Below are positions 1 through 64,000 of a DNA stretch of 64,000 nucleotides, in pieces (within the stretch, counting starts at the first letter, position 1; each line of letters opens with the position of its first letter). Below the pieces are notes generated by a model. It searched no databases. It saw only the letters and a program-made list of their open reading frames with translations, and was not told the DNA's origin. This DNA comes from Escarpia spicata (lineage: Eukaryota > Annelida > Polychaeta > Sabellida > Siboglinidae). The stretch lies in contig OZ023207.1 in NCBI GenBank assembly GCA_963995525.1, positions 34,380,792 to 34,444,791 of the forward strand. Direction: 5' to 3'. Made by a program: the position numbers and the translations under genes.

Positions 1-235
1 AGACGTTACGCGACTTAATAATGTCGCTTGGTGTTTGTGTAGACACTGCGTCCCAAAGTCGACGCACATCGAGTTGCTGTGCTGTAGGGATATAGCTGCC
101 GTACAGCACCGTATCATGACAAACCTTGCAGATGCCTGCATTAGATTTAGTGTCATTACCGACTATGAGTGACAACTTCGAAACGGTTTGCACCAACAGG
201 GCGGTGTTGGAACTTGGAAGTCGGTCTGTTGTCAT
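1..235 (-). CDS. partial open frame, unknown
   Basis: An open frame on the minus strand starts with ATG at 235 and stays open for 78 codons to the window edge. It contains a short Cys/His stretch (ICKVCHDTVLYG). I recognise no family. The frame is longer than the surrounding AT-rich sequence normally allows, so it may be an exon or part of a repeat-encoded protein. It does not look like the missing C-terminal exon of the GT49 gene. Confidence 0.25.
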   Translation of the reverse strand, partial: MTTDRLPSSNTALLVQTVSKLSLIVGNDTKSNAGICKVCHDTVLYGSYIPTAQQLDVRRLWDAVSTQTPSDIIKSRNV

Positions 236-2851
<2,616 letters not shown>

Positions 2852-3322
2852 CAAGCGGCTAATGTCATTTATTAATCGGTTCCGAATTCTGCCATCCTTT
2901 TCAATTTCAACTTCCAAGGAATTCCAATTCCATAATACATTCAAATATTTATTATTGAATCATATATAGATATATATATATATATAATTTATATATGCAT
3001 AAGTTTATATTTCAATAAGCAATTCCAAAGCATACCATTCCAATTCCATTGATATATAATTAAACAATTCAAGTAACAGTAAATAAATGTCCTCAATTTT
3101 AATTATGTTATCTGTTGTTTGCATGCTTACTCTTGTGCAGTGAGATTGTATTTTCGAAACTGTATTCCTAGCATTGTTTTGCTATTGAGTACAGGCAGGT
3201 ATTTTCAACCATTTCAGTTTATTTCCTAATGCAATGCTGGATTTCTAAAGTGTGCAGCTATGTCAAGCAACTGATACATTATTTTGTAACATCAAATGTT
3301 AACACTGTTGATATCACAACCC

Positions 3323-4298
3323 TTACCTTGTATTTGTGTTTTGGTCAATGGTGGCCAAGTGGAGTCGGGCTATGATGCCTTGACGGCTGAACTTGGGTGC
3401 ATACTTGAGGAAGTGGGCATGTAAGCTCTCCAGTTCACCAGTGTTAACGCACTCCGTAACACTCTCTATATCATACAGTAGGCAACAGTCCAGTATAGCC
3501 TTCTGGACAGTGAAGGCTACTGTACCTTCAATGTTATTTTCACTTCTTGTTGTGTATACGTTGCATGACTGCACTTCCGGTACAACTCTGCGCCTGCTGT
3601 CCATGAATGGAATTCCTGATATGATGGAGGAGCGAGATCCACATATCCTTCATCAAGCGGGGATCACCACCACAAGCTGATGCGCAATACCACAGGTGGT
3701 TGACAATTGCGCCTATCGAAGGGACAACCTCAACTTTCTTGGCAGACAACAACCTTTATTTCTTTCTCCTTCTAATGCTGGGATGTCTGTCTGTGGCAAG
3801 TGTGGTGATCTTCACCCCATGGTCAGTCAGGTTGTCCAAGCAGCGTTTCAAGCCCTCCATTTCCATCCAGTAACTGTTCTTGACCTCTGTGACCCGAAGA
3901 GTTTCTTGAGCAATGATGAGTTGGCTGTCAGTATCCATGATGAAGTAAATACCAAATGTAGCGTTGTGTCCTGGATTGTCATATCTTGCATCGCCTGATG
4001 CGACCACGCTCTGTCCGGCCAGAGCTGGCATGATGGCCTCTGAATGGCATGTCCACATGTCCTCTATTTCTGGCAGTATGTATGCCCGCTGTATGTTGTA
4101 GCACTGGCAGGGTGACAAGGCACATAGGTTCATTAGGTTGACCAAATTGTACATAGTGAATGAATGTCCAGTCAGGAAGAGGACGCTTGGTACCAACAAG
4201 TTACTCTCATAAATGTTACCAATCTTGGGTTGCGAGTGCCACATGAACGAGTGGCCATCAACACATTCTTTGGTCACAACCACTGCAAATCCAGTCAC
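3323..4298 (-). pseudogene. Kolobok-like DDE transposase relic
   Basis: Three minus-strand frames together match a transposase family widespread in animal genomes, Kolobok-like in my reading. In order: GDARYDNPGHNATFG (first catalytic Asp region), VTEVKNSYWMEMEGLKRC, ATDRHPSI (second Asp region), then AIVNHLWYCASACGGD and MWISLLHHIRN, and lastly the CVNTGELESLHAHFLKYAPK and GIIARLHLATIDQN block. Frame changes near 3740 and 3600 break the gene. Sequence upstream on the same strand (to about 4724) could hold the N-terminal region, but I see no clear zinc-finger there. Terminal repeats were not identified. The family match rests on motif memory; a profile search would settle the superfamily. Confidence 0.75.
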
Positions 4299-4724
4299 TG
4301 TGATGCTAGGCTTTGATAAAAGTGGTTTATTGCAGTTTGGTGTTTTAGTAGGTGCAGAAAAGTGAAATTATGTTTTTCTCACATATGACAAACTTTTTCT
4401 CTTTCCCATTAGTGTAAGAACAGCTTGAGTCATCATCAATGATACCGCTGTCACATGCTACAACATATTCTGCATCACTCGCTTCAATGTTTCTCTTCTC
4501 GCTGTTGCAGACAGAAACGTCTGAAGATGGCGATAGTGAGGCTGGGACATCCGAAGGGCGTCTATAGTGACAGAACTGCCATGGTCAGGGTCAGTCGGAG
4601 AAGGCGTGCTAGACTGCGATGGCAACTTTGCATACCCACGGTCATGGTGAATGTTCAATGGAACAACAGTATTGTCAGTATTAACTACTGCATCAACAAA
4701 GTGTCGCACTGGCGACACGACCAC

Positions 4725-6870
4725 TGGCTTCCTTTATGTTTTCACACTACAGTTCGATGGCATGACAGCACTAAAAGTGACATTTGTATTACCATAAGGG
4801 ACGATGTCGTCTCGCGTGCTAAATCCTTCGCTGGATCCTTCGAAGCTTGCGCTCGGTATTAGGCCCTATGGTTGTTTGGATACTTCCGTTATATATTATG
4901 AACAAAATGACACAATTTTGCAAATATTAATTAACATTGGAGCACAAGTGCAATTTATAAGTGACTTTTTCAACGTTTTTTAGTGGATATATGTGTGTTA
5001 TCTTTAATTTTCATGATTAAAATGCATTTGCACTGAAATATGTTTAACATTTGAACTTTATAAATACAAAATATATATTTATTAATCTTTGTGGCTTTTT
5101 CCTGTGACGTTATTTCCTTTTTTCCTTGTTAGGCTTACATTCAAAAGTAAATAAATTATACACAATGTCCTTGTTATTAAAAGCATACATTGGTGTTTGC
5201 AGTCATGCAATCTATATCAGGAAAAAAGTTGGTATGATAGCATGCTTGCTAAATTGTTGCCTCAAAACTGGAGCATCAATTCAGGGTCCATTATTACAAG
5301 CCAATATTTGAGACACATAAATTAGTATTAGGCCTACATGGTGATTGACTTTAGTTGACTGATGTAAACCTATTTACTATGCCAATAACTAATTATATCA
5401 GATATGACTATAGTGTTTTGTTGTATGCTATTGACTGTATAACAAGTATGTTTAAGGATTTAAATACGTGTAATGTCACTTAAATGCGGTTACATTTTAT
5501 AGTATTTGAGCAGTCCAACTTCAATAATATTTGTCTTTAACTATTTCTTTTAAATTAATACATTCCTATGGCAATGCCTACAATACATGATTGACAGGGC
5601 TTTGTCCGGACTGTGACTAATGTTGACTAATAGATGACGACATTATTTCGCAAACCGTTATACTGGCTACGGTAGCTGACATTTATTTTTGTAATTATTT
5701 TGAAGGTTATTCCCCCACCAGCAACTAAGGCGATAACATAGACTCGTAGATGTAGACGTTGCGGTATTCAGACGTAGCAACACGCCGGCACAACTTGCCG
5801 TAAACTAAATCGGCGGATTACAAGCACTCATTATTCCCAATTATATCATAGTATTCACACGTATTTGTACTTTATCACATTCACATTTCTTATTACATTT
5901 CAATTTTGCATACGTCATATTTATATATATGCAGACTTTGAACTAGAACTGTGGGACTATATAGTGGTCGTAATGATACCTAACGGAACTCGTTAGTGCC
6001 GAGTCACCTTGGCAACAACAAGCTGGTTTCGGCTTGTCATTTCCTACGCGCCGCTTCACCCTCCAAATAAGGCAATAATGTCGAGCTTCCAGGTCGATTT
6101 CGTTTAATTTTACTTCATCGGTGCATAGTTATATGTAAACAAATCGACTGAAGGTGGACCTGCGACTTTAACCAAGAATTATGTTTCGACGTTCAATGTC
6201 TTTTTATGCTCGTCACTTTCGTATTTAGGCTTGCAATCGGCGTTTGAAAGTGACCACCGCAGACTTTTACCAATCTTGCCGCCGGCGAACACGTCAAATT
6301 CATCATCTATAACTTGTTTTTTTTTCTGTTGGAATCCTTCTGTGGAAGTATGTGAAAAGTTGCTTACTAACACGTATAGTATATCTAGTAGCCACGCAGT
6401 GCATTAAATTGTTCTGTTTTTATGTGTTTGTATGCGTTTCGTCGGTTTTTCTGAGAGCTATGCTGCGTCGCCTATCGAATTGCTGTATACAGCTTTGGGA
6501 GACATCTCGCCAATCAAACCGGATGTACAATCATCACAAGCTCCTGGAGCATGATGGCGGCGCCCTGTGCCGATAGTAGCTACGTTAATTTTTTTTTTTT
6601 AAATATACCGTGACGCTGTACTTGTCAAATCATGGTGACATGTACTGTAAATGGTATGTTCTTATGTTTGGGCTGTGGTTGTTCAATCGTTTCATTTCCC
6701 CTTTAAGCACCCACGCGCACGCTTCGACTCGGCACAGGTAAAAGTTCAACAAGAAAGAAGCTAACCCACAAAACCGCATATTTCCAGCTCTATCCCGTTG
6801 TCCCACCAACTCGTATATACGTTTCCCCATCACTTGTCTCATAACTGTTAACCGATGACGAAGGCAACTA
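4725..6870. other. AT-rich sequence, nothing recognised
   Basis: I see no gene, RNA or clear repeat family in this stretch. It lies between the transposase relic and AT microsatellites, downstream of the last GT49 exon found. Confidence 0.4.
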
Positions 6871-6872
6871 AC

Positions 6873-6915
6873 TAATATATATATATATATATATATATAC
6901 ATACGCTCACACACA

Positions 6916-6948
<33 letters not shown>

Positions 6949-6955
6949 TTAGTAG
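6873..6955. repeat. (TA)n microsatellites
   Basis: Two runs of TA dinucleotide (about 6873-6899 and 6918-6950) separated by a short spacer. Confidence 0.9.
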
Positions 6956-7749
6956 ACTACTACTGAAATAGATTAGGAAGTAATATAATGTGTTTTAATT
7001 AATAACAACGCACACAAGAAAGACAAAAATATGTACAGTGTGCCATGAGTATATTCGCCAGTTGCTTTTGGACGCACACACAACAGGCCAAATTAACCAA
7101 TATATATATCGGTGCCGTAATTAGAACCAGCATTTGCGGTCTTGATGTGTTAGAAACGTGTTGCTTCCTATAAACGAAAACAATTGATACGTAATTTGGC
7201 AAGAAATGTAATGTTTGCAAACACAATTTGGTGACACGATCACCAGTTTTTGAAAATCTGAAAGGGTGTGCAATTTTAGGTTTTGGTAACCCTGAAAGTG
7301 GTGCAACTAAAGGTTTTTGGTAAACCTCATCCTCCGAATATTCATCAAATTGCAACACCAAAGCATGTATTGGCCGTAACTTCAAGGACATTGTGTTTAC
7401 GGCTTACTCTTAATACGTTATGGTATAAACTGTCATTACAACTTACATGTTGCATTCATAGCCATTAGTTATATCGTCGTGTGAAAAGTAATTGTTAACA
7501 AAAACAATTCATACAGCTGAATGAACTGAGAGTAACCTTTCTTGCTTTTATCAACACGATGTTAGTGAGACGGTAACTACAATGTCATGATTGTTGTGGG
7601 TAAGTGCTCTATTTGTCTCCGTTCCTGCAGGGAAAATATCTCCCAGGGCCATGTTTTCAGTGGTAGAGTATTGGCAAACAGTGTGTACTATGCACGCATT
7701 TTGGCCACAAGTATACATGCATAAATTGTACCAATAACAAAGTACTCAC

Positions 7750-7877
7750 CCCATGGCAAATAGTTCTGCCAAATGTGATGCCTTGTCAAAGAATCGACTA
7801 ACCAAATATGGCCAATATTTGGGTGTTAACGTTTTCTCCACGACCACGTAAGGTTCGTAGTGTTCTTTCCATGTGAC
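7750..7877 (-). CDS. GT49 (LARGE/B4GAT1-like) exon, C-terminal part of catalytic domain
   Basis: This minus-strand exon is bounded by an acceptor ending TGCAG (just above 7877) and a donor GTGAGT (7744-7749). It is 128 nt, starts in phase 0 and ends in phase 2. The product contains the GT49 signature HYEPYVVVEK, equivalent to the conserved 'EPYVVV' strand of LARGE glycosyltransferases, then a block in the position of the F-x-N-K-x-x-H-x-x-E-L motif (here FFDKASHLAEL). LARGE and B4GAT1 are Golgi enzymes that build the matriglycan-type sugar chain on dystroglycan; specificity cannot be assigned here. The next exon, expected to carry the family's C-terminal His-rich segment, was not found to the left and probably lies outside the window. 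Confidence 0.85.
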
Positions 7878-7885
7878 CTGCATTT

Positions 7886-7926
7886 ATGAACATAATGTCA
7901 GATATATATGTATATATATATATACA

Positions 7927-7989
<63 letters not shown>

Positions 7990-9420
7990 CTTATACGTTA
8001 TACCTTATGCTTATCTTTCTTACTATGCACTATACCTTGTACGTTATAGATCACAACTATACACATTACCGTATACATTATACCTTATAGTTATACCTTA
8101 TGCACTATACATTATACATTGTACCTTATACCTTTTATACTTATGTCGTACCCATTATGCACAATACTTTATACATTATACCCAGTATACCTTGCACACT
8201 GTATACAATACCGTATACATTACAACCTATAGTTATACCTTATGCACTATACATTATACGTACCTTACCCTTATACAGAGGACATTATACCTTATATTAT
8301 AGCTTACACATTATTCAATATATCTTATACATTACACCTTTAACACTCTACGCTATAACTTATGTATTATACCTTATACTTATGTCTTACCCACTATGCA
8401 TTATATATTATATTTTACACTTATGTCATACCCTCTCGGCACTATGCCTTATAATTTGTACTTATATCTTACCTACTATGCACTGTACCTTATGAATTCT
8501 ACCTTATACTTATATATTGCCTAATATGCACCATACCTTCTACCTTATAGCTTAAACACTATACACGATACATTATGACTTATAGTTATACCTGATGCAC
8601 TACATATTATATTTTGTGTCTTATACCTTATATAATTGTCTTACACACTATACACAATACTTTATACATTATGCCTTATAGTTATACCTGATACACTATA
8701 TATTATACTTTGTGCCTTATGCCTTATATAATTATGTCTTACACATTATGCACTATACCGTATTCTAATAGTATATAATGTATAAGTTTTAAGTATAAGG
8801 TGTAGTGTGTTGTGTGTAAGTTGTAAGGTACAAATTATAATGTATACTGTACAAGTTATAACTATAATGTATATGTGTAAGGTTTTGTGTATAGGGTGTA
8901 AGCGGTACAATGATTAATTAATAGTAGGGAAGACATAAGTACATTTGTAACACTGTATGCTATAACTTATGTATTATACCTTATACCTGATAATTATGTC
9001 TTACCCACTATGCAATATACTTTATACCTCACATATATGTCACACCCACTATGCACTGCACTTTATAACTTGTACTTATGTCTTACTCACTATGCACTAT
9101 ATTTTATACGTTATAGCTTACACACTATACACAATACCTTATACCTTATAAAATTATACCTTATGCACTATATATTATAGTTTGTAACTTATACGTTATA
9201 TACAGTACACTATACCTTATACTTATAGATTATACATTATACAGTATACCTTATACCAAATGCCTATAACAAATGCATTATTCCTTATACCATATACTTA
9301 TGTCTTATTCACTATGCACTGTACTTTCTACCTTATACTTATGTCTTACCCTGTATGCACTATACCTTGTACCTTATAGCTTACATGCTATACACAATGC
9401 CTGATACATTATACCGTACA
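7886..9420. repeat. TATAC/CACTATGCA-type minisatellite array
   Basis: After a (TA)n start (about 7900-7990) comes a degenerate array built on CTTATAC/CATTATAC words. A clearer unit of about 40 bp contains TTATGTCTTACCCACTATG, for example near 8379, 8419 and 8460; 9000, 9040 and 9077; and 9300 and 9340. A block at about 8765-8930 carries the same words in reverse complement (TATAATGTATAAG). The array begins just upstream of the GT49 exon at 7750-7877 and lies in the intron. Confidence 0.85.
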
Positions 9421-9424
9421 GTTT

Positions 9425-9615
9425 CTTTCAAACTTGGTATATTGACATTTTTTAAAGTTGGTACTTAGAATTTGTTTTTCAAACTTGGTACATGGAAAAT
9501 TTGGTATTTAGCAATTTTTTTCGGTACTTAAGAATTTATTCAAAATTGGTACTTAGAACTTTTTGGTATTTAGCATATTTTTTCAAAGTCGGAACTTAGA
9601 ATATTTTTCATCATG
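9425..9615 (+). repeat. short degenerate tandem repeat
   Basis: About five copies of a roughly 30-45 bp unit with the core TTTTTCAAACTTGGTACTTAG. Copies are diverged and the spacing is irregular. Confidence 0.7.
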
Positions 9616-11349
9616 GCCGAGGAGTTTCGATTCTGGGTGTGTTTTCAAAATAGATGGCACCAACATGTAACGGAGTACTCCAGTTATGCACTAAGGGACG
9701 TCGGAAGTGTCGTCGTACTGGAAGTCACGTGACTGTCATGTCCAGATCTACGGTTCCCCCTTTCCGAAAGTGTTAAAGGTATAATGTATAAGGTATATTG
9801 TACAATTTTTAAGACGGGGTCTCTCGGCATTGTATCGCGCAATTCCTTGTGGCGTAAGTTGGGGAGACGCTACGAGATATAGGCGCTCACCTACTCGAAG
9901 CTTGACCTTTGACCTTGATTTTAACATTTGATTATGACCTTATTGGCAAATTGCGAATCATTATCTGTCAATAAAAAATGGAAAAACCCTTTGATCTTTT
10001 GAATCATTTCCAGTGCCATTAGCCATCGTATACTATTCATATATATTGAATGCCAAAATCACCACATTCCCTGTACATTTCTATAACTTGTACAATTTCG
10101 TGTACAAGCAATACTTTGAGCTTTCAAATACACTTCCCTAGTGCAAATACTTTTTTTGTTAGTCACGTACATTAAGTGGGTGCTATTTTCGGGAATTATG
10201 GAACTAATTATGTGGTGTAGGGTATAATTTAATATTTACGCCAAAGATAAATTTGAGAGCTTCTACTGTTTGTGTCCAATATTGCCTGTACATATACGTT
10301 TTGACTTAAATCGTCTTATACTAGTTTAAATCGATTGTAACTAGAGATTACATGGCATGGTTTGAAATACACTGCCATCATTGAAATGTTGCGTGAATAT
10401 AACTGAGACATTCACGTATTTTGTGTTTTAGTTTAAATTGACCGCATCCTGGTTTCTTTGAGTGCATATGTTCAAAACGAATTGTGCACATGCGTCAGTT
10501 CGCAGGAACATAGGTTACTTCGCTATGTTATTTTTCTTTTTATGGCGTTTGCTTCACCAGCGCTTGAGTCGTTCTCTCTGCTTGCGTTCTATTTATAACA
10601 TAAGTGTGCGCAACTGTAGCGGCAACCCCAACCCACTCGCACACCTTTTAACATCAGAATTGTTCCGTCGCGACGCCAACTTCGATTATGAAGATCACAC
10701 ATAAATGTTCCAACTATTGTGTTCACAATACCAACTTTTCCTAACAAACGGATTCGTATTTATTACAAAAGAAGTGTTTTAATGAGTCGCGCACACATTT
10801 CAACATACTGCGCTGATAGCTACACCGAAAATGACCCGGGTAACTCGGCCAACCCGTTCGCGACCCCTCGCGGTACACCTTGTTTGCGTCATATTCGCCT
10901 CTATATACATGTAAATGCCGTCGCGCGCACAGAAACGCTCTCCAGTGCAAACCCAAACCAACGGCGCTGACAGTCTCTGCAGGACGTAGACAGTGTGCAT
11001 CGCTCGACGATATAACGTTTTGGTGAGTAACTTATACACTTCATGGAATACACTGTTAAGTAACTGCGTTTATTATGTAAAAAATGCAATTTATGTGATC
11101 TCAGCAAGGGAATGGTACACTCGTGTAGCTGAACATAATTATGTCTTCATTATGCTCCCGTTCATTGCTCGTAAAAGTATCGGGGTACGACGTTTTGTGA
11201 TAATGTGAATTGCAACCCGTCTTCAGGTTCAGACGTTTCTGGGTAGGTATTCTCAAGGTATTCATCACGTCATGAGAGGGCTGATCCGACAACCATGGTT
11301 GCCCTCTCCGTTCCGCATTCGTGAACAGTGTAGTTCAGGAAAGGCAACA
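9616..11349. other. no gene; right part may hold a gypsy 5' LTR
   Basis: No coding sequence was recognised. The last several hundred bases lead directly into a primer-binding-site-like sequence at 11350, so the 5' LTR of the Ty3/gypsy relic should end here (...CA at 11349). I could not fix its left border. Confidence 0.4.
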
Positions 11350-13450
11350 TGGTGTCAGTGCGGACGGCTAAATGACAGACTTGATCTGAATCGCAGCAAT
11401 GACATTGCGAAAAGAGTAAATGCGGAAAAGAGTAACTGAGAAAGAGTAATTGCAAGGAGTAATAAAAAAGAGGGAAACTCCAGAACGGTCTACCACGAAA
11501 ACGACTATATGATAATTCATGACGATCAGACAAAAGAAGAGGTATATATTAACGCCAGACAAAGGCAACACGGACAAAAGAAGACGCTCTACGGCGACTC
11601 GGATTAAATAACATGCGTTACGATGACCCAAAAGAAAGAAGAGATGTCGTGACAACTCAGAAGAAATCAATATGGCTACCAAACAAGTACCGCTAATGGA
11701 CTTCGCTGGTAATATAAGCGAAAACTGAGCTCGGTGGAGATAACTGATGGAACTCATGTTAGCTGGTCCGGACTGAAACAAGTGGTCCGAGAACCATGAA
11801 ACGTCCCAGTTCCTCATCTGCAAGCGAGGAAGAGTCACAGCCTGGGTGTCAAGCAATGAAATGTCGGCAGCTGACAGTAAGAAGGCATCAGAGCTACTAA
11901 AAAAATTAAAGGCACGTTGTGCCTCTACAAAGAACACTACTTTATCGAGAAAGCTGTTTTACGAAAGCAGAGGACAACCTGGTGAAACGGTAGAAACTGG
12001 ATGACGCAGCTGCACTTCATCGCCGCAGATTGCAAGTTCCACGTTCAAGACGAGATGCCGCGTGGCATGCTCTTCCTAAGCTCTGCAAACAAATATATGC
12101 AAGAGAGACTACTGTTGACGGACGACTTGATCAATCGCAGTCTCTGCAGATCGCCAAGGCTTACGAGACCTACACCGAATAAATGAAGCTGGTATCAAGC
12201 CTTGACGTTGACTTTTGACAGCCAACGAAACTAAAAATGCCAACTGCAACAAGCCAACGCTCCCTCACGACATATCTCTACAAAAAGGACTGATGGAATT
12301 TGAAGACACAATCTCGGTGACGATGCGTGCAATAAGTGCGGGAGAAGTCATGCGGCTAGGAAAACTTGCCCTACACCGGGAATAACTTGTAACCATTGCG
12401 GGAAAATGAAGCACTTGCACAATGGGCATGATATGCCATTCGACAGTTTCCAGACCAGGTGCAGCTGTACGACAGAAGAGACCTACGCGGCAAGTGCATG
12501 TAATCGACTACCCGACTACTATGCAGCGAGCCAAGTCGGGCACGACAACATACCCATGAACTTCAAGATGGACATTGGAGCCGAGATCAACGTGCTTCCC
12601 ATCACAGTATTTGACAACCTTGCTGAAGGTCGCACTAAGCGCTTGATGCCGACCTGACTCAGACTGACAGGATACGGTTGATTCGAGGTACCCACCACAG
12701 GCACTTGCAAGATTGAGGGCAACCTCAAGAGAAAAACGCATTCCCTTGAGTTCTTCATTGCGACTCATATCATCGATCGATTTTGACCAATGCAGAGCAA
12801 AGGGACTGGTGCGAATTGAAGATCGCATGCTGAATATGACCCAGGCCGATGTGGCCACAGTGAAAGTGGAACGTCTCCCCGAGAACGTCCCCGTGGACAT
12901 TGCTGAAAAGTACCCAGAGCTATTCCATGGCGGTTGGAGAAATGTCGGCTGACTCCACAATGCAGACCAAACCAGAATAATGTGCCTCGTGATACACATA
13001 CGCTTGCTTGTATCATTCGCTTATCGGGATCGCCTGAACGCCGAGCTAGACAAAGATCGTGGAAAAAGAAGAACTGATCGTTAAGTATTTGCTTAGATCT
13101 TCGCGACCTCAAACGCGAGCACTAGTCTTGCCCGCCCGTTGAAGACGTCGCAGCCAAGTTGCATTGCGAACATGTGATTATTTTGCCAGACGCATAAAAC
13201 GGCTATTGGAATGAGAAACTGGCAAAGAAAAGCTTACTTCTAACCACATCCATCGGACGCTACCGGTTTACCCGACTGCCGATTGGAGTGAACTCTGAAC
13301 AAAAGGTCTTCCATAAGGAAATCGATCCGACGATCAGACTTAATCCAGAGCAGTGTGTCTTCCGAACCAATCAAGTCGCCTACTTCGGACACATACTGTC
13401 CGCCGAAGACTATGACCGGACTCGGAGCATTCATAAAATGTTGAAATAAT
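11350..13450 (+). mobile_element. Ty3/gypsy LTR retrotransposon relic (PBS, gag, protease, partial RT)
   Basis: A primer-binding-site-like sequence, TGGTGTCAGTGCGG, follows a CA dinucleotide at 11349. A gag-like frame starts near 11672 (MATKQVPLMDFAG) and includes the GQPGETVENWM region typical of gypsy gag. A zinc knuckle follows at about 12325-12420 (CNKCGRSHAARKTCP, then CNHCGKMKH). The protease region has DIGAEINVLP near 12570, where the usual D-T/S-G is altered to D-I-G. Reverse-transcriptase pieces include TSIGRYRFTRLPIGVN (about 13245-13290) and VAYFGHILSAEDYD (about 13377-13420). Many stops and frame changes show it is dead. RNase H, integrase and a 3' LTR are missing, so the copy ends inside RT. 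Confidence 0.85.
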
Positions 13451-14365
13451 CTCAAACTTTAGATCGGTAAAATACATGTAGTGAAAGGAACATTTAAATG
13501 AATAAGATACATAAATATACACCAACGTTGCATACTTAATGGGGGAGATATTATTGTCATTATTTTTTTCTGTACATAACGCAAATAACGGCTTTAACGT
13601 GTTGTCGTACTTCATTCAAATAAACGTTGTTTCAAACAATTTGTTTCCACAAATTAATTAAATAAATGATATATATTTAGCATATGAATATCATACGGAA
13701 AACTTTGCTATGGTGAAACGATTTTCCTACTGCATACACCGATATTGAGAAACACTATTATGTATACTGTCTAGTCTATTTCCACTGAGCATAAATGGAA
13801 TATGTTGTTTTCTTCAAATTCTAAAGATACGTTTTGCTTATGTAATTGATATTCGAAATCAGAACCAGTTATTTATTAAATGATGTCCATTCAACGTGTT
13901 AGCAAATTTAGCAAATTATTGTTTAGTTAAATTCTTCCGAATTAAAAAAATAAACCATTTCGCAGCACACGAATTTTACCAACTTTTTCGTCATAGGCAT
14001 GACGGAGTTCATTTGATCCTATTATGGGCTGATAACAAGTATAATGTGAGTTTTAGAAAATATCGAAGGACAACTGAAACTGGTAGGTAGAAGAAACCGT
14101 TCTGGTGTACACACAAACGCAACAAAATATATATCGCTATATTCGTTCGGACTTTACGACGTAAATTTTAGTCAGAGTCGACGCGCGCGCATCTTTGTTG
14201 ACTGATTACGTGGTACGCTCTAAACAGATAAGATGGAATGTACCTTTAAGACTCTATGTGTTTTACGTTATATTCGAGGGTCGTAGATTAATCTCTGAAA
14301 GTTTGTCGACAGAGGAGCTAACCGACTAAGAAGAAACTTTACACTTGCTCGAGTATTACAAAGAC
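13451..14365. other. AT-rich sequence, nothing recognised
   Basis: No gene or repeat family was recognised. Confidence 0.4.
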
Positions 14366-14600
14366 CGCGATACACTGGCACTTTTCGACCAACCAGTCCA
14401 GATCAAACCACGTCAGACCGACAACGACTAGCCCCGACTATTACTGACTTAGTGGACAGTTTTCAAGTTTACGTGATTATGACGTCATGTCGGTTTCGAG
14501 TATAACTCTGTCGATGTTCGTCGGTGTAGTGGTAGATCGAGTCTAGTATTGTTTAATGTTGTCTGGTTTGGTCGGGTGAAAAGTGCCAGTGCATCCCGAC
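14366..14600. mobile_element. MITE-like inverted-repeat element
   Basis: The left end reads GATACACTGGCACTTTTCG and the right end, in reverse complement, GATGCACTGGCACTTTTCA. Similarity continues about 40 bp inward through the CCAACCAG / CCAAACCAG blocks. The element is about 235 bp with no coding capacity. A target duplication was not clear. Confidence 0.55.
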
Positions 14601-14999
14601 CTAGTCCCCTACCTTGCGTTGCTTAAATTAACTAAGCGATTAAATATAACAATACAACATATGTTGACCAATGACTTCTCACAGTCACGTCTACCAATGT
14701 GCCCGCACAACAAATGCTTGACATAAGCTTCTACTCACATTGTACGGCTTCGTCGCTTTCATCCACACATGGTAGTGAGTTGGTTCATGGCCAGCGGTTG
14801 CCACTTCTTTGCCATTGTTTGTTTTAAAGCTAAAATAGTAGATATATAGTTGTTATATACCATTGTTTTCATCATATAATCGGCATATGTCATATGTTAT
14901 AATGGTCATTAGCTAATGCTACAATTTGAGTAAAGAGGTTCACAGAGTGGATGGTTCAAATGAGCATAGAGAAAGGTGAAGCAACATAGTGAAGGCAAC

Positions 15000-15295
15000 A
15001 TCAGTAAGAAGACGGTGAAAAAAGACGAGAGCAAGGGCATGGTGGTAATGTATATGTCCAATGATTATCTGAAATCACATTACGGATCATGAAGATATAA
15101 AGCAACGAAGCTTCACAACAGCTTAACTTCACTGGTAAGACCGATAGACAAAGTGAAACCACAGAACATATGTGAACGTGTGTACGCAATAGTGTGTAAG
15201 AACTGAAAAGCCACATACATGGGGGAAACAAAACCTTCATTAGGAACACGCATCAAATAACACAAAGAAGACGTTGTGAGAAAGCATAAACAAAA
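15000..15295 (+). pseudogene. Penelope-like element fragment with GIY-YIG nuclease domain
   Basis: The plus-strand frame near 15170-15290 reads VYAIVCKN, then (after a stop) KATYMGETKPSLGTRIK and HKEDVVRK. This is the layout of the GIY-YIG endonuclease domain (V-Y-x-I-x-C ... T-Y-x-G-E-T-x-R-S-L-x-x-R-I-x-x-H) found at the C-terminus of Penelope-like retroelements. Two in-frame stops are present. Upstream to about 15000 the same frame is compatible with the linker of such elements but has further stops. Confidence 0.65.
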
Positions 15296-15302
15296 AAACC
15301 CG

Positions 15303-15372
15303 GTGTAGGACGCTCAAAACAATACCCCGCTGAAAACATTACTGTAGTATTTTGAGCGTACCCTATTCTATA
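15303..15372. repeat. dispersed palindromic repeat, copy 1
   Basis: The copy contains GGTGTAGGACGCTCAAAACA followed by CCCCGCTGAAAACATTAC and GTAGTATTTTGAGCGTACCC. The second half is an inverted echo of the first, so it can fold. Related copies lie at 33616-33735 and 45822-46010. Confidence 0.75.
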
Positions 15373-15599
15373 TTTATGATATTCATGAACTATTTATTTA
15401 TTTGATTTTATACTGCTATATTTTAGTGATTAACTTATGCATTGTAAGTTATTAATTATATTGTACTGTGTGTATTTTAAGATAACATCTTACTACCATA
15501 TTCCAAATATTTTGTTCCCTTTTACTGAATTTATTTATTAATATTGTTATTACTATTTTATGGCACAATGTTTAGTTTAACTGACTGTGTAAGTACTAA

Positions 15600-15700
15600 T
15601 ATTTTTGTTTAATGATCATGACGCATGGTGTATTGTAAAGCGCCACGAACACTTGTGGATCTGGCGCTATAACAAATTAAATATATTATTATTATTATTA
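15600..15700 (+). repeat. LINE/SINE-type 3' tail ending in (ATT)n
   Basis: The stretch TGTAAAGCGCCACGAACACT...GGCGCTATAACAAATTAAAT followed by (ATT)n resembles the 3' end of CR1/L2-type LINEs or of SINEs that copy such tails. The Polinton is inserted immediately after this tail. Confidence 0.55.
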
Positions 15701-15706
15701 AATGTC
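15701..15706. repeat. Polinton target-site duplication, left
   Basis: AATGTC directly precedes the left inverted repeat and is repeated exactly after the right one at 31645-31650. Six base pairs is the expected size for Polinton integrase. Confidence 0.95.
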
Positions 15707-15980
15707 AGTAGAAATCAGGTGGCGGAGACCCCCGTGCAAAACGATTAATCATAAACATCAAAGGGATTTGGGGCGGAGTTGACCCCGACTTAAACTTAAA
15801 TCATTACTAATAAAAAATCACCCTACTAATAAAAAGTCCTCTTATTAGATTTTGAATCATTACTAATAAAAAGTACATCAAAGGCTTAATTACCCTTAAT
15901 TACCCTTTGATTGACAGGTACCACCCACCGCGGCACGCCGCCAGTTGTTTTATGGAGCTGCCCTCTGGTGTGCTGTATGT
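15707..15980 (+). repeat. Polinton left terminal inverted repeat
   Basis: Matches the reverse complement of about 31381-31644 from the outer AGTAG through the GGTACCACCCACCGCGGCAC block to CAGTTGTTTTATGGAGCTG. The arms differ by scattered substitutions and small indels, so they have diverged since insertion. Internally there are several ATTACTAATAAAAA words. Confidence 0.95.
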
Positions 15981-16489
15981 GTGTTTTATGTATGCTTTTT
16001 TTTCTCTAATGGCATTGAGAGCAGTAACCGTTAGATTTCTACCAGTGGTTTTGTCGTCAGCGTAAAACCACTACATAACAACTGTATAACCATTACATAA
16101 CCACTGTATAAACACCCTACGCTTATATCCGTGAAATAACCATATGTCTGACGTTGCTGAAATATGATACTGCTAGCTGCTGAGCCAGCGCGGCTGACCC
16201 TGGTGATCTTTTGTGCTAGTGAAGCGGCTGTTGCACTGGCTGGTCGTGAGTCGTGACGTCTAGATGGTGTTTTCTAGTAAGGTGCTGTATGTACAGCGTA
16301 GAGCGGCGTGGCGCGCACTATAGCGTTTAATAAACAAGGCTGCATTATTGCCGGAATTAGTCGGCGCGCGGAAAGGAGAGTGTTAGTTAGGGTACCATGG
16401 GAGAAAACAAACGAACAGACGGACAGTTATATAAGTTAATTATTTAATATAGTAAATATTTAGTAAATTAGTTCCACTCTTCTAGCTCG
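15981..16489. other. Polinton left subterminal non-coding region
   Basis: No gene is evident. AACCACT/CATAACAAC-type short repeats occur around 16040-16110. Confidence 0.5.
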
Positions 16490-16672
16490 TCATCGTCGAA
16501 TGGCGGATGTCCGTAAATAATGCTTCGTCGTCGTGACGGGGGTATAATTAAAACCACGTCGGGGCGGTTCGTTTGATGGCACAATCGGAGCGTCTTCATC
16601 ATCTGAGCTGCTGTCCTTCCACCAAGGTCGGACGAGTCGTGGAGGCCGTGCTACTCCGCGAACTGTAGCCAT
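16490..16672 (-). CDS. possible small acidic Polinton protein
   Basis: A minus-strand frame begins at ATG 16672 (MATVRGVARPP...) and runs 60 codons, with an acidic/serine patch (KDSSSDDEDAP). Just before the stop an alternative frame reads SIIYGHPPFDDDELEEWN and then stops near 16474, suggesting a one-base frameshift near the C-terminus. The region is CpG-rich and also open in other frames, so this may be chance. No known family. Confidence 0.3.
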   Translation of the reverse strand: MATVRGVARPPRLVRPWWKDSSSDDEDAPIVPSNEPPRRGFNYTPVTTTKHYLRTSAIRR

Positions 16673-16899
16673 GGCGCGCGCAGTCTTTCTCGCCTGCAAG
16701 GGCGGTGGCGTTCGCGGCCGGCTGATGCTTGGACAGGGAGCGGTAGCCCTAGCTAGCCGTATGGCGCCTCGGCCTCGGGGCGGTAGCGTGCCGGTCCGAT
16801 CGACGCTCGGGCAGGGAGCGGTGAATCGGGGAGCAAAAGATTGCGCCCTAGTGGCTGTTCGTCCCCGGGGTGGTCTGTGAATAGAGAAACAATAAACCA

Positions 16900-17815
16900 T
16901 TTTAAATACAATATTAAATAAAGGAATATATATAGTTGAGTATGGTCTGTGAATAGAAAAAAACATTAATATTAAATAAATGAATGTTTAAATAATTGCC
17001 AATGCCAGGACTCCAATCCCTTGATGTATCAGTGGCCATAGACTAGTGCTAATGAAAAGCTAAACATACGTTTGTCCTTCAAATCCGCCTAAATTGCACT
17101 AGGCTTTGCCATGGTCAGTTCATTAGTGGTGTCCCTGTTGAAAGTAGGCGCAGTCAGTTTAATTAGTTCTATCGTTATGCAAATTCAACTATATCGAATA
17201 GGGCGGCCGGGGTAGTTAGAAAAAACATTGAATAGAAAAAATAATATTAAATAAATGAATGTTTATCGGCTATATAGTTGAGTGTTTTGTTTGTTTGTTT
17301 AAAGGGTCGTGACGTACCTGGTGAATTCGTGATGCGACGTCATAGTCGTCTGTGAATTGTTGTGATGCGAGGCGTTGACATTTGCCTACGACGCCATAGT
17401 CGTCTGTGAACGGAATGTTGTTTACGATGTTGGGGCTTCTACGATCGCGTGACGCACGTCACGTAGGCAACGTTACGTAAGCCTTTACCGACCGTTTTGC
17501 GTAATGTTTAAAATCGTTTAATGAAAATCTAAATGTGTAAAAGTAAGCGTTTTATAAGACAAGCCGGGACTCTGGAATCGTGTGGTGTTGTTGTATTAGA
17601 AAATTTTACTCTAAAGAAGCGATTTTCGGTGACTGCACTGGCATGACCGATTGAGTTTTTCTATTGTTAATAACCTTGCCAGAATAGGCTGTTTTGTGGT
17701 GTACTTGTTCAGGCGCACGTGCGCTTTTCACTAGAATTGTGTAAAGCGGTAGGCTGAAAAGACTTCTGTATTCACTCGTTGTCGTTGTATTGACGTTGTT
17801 CTTCAGACTAACACG
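16900..17815. other. non-coding Polinton segment with direct repeats; upstream region of the RPA-like gene
   Basis: A direct repeat containing ATTAAATAAATGAATGTTTA occurs near 16971-16990 and 17247-17266. A second direct repeat with CATAGTCGTCTGTGAA occurs near 17340 and 17392. No gene was seen. The segment from about 17500 to 17815 should hold the promoter of the plus-strand genes, but I see no clear TATA box. Confidence 0.5.
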
Positions 17816-18561
17816 ATGGCGGACGAGTGCGCACCAAGGAAGAAACCGTTAACACCGAAGCCTGTACTCGAAGGGCGCTCCATTTCGGCTGCACAGGGCG
17901 CTGCACCATCAATCGGCACGGCGCCGCTACCGGCTGCGGGGAGCAGGCAGGGAGGAACAGAGACGGCGGCGGAAAGCGTGCCGGTACCGTCCACCAGCGC
18001 GCAGGGGGCGTCAGCAGCAGGACCGACGGCGGAGCCAGGCACGTCTGCGAGGAGCGCGCCCGTACTGGCCTTCCCGCCTGAAAGAGGCGCAGTGGTATTT
18101 GTGCCTTCGTCGGTGAGTGTGAGGACGTTGAGCGAAGCTGGAGACGGCCTCTATAAAATTGCAACGGCTGTTACTATTGAGGCAATTTCATGGCGTGATC
18201 AATGCGTGTACGAGGGGTGCACACGATGCCGTCGAAAGGTATGCCCCTCCAGAGAGGGTCCTATGATGTGTCTTTCGCACGGCGTCCAGTCCGCCACGAA
18301 GTATTATTTTTCAATGCGTATAATGATAAAGGACGGGCCTAAAGTTGAGGATGAAATGTGGCTAAGCTTATTCGACAATGCCATGTCGGAGCTCGTCGCG
18401 TATCAGGCCGACTACCTGGCCTCTTTGGATCAGGAGGAAATGCGTGACACTGTTCTGGAGCTCGTCGGCACGGTCATAGAGATCAATGTGCGTAAGGTAT
18501 CGTGGGGGGAATGCCGTCGTACATTGTGCTTGCCCTGAAGAAGAAGACAACCGATGAGTAA
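17816..18561 (+). CDS. RPA70 C-domain-like single-strand DNA-binding protein
   Basis: ATG at 17816 (ACACGATGG context) starts a protein with a low-complexity Ala/Pro/Ser N-terminus (residues 1-90) and one compact domain (about 105-225). That domain lines up with the C-terminal OB fold of replication protein A large subunit: a zinc site (EGCTRCRRKVC ... MMCLSHG), the strand YYFSMRIMIKD, WLSLFDNAMSELV, and a helix followed by GTVIEINVRK. The frame stops at 18538. In another frame the sequence continues as GGMPSYIVLALKKKTTDE to a stop at 18559-18561, which fits the last strand of the fold, so I infer a frameshift at the G-run near 18505. A role coating displaced strands during protein-primed replication, like adenovirus DBP, is inference. 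Confidence 0.75.
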
Positions 18562-18601
18562 TTGCATGTGACTAATGACGCCTTTCTTTATGCTGTAGGA
18601 A

Positions 18602-18740
18602 ATGCATCGAATACTGGACGCCATAGAAGCGATTAGTAAGGCGTGCCAAGCGAAACCTTGCCGACGCCTTCATACAGGCCCTGCTTGAAACGGCGGACGA
18701 ATATTGTGCTTTAAAAAGTACCAAGAAGAACGATGAATAA
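18602..18740 (+). pseudogene. small Polinton ORF, frameshifted
   Basis: From ATG 18602 the frame reads MHRILDAIEAISKACQAK; near 18655 it must shift to continue as LADAFIQALLETADEYCALK and end KKNDE-stop at 18738-18740. Its C-terminal KSTKKNDE resembles the KKKTTDE end inferred for the RPA-like protein, hinting at duplication. The block is preceded by a pyrimidine-rich acceptor-like sequence ending TGCTGTAG. No known family. Confidence 0.45.
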
Positions 18741-18825
18741 ATTGAGTAGAACATTGATAAAAATTCGCTTTATTTGAGTGCTGTAGGACAATCCGGAGGC
18801 GCGGGATTGCGTACTGGACAGTGTA

Positions 18826-19230
18826 ATGGAGGACGTTTTGGACATGTCGGACGAGGCCGCGCGCGACTTCGCCAAAACATTCCCGGCCGAAGCTGCGAAG
18901 CAAGTCCCCCAAGGCGAGGCACCACCGACGTACGCAAGTTTATATCCTGTAATGGAAATTTCGTCCCCGTCGACAGTGTCGGCGGAGATGCCGACGTTGC
19001 TCATAAATAAGCAACCGGCGGCCAACGCGCCGAGTGAGCTATCGATCCTCCAGCTGACTTCGACCCAGGAGAAGTTCCTGATGAGCGCATTTGCGGAATG
19101 GGTCGGAGAAGAGATACTGGTGCGCGCACGCAAAAGCTGCGGTGAGTGTGAGCCAAATGAAGGGTGCCCGTACGTGCACATGTACGGCTATCGTGCGGGG
19201 AGACCGAACCGATTCTATCCGCGCGTGTAG
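18826..19230 (+). CDS. Polinton ORF of unknown function with PPxY and Cys-rich motifs
   Basis: The frame is open from GACAAT at 18787, just after a TGCTGTAG acceptor-like site; ATG at 18826 gives 134 aa. It has an acidic N-terminus (MEDVLDMSDEAARDF), a PPTY motif of PPxY type within GEAPPTYASLYP, and a C-terminal CGECEPNEGCPYVH segment that could bind zinc. A GTGAGT donor-like site inside the last segment (19142) makes splicing to the next block possible. I recognise no family. Confidence 0.5.
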   Translation: MEDVLDMSDEAARDFAKTFPAEAAKQVPQGEAPPTYASLYPVMEISSPSTVSAEMPTLLINKQPAANAPSELSILQLTSTQEKFLMSAFAEWVGEEILVRARKSCGECEPNEGCPYVHMYGYRAGRPNRFYPRV

Positions 19231-19236
19231 GACGAA

Positions 19237-19503
19237 GTGGGCGACATAATCACGCGCTACTTTCAGCCCGTCCTGGATTCGTATTTCAGCCGATCGTTAA
19301 TACCGTGCTTTACGAGGTTCGTCATACTCCTGAAAGCTCGACTGCTGATAGTCGATCAAGATCGAGCTGCTGAAATTGCAATCGTGCAGTTCGTTTCCGA
19401 CTGGCTACTTGCCACTGATTGGCGCGACTCCATCAACAATGCCATGCTGGAGGCCGCTACTCACCATTACGTGATGCAAATGAGAGGTCTTGCTGATCTG
19501 TGA
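19237..19503 (+). CDS. Polinton ORF of unknown function
   Basis: Open from just after an acceptor-like GTGTAG at 19230; ATG at 19237 gives 88 aa ending MQMRGLADL. The predicted protein is mostly helical with a basic/hydrophobic middle (FVILLKARLLIVDQD). It is the fourth of four tandem blocks each preceded by TGTAGGA, and may be an exon of the preceding gene rather than a separate gene. No family recognised. Confidence 0.4.
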   Translation: MGDIITRYFQPVLDSYFSRSLIPCFTRFVILLKARLLIVDQDRAAEIAIVQFVSDWLLATDWRDSINNAMLEAATHHYVMQMRGLADL

Positions 19504-19504
19504 G

Positions 19505-20127
19505 ACGAACATTAGACGCTTATAATTGAACGTTGTAATCGGTTATACTTGCCTGGAACCGCTGAACATTAATTAGGAGCTGATTTGTGATTTTATACGC
19601 TTATAATTGGGTTATACTAGCCTGGAACCGCTGAACATTAATTAGGAGCGTGAAAAAACGCCTGCTTAAACGAACACTATGAACGATTGGTCGCTTAACA
19701 ACGCTATGCTGCTATACTGTTTAAATGTCGACTCTATGAAGAAAAGTCGGTTGTAGCTTTGGTCGCTTAATAAAACGTTGAAAACGTATTCTTTCTTTCT
19801 GTTTACTATCCACGATTGCTTAAAATATCCCGCATACACGTTTCGCTGCCCGTTGTTATCTCCATCGGCAACTGCTTAAAGAAAAGTCGCTTAATATTCT
19901 TCCCGCATACACGATCAGCTTAAAACGTCCCACCGCATACATCCTTGCACAGCAGCCGTTTAACTAGGAATTAGAAATGTACGTCCCGATCCCTACCGGC
20001 AGCACCTAGCTTAACCACCACCACCACCGCACGCCACTCTTTATAAGCGGTGGCGAGACACGTCCGTAGTTAATATCGTTTGCGCTGCCGACAACAAGTA
20101 AGCATTCAAATAAGCGAGCAAGCAATC
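19505..20127 (+). promoter_or_regulatory. upstream region of polymerase gene with repeated GCTTAA words
   Basis: A direct repeat of about 50 bp (GCCTGGAACCGCTGAACATT) occurs at about 19551 and 19621. From 19660 to 20015 the hexamer GCTTAA occurs about eight times, four as CGCTTAA or TGCTTAAA, together with three copies of CCGCATACA. No coding frame is present. The clustering in front of the polymerase suggests regulatory or replication sites, which is inference. Confidence 0.4.
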
Positions 20128-23100
20128 ATGCCAGTCTGCCCCACATGCGGTAGAACCGTCGAGCGTCTGGCAGATCACTCTTGCGCTAAGCCACAATGCC
20201 CGAAATGCAGTCATTATTTTAGCCGTCGCTCTGCGTTCTTGAATCATATGAGGATGTCGAAAACCAGCGGAACTGAAAAGGCGATCGAAAATGATTGCCC
20301 AAAATGCGTCCGGTCTTACTCTCGGCGCGCGAATATGTATGATGGTCCACCTAGCGATCATGACGGAACACCGCCGCCAGCGGCGCCACATGACGGTCCA
20401 TCACGTAGCGACGAAGACGACGAAGACGCGCTATCGATCGGTCTACGGCGTGTCGTGGAGGACCACTGGTCTAGCACAGAGTCGTCGGTGTCACGCGGCC
20501 CTATACATTCCCGATATAATTTCAAATTGACCGAATGTATGGACACTAGAGAACTCGAACCCCGACTAAGAGTAATGTTTGAGGCGCAAACGTGCGCGTT
20601 TAAGATAAATGTAAGTTATGCGTTTATCCTGCGCCACAAGGATTCGGGTCGCTACCGCTATTTTCATTCGTCCTGTAATTGCTGCGGCCGCCTCCTGGAA
20701 GTCCCCGCCCTCGTTGCCGACGCCCGCTCATTCGAACGCTTCCTCGACGAGGTCCGTATACGCGACGTTCTCCAGTACGTGACAGCGCAGCGGCCCGACT
20801 CGGGATGGGTCGCCGAATTGGTGACGAACGAGACCTACTTTCTGAACGCCATATTAAACCACCCTATCGGTTGCGTCGGCGGCGCGCAACTCCCCGTCTA
20901 CCTGCGCGACAACAAGGCCGTCGTCTCGCTAGTGAAAGGTCGACGAGGCGCCCCCTACGCGGATAATCTGTGCCTATTCCGTTGTCTGGCCCTGCATAAG
21001 CAGGGCCAGACAACGCTGGCCCTGCTTATGCAGGGCCAGCGTCAAACGTCTATACGACGACTACTGCAGAGCCACCGGCACGAATCCGTTCGACGGCGTC
21101 CTCCTGAACGACCTTGACCGGGTGGAGGCGGTCTTTGGCGTCAACGTGACCGCCTATCGACTGATGGAGGCCGCCAACAATACGACGGCCGCCGAATTGA
21201 TCCGTCGGTCTCTCAACGCGCACCCCACGACCCTGAATGTAAACGTATACGAAGCGCAATTTTCTTATATGCGCGACGTCTCGAAGTACACGAAGACGTA
21301 CGTATGCAGCAAGTGCGCCAAATCCCTGTGGCGGACCTCCTACGAACTACGACGTCACGAGGCGTCGTGCGATGGCGGCGTTCGCCACGTCTTTCCCGGC
21401 GGCGTCTATCACCCCACACCGTCCGTGTTTCAGCAGCTAGAGGACGAGGGCGTCTACCTGGACAATGACCTGCGCTACTATCCGTATCGGGCGACATTTG
21501 ACTTCGAATGTTACTTCGTCGATAATGAACTACCGCCGGACACCGACAAATGCCGGTGGCTAGCCAGCCACGAACTACTCAGCGTGAGCATCGCGTCGAA
21601 CGTCCCCGGCCACGAGACGGCGCGGTGCTTCGTCACAACCGGCGATTCGGCCGATCTCGCGAGGCGCTTGTTCGACGTTTTGGTGGCCGCGAGCGAAGCG
21701 GTGTGTGCGGCCGTTGTGCGACTCGGCCTTCGAAGCCCTCGGCGCGCTCGACGCCGAATGGCCGCCCCTCGGTTTTAATTCGGGCAAGTACGATTTGAAC
21801 GTCGTCAAGAAGTACTTGACCCCCCTCCTCATGACCGACGGCCGGCACACGTCGTCGGCGTTAACCATCAAACGCCAGAACAACTACATGTGCCAGACGA
21901 CGTCGACGCTCTAATTTCTAGGTATCACCAACTACCTGGCCCTCGGCGTCAGCTACGAGCGGTTTCTGAAGGCGTACGGCTGCGAGGCGACGAAGGGCTA
22001 CTTTCCCTACGAATATTTCGACATGTTGCGCAAATTGGACGACACCGAACTGCCGCCACGGGAGGCGTTCTACAGCCACCTGAAACGGGAAGGGATCTCC
22101 TCCGCGGCGTACGATGCTTGCGTGACGGCATGGCGCAACGAACGGATGACGACGTTGCGCGACTTCCTCGTGTGGTACAATAACAGAGACGTGGTGCCGT
22201 TTCTCGAGGATGTCGACAAACAGTTCGCGTTCTACTACCAGCGTCGCGTCGACATGTTCAAAGACGCCATCAGCGTACCGGGCCTAACTCTGCTGTACCT
22301 CTTCAACGATCTCCCGGCGTCGATCAACTTTACCCTGTTCAACGAACCAAATAAGGACCTGCACCGCCTCATCCAATCGCAGATCGTCGGCGGTCCCTCG
22401 ATCATCTTCGCGCGCCTTCACGAGGCCGGCGTGACCGTTCTTCGTCGCGACGCGGCGTGGCGTTGTCGTTCGATCGTCGGATTCGACGCGAACGCCTTCT
22501 ATCTATGTGCGATAATGCAACAGATGCCGACGGGCTGGTATACGCGCCGCCGCGAGGAGAATGCCTTTCGATAGGAACGCGTGCACCGCTACGGTCGTAT
22601 GGCTGTGCAGTGGCTGGCGTGGGGGCCGAACGGACGGAGGTGCGCATACGACACCAGCTTATCGTACGCGAGAAACCTATCGGAAAGTACCGGGTCGACT
22701 GCTGGTGTAGCGAGACGCGAACGGTGTACCAGTTTCAAGGCTGCTACTTCCACAGCTGCCAGAGCACGGAGGCGGCGACGAACGCCGTTAACGGTAAGCC
22801 GATGACCGAACTCTACGCAGCGACGAACGACGTTACTACCTACCTTCGCCGTTTCGTCACCGTCGTCGAAATGTGGGAATGTCGGTGGCGCGGTGGGCCT
22901 GCGGCCGGGTCACGCTGTCGACGATCTTTGAGGCCGTACGCGACGGCGCTCTGTTCGGCTTGGTAGAGGGTGATATCGCCGTCCCGGATGCGCTGCGCGA
23001 TACCTTCGCCGGGATGCAGCCTGCCTTTAAGAACGTCTACATCGGTGGTGACGATCTCAGCCCGTTCATGCTACGCTACGCGGAAGCGCACGACCTCCTG

Positions 23101-24137
23101 ACCCGTCCTCAGCGAACGCTCGAGGGAATTTTTTTTTGGCGCCAAGATCCTACTCGCGACGCCCCTACTACGGTGGTATCTGGCGCAAGGTCTCGTCGTC
23201 GACCGCGTCTACCAGGTGGTCGAGTACGTACCGATCGCGTGCTTTCGCCGCGCGACGAGAAGGCGACACCGACCCCGACAAAGCCATCATCGCCGACACG
23301 TTTAAGCTTCTCGGGAACAGTTCCTACGGGAAGTCTATAACGCGCGTCGATCTGCACCGTGAGATAAAATACTGCAAGATGGCCGGCGCCACGATGCTCT
23401 TCAACAACCGGCGCTTCCGGCAGCTCGACGTCGTCGTGCCCGACGACAACTACGAGGTGGCACTGAACAAGCGCACCGTCCGCTACGCGCAGTCTATCCA
23501 GATCGGCTACTTCGTCTACCAGTACGCGAAACTGAGGATGCTGGAATTTTATTACGACTTCATCGCCGTCTACATTCCGCGTCCTCTGTTCGAGTACTGC
23601 GAAATGGACACCGATTCAGCGTACATACCCCTTGCGGGCCGCGACGTCGACGAGCTGGTCGCGGCGTCTAAGTGCGAGCACTACTTCCGTCACCGCGGCG
23701 CCTTGCTTTCGGCCGAGTGCTGCGACGCGCACGCGGACGCGTACGTGCAATGTCGTCTCGCCGGACGCGCGTTGGACGCTGCGCACTGTAGCGCGCGACG
23801 TCGCACGTACGACAAGCGAACGCCGGGCCTCTTCAAAGAGGAATGGTCCGGCGACGGTATCATCGCGCTGTGCACCAAAACTTACTACTGTTTCGACGCC
23901 ACCGCCGGGTCAAAGTACAGCACGAAGGGCCTGAGCAAGCGCCAGAACGATATCGACAAGGACGCCTTCCTAGCCGTGCTGCGCGACCAACGGAGCGGCG
24001 TCGGCTGGAACCGCGGCTTTCAAGTAAAAGACTCCTCCGTGCTGACGTACATTCAAGAGCGCGCGGCGTTCAGCTACTTCTACGCTAAACGCTGCGTGCT
24101 CGACGACGGCGTCACCACTGCGCCCGTACTCGTATAA
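20128..24137 (+). pseudogene. PolB: Polinton protein-primed DNA polymerase B, disrupted
   Basis: The chosen start is ATG 20128. The N-terminus has Cys/His finger-like motifs (CPTCGRTVERLADHSC, CPKCSHYF). Then come a KTYVCSKCAKSLWRTSYELRRH finger, exonuclease motif I TFDFECYF (about 21490), GFNSGKYDLN (about 21775), palm motif A GFDANAFYL (about 22480), motif B LLGNSSYGKSI (about 23310), motif C MDTDSAYIP (about 23605) and KYSTKGLSKRQ (about 23915). The family copies linear genomes using a terminal protein. The reading frame is broken by hairpin insertions near 20982-21042, a shift near 21700, stops at 21912 and 22572, and shifts near 22620, 22885, 23130 (T-run) and 23265. The copy is about 1330 codons, normal for Polintons, but cannot make a full protein as written. 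Confidence 0.95.
20982..21042. repeat. two adjacent hairpins inside the polymerase gene
   Basis: The first hairpin has 14-bp perfect arms (TTGTCTGGCCCTGC) and an ATAA loop. The second has 13-bp perfect arms (ACGCTGGCCCTGC) and a TTAT loop. The 22-bp core of one is the exact reverse complement of the other. The polymerase frame changes across this spot. Confidence 0.9.
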
Positions 24138-24271
24138 CTAGTCGGCGGCCACCCCTAGGGGTAGGGCCCTCCCTAGGGGTAGGTAGTAGGGCGCCTATAA
24201 GGCGCCCCCTAGTGGTAGGGACTATGTACTTATGTACTAATAAAATACAGTACGAAACAACATGGGCGTTT
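24138..24271. terminator. junction between convergent Polinton genes, palindromes and polyA signal
   Basis: The polymerase and protease genes converge here. The stretch holds CCCCTAGGGGTAGGG twice, the palindrome GGCGCCTATAAGGCGCC (about 24190-24206) and a plus-strand AATAAA (24239-24244). It plausibly provides 3' ends for both transcription units. Confidence 0.5.
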
Positions 24272-24762
24272 TCATCGTTTTTTATTTGCATGCAGTAAGC
24301 GAATAGCTGTAAGCGATAATATAGTTGAATGCGGTTTTAGCCAGTCGTTAACCACCCTATCGGGGCCGAATAGATCCTGGAATCCTTTTAACGGCATACC
24401 GCGGCATCGCAAGAGAAGGTAGGCGACGCAGTATTGTCCGCATACGTTAGATATCACGCTGTGCAGTCTCTTGTCGTTGTACGCCGACGAGTCGCCGCAG
24501 TTACGGCGAAGGAAGGCGCGAAAGTCGTCGTGCAGGGGCGGCAGGCCGTACGAATCGAAGTAGTCGCCTCGTCCTTCGACGTCCACGTAGAGAGCTACCC
24601 AGTGCTCCCCCGGTACGCCCCCGTCGTCTGTGTTGCACACGAAGGCCGTCGGGAGCGCGGTGAGCCGTTTTATCGGTAGCCCGTCTTTCGCCTGACATCG
24701 ACGACGATGTGTTTAGCGAACGGGTCGAAGGTCAGGCGGCGCATCAGTTGAAACGTGTCCAT
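24272..24762 (-). pseudogene. adenovirus-type cysteine protease, frameshifted
   Basis: ATG at 24762 starts MDTFQLMRRLTFDPFAKH; the frame then breaks near 24690 and continues as DGLPIKRL and beyond. The catalytic region has GEHWVALYVD (His), GDYFDSYGLPP, and VCGQYCVAYLL (nucleophile Cys), in the order of adenain-like proteases that process virion proteins. The start lies 4 nt from the capsid gene stop, as in a tightly packed transcription unit. With the frameshift the active-site part lacks its N-terminus. Confidence 0.9.
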
Positions 24763-24766
24763 GTTA

Positions 24767-25927
24767 CTAGTCGTACACGATGTTTCGGTTCTTGTCGATC
24801 TCCAGCACCTTCTCGAACTCCCCGTACACGACGACGTTCTTGGTTTGGGTTTGGGGTTGTACGAAGTGTAGCTCCGCGCGTAGGTCTCCGCTACGCGCGA
24901 GGTTGAAATGGTCGCCCTCGCAACAGTCGGGCGTCAGGTCGAAACCGAAGATGGTGTAGCCGTTACCGACGTAGAGCGCAATGAAGTTTATGTCGTTGTG
25001 CTTCGCGTTGAACAGGTTTTTAACGTAGGTCCCGTTATAGGCGTCGTTGTCGATTAGCGCCAGGAACACGCGTTTCGGGAGGACGCCCAGGTAGACGTTC
25101 TCGTGCGTGCGAGACATCGTGCCCTGCGGTATCGAGAACACCTTGCAGTCGACTCGACGTAGCGGGTACTTGGCCGCCCCCCGCGCCAACGCTTTAATGT
25201 GACCGAGCTGGACGGACGGGTTCACCTTAGCTTTTCGCAATTGCAGGTAGGTCTCCAGCAGCGAAATTTTCCACTCCGGGTCGGCTTGCGCGCCTATGAG
25301 CGCGAAGGCGTCCTTCGCGCGCACCAGTCGTGCCTTCACGTCGACGCCGTTCAGTAGGTACCGGTTTTGTATGAACACGTCGACGTGCAGGCGTCCCATC
25401 ATCTCCACCTCGCGACTGTCCCGCGTGAGGGCGCGCCGCTGCGCGTACCCGTCGTTAGAATTCGCGGTCGCCTCCATCAACCCGGTGGTGTCTTTGTACC
25501 ACAGTCCCCACTGGAGCTGCGTCCTTTTCGCGTCGGTACCGTAAATCAGCAGGTTTTCGATGTAGGCCCGGTACGGATACGTATTGGTCGACGGCGTCAC
25601 GAGCGTACCGTGCAGAGATTCGTCGACTTGACTGAACATCGAATGCAGAACATTTTTGACCGGGGCCACGTCGGAGTCGTGCGGGAGATCGGAACCGTCC
25701 CCCTGGATCAGTTTGAAGCGGACGTACAGTCTAATACTCGCCAGGTCCGTATAGTCATCTCCCGATCCCGGGATGAGGAACTCGATAGTCCCGCCGGCGT
25801 CGAGGGCCGTCAGCGGCTGGTGATCGACCCACTGACCGCTCTCGATACTCGTCTGCGTCATCGGCAAGGTGAGTAGCTCCAGCTCGCTCTTTACACCTTC
25901 GCACGACTGCCGATGCACGAACGCCAT
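24767..25927 (-). CDS. Polinton major capsid protein (hexon-like)
   Basis: An intact 386-aa frame from ATG 25927. It belongs to the Polinton family often annotated as 'F54H12.2-like', predicted to be a double jelly-roll capsid protein. Recognisable blocks are TLPMTQTSIESGQWVDHQPL near the N-terminus, FSQVDESLHGTLVTPSTNTY, YPLRRVDCKVFSIPQG, and a C-terminal GFDLTPDCCEG and NVVVYGEFEKVLEIDKNRN. It seems short for the family between the FIALYVGN and GYTIFGF blocks (around residue 325), suggesting an internal deletion; that is from memory and unverified. It is one of the few core genes without a stop or frameshift. Confidence 0.88.
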   Translation of the reverse strand: MAFVHRQSCEGVKSELELLTLPMTQTSIESGQWVDHQPLTALDAGGTIEFLIPGSGDDYTDLASIRLYVRFKLIQGDGSDLPHDSDVAPVKNVLHSMFSQVDESLHGTLVTPSTNTYPYRAYIENLLIYGTDAKRTQLQWGLWYKDTTGLMEATANSNDGYAQRRALTRDSREVEMMGRLHVDVFIQNRYLLNGVDVKARLVRAKDAFALIGAQADPEWKISLLETYLQLRKAKVNPSVQLGHIKALARGAAKYPLRRVDCKVFSIPQGTMSRTHENVYLGVLPKRVFLALIDNDAYNGTYVKNLFNAKHNDINFIALYVGNGYTIFGFDLTPDCCEGDHFNLARSGDLRAELHFVQPQTQTKNVVVYGEFEKVLEIDKNRNIVYD

Positions 25928-25928
25928 T

Positions 25929-26342
25929 CTACTTCGTGAAAAATATATCCCTCGATAATGTCTGTTCCTTTCGACGCCGCCTCTTCTTACTGGATGTCAC
26001 CGCCTTACCCAGTGGCTTTATAGGTCGTCGTCGCTTTTTCTTCGGCGACGGCTTATTCAGCACTCCGTCGGGAAGGTCGGCGCCGGCCTCTTTCGCGCGT
26101 CGTTTTACAGACTGTTTCAAATTCTTGCCGGCAACGACGTCCTGCGCCACGCGTACACCCGTGTTAAGGGCGCGCTTTCCCAACGCCAAGGCGCCTCTCT
26201 TGATAAGCGGCATGGCGCTTCGAAACAGGCTCCCGAAGATATTGCCCAGGCCGTGACCTCGCTGCCCTCGACCGCCGATGAAGACCGGTAGATTGCCGCC
26301 GACCTGTCGAATGTAGTAGTCCTCGTACACGTTACGTCCCAT
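25929..26342 (-). CDS. basic virion protein, adenovirus pVI/pX-like
   Basis: A 137-aa intact frame from ATG 26342 (MGRNVYEDYYIRQ). A Gly-rich amphipathic segment (GLGNIFGSLFRSAMPLIKRGA) is followed by a strongly basic tail (SPKKKRRRPIKPLGK and KKRRRRKEQ). This resembles the small Polinton/adintovirus protein compared with adenovirus membrane-lytic pVI or core pX. The gene lies between penton and major capsid with almost no spacing, so the capsid genes are probably co-expressed. Confidence 0.75.
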   Translation of the reverse strand: MGRNVYEDYYIRQVGGNLPVFIGGRGQRGHGLGNIFGSLFRSAMPLIKRGALALGKRALNTGVRVAQDVVAGKNLKQSVKRRAKEAGADLPDGVLNKPSPKKKRRRPIKPLGKAVTSSKKRRRRKEQTLSRDIFFTK

Positions 26343-26344
26343 CG

Positions 26345-27188
26345 TCAAAACAGTTTAGATTTACAGCGTCTCATGTGAAGCGTCGACACGAGTTTCCCCT
26401 GCTCGAATGGTATAGGTCGACCGATGTAGTCTCTTATATCGATCTCGACCGAATCGAATTGTCGCCGTAGGAGATGTACGTATTGGACGCGGTCGAAGGT
26501 ATTCGATACCGTGGCCCCGTTCTTGCATTGGACGGGGGTGGTTCGGAGGAGCGGGGCGAACGCGTCACCGACGACGCACAGTTCGTGGAGGTCCGTGTAC
26601 ACGTACAGGGTGTTGAGTCCACGATGCATGTCCACCGTGTGTTCTCCAACATACTCCAAGGTACACGCGACGGGATCGGTGGTGATGATGACTTCACCGA
26701 CGGCGTCCTTCAAGAGGGGGCTCGCGATGACGGTCGAATCGAAACCTAGCACGGTCTTCAGATGGCGCCCATGGGGGATGTTAAATTCGACACCCGCCGA
26801 CATATGTAGCGTCATCCGATTAGAGATCGGGCTGTCATTCAGCCGTGTCTTGACCGTTTTGGTGGTCAGCTTCGCCAGTGCCTCGTTGATTTTATTGTTC
26901 AACTCGTAGGGACCCTTGTAATGACCGTAAGGAATGTTGCCCTGTCGGTAAATCGGACTACCGTCGTCGTTGCAGTAAACCCCCAGTTCGCCCTTCTTGG
27001 AAGCCAGGTAAAAGTACGCGTCCCCGGCTCTCACGTTGTACCACGTATTCGGGTACTGTAGCGCCACCAGGCCGCATTCCCATGCGTTGCGGCAGAGACG
27101 TGATGTAGTGAGTCAACGTGTTATCGGGGTGCGCCTTCATAGACGCGTTGCTCGGTAGGGTCAGGTAAAAGTCAGACGATGCCTCCAT
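26345..27188 (-). pseudogene. Polinton penton (minor capsid) protein, frameshifted
   Basis: ATG 27188 starts MEASSDFYLTLPSNASM; after YITSLPQR the frame shifts (about 27095) and resumes as NAWECGLVALQYPNTWYNV. The C-terminal half has the family blocks LNTLYVYTDLHELCVVGD, FDRVQYVHLLRRQF and EIDIRDYIGRPIPFEQGK followed by STLHMRR. The family is a predicted single jelly-roll vertex protein. The start codon sits inside the end of the upstream membrane-protein gene (17-nt overlap). One indel is the only lesion seen. Confidence 0.85.
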
Positions 27189-27495
27189 CGCTGCGTCTCA
27201 TAGACGGACTCGGGAGTAGGTAACCGAGACAGCTACTTAACAGCGCCGTCCACAAGTTGGAGTCTCCCTGACCTCTCGTCAGATTGTATATACTCATGAC
27301 GATAACCGCGTACAGGACGACGATCTGACACAGGAAGATGATCTCGGCTTTAGGGCAGTCGTTCCCGCAGAAACGCCGCGGAACGTGTTCGCGGACGGAG
27401 GTGGTGGTAGACTCGGTAGAGTCGACGAAGTCTGTGGTTGTGGCTACGTCGACATTGAAGGAGTCTGCGGCGGCGGCTGTCTCCTCGTCGTTCAT
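27172..27495 (-). CDS. small single-pass membrane protein of Polinton
   Basis: 107 aa, intact, ATG 27495. The first ~40 residues are acidic and Ser/Thr-rich, followed by a Cys/Lys/Glu segment (CGNDCPKAEIIF), a hydrophobic helix (IIFLCQIVVLYAVIVMSIYN), and the conserved NLWTALLSSCLGYLLPSPS tail. Similar small membrane proteins lie next to the penton gene in other Polintons. Function unknown. Confidence 0.7.
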   Translation of the reverse strand: MNDEETAAAADSFNVDVATTTDFVDSTESTTTSVREHVPRRFCGNDCPKAEIIFLCQIVVLYAVIVMSIYNLTRGQGDSNLWTALLSSCLGYLLPSPSMRRSDGGIV

Positions 27496-27626
27496 CGTAG
27501 CGCCACTGCGGTCTCTTAATGCAGCACCCTCCTTTATAGTCGTCGTTGCATGCTGCTTCGTGTAGTCGCGAGCACCCCCAGTGTCGCATCCACAACATGA
27601 CGTCTACCGTCCGACGCTACGACCTC
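27496..27626. other. short spacer between integrase and membrane-protein genes
   Basis: No frame of interest. It contains a minus-strand TATAAAGG-like sequence near 27533 that could serve as a core promoter for the capsid gene set. Confidence 0.35.
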
Positions 27627-28785
27627 CTACCCTTTATAATCCAAGAGCGCCTTGGCGTCGATCCAGCTGTTGAAGGAAGCCGGGTAACCGCTCCATTTCA
27701 CGAGCACCTCCGCTCCACCCCCTTTACGACGACGCTGTAGAACGGCCTCCACACGATACAGTTTATCCTACGTGACGACTACCCGTTGCAGTTCCGGTTC
27801 GTAGAAGGAGCCGTCTAGCGGCGTCCCGGCGTCGTCGTCCAGTCGATAAACGGGCGGATCGGACTGGTGTGCCTCTACGACGGTGAAAAGTGCATCGCTC
27901 CAGTTAGCCATGTACCCTTTTTTGAACCGACCTTTCGCCTTGCTGATGCGTACGCGATCTCCCTCTCGTAGTTTCGGTTTGCTGCCACCACCACCACCAC
28001 CACCGCCGTACAACCGTTGCCATACGCTCTCCTGATTCGCGGCGTTAACGCACGCCGGTGTCGTACCGATGCTTCGATGGTAGGCGTTATTGTACGACCG
28101 TACTAGATGCGGCAACGGCTCTACGTATCGCAGCGTCTGATGTTTCGTAAAATACCGCGACATGCGCGTCTTCAACGTCCGATTGAACCGTTCCACGACA
28201 CCAGCTTTAGTCTCCTCGATATGCGTCACAAAATGGTGGACGCCGTAGTCCTTCAAGAGTTTCTGTAGGGGTCTGTTAGAAACTCCGTGCCCTTATCGGT
28301 CTGCAGCGCGTTCGGCGGTTGTTCCTCCTGCAGCAGGGTCTCGAAGGCCGCGACGAGCGCCGCGCCTGATTTACTCTTCAACGGGACGCCCGTTTCGAGA
28401 AGACGTCGATAACCGTCAACAGGAATGTTATACTGTCATTGTGTTTTTTTAGTGTAGCTACGTCGACCAAATCCGCTTGCCACTGCTGGTTTCGACCGCC
28501 TACGATAAAGCAACGTCGTTTGAAATGTCGTTTAACGGGTTTGTGCAGGGTGTACGTATACTGTGCCGCTAGACACCGCTTGACGATCGGTTTGCCTACT
28601 ACGGCCGCCCCCCTGTGCAACGCGTCGACGCCGCCGTAACTGCCCGCCTGTTTTGGATCGTAATAGACGCGCTTCAGGCGGTCGTCATCGTGTCGGCTTT
28701 TTTGAGTTCGACGCTTTCGTTGCGCACGACGAGGACGCCCGGACACGACGACGACGACGAACGATCGACGACGACTAATATACAC
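27627..28785 (-). pseudogene. INT: Polinton retroviral-type integrase with chromodomain, disrupted
   Basis: The N-terminal part has RVYYDPKQAGSYGGVDALHR. The catalytic triad is visible: Asp in QWQADLVDVATL, Asp in QTDKGTEF, Glu in KAGVVERFNRTLK. A Gly run (eight glycines) and an SH3-like SKPKLREGDRVRISKAKGRF segment follow, then a chromodomain (EAVLQRRRKGG, EVLVKWSGYP, FNSWIDAKALL) ending at a stop at 27627. Lesions are frameshifts near 28385 and 28265 and an in-frame TAG at 27768-27770 just before the chromodomain. The exact start is unclear; the frame opens with GTG at 28785. The enzyme makes the 6-bp staggered insertion seen at the element ends. Confidence 0.93.
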
Positions 28786-28850
28786 ATATAGACAGCGACA
28801 GCCGCTGCGACGATGACGAGGATGACGACTACCGACCGTCGAGGCGTCAT
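28674..28850 (-). CDS. possible short N-terminal transmembrane ORF overlapping integrase start
   Basis: From ATG 28850 a 58-codon frame reads MTPRRSVVVILVIVAAAVAVYM, a clear signal-anchor-like helix, then a Ser/Asp-rich linker, and stops at 28674 inside the integrase N-terminus in another frame. An A6 run lies where the two frames could be joined by one indel. It may be an independent small membrane protein or the original integrase N-terminus. Confidence 0.35.
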   Translation of the reverse strand: MTPRRSVVVILVIVAAAVAVYMCILVVVDRSSSSSCPGVLVVRNESVELKKADTMTTA

Positions 28851-28938
28851 TGCGGTAAGTGACTCGGACGGCAATGTTTCATCCGCATTAACAGGTCTCC
28901 CACGCCGCCTCCAAGACTCTGCTACGACGACTACGTTT

Positions 28939-29651
28939 TCAACCCGGCGTCACCTCTTTTTCAGCTAGCCGCCGCTGCTGCTGCACCCACGCCGCCCCGA
29001 GACGGCGACTGCGTTTACTACCCGGCGTCGCCTCCTCTTCTAGCTGCTTCGGCCGCCGCTGCTGCATGTACAACGCTCGATACCGGGGGTTACCGACGAA
29101 TTCCGTAGGGATGTTCAGACCCCTCATACGCTCCCCGAACGCTTTCCACCCTACAGGTGGCGCCATCTTCTTTCTCGTTCGCATGAGGTCGTTCACGAGA
29201 TCAACCATGTTACTGCCCAAAAAATTTGACCGTCGTACACGAACTCGCCGCGGTCGTTCAATAGACACGACGGATCGGTTTTCATTTTCGCGATAACGAG
29301 GCTTGCTTTCCCTTTCAGAGTTTTCGGCACGCTGTCCACGATCTCGCGTTCTATAGCGTTCAAGGGTGCCGCCTCCTCCTCAACCGGTGTCGTCGTCGTC
29401 TCGTTGTTCACCACCGACACGCGTACTGGCTGCGCCGCTCGAGCCGCCTCTTTTGCGATACTCAGCAGTTGATTGTACGACACCACCTTATCGCGTTCGG
29501 ATCAATCCGACCGGTCTACAACATCCTTCATGTCGCTCTCCAGGCTACTCGTTGCGCGTGAAAGGATCGTGCTCGGCGGCTGGTCGATGAGCGGTAGGAG
29601 GCTCTCCACCAACCGCGGGTCGACCAACGCCATCTTCTTCGCGTGCTTCAT
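28939..29651 (-). pseudogene. conserved Polinton ORF of unknown function, disrupted
   Basis: ATG 29651 starts MKHAKKMALVDPRLVESLLP, followed by an in-frame TGA (near 29508), then KVVSYNQLLSIAKEA, a Thr/Glu linker, LNDRGEFVYDGQIF, a frameshift at an A/T run near 29220, and GSNMVDLVNDLMRTRKKM with GWKAFGERMRGLN. The same order of blocks is familiar from other Polintons, next to integrase. It has no known function. The start is 3 nt from the previous gene's stop. Confidence 0.7.
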
Positions 29652-29653
29652 CT

Positions 29654-29997
29654 TCACCCGATAACCTGTCTGAGCAGGGGGAGAAGGACGGTGCTCGCTA
29701 ACGGTGCTAGCAACGCCGTCAGAAGACCTCCCGCTCCCGTTTGCAGGATGGCCCGCTTCTGTTTGACGGGTACTTTTTTGCCGCTAGCTTATGCAAGTGG
29801 TTCCTGTATTTTAACAGTACTCTTTTCTGCTTCGATAGTTCCTCGTTCCCTTTCAGAATGTTGTACGCGCAATGGCACAGACTACAGATGAGGTCGGAGT
29901 CCGCGCGGGCGATTACGGCTTTTCGCAGCTGGACGTTCCTCTTATATATATTCAGCATCTGCAAGGCCAGGATATGTCTCTTCACGCGGTCCGTCAT
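29654..29997 (-). pseudogene. conserved small Polinton ORF, frameshifted
   Basis: ATG 29997 (MTDRVKRHILALQML). A helical, basic N-terminal part with CSLCHCAYNIL is followed by LLKYRNHLHKLAAKK. At a homopolymer near 29778 the frame shifts to KQKRAILQTGAGGLLTALLA, ending hydrophobic and stopping at 29654. This arrangement (basic coil plus hydrophobic tail) is seen in other Polintons. Function unknown. Confidence 0.65.
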
Positions 29998-30037
29998 CCT
30001 TAAAACGAATGATACGCGCAGTGACGACTCTCTCTTT

Positions 30038-30649
30038 TTATACTCGCTTCCTTACGTAGACGTACTGAAGGCGATCGTCGAGAAAAATGCACGTGCGCAG
30101 GCGCATGTCTTCCTCTGTTTCCTGTTTCAGGTCTACGAGGAGATAACCGTACGCTGCTGACGTGGCGTCTTTGAAGGCCTCTATCATGTAGTTGAACTTG
30201 CCCGGATACATCTGTTTTGCTAGGTGACCTACTTGTCCGGCGTCCCGGGGGCTCTTGAATAGCACCATGTATTTGTGCGGTTTTCTTTCCCTTTTGGAAA
30301 AATATTCTGCAGCAGTTGTACGACGGACGTATTACAGTGATGGCTTTTTTTTTGTAAACACGGTCGTGACCCTGCTATCTGTTTCCTCCATGAGATCATC
30401 GAGTACTAGAAGCGTCCTCGTTTTGGCGTCTAAACGCTTCGGATCCGGTAGGCCGTCTACGAATTATATTTTGGATGGCATAGAGGCATAGGCGGATTGC
30501 CACTGGCCGTAACACCACAGGAATTTCTCCGGCGGCGGCTCGATCATAGTGGTAGCGTGCTGTATTAGGCGAGCGACGAAAGTAGTCTTACCGCACCCCG
30601 TAGGGCCGGCCACTATACACCTAAAAGGATGCTTCAACGGCGCGCACAT
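30038..30649 (-). pseudogene. ATP: Polinton genome-packaging ATPase (FtsK/HerA type), disrupted
   Basis: ATG at 30649 starts MCAPLKHPFRC, leading to Walker A VAGPTGCGKTTFV. The frame has a TAA after YASMPSKI (near 30471), continues FVDGLPDPKRL, then Walker B TRTLLVLDDLMEETDS. A further shift occurs at an A9 run (near 30350) and one near 30270, after which VLFKSPRDAGQVGHLAKQMYP and the C-terminal helix region follow. The family (A32-like) pumps DNA into capsids. Confidence 0.92.
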
Positions 30650-30700
30650 ATTCACGACTGGCGCGTGCGGCAACGAGCGATGACTTTTTATTCGTTTCTT

Positions 30701-31129
30701 CTATACTCGTCGCGCACCTCCATCAATAATTTGCCCCTCTCTGCCTCCGTGGCCAATACCCCAGAAGGCTTCGTACGACGGCACCCACTCCACCAATTCG
30801 GCTTTCCCTGTAGCCAATAGGGCGTCTTTCAACTTCTTTGACCCTCCGAACTTGTACTTCAACAGGCTCTTCATGCACTCGACCCTAACGGCGTACCATT
30901 CGGCGTCCGTTCTCCTTTTCTCGATTCTGTGACTTCGGCGTTTTGCAATATAGCCAGACCACGACTCTTTGATGTACTCGGCGCCTTTGTCGTCTTCGTG
31001 AAACATCGCTCTTCTAAAATGATAAGCGTGCTCTACGGACCTGAAGCCCCGACCGTATGCCACCACTCGACACGGATACCAGTTCGACAGGAACGACGCC
31101 GACCCGCGAAAATGTATAGGAGGCGTCAT
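30701..31129 (-). CDS. NADAR/YbiA-family protein (DUF1768), Polinton accessory gene
   Basis: An intact 142-aa frame from ATG 31129. It matches the NADAR (YbiA) fold along its length: FRGSASFLSNWYPCRV at the N-terminus, the GRGFRSVEHAYHFRRAM block with the conserved Glu, an IKESWSGYIAKRRSHRI helix, WYAVRVECMKSLLKYKF, LLATGKAELVEWVP and the closing FWGIG. NADAR proteins act on NAD/ADP-ribose-type substrates, and members remove ADP-ribose from modified guanine or hydrolyse riboflavin intermediates. It is the outermost right gene, next to the ATPase, and is undamaged while most core genes are broken. A counter-defence role against ADP-ribosylation is inference. Confidence 0.88.
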   Translation of the reverse strand: MTPPIHFRGSASFLSNWYPCRVVAYGRGFRSVEHAYHFRRAMFHEDDKGAEYIKESWSGYIAKRRSHRIEKRRTDAEWYAVRVECMKSLLKYKFGGSKKLKDALLATGKAELVEWVPSYEAFWGIGHGGREGQIIDGGARRV

Positions 31130-31169
31130 ACTGCTGCCACTCTGCTACTGTGTACCCCGCCTCTCGTCC

Positions 31170-31390
31170 GCACTATATATATATATATATATACACACAC
31201 TAACAATATCGCTAGAGGACTAAGAGCACACATAACCGCTAGAGGATACGTAAGTACTTAGAACAGATGGCGGACTGGCAGAAAGTATGTCCTAACAATG
31301 CCACTAGAGGGCAGATAACACACATACACCACACATAGGTCCTAACAATGCCACTAGTGGGCAGATAGCACACATATGCCGCTAGAGAGC
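31170..31390. repeat. right subterminal tandem repeats with CTCF-like motifs
   Basis: After a (TA)n/(CA)n tract (about 31175-31200), a 50-bp unit is repeated with CCTAACAATGCCACTAG at 31291 and 31341. Related CGCTAGAGGA words lie at about 31210 and 31237 and a CCGCTAGAGAGCA at 31379. CCACTAGAGGGCA (31301-31313) fits the CTCF core consensus CCASYAGRKGGCR at every position. Confidence 0.75.
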
Positions 31391-31644
31391 AGCTCCATAA
31401 AACAACTGGCGGCGTGCCGCGGTGGGTGGTACCTGTCACTCAAAGGGTAATTACGCCTTTGATGTACTTTTTATTAGTAATGATTCAAAATCTTATAACA
31501 GGACTTTTTATTAGTAATGTGATTTTTTATTAGTAATGATTTAAGTTTGAGTCGGGGTCAACTCCGCCCCAAATCGCTTTGATGTTCCTTTGATGTTTAT
31601 GATTACTCGTTTTGCACGGGGGTCTCCACCACCTGATTACTACT
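31381..31644 (-). repeat. Polinton right terminal inverted repeat
   Basis: Reverse-complement partner of the left repeat, ending ...ATTACTACT at 31644. It carries the same CCGCGGTGGGTGGTACC and TTGCACGGGGGTCTCC blocks. Confidence 0.95.
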
Positions 31645-31650
31645 AATGTC
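31645..31650. repeat. Polinton target-site duplication, right
   Basis: AATGTC, identical to 15701-15706. Confidence 0.95.
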
Positions 31651-31810
31651 ATTATCCAAAAGGATAGGTTTATTATTATCAGTTATGGTTGGAGTCGTCC
31701 GACGATTACGTCTACGACCGCCCAGTATAAGCTATACTCATAAACAAATATATCAACAAACGTTTCTTTACTAACCTAGATTTATCCATTAAGTAATTAT
31801 ACTAACATCG

Positions 31811-31833
31811 CACACACACACACACACACACAC

Positions 31834-31892
<59 letters not shown>

Positions 31893-31905
31893 ACACCCAC
31901 ACACA
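31811..31905. repeat. (CA)n microsatellite
   Basis: Long CA run with minor interruptions. Confidence 0.95.
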
Positions 31906-32089
31906 CATATATATTTGTGTGTGTTATGTTAAGTCATTAGGCTGACCTTTTGTACTCCTTCCACACTCAAACAAATGAAAATCTAATCACAAAACTGTGT
32001 TGGGTAACACATACATACATACCATTGTGTTGTTTATAAAATGGCAGAATCACCAACGCACGCACGCTCATTTATTTGCTTGATTTGGT

Positions 32090-33430
32090 TAGGATACATG
32101 AATGAATGAAAGTTTATTTTCAACAACAACATAAATACACATAGTAAAGTAGCTAATTAAATAGATATGTACAATTATCGAAAAAGGGAAAGAAGAAGTG
32201 TAACACTTATAAATACTTGCCCTGTTACTCTTTAAAGCATATATAGCATTGTATAACATGTGACATGACTTAGAATACATAATTATAATGTCATAATCGT
32301 GGTGCCGTTTGTAAAAGGAAGCTAAAGTAATAATATAACCCCAACACCATACATTTTTAAATACCTTCTAATTGAATACCTTTTCAATACTTTTTCTTTG
32401 TTTTAGAAAAGATGAATATTTTGACAACAAATTAGTTAGTTATCAAGATAATTCGAGAGTTTAACACCTTTAACTGATAGACACATACTTTTCACGTTAG
32501 TACGATAATAATATCGTGTAAAATTATGGACTTTTCTGGTTACATAGACAGATTCATGCATAGTGAAAAACTGTTGTACATTCTTTGCAAACTGATTATG
32601 ATAAACAACTTAAACATAATTACAGCAGTTCTCATCTCCACTATATCAGGTACTTTAAGAATGTGCAGATTATAGAACAACCTTGACGTATGACCCAACC
32701 TCTTAGCACCACAGAGTAATCTTATTACTCTTTAGTGTAGGCATTCGACATTTGTTGAGCAAGATTTGCCCCATATTTCAGCACAATACATAACATAAGG
32801 CAAAAAGAGGGAGTTATATAATATAAACATGCCATTTCTGTTAACCAAGAAGCTAGCTCTGTACATACTTGCACAAAACTTTGAGAGTTTCGATTTCACT
32901 AAGCAAATGTGATTTTTCCATGTTAACTTGTCGTCAATCAGAGCACCTAATAATAATAACGACTTCAGCTCTATTGAGTTCTTCCTAATTTATCTTTATA
33001 GAAATATTTGAATTCATTATGCGATTTCCAAATATCATATAATTTGTTTTTGTAACTTTTAGTGATAACCGATTTACGGCAAACCATACATGAAATTTGT
33101 TTAACCCAGTATTTGTCATCCGGATCAGTTCATCTAAATCACAATCACGACCAAATAAGTTAGTGTCAACTATAAACAGGATATACTTAAAAGCTGAAAC
33201 ATTACAAATGTCGTTTTTATGTATAATAAACAACTTTGGTCATTCAAACAAACCCTGTGGAACACCACAGCATACATCAAGTACCTCCGATTCACAATTG
33301 TTATACTGAACAAACCGTCAGCATCAAGTCCATCTCCATAGCTATTAACGTCTCCCACCCCCACAATATTTGGAATATGCACATCCCCCGGATGTTTCCA
33401 CCCAGACGTTCCCGCCGCCGGCGATAGAAC
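32090..33430 (-). pseudogene. non-LTR retrotransposon relic (RT and C-terminal part)
   Basis: Minus-strand frames at 33390-32985 give IIHKNDICNVSAFKYILF, a degenerate catalytic DTNLFGRDCDLDELIRMTN and KFHVWFAVNRLSLKVTKTNY, the fingers/palm order of LINE reverse transcriptase. Further left, heavily broken frames read HESVYVTRK and YYRTNVKSMCLSVKGVKL, typical of the C-terminal part of such elements. Many stops. It appears related to the fragment at 59854-60790. Confidence 0.75.
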
Positions 33431-33615
33431 AGTTTATAAAATAGAATGACGCTATTCGCATTTGTGAACTCCACGAACTTATCATTGACACGATGACGTT
33501 ATTTGATTTGTATAGCTTAATAACGCTTGCCAGGTTACCCTACAACCTCCCACCAGTACTTTATGGATGATCCCTAACAAAAAGAAATTTAAAATACGTA
33601 AAAAAGTAAATACAG

Positions 33616-33735
33616 GGGTAGTGTTTTCAACTTAACAGTAATATTTTGTGGGTACGCTCTAAACACTACGGTTGTGTTTTGAAGGTACGCTCAAAACACT
33701 ACCTTGGTGTTTTTGAGTGGTAGTGTTTTCAACTA
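33616..33735. repeat. dispersed palindromic repeat, copy 2
   Basis: Contains GGTACGCTCTAAACACTACG, GGTACGCTCAAAACACTACC and TGAGTGGTAGTGTTTTCAAC, in both orientations, matching copies at 15303 and 45822. Confidence 0.75.
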
Positions 33736-34090
33736 ACTAAACCGGCTCTAGAAACAACTGAAAACATCGGGAAAAGAGATTCTCAAATCAACCATGACAG
33801 TTCACATGACTCAAAACATCACATAGTAGTTTATATACAAATGTGCAGTCAGGCAGTCGGACTGGAAAACAAGAGGCATCAAAGACACGATCTGGCTTTA
33901 AAAAGGAACACATGAATCGAGATGAAGACAGGTACTGACTCTCATACATCAATGACGGTGTGTGTACTGGCTTAGACTACCAATTCTATTCAAAAACGTT
34001 TCCTTAGAATTATAAAATTTGCTTTGTGTGAAGTACTTAACATTTAATAAATGTCAGAAAGCAATATGTAAAAACAGTTTGAGCTAGTTT

Positions 34091-34157
34091 GAATTATTAA
34101 TTTCAGGGAATTAAATATATATATAATATATATTTAATTCCCTTAAATTAATAATTC
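34091..34157. repeat. near-perfect 67-bp palindrome
   Basis: GAATTATTAATTTCAGGGAA at the left is mirrored by TTCCCTTAAATTAATAATTC at the right, with TTAAATATATAT arms to the centre. It can form a cruciform. Confidence 0.85.
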
Positions 34158-34193
34158 ACAAGGCTCTCACAAATATATGTATATTTATTTCGA

Positions 34194-34195
34194 GG

Positions 34196-34232
<37 letters not shown>

Positions 34233-34345
34233 CAGAATTAATTAGTTCCGCGCATGTGAAGGATGGTAGCAACAGTGAACAAAGCAGCAGTGGAAAGTGA
34301 AAATAATTATTTTTATTACACGGTAATACAATAAGGAATTCTTTC
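34194..34345. repeat. (TA)n followed by a dispersed repeat shared with 61848-61950
   Basis: After a (TA)n run, TGTGAAGGATGGTAGCAACA and following bases match TGTGAATGATGGTAGCAACC at about 61870. Similarity covers roughly 100 bp. Family unknown. Confidence 0.6.
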
Positions 34346-34526
34346 AACACATAGCATTGCGTTTAACATCAAACAGCATCGCACGTAGCATCGCCAATAA
34401 TATCACACATAGCATCGCGCATCTCTCCATCGCATCGCGCCAAAACGTTCAAAACAAAACAGCTATCCTTCGATACAGTTGCACATGAGATACTGCGTCA
34501 ATAACTCCTATGTTATGATGGTACAC

Positions 34527-34570
34527 GTCATATCTGGTCGATTCCCACGAAACGTTGACAAATGGTGTTG
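34527..34570 (-). CDS. tentative small GT49 exon
   Basis: A strong acceptor (TTTTTGCCCCCCTAG) and a GTGTAC donor bound 44 nt coding TPFVNVSWESTRYD with two leading bases. The end is phase 0, which would join the exon at 7750-7877 (VTWKEHYEPYVVV) and resembles the N-x-x-W-x-x-x-x-x-Y segment before EPYVVV in GT49 enzymes. The start phase does not fit exon 38042-38151 directly, so one more exon would be needed between them. It may be chance. Confidence 0.35.
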
Positions 34571-35084
34571 CTAGGGGGGCAAAAATAAACATATGCGTAT
34601 AAAGTTGTGTTTTCTGTAGTACGAAAAGAACATATTGAGGTAATCGGAGAATAAGATTTGGCAAGTTAAATCCTCAAATTGAGCATTTCACAGCTAATAG
34701 AAATAGCAAGTGTTTAAGTTCTGAAACCATACGTCTGCACACAAGTCCCTCTACTTGGAAACTGCTATAACTATTTCATTTCACATTTACCTGTGAAATT
34801 TCATTTTCAATGTATGTTAAACACATGTGTGTTTTAAATTCAGTAAGAAATATGTTTCGGACTTCATTTTAAATTTTAAAGGGGATCTTTGAAGTATTTT
34901 GCGCTCTCTCAGACTTGATGTTTTATAAAGGTAACGTTCTGTTACATAATACCACTACGAGGGGAATGCATGTTTTATCTTTAAAATACATTCATGGCAA
35001 GGTATACACATTGAGTTTTCAACAGGGTATACCTTATTGACACTGATTTATAACTATCAATTTGTAGACAGTTTATAATTTGCA

Positions 35085-37325
35085 GGTGTACGGTTTCATA
35101 TAATATACTTTTCAGTACAATGGAATAAATTACTGGCGATACCATTGGACAACTCTAACTTGTTGTAAGAACGTTTTGGTATCTATCCGACAGTGTAAAT
35201 TGATTATGTTAGTGATATGTAGGTGATTCTGTCCTATTCTTATTATTATAATTAAGAAAACGCCGGAGACGTACGGTTTCATGTACCTCCTCTTATAATG
35301 TGTATTGTGTATTAACTGTCAACAGGTCATGATGTAAGTATTTAAATTGGTTGTCAAAGGTTACATATACCAAGCGCTGATGTTACTTCATATACTTTGC
35401 AAAAATATTGAGGTGTGGGCTAAGAAACTGTCGGAGACGTACGGTTTCATGCCTATGTACGGTTTCAGTAAAATATAGTATTTTTTTAATTATTTGACCA
35501 CTTTTTACTTAAACTTTGTTTACGTACATACCCGAGTGTAAATGTAAAATAATTTATGTGAGTGTTCCATATATGTGTTTCTCAATCATTCTTATCATTT
35601 TATTAATATACTGAACAATAGAACATGAATACAATGTTTTCATAGCGTTATTTATTTAAAGTCTAATCGACCACTTTTGTAAGTTGTCGAAAGGTAATTT
35701 TAAGAACAATTAATTAAACTTGAACTGAATGTTCCAAAAGCACCACCGCTCTCTCATCCTTCTCTTGAACCATCTCTCTGTCGTCCCTCTCCCTCAACAC
35801 CTGTCTCTCGACCCTTTCCGCCTCCACTTGTGTCTCCCCTCTCCTCCACCACCTGTCTCTCGACCCTTTCCACCAACACTTGTGTCTCCCCTCTCCTCCA
35901 CCACCTGTCTCTCGACCCTTTCCACCAACACCTATATGTCATCCATCTCCTCCTCCCCCTCTCCAGCGCCAGTTGCGTTTTCTCCCAACCAGAACATGTT
36001 GGATGGAACACTTCGCCCTTCATGTAGCAGGAATCCTTGAAGCAGGAAGTACTGCCGATTTTTACGACTGGGCCCAGGACCACAACAGTATGGATAGACG
36101 TTATACCACGGACTTCTGGAACATTCCATGTTTCGATCTCATCCTTGCAGTCCTGGATGACTTCGAGGGTTATCTCCAGGAGGGTCATGGTCGTGTCACT
36201 AACACGATTTTGCGTGGCAGAACTCTTAGCTCGTGGTGATTACTCTTCCAGTCTTCACCAGGTTGTCAGTCTTCCTTTTCATGTCACCACCCATTCCGTC
36301 ACAGGGGCTTTTCCCGTGGCCAGCCTCCAGCCAGGTGCACGAAGCTCTAAGACCGAACAGTGATGGAAATGTTTTTACTAGGGCACATATTGTGCTGTTC
36401 CGGTACGGCGAAGTTGGTGAGTCTGTGATGAAGTGAAGAGTCGACAGTTCCGGAAGGATTTCATTGACTTCCTTCAACAGTGTGAGCAGTGACATTTGTA
36501 ATCTACACGTAGCTCTTGGTACAAAGCTTGCCATCCTACTTGAAGTGTACCACCATTGGGTAAATGGCCACCTGGAACTTGACATAGTACACTCCCGTTA
36601 TTTCGTCCTGGTATCTGCACATCCAATTTTCAGCATAGTCCATCGGGACCGATGCCTCCGTCTTTTCCGCCATGGACTGCTTCAAGATGCGGATCTGGTG
36701 ATATTGGATGGTCACCCGGTGACAGTGCTCACAGAACTCGGCCATGCCGGATATGAGTTGGTCTATGAAGTCTCTTGTATCTTGTACAACAAGTTTCACC
36801 TTCTTGAAGACTCTATCCTCGTGTTCAACATATTTGGCTTGCCATGTTCGGTACCGAACTTCTGTTTTCGCTTGGCGTCATCTGATTCCCGAAAATAACG
36901 ATAAATGGGGTGACTGGGCCGATGAACCAACTGGAAGTTAGAGCCGATGTACGGTTTCGGGAAACGTACTGTTGCAAAGACCCATAAAAGTAAAATAAAT
37001 CGAAGGGAAATGTATCTACAAATTAAAATGTTGTCCTATAGTTACCTTGTTATGTGTTATTTATGACCAATTAATATTTCTTACTAATCTACAAATCTCT
37101 ACTTACAATGCGTATTCAAACTTGCGACGTATGGTTTCATGAAAAACTTCCCCACATCGGTTTCGTCGCTCAACACAATTTATTAGCCAACCCTTGTGGT
37201 TTAAAACAGCACAGGACCTATGTATCCAGCTGTGGCAACAAGTTGAGTGTGAAATCTGTGTTATTTAATGAACTGTTGTACTGCATTTTCCTGTATGAAT
37301 GACTGCAGACGGACGGTCTCAGAAA
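35085..37325 (+). repeat. recurrent ACGGTTTCAT motif
   Basis: TACGGTTTCAT or close variants occur at about 35089, 35272, 35440, 35458, 36950, 37129 and 37311, often as GACGTACGGTTTCATG. The repeats bracket the DDE-transposase relic. One reverse-complement copy is at about 57608. Confidence 0.7.
35750..36900 (-). pseudogene. DDE-like transposase-type gene relic, superfamily not assigned
   Basis: Minus-strand blocks match a repetitive 'uncharacterised' protein family in animals: MDYAENWMCRYQDEITG (first Asp/Glu region, about 36640), HFITDSPTSPYRNSTI (second Asp, about 36420) and WLEAGHGKSPCDGMGGDMKR (Glu, about 36310), then a C-terminal block GITSIHTVVVLGPVVK (about 36090). The spacing suggests an RNase H-fold D-D-E arrangement. 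Frames are broken between the blocks. The C-terminal region runs into a low-complexity Trp/Arg/Glu-rich tract from a GGTGGAGGAGAGG-type tandem repeat (about 35760-35950). Confidence 0.6.
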
Positions 37326-37912
37326 AGTTCCCCAACATGAAAATAATCAGGAGAAATCAGGGTTTTGACCTGAAGTTTTAATTGTTATCAATAATGCCTG
37401 AGACATCAACCTTCATAGCCAAACATTAACTGTATACCTTGCATATGTTGTTCGAATAATACGATGCGTTTTAACGTACTGGTGGCATATATTTCAAAAA
37501 AATGGAGCAAAAATTACCCATTTTTGGGGAACAGTACTCAGAGAATCCATAGTACATATACAAAAGTAGGGTTCCCCAGAAAGCCCCAACGAAGACGAAT
37601 GCGTACAGCATCATTCCAGCCTTCCAACTGGTATATTAAATGAGTTATAGCCCTGGAACCTGTTTGTCAACGTTTCGTGATTTGTTTAATTTGTTTTGTT
37701 CCATACTGGGGCCATTGTTTTTTCTGTTATGTCAATTATATTGCCATTGTTTCATATATATGTTTTTTCACATTATTTGCTGATGACATTAGTGTATTTA
37801 TAAATTGTGATCATTTGGATGATATATAAGTAATACAACTAGTTTTTAATTAAACAAAGTGTACATTGGATAAATGCAAACAAACTATCTTTGATGAAAA
37901 CAATTGATGCAC

Positions 37913-37946
37913 GGACGGACGGACGGACGGACGGACGGACGGACGA
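37913..37946. repeat. (GGAC)n microsatellite
   Basis: About eight GGAC units. Confidence 0.95.
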
Positions 37947-38041
37947 AAAGACTGACGAATTAACATATTGGTGGGTGAAAGGACTGACGGATTAATTGGT
38001 GACTTGATTGAACTGGTAGCAACGAATGTAGTATAACTTAC

Positions 38042-38151
38042 TGGAATGGTATGACTCTCTTTGCCGTCTTCCACAGCTTTAGTATATCACGTTTCTCTCC
38101 CGGGAAAGTGATGTTTTCGTAGAGAGCCTCAAACACTGGCACAACAAGAGC
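38042..38151 (-). CDS. GT49 (LARGE/B4GAT1-like) exon
   Basis: 110 nt, acceptor ...TTCGTAG, donor GTAAGT, phase 0 in and phase 2 out. It encodes ALVVPVFEALYENITFPGEK and a helix KRDILKLWKTAKRVIPF. 'ALVVPxFE' is the strand following the DxD domain in B4GAT1 and LARGE. It joins exon 43365-43517 in frame, giving ...GKT-ALVVP. The Polinton lies in the intron downstream of this exon. Confidence 0.88.
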
Positions 38152-38199
38152 CTACGAACATAACATTTTACCACACTAGACTTATTTATCCTACGTAAT

Positions 38200-38420
38200 G
38201 CATGCGCGCCGAACTCGGTTAAAGTTTACGACTTTATGTTATAACAAACATTACGAATACAGTGGGATATCGTTTATTCTATATCGTTTATTCTTTATTA
38301 TATTACCGTTTTATATTTTGCTGGATCTCACATTATGTACGCAATTAGTCATATATATATATATATATATATATAAACACATTTTTTCACCAATATATAT
38401 ATATATATAGGCCAGGCCAC
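38200..38420. repeat. (TA)n microsatellites
   Basis: Two TA runs (about 38351-38374 and 38393-38408); otherwise AT-rich with no gene. The following 1 kb (to about 39440) also shows no gene. Confidence 0.8.
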
Positions 38421-39454
38421 GGAAAATGTTCCCATTCAATTTGTTTTTGAAAATCAAAATGTGTTTTAATACCCTCATTTCCACATGTTCCTGACAGAGG
38501 AAATATAAGAACATACAACTGTTGCAATTCAGAGCATAACAAATCAAATCACAGCTGACACAGCTGTTTTACAAGAGCAACACTTGTGCATTTTGTCTAC
38601 GTGTGACGGACATCATGAGCAACTTATATTTCGTATGTCAGCCATTCCATAAAATAGAGTCCACATTGTATTATGATAATTGTAATATTATGTACTAAAT
38701 GATTACTTCACCAGGCACTTTGGAAGAAACGTTAAAGGTGTGTAGCGAATATTGACCGAACAGTGGCTTCCGTTGGAAGTAGGTGCAATTTGCCTCAACT
38801 GAAAATGTTTAGTTGTATTATTAATGTTTTTTTCACATTCTGCTGACAATTCCATTCCCCACCTGTATCGCAACATCGTGTACATTAAGGCCAATTTTGC
38901 ACATGACCGTATAAACGTGACGACGGACATCATACATATTGTTGTTTTTATTTGTAGCTATTTTTCAAATATTTTTCGCTGGAACTGCAACAATTACATA
39001 TGTTATTACATACCTACTACATAGCATTGCATTGCAGCACTAATTGTTCACAATATGCATGGTCACACTGAAGCAAACAGGTTGTCTATATTGATTCATA
39101 ACATCGTTAATGGACACAGGCAACATAAGTAATTCACTCAGCAATAAATGCACACGTCTACAGTTAACTTGGGAAATACATTGGCATTTGACTCGTATTT
39201 CTATTTGACCGTTTCCAACCAGATTGTCCTCGAAAAACGCTAATCCAATCGTCACATATTTCGTGACGGTCATCATACAGAACACATAAATTTACGCAAC
39301 ATCTTGTGAACAAATCATGTGACGAACATCATTGGTTAAGCTATTTCCACATTGTGGTTGTTTTATCCTAATCAGCAGCCAGTGTCACGTATGTCTTGAT
39401 GTGTTTTCCTTGATCAATGTTGCTATGTTAATATAAAGGGTCACCTTTGGGTGT

Positions 39455-40955
39455 GTCATATAGCACAGCGGCTAAGTGATAAGATTGTGCACATTTTTGA
39501 AAAAAGCATGACATTTGGCACACATGCAGATTATGATATATAGATTAATTTAAACCTAGGTACCCATCGCTATCGACTTGGTACTTAGCCGCATCTTGAT
39601 TTTAAAGATGGCCGCCACGAAAATCCATTATCGGTATATATCAACTCCTAAGCAACATAACAACATATTCTTGGTGTCTAACCCAACATTTCCAGGGGCA
39701 AGGAATCCATTACCGTCATATGCAGTACCAAGGATGAGGCCATACTGAAATCCAAGATAGCCGCCATGGAAACTCATCACCCAAATATTTCAGCTTCTAA
39801 GCAACATATAAACATGTTCTTGGTGTCTAACCCAACATTTCCATAATAAAAAGAATATATTTCAGTCATATGACGGTCATATTTAAATCCAAGATGGCCG
39901 CCATGCATCGTGAAGTAGCGGAATCCATGTGTGGTTCATATATGAATATTTATATATCCACGAATATGTCAATTCGTGTTGGCTGTTGTGGCGATATTCA
40001 GAGTTGTTTTATCATTTGCTACACTCTGTAATGTCATGCGTTTCCGGTGGATATATAACCATCAGCACACAAAGTCAGATAGTAGTTATCACAGTCCAAA
40101 AAAGCCACCAACGACCTTGAGTACCTTCAACCGTGCACACACGAGGAAGCAGACATCGGCATATTACTTTACGTATCACATTGTGTTATCCAAGGATTCC
40201 CCTAAGTGGATACCCGACGTGTGTGTCCATCATTTCATGGTGGTAGCTTATTTACATTCATTGACACGTGCATTACCGGAATAAATACGAGTGTAGTTTT
40301 GTGTTGCTCTGAAGCTGAATAACACCAAAATATATTATTAGAATGTTAATATGGCTTTCATCTGAGGATACAACAAGTGGAAGAAATGGATTACTTAACC
40401 CTGAACATGTTGATATAGACACCAATGTCATGTTTCTATGTTGTGTAGAAGCGGATATATTTGGACAGATGATTTCAATGGCAGCCATTTTATATTTCAA
40501 TATGGCCGTCATCTGGGAATAATGCAAGTGGCGCATCTGAATTTCTTGACCTTGAAATGTATGTAGCACATATGGATTCTTCATATGGATTCCTCCACCT
40601 TAAGAGGCACTAAGATCATATTGATAAAACGTATATGCAGGGCAGCCATCTTGAATTTCAATATTGCCGTCTTCTGAGGATATACAATATTGACGAAATG
40701 GATTCCTTGAGCCTGGGAATGTTGGATTAGACACCAAGAACATGTTTTATGTTGCTTAGAAGCTGATATATCTGAATAATAGATTTCCGTGACGGCCATT
40801 TGTGAAATCAATATTTCTGCTAGGTACCATGCAAATAGCGATGGATAACTAGCTTGAAATTAATCTGCATATCATAAACTTTACGTATGCCATTTTCATG
40901 CTTTTGTCAAAAAGTGCACAATTCGTCAACTTTGTGGCTCTTAGCCGATGTACTA
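39455..40955. mobile_element. foldback-type element with tandem subrepeats in its inverted arms
   Basis: The left arm starts near AGCACAGCGGCTAAGTG and the right arm, reversed, near TAGTACATCGGCTAAGAG. Both continue through TTGTGCAC, AAAGCATGA, TGCAGATTA... and CCATCGCTAT. Each arm then holds subrepeats of about 140-160 bp, each with AAGATGGCCGCCATGG-like and TCTAAGCAACATAAAACATG / TTGGTGTCTAACCCAACATT blocks: left about 39607, 39756 and 39893, right (inverted) about 40480, 40648 and 40800. The middle (about 39910-40270) has no clear gene. A clear target duplication was not found. Confidence 0.75.
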
Positions 40956-40998
40956 ATATTATTCTTTGCGAACTGAATATCGGAAATATTTGACAACA

Positions 40999-41180
40999 TT
41001 TATGCTCCATGCTATTTACCTCTATCCTTGCTCTATTTTCTGAACCGACACGTTTTCCATGTATCGTTCATCTTCCCACAATGCCGCCACATAATCTCCA
41101 ATTCCACAATGGATCACTACTTCCCTGCTGCTGGAATCACGAATCTGTATGACGGTGGTATCACTGAAATCCGTATACAT
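40999..41180 (-). CDS. unassigned coding fragment
   Basis: A minus-strand frame after an acceptor-like GATTTCAG reads DTTVIQIRDSSSREVVIHCG, then IGDYVAALWEDERYMENVSV and ends with a stop. The 'GDYVAALWEDERYM' part resembles small SH3/Tudor-like tails in some transposases. It could be a transposon remnant or a terminal exon; no family was assigned. Confidence 0.25.
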
Positions 41181-41639
41181 TGTATCTTGGCAGTTTGTAG
41201 AGAAATGTCATAGTTATCTAGCTTTGGTGACGTGTTGTTGAATGTTGTGTTGTGAGTGAGGCGAATTTTTCAACGCAGGATAGCCAATTGAGACGTTACC
41301 TATAGAAAAAAACAATCTTCCTTGACAGGCACACGTTGCCCAGATGTGCTATGGATGTGGTACTGTGTTTCAAACCTTGTCTGATGCTTGTGTTTCTGCT
41401 TCAATTGACTGTAGGCTATATTTGAGGGTATCATTCTTTCCATGGTTGACTTCGACTATCCGTTCATCATTGTTGAATATTTTATCATGGTATGTCATGT
41501 CACATCATGTCATACCAGCACCATTTGCTGATCGCATTGCTGATCCGTCCTTGCAATCATTGGTCTTTTCCCATGTCCTGCGTCAAACTAGATTCATGCA
41601 ACTGGGGCAACGAAATGTTCGTTGTGCTAAGATATGATA

Positions 41640-43360
41640 TAAATAATGTGAATGTTCTTGTATTGCATCGGGTATGAATATATCAAATAGCGTATGTATG
41701 TAAGCTCTGTTAGATATGATAATGTTAATATAGGTAGGCAACACGTATTTTTAGAAAACCGCAGATGGTTGGCGAATAAAGTATGTGCTTGTCGGTGACC
41801 ACCACTAAGATTGGTACGATTGAAGAAGCTAAACTGCTGACAGTATTTGTGCAAGGCACGATTGCTACATACTGATGTTGTAAGCTAGAACCTACGCTCC
41901 ACCTTCCAGAATTTCCGCGTCAGCAACGTTAGCAGTTTGTCGCCTTCTCTATTCCCAATACATGACTATTTTTCATCCACGATTTGGCCTGCTTGTCACA
42001 CAATTAAACAGCTACATGTCCTGACTATCATCTTTTGCCGACTACGTAGCGCCGACACAATATAGATATTCATGCATGCTTTCATTACATTAGCGCATTG
42101 CACAAATCTCGTCTTTACCCTCATGTTTCTTAATTTTCCGGTATTTTTTATCTTTAAGACCAGTACCAATAAAACATCGAACATAAAGTCGTATTCTTAA
42201 AATCATAGTAATTGGTTAATACGAAGTCATCTACTCATTATACATGCACATGTTATAATAGTAACAATTTGAGAAAAAAACCACCATCATAAGTACAGTA
42301 GGCATGCTGCCCGGCATTATTTATGCCATGTTTGCATGTACAATGCAACCAAGCACGCACACACGAAGTCAAAATCAAGCCATATTACATGTGAGAAAAT
42401 CGGGATACATCAGCCAATATAGGTAGTACAATCAGTTTTGAGTTTAATATGGATAAGATGAGGGAAATCTAAACATGACATCCGTCACGACATTTGCATT
42501 AAAACAGGAACAGGATGTTTGAGGATCCACAGATATATGCAATTTAAAGATAGCTCATTATTTGTTCGTAGGATGAGGGATATTATGTGACATTTTTAAA
42601 TAGTGTATTAAGTGACTGCAAATAGTACAATAATTTAGCTTCTACATTTTAATTTTATATATTTGTTCTTCAAATTATGGTTCTTGACATCTATTCATTC
42701 CATCATTTGAAGAAAAAACCCCACAAATGGCGACAAGTTTCTTAATTCAAAAGCCTACTAGTGGCATTATACCAAACATAAAAACACACAGAACGACAAT
42801 TGACATATATTTGGATGGGTGCGCCAATTTGATCAATCAATTCTTAGGAACCAGCTTTCGTAAAGTCATATGAAAAACACGTATGTATGTCAGGGATATA
42901 TGATACACAGCTAGCCTGTAATTAAGAGTATACGGTAATATGTCTTAAAGTAATAACCGTGAGACAAGAAGAAGGTGGTGAATTTGAAATGGGAACATTG
43001 TGACCTGACCCATATATATATATATATATATATACATATACAAATGCTGCTATCAGCGCGAGATCACGGCTTTTTCATGCAATAATGATGCAGCGAAATT
43101 GAATGACGCATATATATGTCTGCTGTAGTGCCATAGGAAGGATGGACATTTTGTTAATGTTTGATGACGTACGATGATATCATGCTTAACAATGCTACAG
43201 CTGCATATCACATTTGAAGAATGCATCATCATATGCATGTATTTTACGCCTCCCTGTCCATAACCTCCTAGCCCATTTTTAATCAAGTCAACTTGCCATG
43301 CGTTATCGGAAATTATAAATTTCAAGTGCTCATTACATCTATAATTATCCGCTTGAGACC
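41640..43360. other. AT-rich intron, nothing recognised
   Basis: Apart from a short (TA)n at about 43014-43034, no gene, RNA or known repeat was seen. Confidence 0.4.
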
Positions 43361-43364
43361 GTAC

Positions 43365-43517
43365 CGTTTTGCCTTGGAAAAATCCGTTCGATATATAATC
43401 TTGCAGATGAATATCGAGTTGCGGCATCGGTTCGAAGTCGACGTCTGTAAGGAAGACGTATTTGGTGTCTGCGTTCTCCAAGGCAACATTTCTGAGAAAG
43501 TTCACTGGGAAAAAAAT
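43365..43517 (-). CDS. GT49 (LARGE/B4GAT1-like) exon with DxD motif
   Basis: 153 nt (51 codons), phase 0 at both ends, acceptor TTGTTGTTGCAG, donor GTACGG. It encodes IFFPVNFLRNVALENADTKY and FLTDVDFEPMPQLDIHLQ. The FPVNFLRNVA block and the D-V-D motif are the nucleotide-sugar/metal-binding core of GT49 glycosyltransferases. This is the most diagnostic exon in the window. Confidence 0.93.
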
Positions 43518-43819
43518 CTGCAACAACAATTTGACATTGTAAACTAAGATTGGACAGAGTTGTTGTCGGTTTCCCGAATTAGAGTTTTACTTAGCAAAAT
43601 ACTGTTTAATGTTGTTATTTAAATACAACTGTACATTAGTACATTAAAATAATGTAAAATCTTTATATCTGATTGACCGAATCAAGTTTAAGCCATGAGC
43701 AGAAATTTACATATCGGAAAAAAAATCGTGGTAGATTGATTAGAGGGATAGATATGTATTTCTTCCTATCTTTTACCATGGAAAGCCTAATTTTCTAGTA
43801 AACATGCTCCACTTCTCAA

Positions 43820-43975
43820 CCAAAAATGTCGGGGCCATTTTCTGACTGGCGGCTGTCTTGGATTTCTCACCGAGGAGGGGCCATTTTATTTTCCCTACCA
43901 ATTAAACATTTTAGTGAATGACATTTGGTGAGCTTGTAACAAAACAACTTGGCCTCTCATCAAGGCTTCTATCAA
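43820..43975 (+). repeat. dispersed repeat (copy in + orientation)
   Basis: Shares CTTGGATTTCTC, CCCTACCAA and GTAACAAAACAAC blocks in the same order with the reverse complement of about 49010-49160. Family unknown. Confidence 0.65.
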
Positions 43976-44649
43976 TCGAATATGTTGAGGTGAGCTTCCT
44001 AGGGGCCATACCAGTACTCATATCCGATAGATCATGTCAATCCCTGTCATAATGTTTGAAAAGTTCACACTAACACATATATCGTGGAATCAATGGGCCT
44101 ATTGAACTGTTGTTTAATAATGTACCTATTGACCTGCTATTGGCCATTTAGCGACTGTATAATTTCTCACTTATCAATTATCGCCACACATTACTATCAA
44201 AACGTTTTGGTAAATTATGCCCTAGTGTGCAAAACGTTTGACTAAATGGTTATTCACAAAACAAATTGTTATATAGGCTTTCATTGACATCTACCAAAGA
44301 CGTGAATCGCGAAACGCCATTAAGCAACCGTATAAGTACTTGTTTAACGGATTATCACTCATTTATCAGCCACAACTTTTTTATAAACGTTCGCCCTAAC
44401 GCCCACATGTTTTATATTATAGTTTGTGCTATGAAATAAACCTACCGAGAAGCGCCGACTAATAACAACAATGTCAAGATAAGGCGTTAGACATGTAATT
44501 ATTTACGTATCAATGTACCGATTATGTCAGAAGATTACCATTAGGAAACACCTCTAGCGTCCCAAAAAGTATTACGTTGAAATAATTATTTAGATGATGT
44601 AATACATTAAAACAGTGACAGGGCAAGGCCAAAAGGACACCTTATTTCC

Positions 44650-44890
44650 TGACAGACCTGTTCAATTGAACACCGTCTCGACTTTTCTGGGAAGCATTCG
44701 GCCACGCTGCAATTAATACGCGATTACAATTCGAAGGCAAATATCCACCACTGCCTACAGCAAGTACTCAATCATACAGCTGATTGAACTGAGCAACGCA
44801 TAGTGAACGAACTTGCCCAAGGTTCAACACCGCCGGGGTCTCTCGGTTGAGAGTCCGAAGCTCTAGCCACTGCACCACGGAGCTACACTT
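44650..44890 (-). mobile_element. tRNA-derived SINE
   Basis: In minus orientation it begins GTGGTGCAGTGGCTAGAGCT (A-box-like), then CGGACTCTCAACCGAGAGAC, followed by the body TTGGGCAAGTTCGTTCACT and CAGTTCAATCAGCTGTA, and ends with TTAATTGCAGCGTGG and TTCCCAGAAAAGTCGAGAC. The copy at 59570 has the same parts. The B-box is degenerate here (CCCCGGCGGTGTTGAA). Confidence 0.8.
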
Positions 44891-44899
44891 CGTTCGTGG

Positions 44900-45175
44900 T
44901 ATTGTTTCAACAGTTATTCGTGTCTGCAGGTTTCCTTAGTATGGTTTCAACATTGGCTCGTGTTCGCGTGTTGCCGTGGAAGCGTTTCAACATTTCCTTA
45001 TGGTACCATGTTACCGCAGTGGCTTGTCAACATTACATTATGTTACCGTGGTAGTGAATCAACGTTTCTTCGCATGAGTGTTTTGTCATTGTCGCGTATT
45101 ACCACTACAACATGTCACATATTTCGTCAACGTGTTAATTTATTGTGCTACCGTGTTACCACTGGCGTGATGTGT
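44900..45175. repeat. degenerate minisatellite, ~40-bp unit
   Basis: Repeated GTTTCAACATT and GTTACCGTGGTAGTG words spaced about 40-45 bp. Confidence 0.55.
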
Positions 45176-45371
45176 CCCTGGGATATTTTGCTTGTATTCT
45201 ATACAGACACCATGGTAGTGGTTTCAAATATACAGCATTTTTGCGATGTATGAATCGATTGACAGTTACTAGACTTTTTTGTGAGAAAACAGGCGGTTCT
45301 GAAAACATAACACTGGTTTCTGTAGTTCAACGTGGTGCATAACACATAAATAACAGGAAATAAATACTCAC

Positions 45372-45451
45372 CATTGCCACACTAATTGCAGTGTCCTCTC
45401 CTAAACAGGCGTAACGATTTCGTACTACATTAACTAAGTTTATCATGGCGC
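45372..45451 (-). CDS. GT49 (LARGE/B4GAT1-like) exon
   Basis: 80 nt between a good acceptor (CTACTTCGTTACAG) and donor GTGAGT, phase 1 in and phase 0 out. The product is AMINLVNVVRNRYACLGED followed by TAISVAM. The sequence itself is poorly conserved. The phases fit exactly between exons 49468-49578 and 43365-43517, and the combined length from GPIS to FPVNFLRN (about 65 residues) is normal for the family. Confidence 0.7.
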
Positions 45452-45821
45452 CTGTAACGAAGTAGGACGATAGCAGTTTAGACAAATAAGCCTCTTTTGC
45501 ATTTTTGAGGGGTATGGTTCTGCATCTCATGATTTTTTATTCGTATTGGAAGGTGGTGGAACACGACTGTTCGGAGCATCGGTTGGTCCTGTCACTCTTG
45601 TTACAGGTGATGGTGGCACTGGTGGTACCTGAACTGGGAATTGTGGAAATGAGTTGGTCTCAAATTGAGTTATCCCCGCGATGTTTGCGACTCTCGGCTG
45701 TTTCATTCACCGATTCAGCAAATTGACAACTAGGCAGAATTGCATTGTTTGTACAGGTGTACTCCGTCATCGTGGATTCTCTTAGTTAATCACCGTGAAC
45801 GAAAATCGTAATGAGACAACC

Positions 45822-46010
45822 GGTGTAGGATGCTCAAAACACTTCCCCGCTGAAACACTACGGTAGTGTTTTGAGCGTACTTTCAAAACATTACAGTAGT
45901 GTTTTGAGCATACCCTCAAAACACTAATGTTAAGTTCAAAACATTAACCATAAGTATGCTCAAAATACTACCCAATTTCAAAACACTACCGTCAGTATAT
46001 TTTACCAGTG
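45822..46010. repeat. dispersed palindromic repeat, copy 3 (longest)
   Basis: Begins GGTGTAGGATGCTCAAAACA and holds CACTACGGTAGTGTTTTGAGC with several further inverted and direct copies of CAAAACACTAC, so nested hairpins are possible. It shares its whole first half with 15303-15372. Confidence 0.8.
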
Positions 46011-46319
46011 TAAATCAGTCTTCGCATTCCTGCGTCTTGTGTCTTTGATAATAATAGCCCTGCTAAATCTGAGTACATGTTTTAATAATATAATACAGCT
46101 ATGCGAATAAGGGCAACTATTCGCAGCGCAGTGACGTCACAGCTCTGCAAATAGCGGCAACTCATATTATCTTATTTGCAGAGTTGCTCGGCAAAGACTT
46201 GAGAGTAGATATAATATATCAGTATTGACGCAGAAATAGCACGAAAAGTATTTACACGTGACACAGAAGCGTAATACGCATTTACAAAACCATAACAACA
46301 CGCATAGCAGCTAGTAAAC

Positions 46320-47490
46320 ACTCTTTCCTACCTGCTTCTTATCCGTGACGATGATGTCATGGCCTGACATTCCTGGCACAGAAGCAGAGTTTGCACTACT
46401 GTGGGATTTGTTGTAAAGATTAGGTCTAGTAACTTGCCCTCTCTAGTGGAGGTAGCGTGGATTTGCACTTTCTGTTGTGTCAATGAGGGCTTGTTGGACG
46501 GATCGCTCTGGGGCACACGTTTTCACAGTGCTTGGGTCCCATAGTATATCGGGACAGTTGAATTCTCCACAGAGGATTTTTCATTTTTGCTTCGAGTTTG
46601 TTGTGATCTTTATCAGGAATGTAGAATGAGCCTATTAATAGGTTCTTTTTTGTTTTGGAGTTGTACTTTGACCCACATGATTTCGCAGTCGCTATTCAGG
46701 TCTGGTTCAGTAGAGGATATGAGGTCTTTTCGTACTAGCACAAAGACTCCGCCTCTTACTGCGTTGCGGTCTTTCCTGTAGGTGGTGCAGTTATCTGGGA
46801 AAACTTCATTGGACTTAATGTTGTTACTAAGCCAGGACTCACAGCCACAGATAACGTCTGGTTTTATGTAGTTTGTGGATACTTCCAGGTCGGCTCTTTT
46901 GTTCATTATACTGCGACAGTATATGATCACGACACGTAGATTTTTTCTGCAGAAGATCAAATACTGATGAACTTCCTCTGGAATTGTTCGATTTTGTTTT
47001 CTTTGAAAAGTGTGAGGAGCTATTGGGTCTTCTTGCTGGGTTGTCTGATCTTTGTTGGTTCGATTTGGGGCTGCTGGTGAAGAGGGGGTTGGAGGTTGGG
47101 GAGAGCGATTCAAGGGTAATATTTTAATTTGCAATGGATTCATAGAAACTTGGGGAAATGTCTAAGCTTCTGAAGGTGAAGCTTGATATATTAAGTGTTT
47201 GACACTTACAGCATAACCACTGTACGTTTGAGCGTTGCAGTCTTTAGTGCACATTTCTATGCATGACCGGTGGTACCATATGCTGCATTCATCGCAGCAT
47301 ATGGCTTCTCCATTAGATAACCATGACACAGCAAGCTCACAGAAGCCGAAGGGATATACGGGGAGTTGTCTTGGGCCTGGGTTTGTTTGTATGTCGCCTG
47401 AGAGGAAGAGGGCGAGTATTGCCAGCGTCTTGTTACTTTATGGTTTTGGCCACGGCAGATGGGATGAGTTGAAGGAATGGCATGAGAAGG
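46320..47490 (-). pseudogene. LINE 5' part: 2A-like peptide, PHD finger, AP-endonuclease
   Basis: Reading right to left: LALFLSGDIQTNPGPRQ near 47372-47400 (a 2A-like NPGP motif with Gln where Glu is usual); a PHD finger (NGEAICCDECSIWYHRSCIE, then in a shifted frame VQWLCCKCQ); then an endonuclease with YCRSIMNKRADLEVSTNYIK, DVICGCESWLSNNIKSNE, TYRKDRNAVRGGVFVLVRKD and EIMWVKVQLQNKK. A last piece near 46330-46510 has TREGKLLDLIFTTNPTV. The layout fits CR1-type LINEs of marine invertebrates. RT is absent, and frames are shifted at least twice. Confidence 0.82.
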
Positions 47491-47519
47491 CACATATTTA
47501 GTTTATTGAGTCAGTTTCA

Positions 47520-49005
47520 GAAGCATCGAAGGATTGTGTAAGGAATCGGTTTGTGGCTTAAAATGAATAAGCGCACGAACAGGGACGCTTGGAACATTGT
47601 TGCGATTGGCGCGCAGGTGAGTAGTGCCAGTAGTGACTGTTAGTAATTGGAAATAAGATTGAAGTGGTGTGCTAAAGATTCAAGTTGAATAGTCTGCGGC
47701 GCTGTTTTAAAATTAGTAGTAATTATACGAGTGCATGAGTATCAAGACGTTGGTGTGTTGCGAATGAAAATGTAGGTCTTCGCCCTAGTTGGGCCCCAGT
47801 GCGATACTGGGAAGACGTCTTGACGTAGGGGCTATTAGTACACAGTTTATTGTTGTGGGCACTGTTTTCCTTCTGTTAATAATGGCAGCCTATGATCAAA
47901 GTGGATCTCTACAATTACGTAAGATAGAACGAGTTACGGTTTAATTGTGTTGATATGAGAAATAGTCGTGTTGGCGTAGTGGGCCCGTAGGCGTAGGCCG
48001 TAGCATTATCGTTGCTAGGGGACGAGATTACATACGTAGTGCTTGTTGGCCAACTGTCGGCGACTTGGTTATATTTATTGCTTAGGATCAATATTTAGTT
48101 AAACATATGGCTAGAAAGTGACCGTCTTGAGCGTGCTTGGTGGGATTTAATGGCACTTAGCTGTTTAGTAGACCGGTTCGTGGCTTCTTGGGTGTTGATG
48201 TGTAATCCAATATGGCGTGTTTTGGCGGGAGTCTGCAGAGGTGATCACTTGTTTAAAGTTGTTAATTTTGAATCTAATATATACTTTACGTTGGTATTTT
48301 ATGTCTATTTAGATTTAATGAGACATTAGTGTCATATCCTGGAGTTTGCAGTATTTGATCTATAGTGTAATTTTGAATTTCGAATACAATTTTAGAGCCG
48401 AAGTTAAGAACTTGTTTATATTTCACGCATGCACACTCTGAATAACTATTGCTGCTGTTAAACGACACAAAATCAGGTCATGTGATGCAGCTCCTGAAAG
48501 ACATAAATATTACATTAATGTTCTTTTTTCAAACAATAAATGCCATATTGTTTCCAATTTCAGTCAGTTTCATTTACTTAGCTATAAAACACATATTTAT
48601 ATTACACATATTATAATTTATTAAGTTTGTATCGGTCTCTCCTACGCTTGTCTGTACTTTGGTTCAATAATGACCCAACTCCATGCCCTTTGACCCGTTG
48701 TTATTTTCCATTCGTCATATTTACAAATATCAAACATTACTCCAACCTGTAGATTGTTATTGTGGAACAAGTATTCAAAAATAACGGCACAACATCAATT
48801 TTCAAAGAAATTAAAAGGTTTTTTGCCTCTAACCAAAAATAAGAAACGGCGGAGTTGGGACGATATTGAGTCAGGTATTAAATTGCCGAGGAAAATAAAC
48901 CGGAAAAGAATATAAGCTGAGGATTTCTGTCAACATGACAAAATTGATGGGACATTTCCTTGACAGCTATTGCTGATTTGCGTGCAGAATAAGCATTTGC
49001 GACTT
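47520..49005. other. intron sequence, nothing recognised
   Basis: No gene or repeat family was identified. Confidence 0.4.
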
Positions 49006-49009
49006 GTTG

Positions 49010-49165
49010 TTTTGTTACCAGCTCGCAAACGTGTTATTGACTATAACATTTAGTTGGTAGGGGAAACAAAATGATCGCTCCTCTCAGAGAAATCCAAGTA
49101 AAGTAAAGGGTCAGTAACAGGCCCCACACAGAAATCGACATTTTGTTGTTCTGGGGTGGGACAGT
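49010..49165 (-). repeat. dispersed repeat (copy in - orientation)
   Basis: Reverse-complement counterpart of 43820-43975. Confidence 0.65.
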
Positions 49166-49467
49166 TTCACTTGAAAGCGAGGCTTCCGGTGTCCAAAAAT
49201 AAGCAGACAATAATGTGTGTTCGTTATGCAAAGTTCTGCTAATAATGTGATTACCCAGAAACTCATACTTACGATTCGAAAAAGAGGCTAACATTGTGGT
49301 ATGTTAACAGTAGCTCAAACCAACTTCCAACAGTTTCCTTGCACCTGGCACATGCCCTTTACTTTACTATATACGTACACTGTGTTATCCAACGATTTAT
49401 TAATATATTTAAATTTCAAGTGTACACAGAGGCGTTGTTCAGTAACTTACACATACCCCTTTCTCAC

Positions 49468-49578
49468 TGACAAGATGCAGAGCAATGTTCTTGCGCGGTG
49501 CCAACAAAGACTGCATCTGTTTCGTGAATTCGAATACGGTCGTAGACTTTTTCATATAAACCGTCGCAGAAATTGGCC
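49468..49578 (-). CDS. GT49 (LARGE/B4GAT1-like) exon
   Basis: 111 nt between acceptor GTGTTTTCTAG and donor GTGAGA, phase 1 at both ends. In the frame set by exon 57718-57891 it gives G-PISATVYMKKSTTVFEF and then QMQSLLAPRKNIALHLV. 'WxGPISxxVY' is the conserved start of the GT49 catalytic domain, split here exactly at the W-S-G / P-I-S junction. Confidence 0.9.
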
Positions 49579-49599
49579 CTAGAAAACACTGACATTAAT

Positions 49600-52390
49600 G
49601 TAAAGGTAGGCGCATTCCATGAAACTGCACTAACTGCGCGCCGATCAGGCAGGCAATGTGAGCGTTGCTCCACTCAGATGGCTGAATATCAATTAAAATA
49701 GGGTATAGTAACTTAACCTGGTTAAGTTGTGATTTGTGACGATGCATATAACATTGTTAAGATTATAAATATAATTATGATCGATCTAGCGTGTGTGCGT
49801 GTATTTCTAATATATGTTAGAAAATAAATACCGACACTACAAACCGTTTCTCTTTTTCACTGCAACAGAACGAAAAAACTATTCGTTTTAGGTATTTAAG
49901 TTTTGCACTTAGGAAGTTTCGGCGCAATAGAGGCGGCGTTTTGAAAACAAATCATCTGACGTTTCAAATTTCCGTAGCTTTAGTAATTATGTGTTTAGCA
50001 TAAATACATACTATGAAACTAGTATTCGAGATTGTATTATTGTTTCAAATTGTTTGAAAATCTAAATAATAGTAAAGTGCATTTGGATGCAAATATTTTG
50101 GTTTAAAAACGTACTCGTGCTTAACGTTGCATTCTGAGATTGCCCGTCAAATAAAAATTTCTAGTGAACCAACATGCCCCATACACTTATATCACTTTCC
50201 CCATCACTGTATGACCTTGTTCACATAATATGCAATTTTAAGGCAAAACGGCTCCAAAGACAACTATAATTATATATTTTGTATCCGCGGGATAAAGTGC
50301 CATATTCTATTGGACGTATCTAGCCACCGATAATGTAGGAAAAAACTTAATTTATTGAATAACAAATAAAATACCAAACGAATACAAATCTATGACCAAA
50401 AAAGCAAATAGTGTCCTTGCCTTGCATGTGTTTGCGCGTGCACGCACGTGTATGTAATGTTGATTTGTATGTAGTGTATATTGTAAAGTGTTATAATGAA
50501 ATGTGTGATATATTTTATTTAACTACTTTGATGAAATAGTACATGTTCACTCAGCTGCCAGGGTTAAAATAATATGGAATGTTACAATTGACAATTTACG
50601 AAACCACTACATCTAAATTTTGACTGCTATTGAAAACACACACAGACTGGCACGCACCCAAGCCCGCACGCACACACACACTTCGAGTATAGTTACATGC
50701 TAGATGCCAGCGGAGTGATTTTTTTTTAAACAAACCTAATATTTGTACAGAAAAAGCTAAACACGAGGGATAACCTATTACTTACTAGTATATGAATGTT
50801 AAGTTGCATTCTGAATTAAACTACAATGTTTATCTATTTTAAGTGAATGTAAAACGTGAACAATACTTATGTATTCATACTTGCTACCATATGTGTCACT
50901 TGGCATTCATTAATTATGTTTATTGGACTGGATAGTGACTAGGGTAATGTCAGTACATGTTGTTGATATAGGACCAATTTAATATTGCTATGTTGAAGCA
51001 ACGTATAGCCAATTAGCAAGTTATTTTGCACCAACAATATATTATAATGTTACCAGAACGATGCTACACTATTTTGGTCAAATCTCACTACGCATGTCAC
51101 TTAATTAATTGTCCAATCAATTTAGGCCAAAAAGGTGCCTAACCTAGACAAAATTGCAAATTTTGTTTTTGTTTTTGTATGAAATAAGGCCTAAACACCT
51201 ATCGACAACATATAAAAAATCGAACAACATGTAGATGGGGAAATATTGAAGTTGCATATATAAAAAATGGTCGCTCAAACCAATATTTTCTGTTAATATG
51301 ACTATGGTTTTGGTACCTTATTATTCCACCATTGGTAGTCTGATTCTGCTGAATGATATCGCTATTATAATCTTTATAAATGCTCAGTGTACATGCATAT
51401 TACTTTCTTTGGGTATTGCTAAATATGTTTTCTAGTTGAACCTGATCATATATATTGAAGCTGTAGCTTCTATTTTATTGATAATCCCATAAAATTAGCA
51501 CATCAATGCTACGGCTGTATTAACAATTCAACCGTACCAATGTAACCGTGAACTAACAACCTGATGTTTGGTGTGTTGTCGCTAGGGGGCGTGGCATAAT
51601 GTTTACTTTCAAAATTTATCCTTCATTTAATGTTCAATTATAGCATATTAATTATTTTGAATAGATTACTTTTAATATTATTTAACTTGTAAAGCGCTAC
51701 AGAATCAAGGATTCAACCATAAGCTAAGTATATTTAAATTATAAGCATATTTTAACAAGTTTTGGTCCTGTGATATTCAACTTAATAAAACCGGAGTTAA
51801 AGCCGTTATGATTATCACTCACTTTCGCCGGTCGGCAATGTTTAGTTTTTTTGTTTTTTAAAATGTTGTCGTTTGTACCTATTATACTGTTAAATGATTA
51901 AGTTACAAAACATGCTGCCTGTGGGTTTTTTCAATTGACCTTTTAGATTACTATTGGCATTTTATATTATTAAAATAAATACGGTATTTAAAAAGGAATC
52001 ATGGTGCAGTTAATTGCCATTGAGTGATTGATACTACAGTCAGTTTCTGCCTATCTAAGACTAAGGCTGCGGCTGACTGAGTGAATTATAATAAATATAA
52101 ATAGTTCTTCCTCCCTTAATAGGCCTGTAAGTCTCAATTTAGTTACCGGAGTTGGCCCCGGTTCAACATTTTCTAATTAAATAAAGTAGGCTTTATTGTT
52201 AAAATTGAGACTTTAATGATCTTGTAAATATAATTTAGTTTTTTACTTACGCCGTAGGCTTAGCCTTAGCTCTGGGTTTAACATTCTTTACTATTTATTA
52301 TCTATATGATATAAAATGATATGGTTTTGGTCTATTATTTTCTACTAAATATGATAATAATCTAACATAATTATGTCACCATTATTCTTA
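49600..52390. other. AT-rich intron, nothing recognised
   Basis: No exon or known mobile element was found. TCGCTAGGGGGCG at about 51588 is a partial CTCF-like match (11 of 13 positions). Confidence 0.4.
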
Positions 52391-52394
52391 TAGG

Positions 52395-55112
52395 ATGTTT
52401 TCTGCTTGTCTTGCTCTATTGCTGGAAGGGATATAGATTTTCAGATTCTTCTTTCTCCGCACACTTTGTTTGTATCTATCGCCCTCCAGGACATCCAGCC
52501 AATTTCTTTGAAGACTTTCAGAATATGTTGGAAAATCTGGCAGTCATTCATTCAGAATTTTACATTCTTGGTGATTTTAATCTACATTTGGATATACCTT
52601 CTTCAACTACAACTGCGTTTGATGATATTCTAGCATCATTTGATTTGAAACAACATGTTACCTTTTCGACACATATACATGGCCATTGGCTTGACCTCTT
52701 GATAACCCGTTCAACTTGTAATAATATCCAAGCACCTACTGTTTCAGATGGGTTATCAGACCACCATACTGTCATTGCCGATATTAACGGTTCTATAGCC
52801 CCTTTACAACCGAAACACAATGTGTCTTATAGAGCCATTCATAGGATTGACATTACAGCTTTAATGGCTGATATCCTTATATCTGACCTTATCACAGATC
52901 CAAAAAAACATCTATCTGACTTATATAAACACTACTGTCAAGTACTCAATGCATTACTTGACAAACATGCACCTATAAAATCCAAATGGGTGTCAGAAAG
53001 GCCACCAGCTCCATGGATGACTTCCGCATTATACTATCTAAAAGGGGTCGTCGTTATTTAGAGCGTGTATGGCGCAAATCACGCTCGCCATTAGATAGAT
53101 CGCGCTATTCTAAGCAATGTCACCTCTGCAACAGACACATGGCTAAAGCTAAATCAGATTATTTTACAAATATGGTCATAAATAAGTCTGATAATCCGCG
53201 TCAGTTATGGAACTGCATCAATAACATTCTACACAGACGGCCTACTCCATCGCTACCTGATCATGTGTCAATTAAGTCCCTATGTGATTCGTTCTCTAGT
53301 CACTTCAAGAATAAAATCAGTATTATTCGTTCTGCTTTCCCAGATCATAATGTAAGCAATACCAGTGTGGACTTTCCACAAGTTAATTCTCAACTTGTAT
53401 CATCTGAACCTGCAACAGTTGATGAAGTTAGGAAAATAATGATGTCCTCCCCAAATAAATCTTGTGCACTTGATCCATTTCCAACAATACTGCTAAAAGC
53501 ATGTCTCGATACACTTATTGGACCTATAACAAATATTATAAATGCATCACTTTGTTCTGGCTATTTTCCTGATGATTTTAAATATGCCCATGTCACACCA
53601 CTTCTTAAGAAGTCATCTCTGCCTAAACAAGACATAAGCAGTTATAGACCTATTTCTAATCTCAGCTTCATTTCCAAAATACTAGAAAAGGTTGTAGCAA
53701 GTCGTTTAAGGTCTCACATTAGCACAAATGTCTTAACTAATGTGTCACAATCAGCATATAGGCAGTTTCATTCGACAGAGACTGCCCTCTTAAAGGTTCA
53801 TAATGACATTAACTTGAACAATAATAATGGTAAAGTGACTGCACTTACCTTACTAGATCTCTCTGCCGCGTTTTACACGATTGATCTCATTGAACGCCTG
53901 TTAAAGTGGTACGGCATATCTGGCACAGCTCTAAGCTGGTTTTCTTCGTATCTAACTGATAGATACAAAACTATTAAGATTGGGAACTGATTTTCAGTTG
54001 CACTGCCGACTTTATTTGGTGTTCCCCAGGGTTCTGTTCTTGGGCCTTTGCTTTTTACTCTTTACACCACGCCACTAAGCTCTGTTATACAAAGACATAA
54101 CTTAGATCATCATCTTTATGCTGATGATACTCAAATCTACATTTCTTTGGCTACCCCGGATACAAATCGCTCCCTTAACCAACTTAGTGATTGCCTTCAA
54201 GATATCTTCCACTGGATGAATGACAGCAAATTCAAATTAAATGCAAATAAAACTGAATTGATCATTATTGGTACTCCAATGCAGCGTTGTAAACTGGATG
54301 GTTTTTTCCCTACGCGTATTTTGAATCAGTATATCACGCCAGCAACCTCGGTGCGGAATCTAGGAGTGATCTTTGATAGTAACTTCAATTTCCGACAACA
54401 CATATCTCAAACATGCCGCTGCTGTTTTTATCATATTCGTGATCTTCGCCGTATTCGCCGGTATATGTCATTTTCCGTTGCTAAGACTATTGCAACAGCG
54501 CTTGTTGGCAGCAGACTTGACTATTGCAATTCCCTCCTTTATAATATCGCTAGCAAGGATATCACAAAACTTCAGCGTGTCCAAAATTGTCTAGCAAGAG
54601 TTGTTACAAGATCTCCTCGTTTTTCTCGCTCTGTACCACCTTTGAAGTCTTTGCATTGGCTTCCTGTACGATATCGTATAATATTTAAGATCTGTACCAT
54701 TACATACCAGGCACTGTCCAATAAGCAACCATCTTATTTGCATTTATTGCTTACTCCTGTAAGAAAACCTATCCAGCTTCGATCATCTGGTTCTGACCTA
54801 CTTTTTGTTCCTAGAGTCAACACTAACATTGTAAATAAGGCTTTTTCTGTTACTGCACCAACTCTTTGGAATATGCTTCCTCTTAGTTAGATAAGTTGAA
54901 AATATTACAAAATTCCGTCGTCATTTAAAAACGTATCTTTATAACCTTGCTTATCCACCGTAGCTCCCTAGCGCCTTGACCCATCTGTTGACAACTGCTA
55001 AACTACTTATGGATTTTGAGATTGACCAACCGTTTTGTTTTGATGCGCCTCTGAGCTTGGTTTCCAAGGATTTAGGCGCAATAGAAGTTATTATTATTAT
55101 TATTAGTATTAA
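52395..55112 (+). mobile_element. L2/CR1-like LINE, 5'-truncated, nearly complete RT
   Basis: The first frame (52411-53061) is the C-terminal part of an AP-endonuclease (FYILGDFNLHLD, HWLDLLITRS, SDHHTVIADI). A +1/-1 shift near 53040 leads to the RT frame (RRRYLERVWRKSRSPLDRSR, SYRPISNLSFISKILEKVVA, LLDLSAAFYTIDLIERLL), interrupted by TGA at 53988, then [27 protein letters not shown] (catalytic YADD) and a C-terminal [20 protein letters not shown] block to 54890. The 3' end is GGCGCAATAGAAG(TTA)n. Only three or so lesions, so this is a fairly young copy; its 5' end is missing. Confidence 0.93.
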
Positions 55113-55599
55113 ATTAAGCCCAAAGACCCAGTATACTAATGATCAATTATAAGGCCAGAGACAAAAATGGTAAGTGTAATTTATCATTATGTTCTGGATA
55201 TGTTGGAAAGTACAATTGTGATCTTGTTTAGCATTAACAATATCCAGGTTTTTGTCCAAATGTGACTTTATTAAAATTTGTATTTTCACTGTATGTTTGC
55301 AGCACCTACATAACACAACAATGAGTGGCTGTGGAATACTTTTTTAATGTTGATTAAAATAATTATATTAATTCACTGATCAACCGATACCGATTCCATT
55401 TACGATTCCATACAATCGATACTCCTGTTCCGATTCCACTATCTTCAGATAGACTGATTATAATTTTCATTTCAGTTCCGAAATCGGATACATACTCAGC
55501 CTTCAATTCTGACAGGTATCATGTCAAATAGGTGTGAGAATATCAAACATTATCTTTGTTGGGGTAAAACTTGAATAGTTTATCTTAATATGTATTGTC

Positions 55600-56285
55600 T
55601 TTACAAATAAGACGCGTCTTTACACGAAATACCGTACTATGTTTTGGCCAGGAAGCAAACACCCACATAAATAGAGATATGGCAAATAGTTCAAATTGAT
55701 CACAAAGGATGTGAGCAGGTGTCCCAATAGCAAAATATAATGCTAAGTAACTAAACAGTAACAGTGTCATCCTAAGATGCAATTGTTTGTTTAAAATAGT
55801 TACTTGCAACATTACAGGATGGGATAATTAAAACAATTACAAAGTGGTTTGGCCAGAAAGTCAAAACCTGCATCCGTAGAAATTTGCATCATAGCTCAAT
55901 ATAACCAGAGGTAATATTAATAGTTTTACAAATAGCAAACACAATTTAGATAAACAATTGTGTCTTAATAATATTTAAAATAATACTAATAATAGTGTAT
56001 ATCAAAACGGCACTCCAGACGTTATGGGTTGAGAAATGTTGTTTTTGACAGGAAATCAATACCTACACCCACAAGAAGATACCAATTGGACAAAAATGGT
56101 GTCATAGTCAGCACAAATTCAAATTCATTATGGATGAAAAGTTTAATTGAAGGTTTAATTAAAAAAAATAAGGCAGTCGTGACCTTACAAAATGTAGTTA
56201 TGTTTCGACAAAATAATAAATACTTGCACCCTCATAATGAAAATGGGCAATATTAGGTCTGCATAGCAGCCATTTACTCGAACAA
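55600..56285. repeat. degenerate tandem repeat, ~190-230 bp unit
   Basis: Four weak copies (about 55605, 55838, 56025 and 56190), each with GTTTTGGCCAGGAAGCAAA-like and ACCCACA/CACCCTCATAA blocks. Strongly diverged. Confidence 0.45.
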
Positions 56286-57717
56286 TATTCTCACGGCAGT
56301 CCTGCTTGTGTCGATATCTGGATGCTCAATTATGACCAATAATGCGTATCTCTGAGCAGAATGTACATATTACTTAGAATTATTTCAACTCATCATGTTT
56401 TAGGAGTATATGTAGGATTACTGAAACATTGTATTTAAATATTTCTCTAATGTTGCTGCTAAAGACGGTGAAGGCAGATTTTGAAATTAAGGACAGACTG
56501 ATGTCATCATGCAGATGTTGTCATATCTTGGGTTACCATGTACAAACTCTGATAGTGGCAAATCTAACGAATCGTCACTTGTTAGAATAATATCACTGTT
56601 TATTTGTCAAATATATACCTACCACCTATCCTAATGTTAGCTTATATAACATTACATGCCACTGTACAGCTACCTAGTCATCCTTAACGAACATAATTAA
56701 TAACTAGTACTTAGACGTGTAGTTAACCAGAATATATTATTTAGATCACTCACGTGCTCATAAAACATTCTTATTGCAAACATGTGGGTTATAAAATAAG
56801 ATAACTTCTATTGCGCCAAAATCATTGGATTACTGAATCGTACAATCTGCCTCATAGGTGAATTTTTTAAGAAAAAAATGGACAAATGTAGTATTGTTTC
56901 AATCTACCACTTTTAACTAGTATTTGCTCTCAAAAACATAGTGAACTATACACATTTACTTATAGGCGATATAAAATAAGAAACTATGGGACACTACCCC
57001 TAAACATATAATAATCCCAACCCAACACATTCGAGAGTTGTAAAATACCGTTTTAGTATTTATCTGGCAGGGTGTTTACAATTATGCACATTTTTCAATT
57101 AATAAACCTGTATAAATGTTTACTTTTTAATGGTAAATTGTTTTAACTAAGTAATTTTATTTACACGATTGTTAACATTTTCTTTTTTGTGTGTCTTTAT
57201 TTGGAAAACCGATTGATGATTGTGGTTTTAATTATAAAGCTAGTTTAATTATTATGTGTACATGTATTGTTATTATTATCTATCATCTATTGTTATCAAT
57301 TGTATACATTTACATTTACACTTGTAGGATTATATGTGTATCTGAGTGGTGGCCCTTTAAAATAACGATGTAATAAAAACATTGTTTTACAACTACTTAA
57401 TAGGTAGTATAAAATATAAACCTGTTTGATATAAAAATAAACTTTATTAATAAAAAAATGTATCAAATGTCCAAAACACATAGTCAGAAAATATATAATG
57501 TCCTACTATTATAAGTTGTCATGTTGGTAACTTCTTATAAAAATGACCACTTGCCATACAGTTATATTGTGTTGTGTGTACATTCGTGTATAATTGCGTC
57601 CGTTACGATGAAACCGTAAAAAAGGTGGACCAGTATGGAAGTATAATATTTGATTTCTACAATAATAGGGCAGAAATATAAAAATAGTGGTATAAATATA
57701 TGTTATTAATCACTTAC
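56286..57717. other. AT-rich intron, nothing recognised
   Basis: No gene found. One inverted ACGGTTTCAT motif at about 57608. Confidence 0.4.
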
Positions 57718-57891
57718 CTGACCAACGGATAACGATATGATACAATTTGTCATAACGTGATGACGACAATTGTGTGACGAGGGTGATGGCGTCTTGAGTG
57801 TGACGTTTTTCTTTATTGAGAACGTCAAGATGCACGGTGCGTTGCATTCGACCTGCCTCGTAGTAGCTCACACATTCATAATTCTTCCGAC
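57718..57891 (-). CDS. GT49 (LARGE/B4GAT1-like) exon, N-terminal edge of catalytic domain
   Basis: 174 nt, acceptor ...ACGTTCTAG, donor GTAAGT, phase 1 out. The product ends DAITLVTQLSSSRYDKLYH and IVIRWSG, the conserved 'ITLVTQLS...W-x-G' start of LARGE-type domains. The preceding part (NYECVSYYEAGRMQRTVHLD) would be stem/linker. It is the most upstream exon found; the signal-anchor and first exons lie further right, probably beyond the window. Confidence 0.9.
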
Positions 57892-57925
57892 CTAGAACGT
57901 AAAAATATTTTGAAATATTTGGATG

Positions 57926-58060
57926 TGTGTGCGTGCGAGCATGCGTGTGTGCGTGTGTGCGTGTGCGCGTGTGTGCGTGTGTGCGTGAGTGTGTGACTTC
58001 GTATGTGTGCGTGTATCTGTGTGTGCGTGGGTGTGTGTCTGTGCGTGCTTGCATACGTGC

Positions 58061-58093
<33 letters not shown>

Positions 58094-58311
58094 TGTATAT
58101 GTGTGTGTGTATGTGTCTGTGCGTGCTTGCATACGTGCGTGTGTGCGTGTGTGCGTGAGTGAGTGCGTGAGTTCGTATGTGTGCGTGTATCTGTGTGTGC
58201 GTGGGTGTGTGTCTGTGCGTGCTTGCATACGTGCTTGTGTGTGTGTGTCTGTGTGTGTATGTGTGTGTGTGTGTCTGTGCGTGTTTGCATACGTGCTTGT
58301 GTGTGTGTGTA

Positions 58312-58359
<48 letters not shown>

Positions 58360-58524
58360 TGTATGTGTTTTTGTCAGTGTCTGTGTGTGTGTGTCTATGT
58401 GTGTATGTGTGTGTCTGTGTGTGTCTGTGTGTGTCTGTGTGTGTCTGTGTGTGTCTGTGTGTGTCTGTGTGTGTCTGTGTGTGTCTGTGTGTGTATGTGT
58501 GTGTATGTGTGTGTCTGTGTGTAG
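57926..58524. repeat. complex (GT)n/(GTGTGTCT)n tract
   Basis: About 600 bp of GT-rich repeat with higher-order units containing GTGCTTGCATACGTGC (about 58045, 58125, 58218 and a variant at 58284) and a regular (GTGTGTCT)n block at the right end. On the coding (minus) strand it is CA-rich and sits just upstream of the splice acceptor of exon 57718-57891. Confidence 0.95.
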
Positions 58525-59568
58525 GGGGTCGGTCGGTCAGTAGTTCAGTTGGTTGGTGGGTCTGAGGGATGGTGGGTTGGGTGCGTCCGCAATCAGACGG
58601 ACTGGTTGAACATTTTTGGTTGAAAACAAATTGTTGGTTGTGCGATGTTAAATATAGTGTAGGTATACTTGTTGTTGAATTGGTTGTAGCCAGCAAATAA
58701 AATAATAAAATAATAAAAAATAATATAATAAAAACAATAATAAAACACCAGTATTTATATTGTTATATTTCAATGATTTCGGACGGTGCTTATATCGCCA
58801 CCACCATCCCAAACCATTCGCTATATATTATACAGTTACTTTCACCACCGATGCTTGATCTGTGTTTTTATGGGACACTTATTTAGTCGATTTATTCGAA
58901 AATGTTCCGGACCATGATGATCATTTGTACTTTTATCAAACACGTTGCGTAATTACAATTTTTTTAATTGTGCTGAATATAATTTAACATACTTTTTATA
59001 TCGCTGAGTTTCGTTCGGGGCAAACGTGTTAAGGGGAGTGGGGATGTGGCATTGACCCCCTGTCTGCAGTGACACACCTACGGACTCCAAAGCGGAAGAG
59101 CGGTGTGGGCGGGAGCGAGAGCGAGAGCGAGACGTCTTGTTGCTCGTGTGTATTCGGTGTTGTTCGTTGGCTTTCTAATTAAGCCATTATTGTATAAATC
59201 GTGTCGATACAATAATGTCATAGTGTGACCAATCGGAAAGGATTTCAAGACGTGCACAATAGTAGCTGTCCTTGATGTATTTAACCAATTTCCACCTTGT
59301 CTCGTTAGATATATCAATTCATAACATCAATGTTTTTCAAAAGAAAAAATGACAAGAGTAGATTGCGCGACTTACGCAAACATGTAACTTAAAATAGACT
59401 CATAAACAGTGTCATCAGTCGTCTATGTAAATCTCATCAGATCCATTGTTTTCATCAAGGCTACTGATAAGGATGAGTCGCCCACATTTCAATTATTTCC
59501 TTTCACATTTATTTGCATGCGCTTGGGATTACATGCAATCTTTGCTTACAACACAGTTACATAACTTG
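58525..59568. other. intron, nothing recognised
   Basis: No gene or known repeat was identified. A GAGCGAGAGCGAGAGCGAGA run is at about 59113-59132. Confidence 0.4.
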
Positions 59569-59569
59569 T

Positions 59570-59815
59570 GCAGCGCAGTAACGCAGCAGTAAGAGCTCCA
59601 GACTCTCAACTGAGAGAACTCGGGTTCGAATCCTGTGCGGCGGTGTCGAACCTTCAGCAAGTTCGTTTACTCTTCATTGCTTCAGTTCACTCAGCTGTAA
59701 GAATTAATACCTGGTTATACACATATATCTGTGTACGAATAATCTTCCCTCATTAATTGCAGCGTTAGTGAATGATTCCCAGAGAAGTCGAGATGTGTAA
59801 TGTGCAATCTCTGCG
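59570..59815 (+). mobile_element. tRNA-derived SINE
   Basis: tRNA-like head with A-box region CGCAGTAACGCAGCAGTAAG and a good B-box GGGTTCGAATCC (59622-59633). The body CAGCAAGTTCGTTTACTC and CTCAGCTGTAAGAATTAATA is followed by TTAATTGCAGCGTTAG and TTCCCAGAGAAGTCGAGAT. Same family as 44650-44890. Confidence 0.85.
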
Positions 59816-59853
59816 ACCCAATATCGACGGACTGGTTGCGTCAGATCTAGTTC

Positions 59854-60790
59854 TCAATACCGCGACCCCTCCTTGGTTACCTTAAATGATACTTGGTTAA
59901 AGGAAGATATACCAGACGGTGAAACTGACATGGATGGATTATTTAACGAAGGGAAGTGGTGTGTGGTGGTAATGCTTCCGTGCAAGATATGCCACTGTCT
60001 TACGCCACAAATAGAAATATACATTGATTTTTGTGTGGTATGCACACGATGACTCTGAAAGGTATCTTTCTGTCTAGTGCCACGTGTTGAGACATACCGT
60101 TTAAACATTGTTTGCAAACTATTTGGTAGTTCATTGTACATCATAATCGTTGTCTTAAATTTAACAAAGTCTACAAACGTCAAAATGCTCAGTTGCTTAA
60201 AGAGGGTTCTGGTATGCTCCAAACGTTTCACGCCACAGATCAGACGAATTATTCGTTTCTGCAGCACAATAATATACCTAATGTTTGGTGCATAGGAGTT
60301 ACAAAATATTTCGCTGCAATAGCTAATATATGGCAAGAACAGGGAACAATACAATGTGTACATTCCATCCTGATTAATTAAACAATTTGCTTTGTAAATG
60401 ATCGCTGCCACTTTCGACAGTTATGTTCTAACCGTATTAATGTGATGTTTCCAGCTTAGCTGATCATTAATAAATACTCTAAGAAATTTAATTACACATA
60501 CTCTGGTAATTCGTTCGTTATTTTAGCCCACATTAATGTTAACACCTTGTGGACGGCTAGCGAATAACATATAATAATTCGTTTTGGACAGGTTGATTGA
60601 TACTTTGTTCACAGCAAACCATTTGCACAATTTAGCAAGTTATCTATTTAACATATCCCGTAGTTATATGAGATACTTACCGGTACAAAATATATTCGTA
60701 TCATCAGCAACAAATAAGAATTTTACTAACGATGATACGTTGCAGATGTCATTAATGTAAAGGATAAATAGAACACATATGTTAAGCAAT
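59854..60790 (-). pseudogene. non-LTR retrotransposon C-terminal relic
   Basis: The frame 60411-59854 reads LYCSLFLPYISYCSEIF, VLQKRIIRLICGVKRLEHTR, LSILTFVDFVKFKTTIMMYN: the region after the RT catalytic site in CR1-related LINEs. Upstream broken frames to about 60790 continue the same element (LSKTNYYMLFASRPQGV). It appears related to 32090-33430. Confidence 0.75.
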
Positions 60791-60939
60791 TAGAACTATC
60801 ATTCGGGAGAAACTGGCAACACTGAAAAGTAGAGAACAATAGAATTTGCTATAGGTACGTATTAGACAGAGATAAAGAGAAATAAAGAGGAATGCAAAAT
60901 TATACTTCAAAACAAAATTCTCGAAGGCACTAGCTAAGC

Positions 60940-61790
60940 TGTATGCTAAATGCGAACCAGAAATACGAATTCCCACCAAAGAACGCAAATATGGTAATTT
61001 TCAAGAAGGAAAACAAGAAAGACTTAAAGAACTACATACCGATGTGTTTGTTTTCAAATACCTACCAATTATTCACGAAAACACTAACGAACAGGCCAGA
61101 GAAGACACTCAACGAAAAAAACAATCACGAAAACAAGCAGGATTCAGAAGCAGGTACTCAACGACAGATCACACCCACGTCGTAATCCAACTGGGGAAGA
61201 AGTGAGAATATATTATTCCGTCGACTTCGAGAAGGCTTTTAACTATTTAAACAATATTGATCTCGCATCATGAACAGAGGACAAAAGACGTGTACATCGA
61301 ATTAATGAAAGACGTCTACACCGACAGCTCAATGACAGATCACCAACACAAAGAAAGCAACAATATCAACAACGAGAGAGGAGCATGACAGGGTGAAACC
61401 ACATCGCCTAAGCTGTTTACGGCAACTCTAGAAAGTAGCATAATTCTAAGACTGACCAGGGAAACCAGATACTTGATGATAGGTGGAGAATATCTCAGTC
61501 ATCTTCGCATCGCCGACGACATAGTCATATGCACCGCAATAACTACAAAAACGTTAGCTGACGGAATTTAAAAAACAAGGTCTGAAAAATGAACTTTTCA
61601 AAGAAAGAAGTGGTGCTACAAAACGATACACCATGCAGAAGATTACGTTGAAAGCTACGTCTATTTGGGAATGCTCTACAGCATCAGAGACAAACACTAA
61701 GACAAGGAGATTTAAAGAAAAACCACGGTCGGCTGGACAGCATTCCCAAGCACCGCGATATCTTCAGTGGTTATTGTGGAACCTGCCTGA
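60940..61790 (+). pseudogene. RTE-like LINE reverse transcriptase, left part
   Basis: Broken plus-strand frames give IPMCLFSNTYQLFTK, VDFEKAFNYLN, YIELMKDVYTD, QGETTSPKLFTATLE, GEYLSHLRIADDIVI (catalytic ADD) and ESYVYLGMLYSIRDKH, in the order of an RTE-type RT. It stops at about 61790 where unrelated sequence begins, and resumes at 63195. Confidence 0.75.
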
Positions 61791-61794
61791 TGTC

Positions 61795-63195
61795 ACAGAT
61801 TGACGAGGTCTCCGTAACTAAATGGCTCACGTCTTCTAGGTTTCAGTATTAATTATGTCAACGCTTGTGAATGATGGTAGCAACCGTGAACAACACAACA
61901 AGGAACAATGGACATTTAATCAATGCTATTACATGTGTAAATAACAAAGAACTCTTTTATAGTAATGATAACAAACAACATCTACCCTCTTACTCTACCC
62001 TATCTCCGCTCCCATCGATTGTTATCTAATCCGTTGCTATCCCCAGCTAATCCTATATACTAAAAAGTAGAATGGCCCTTTAAAAAAAAACTAAGTACTA
62101 TTAGCACTCTCACGGGAACTTCAAGTGTTAATACATCACAAGTTCAGGTCAGTTCGGACTCAGGTTAGTAACATCGAGAAATATATGCCATCCTCAGAAT
62201 AGGGGAAAAAAGTATCTTAATACATTCATCGAAAAACTATACCACCCAATTATATACAGAAAAACAGTATCTTAATTACAAACACCACGAATCTATATCA
62301 TCGCCAGTGTAGAGAAAGATAGTATCTTAATTACATACAAAACATTGAGACAATTCAAAGACGTCTAGCCGGCATCTTAACATCTAGATATAACATCGAA
62401 TTGTCACTTCCCTATGTATGGTCTCGCCCTGTAGTCAAACCAAAGTTCGTCCCGTTAGCCCGACTCGGCTAGCTCGCCACGAGATCGCACCACGACTCGA
62501 TGACCGTCCGCCAGAAGAGTCTTTCTCTGTTGCCCGCACGCCCCGATCGCCCTCACACGCGTTCACTCGGTCCCGTTGACCCGGATCGGCCGACCCGCTA
62601 CGTGAAGTCGCACCCCGTCTCGATAGCCGTTTGTAGGCGACGCTCGTCCTCGTTGCGATCGCCTGACATTTTTCTCCGCCACACGATCGCTCTGACCGCC
62701 GCCGCACAACTCGGACCACTGCAGCATGCATACTCGAACCGCTGTTACACCGTTTTGTAATGGGACTATAACATTGTCACTGTTTCCCATACAACTTTGC
62801 ACTTTTATTCTAGGCAGCAGGGTGGCAAACGCCGTTACAGCCCTGTTACGCTTTCTCGAAAATCTACACGTGTCCCGATCTCTCCAAGATGCTGCTTTCT
62901 ATCTCACAGTGGTTTTTATACATATTCTTAAACAGCATGACACATGACCGGATTGAGCCAATAAGATGGGCGACAATGAGTCATAGCCAATTTATGCATT
63001 GTGAAAACATCCCTACAACAACGTAATCGTCCACGACACGAATGAACAAAAAGTTAATTATAACCGCGCTCCACTGAATGCACCACCACTCGTCTATAAA
63101 TGATTACGTAACACAATCTACTCTGTCTACGACTGGTGGTGTACTAGCCTGACATTTCTACTTTAACAAAATGACAAGGAAATCAGATTATGAAA
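61795..63195. mobile_element. 1.4-kb insertion splitting the RTE-like element
   Basis: The RTE-like protein breaks off after the residues that normally precede the lost segment and continues at 63200, so the intervening sequence is foreign. It starts with a repeat shared with 34225-34330, has a GC-rich 121-bp tandem pair, and near its right end a TATAAATG box (about 63097). No coding gene was recognised. It may be a solo LTR, a non-autonomous element or two nested pieces. Confidence 0.5.
62451..62692. repeat. two-copy 121-bp GC-rich tandem repeat
   Basis: CCCGTTAGCCCGACTCGGCT at 62451 and CCCGTTGACCCGGATCGGCC at 62572 head two diverged copies. Confidence 0.6.
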
Positions 63196-63690
63196 ATATA
63201 TAAATATGAGAAATGCTACACCTGAAGAGCAAGTCTACTACTCATGCATACTTCTTACGACTACGTATGGCGCGGAAACATGGGGAATCACCAACCAGGC
63301 AAAGAAAAAGCTAGCATCCGCACAAATAAATATGGAAAGAAATATGTTAAACATGACTTACCGGAAGAGAAAAACAAACATCTGGTTAAGAAAGAATACA
63401 AAGGTAATATACATGACAGAACAAATCCGAAGAGAGAAGGGGACCTGGGCAGGACACATCAGTAGACTACGAGATAGCCGATGGACATCGCGTATCACCA
63501 TTTCGAGACCTTACGAAGGGAAACGATCTAGAGGAAGACCGGAGAGTCGGCGGTGAAAAGAACTAGACGAGTACTGGAAGGGCACCATACGGCAGAGCAT
63601 AGCGCAAGAGAGGAAAATCTGGAAACGACATACTTCACCCAACCACGGGACACTACGGCTGTTCAATGATGATGAATGATGATGGTGTAG
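63195..63690 (+). pseudogene. RTE-like LINE, right part and 3' tail
   Basis: The frame 63206-63556 has TYGAETWGITNQAKKKLASA, MERNMLNMTYRKRKTNIW and GHISRLRDSRWTSRI, the C-terminal region of RTE-like RTs, then ELDEYWKGTIRQS and an (ATG)n-like 3' end at about 63667-63685. Confidence 0.82.
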
Positions 63691-63790
63691 AAACTGGTAG
63701 TGCTTTGAGTTGGTTTTCGTCATATTTGACTGCTAGACATCAGAGAGTTAAAGCAATTATTTGTAAGCTACTACTTTCGAGAGATACTGT
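63690..63790 (+). pseudogene. short LINE RT fragment
   Basis: The frame reads GSALSWFSSYLTARHQRVKA, matching the segment before the catalytic YADD in L2/CR1-type RTs. No continuation was seen. Confidence 0.55.
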
Positions 63791-64000
63791 ATCAAAGATG
63801 CAATATTATCCCATAAGTACAGTCTCTGCCTCATATTTATTGCATTTTAGTCATAACTGTGGTCTAATGTGCGCTAAATAGCCAACACATAATTGAATTT
63901 ACACAACATTAGTTTGAGCTTGTTGTTACGTGGATGATTAGGTATGCAGCCCGAATATAAGTCCGCACGCATGCTCAGTGAAGCACTTGTTGAAATCAAT

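Follow-up and report, generated by a model that had tools for sequence, protein, structure and literature searches.

A NADAR/YbiA-type gene family beside the packaging ATPase of a Polinton lineage in the annelid Escarpia spicata

Assayed enzymes of the NADAR superfamily take ADP-ribose off guanine, according to the available part of PMC11543638. A stretch of 64,000 nucleotides from the genome of the annelid Escarpia spicata (the window) contains an open reading frame that a first-pass annotation read as a NADAR gene carried by a Polinton, which raises the questions of whether such a gene belongs to these elements and, if so, what it could do for them. Here we show that the frame is a decayed member of a NADAR/YbiA-type gene family of a whole Polinton lineage, a real and, as far as can be told, undescribed accessory gene. 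We read the enzyme of this lineage as a YbiA-type de-ADP-ribosylase, probably kept for counter-defence.

The frame comprises 142 codons on the minus strand (30701–31129) and matches the Pfam NADAR profile (PF08719) with an E-value of 3.8e-18, its score of 66.7 bits clearing the cutoff of 35.1. A sequence search of solved structures recovered the Phytophthora enzyme 8bau (E 9.9e-12) and Escherichia coli YbiA (2b3w; E 1.9e-7), to both of which the Polinton NADAR is 30–33% identical by structural alignment; the third match in the PDB was an unrelated fusion protein (E 3.6e-4), for which no single stretch passes alone. The strong profile score and the solved relatives show that the NADAR call is right and not a product of chance. 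The blocks SNWYPC, SVEHAY, TGKAELVE and FWGIG, on which the call had originally been based, were all found, and the window copy has the catalytic Glu of the last strand that marks YbiA-type enzymes, rather than Asp or His. We regard the identification of the frame as the NADAR gene of a Polinton as close to certain.

The carrier could be delimited precisely. It is an element of 15,938 bp (15707–31644), bounded by terminal inverted repeats of about 276 bp and by a 6-bp target-site duplication, AATGTC, read in the left (15701–15706) and right (31645–31650) flanks. The left repeat (15707–15981, plus strand) begins AGTAGA and comprises three arms that are 89–95% complementary to the right repeat (31369–31644, minus strand), which was located by an inverted-repeat search and ends ACTACT. 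In the part of PMC8097293 available, vertebrate Maverick ends are given as (AGT)2//(ACT)2; the left end of the window element has one mismatch to (AGT)2. The element resembles the vertebrate Polinton/Mavericks in that part of the source in its size, terminal repeats, (ACT)2-type end, 6-bp duplication and accessory genes near the ends, and in its ATPase and its putative integrase and polymerase regions, the latter two here decayed and weakly matched. Unlike them, it has its ATPase at the right end, encoded on the opposite strand to the polymerase, and the NADAR gene stands between this ATPase and the terminal repeat. Across the element (1-kb bins, 16–31 kb), G+C content is 0.46–0.60, above that of most of the surroundings (0.29–0.49). 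The NADAR gene begins 240 bp inward of the right terminal repeat and no gene was seen farther right, in agreement with the outermost position first assigned to it. Because it lies between the terminal repeats, it is inside the Polinton, and a host-derived insertion is ruled out by this position and by the place next to the ATPase that it occupies in 85 of the 90 genome copies fetched.

Among the core genes of the element, the ATPase is the only one with above-cutoff matches; polymerase, integrase, protease and capsid genes were named by order, motifs and weak matches. The FtsK/A32-type packaging ATPase (30041–30700, minus strand) contains stops and frame changes, keeps the Walker A motif GPTGCGKT, matches Adeno_IVa2 above cutoff with its N-terminal piece (E 1.5e-5) and is 72% identical to the ATPase of a relative elsewhere in the genome, L020, which matches both Pox_A32 and Adeno_IVa2 above cutoff. 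A decayed region spread over several frames (20074–24134, plus strand), with a C2H2 finger at its N-terminal end (zf-C2H2, E 1.4e-5) and a weak PF03175 match (E 0.06, below cutoff), is a putative DNA polymerase B, the protein-primed kind expected in Polintons. A second decayed, multi-frame region (27771–28878, minus strand), which has a below-cutoff match to an IS481-type transposase (E 1.4e-4), is a putative integrase, an enzyme that in Polintons is of retroviral type. From its motifs and place we assume that an open stretch without a profile match (24275–24712, minus strand) encodes an adenain-type protease, and a 386-residue frame (24767–25927, minus strand; no profile match above cutoff) and a 240-residue frame (26345–27067, minus strand; no profile match) sit where we would expect the double jelly-roll major capsid protein and the minor capsid (penton) protein, respectively. 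PDB searches with the polymerase, capsid and integrase pieces returned nothing useful, with no integrase among the matches and one polymerase piece without any match; the best match to the 386-residue frame was a designed protein (E 2.6e-7), for which no stretch passes alone, and no capsid was matched. Farther left, a 261-residue open stretch (17753–18535, plus strand) contains a replication factor-A C-terminal domain of the single-strand DNA-binding type (PF08646, E 1.2e-9, above cutoff), a gene that is not, to our knowledge, a core member of Polintons. Rfam gave no match at the gathering score and no tRNA was found. Outside the element, to its left, an open reading frame (12406–12657, plus strand) with the aspartic-protease-like motif DIGAEINVLP is presumably a fragment of an LTR retroelement.

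The first-pass annotation had described the NADAR gene as full-length and intact, but its end is damaged. After GREGQ the window frame continues with nine residues, IIDGGARRV, where relatives read GREGQNMLGKLxMEVRxExRRNE, and in P0001, the nearest protein in the database (82% identity over 137 residues), the sequence runs on as ...GREGQNMLGKLVMEVREELRRNE. The family C-terminus, GKLLMEVRDEYRRNE, is encoded at 30691–30735 on the minus strand, out of frame with the NADAR gene; it is in frame in 25 of the 26 other alignment rows, most of which had been picked as full-length, the exception being L071, from an array on contig C10. With its last nine codons off the family path and the family ending in another frame, the window copy is missing the final helix, which spans residues 135–150 in an AlphaFold2 model of L020. 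That model, built from 126 sequences with a mean pLDDT of 94.9, superseded an earlier one from close relatives alone (pLDDT 43), and it is for this relative, rather than for the window copy, that a NADAR fold is predicted. Against the NCBIfam model TIGR02464, the window copy scores 67.8, under the cutoff of 73.7, and L020 scores 95.7, over it. Among 54 distinct copies free of stops, moreover, 53 have the active-site Lys (K50 of the oomycete enzyme), and the window copy alone has Arg there; the corresponding K95R mutant of the E. coli C7 enzyme was active in vitro and failed to rescue cells, as described in excerpts of PMC11543638. The adjoining ATPase is likewise broken. It had further been remarked that the NADAR gene stays open while its neighbours have decayed: the decay of polymerase, integrase and ATPase stands, but the frames at 24767–25927 and 26345–27067 are open too. 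The open frame of the window copy alone is no evidence of selection, and it is the family that supplies such evidence.

A search of the same genome (1.06 Gb, 1097 contigs) with the NADAR returned 1796 candidates, and at least 150 copies were scored; the lineage likely holds many more than these. The 150 matches are spread over 19 contigs, some of them the size of chromosomes, which rules out bacterial contamination of the assembly. By hand count, a stop lies within the match in 31 of the 150, and 119 are stop-free. We fetched 90 of them (L001–L070 and L077–L096), a non-random set of the 30 best matches, 40 copies picked as stop-free and 20 picked as stop-bearing, and, with overlap, four longer regions of the C10 array (L071–L074). 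The ATPase follows the NADAR on the same strand in 85 of the 90, the two genes being separated by -9 to 51 bp (median 39). In the five exceptions the ATPase start is missing (L085), no ATPase lies in the fetched stretch (L095), or the copy belongs to the C10 array (L041, L059 and L060). Starting instead from the ATPase, a genome search gave 2136 candidates, of which 150 were scored. By coordinates, a listed NADAR stands in front of 56 of these 150 places, with 51 of these falling within the top 56, a gap that could suggest subfamilies without the gene. Six of the other 94 places were read upstream and all six have a NADAR (two about 81–82% like L055 and four about 82–88% like database protein P0002; two look decayed, L097 being partial and L098 having two stops), so that in the places sampled the gap reflects more distant NADARs, and we discarded the idea of subfamilies lacking it. 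Outside the C10 array the pair is therefore present in 85 of the 87 NADAR loci and all six ATPase loci that were read, and the NADAR is no oddity of one subfamily. These counts bear out the expectation that related elements would carry the gene in the same place, next to the ATPase. Terminal-repeat similarity was detected by blastn in 21 of 70 loci, the boundaries being established for the window element alone.

Several features of the family are set down here in their own right. The array on contig C10 (15.16–15.83 Mb; L041, L059, L060 and L071–L074) contributes 20 NADAR copies to the 150 that were scored, and its five rows in our trees nest among the Polinton copies. L071 holds two NADAR copies about 8 kb apart, lying within long inverted arms of 844 and 781 nt that are 94–96% complementary, around tandem repeats of 12 bp and 65 bp. 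In L002, a second NADAR frame (969–1415; 70% identical to L020, one stop) directly precedes the main one, so at least one element has a tandem pair. Identical or near-identical NADAR and ATPase proteins are encoded in many copies on different chromosomes (L016–L027 and others), a sign of a recent burst.

What could the enzyme do? Of the 54 distinct copies free of stops, 53 have its catalytic Glu and one has Lys, and none has at this position the Asp of the BC4488 subfamily, the DarT1-linked NADARs. At the positions of Tyr84 (adenine-stacking) and Arg79 (phosphate-binding) in the oomycete enzyme 8bau, which also differs in not having a Polinton as its carrier, the lineage instead has mostly G/D/N and Y/S/W; the substrate may therefore differ. 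Removal of ADP-ribose from guanine is the most likely activity, with a substrate that we infer. In the account we favour, the enzyme would act during a virus-like phase of the element, binding ADP-ribose in the NADAR cleft through Glu33, Lys40, Glu114 and Trp123 (the window copy, with its Arg40, excepted), and would cut the bond between ADP-ribose and guanine. It would thereby clear marks set on the replicating DNA or RNA of the element by ADP-ribosyltransferases of the host or of rival viruses, and with the marks gone replication and packaging could proceed. Counter-defence of this kind is a plausible fit to the kept active site. Taking mechanism and identification together, we see the chances of the complete account as evenly balanced, the activity, guanine substrate, timing and opposing transferase being what we infer.

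The main rival keeps the same gene and carrier and gives the enzyme another target: instead of cleaning DNA, it would destroy small signal molecules derived from ADP-ribose or NAD, in cyclic or linear form, that an immune enzyme of the host, for instance a TIR protein, produces. Viral NADARs, those of phages above all, might prefer soluble ADP-ribose derivatives, as suggested in the available text of PMC9503650, and the adenine-side contacts of the cleft are altered in the Polinton lineage. The same authors nevertheless favour macromolecular targets in the case of animal RNA viruses, and every NADAR assayed hydrolyses guanosine-ADP-ribose according to the portion of PMC11125620 at hand, which leads us to consider cleavage of small signals unlikely, while ranking it first among the alternatives to de-ADP-ribosylation of guanine.

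A metabolic role was also weighed, in which the enzyme would be an N-glycosidase acting on riboflavin-pathway intermediates, or on another base–sugar bond, for a benefit other than counter-defence. The best NCBIfam match of L020 is indeed TIGR02464, riboflavin biosynthesis intermediates N-glycosidase, above its cutoff. That model, however, seems to us to cover YbiA-type NADARs generally, and the residues of the ADP-ribose site are mostly kept. Animals are not known to synthesize riboflavin, so the substrate of such an N-glycosidase would be lacking in an animal host. This reading is improbable.

Alternatively, the gene could be a captured passenger without function for the element. In a FastTree (LG) phylogeny, 85 genome copies and P0001–P0003 form one clade with support of 0.91 and two deep branches; inner support is modest to poor (some values below 0.5), and the comparison NADARs are mostly short metagenome proteins, with eukaryotic and giant-virus NADARs hardly represented, a sampling too thin to place a donor. 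Over 69 loci, the distances between NADARs are correlated with those between ATPases (Mantel r 0.48, a value reached in 0 of 2000 permutations). We read the single clade and the co-varying distances as one uptake before the subfamilies split, followed by joint descent; on these trees and distances the NADAR was probably taken up once by the Polinton lineage.

The codon-level check that had been proposed was run within the genome family, on 56 distinct stop-free copies giving 1536 usable, non-independent pairs. By the Nei–Gojobori method, NADAR dN/dS falls with rising dS bin (0.55, 0.45, 0.38, 0.27 and 0.19; dS up to 0.02 lies below the bins), and the two shifted frames give 1.1–1.3 in the most-populated bins and 0.85–0.91 in the top one, which holds few pairs. 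The closest pairs (dS up to 0.02; 15 pairs in a separate run with 59 copies) have a ratio of means of 1.09, with 53% under 1, as expected if recent insertions decay freely; they lend selection no support. Stop-bearing copies show dN/dS of 0.28–0.55 among themselves and 0.45 against the nearest open copy, similar to the 0.47 of open copies, which indicates that selection acted before insertion and not in the present copies. The ATPase, at 0.09–0.23 (25 distinct open copies), is constrained more than the NADAR. Going by these ratios, the NADAR family evolved under past purifying selection.

For a passenger, then, speak the stops in 31 of the 150 scored copies, a constraint weaker than that on the ATPase with a ratio of about 1 in the closest pairs, and the C10 array, in which none of six copies read has an ATPase beside the NADAR. 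Against it stand long retention with dN/dS well below 1 in all bins above dS 0.02, near-invariant catalytic residues and a pairing with the ATPase on both sides of a deep split between two NADAR sublineages. Simulated neutral change of 10%, 15% and 20%, moreover, left the frame free of stops in 13%, 5% and 2% of trials, respectively, compared with 119 of 150 stop-free copies and a median distance of 19% between open copies, both figures being biased to well-kept copies by the way copies were picked. A functionless passenger is very improbable. Least probable of all is an antitoxin-like addiction or self-protection factor that reverses an ADP-ribosyltransferase of the Polinton itself or of a competing element: DarT1–NADAR and YarT–YbiA toxin–antitoxin pairs exist in bacteria (PMC11543638 and PMC11125620, in the parts available), and their guanine de-ADP-ribosylation by the same enzyme family is a model for the mechanism favoured here, but, unlike in those pairs, a Pfam scan of pieces of the window element, where decayed and unnamed frames remain, found no ADP-ribosyltransferase partner beside the NADAR.

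We next consider how far the gene has been seen before. As a viral accessory enzyme it resembles the NADARs of giant viruses, iridoviruses, ascoviruses, nidoviruses and phages (PMC9503650, in the part available), and its best BFVD matches, among the 50 matches listed, include Marseillevirus, Ingleside virus and phage proteins. The phage NADARs (553 of 50,697 records match) are all less than 60% identical, the best listed being 46.7%. A search of IMG/VR confirmed no relatives of the ATPase, the capsid frame or the ATPase profile, and the NADAR profile found there two distant loci, L075 and L076, the former phage-like in our own reading of its frames. The matches listed from the open-access literature, with subscription journals and preprint servers lying outside the search, include no earlier report of a NADAR in Polintons, and those listed for Polintons and ADP-ribosylation include none on NADAR by title. 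The words polinton, maverick, adintovir- and virophage occur 0 times in the available main text of the viral-NADAR survey PMC9503650, and NADAR is absent from the available part of PMC8097293. The suggestion that the gene had not been described in Polintons thus holds as far as these searches reach.

A protein database gives a hint that the NADAR is special to the Polintons of this host and its near relatives. Among the best 120 of 2171 NADARs, only P0001–P0003 reach at least 58% identity, each on a contig no longer than about 1.1 kb; the best 120 of 2562 ATPase relatives are 58–70% identical (one 85%), with a longest contig of at least 100 kb for 55 of the 120, a comparison in which the database cover of animal genomes may mislead. 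P0003, labelled as from a Chromatiales bacterium bin and lying on an 802-base contig, nests among the Polinton NADARs of this genome and likely represents DNA of an animal mobile element that was binned with bacterial sequence. Similarly, P0143 and P0159, Polinton-type ATPases (64–65% identical) that carry the label of a bacterium living as an endosymbiont in the tubeworm Escarpia laminata, are probably host DNA in a bin.

The broadest reading, that the Polintons of this animal lineage possess an enzyme dedicated to erasing ADP-ribosylation from guanine, which would imply an antiviral defence based on DNA ADP-ribosylation in invertebrates, is one that we put forward tentatively and hold to be doubtful. 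Guanine-N2 ADP-ribosylation of DNA has been reported from six edible clams, according to excerpts of PMC11209040, and if the reading is true, clam CARP-1-type enzymes, which modify guanine N2, would be ready candidates for such a defence. It would also help to explain why NADAR genes are seemingly scattered among animal genomes. The family found here also carries a warning that NADARs attributed to animals, and some of those attributed to bacterial bins, such as P0003, may be mobile-element genes. The role of animal NADARs is called unclear in the available part of PMC11125620. With a conserved anti-ADP-ribosylation enzyme in one lineage, the purpose of animal NADARs would become testable, as would the use by animals of nucleic-acid ADP-ribosylation against DNA viruses.
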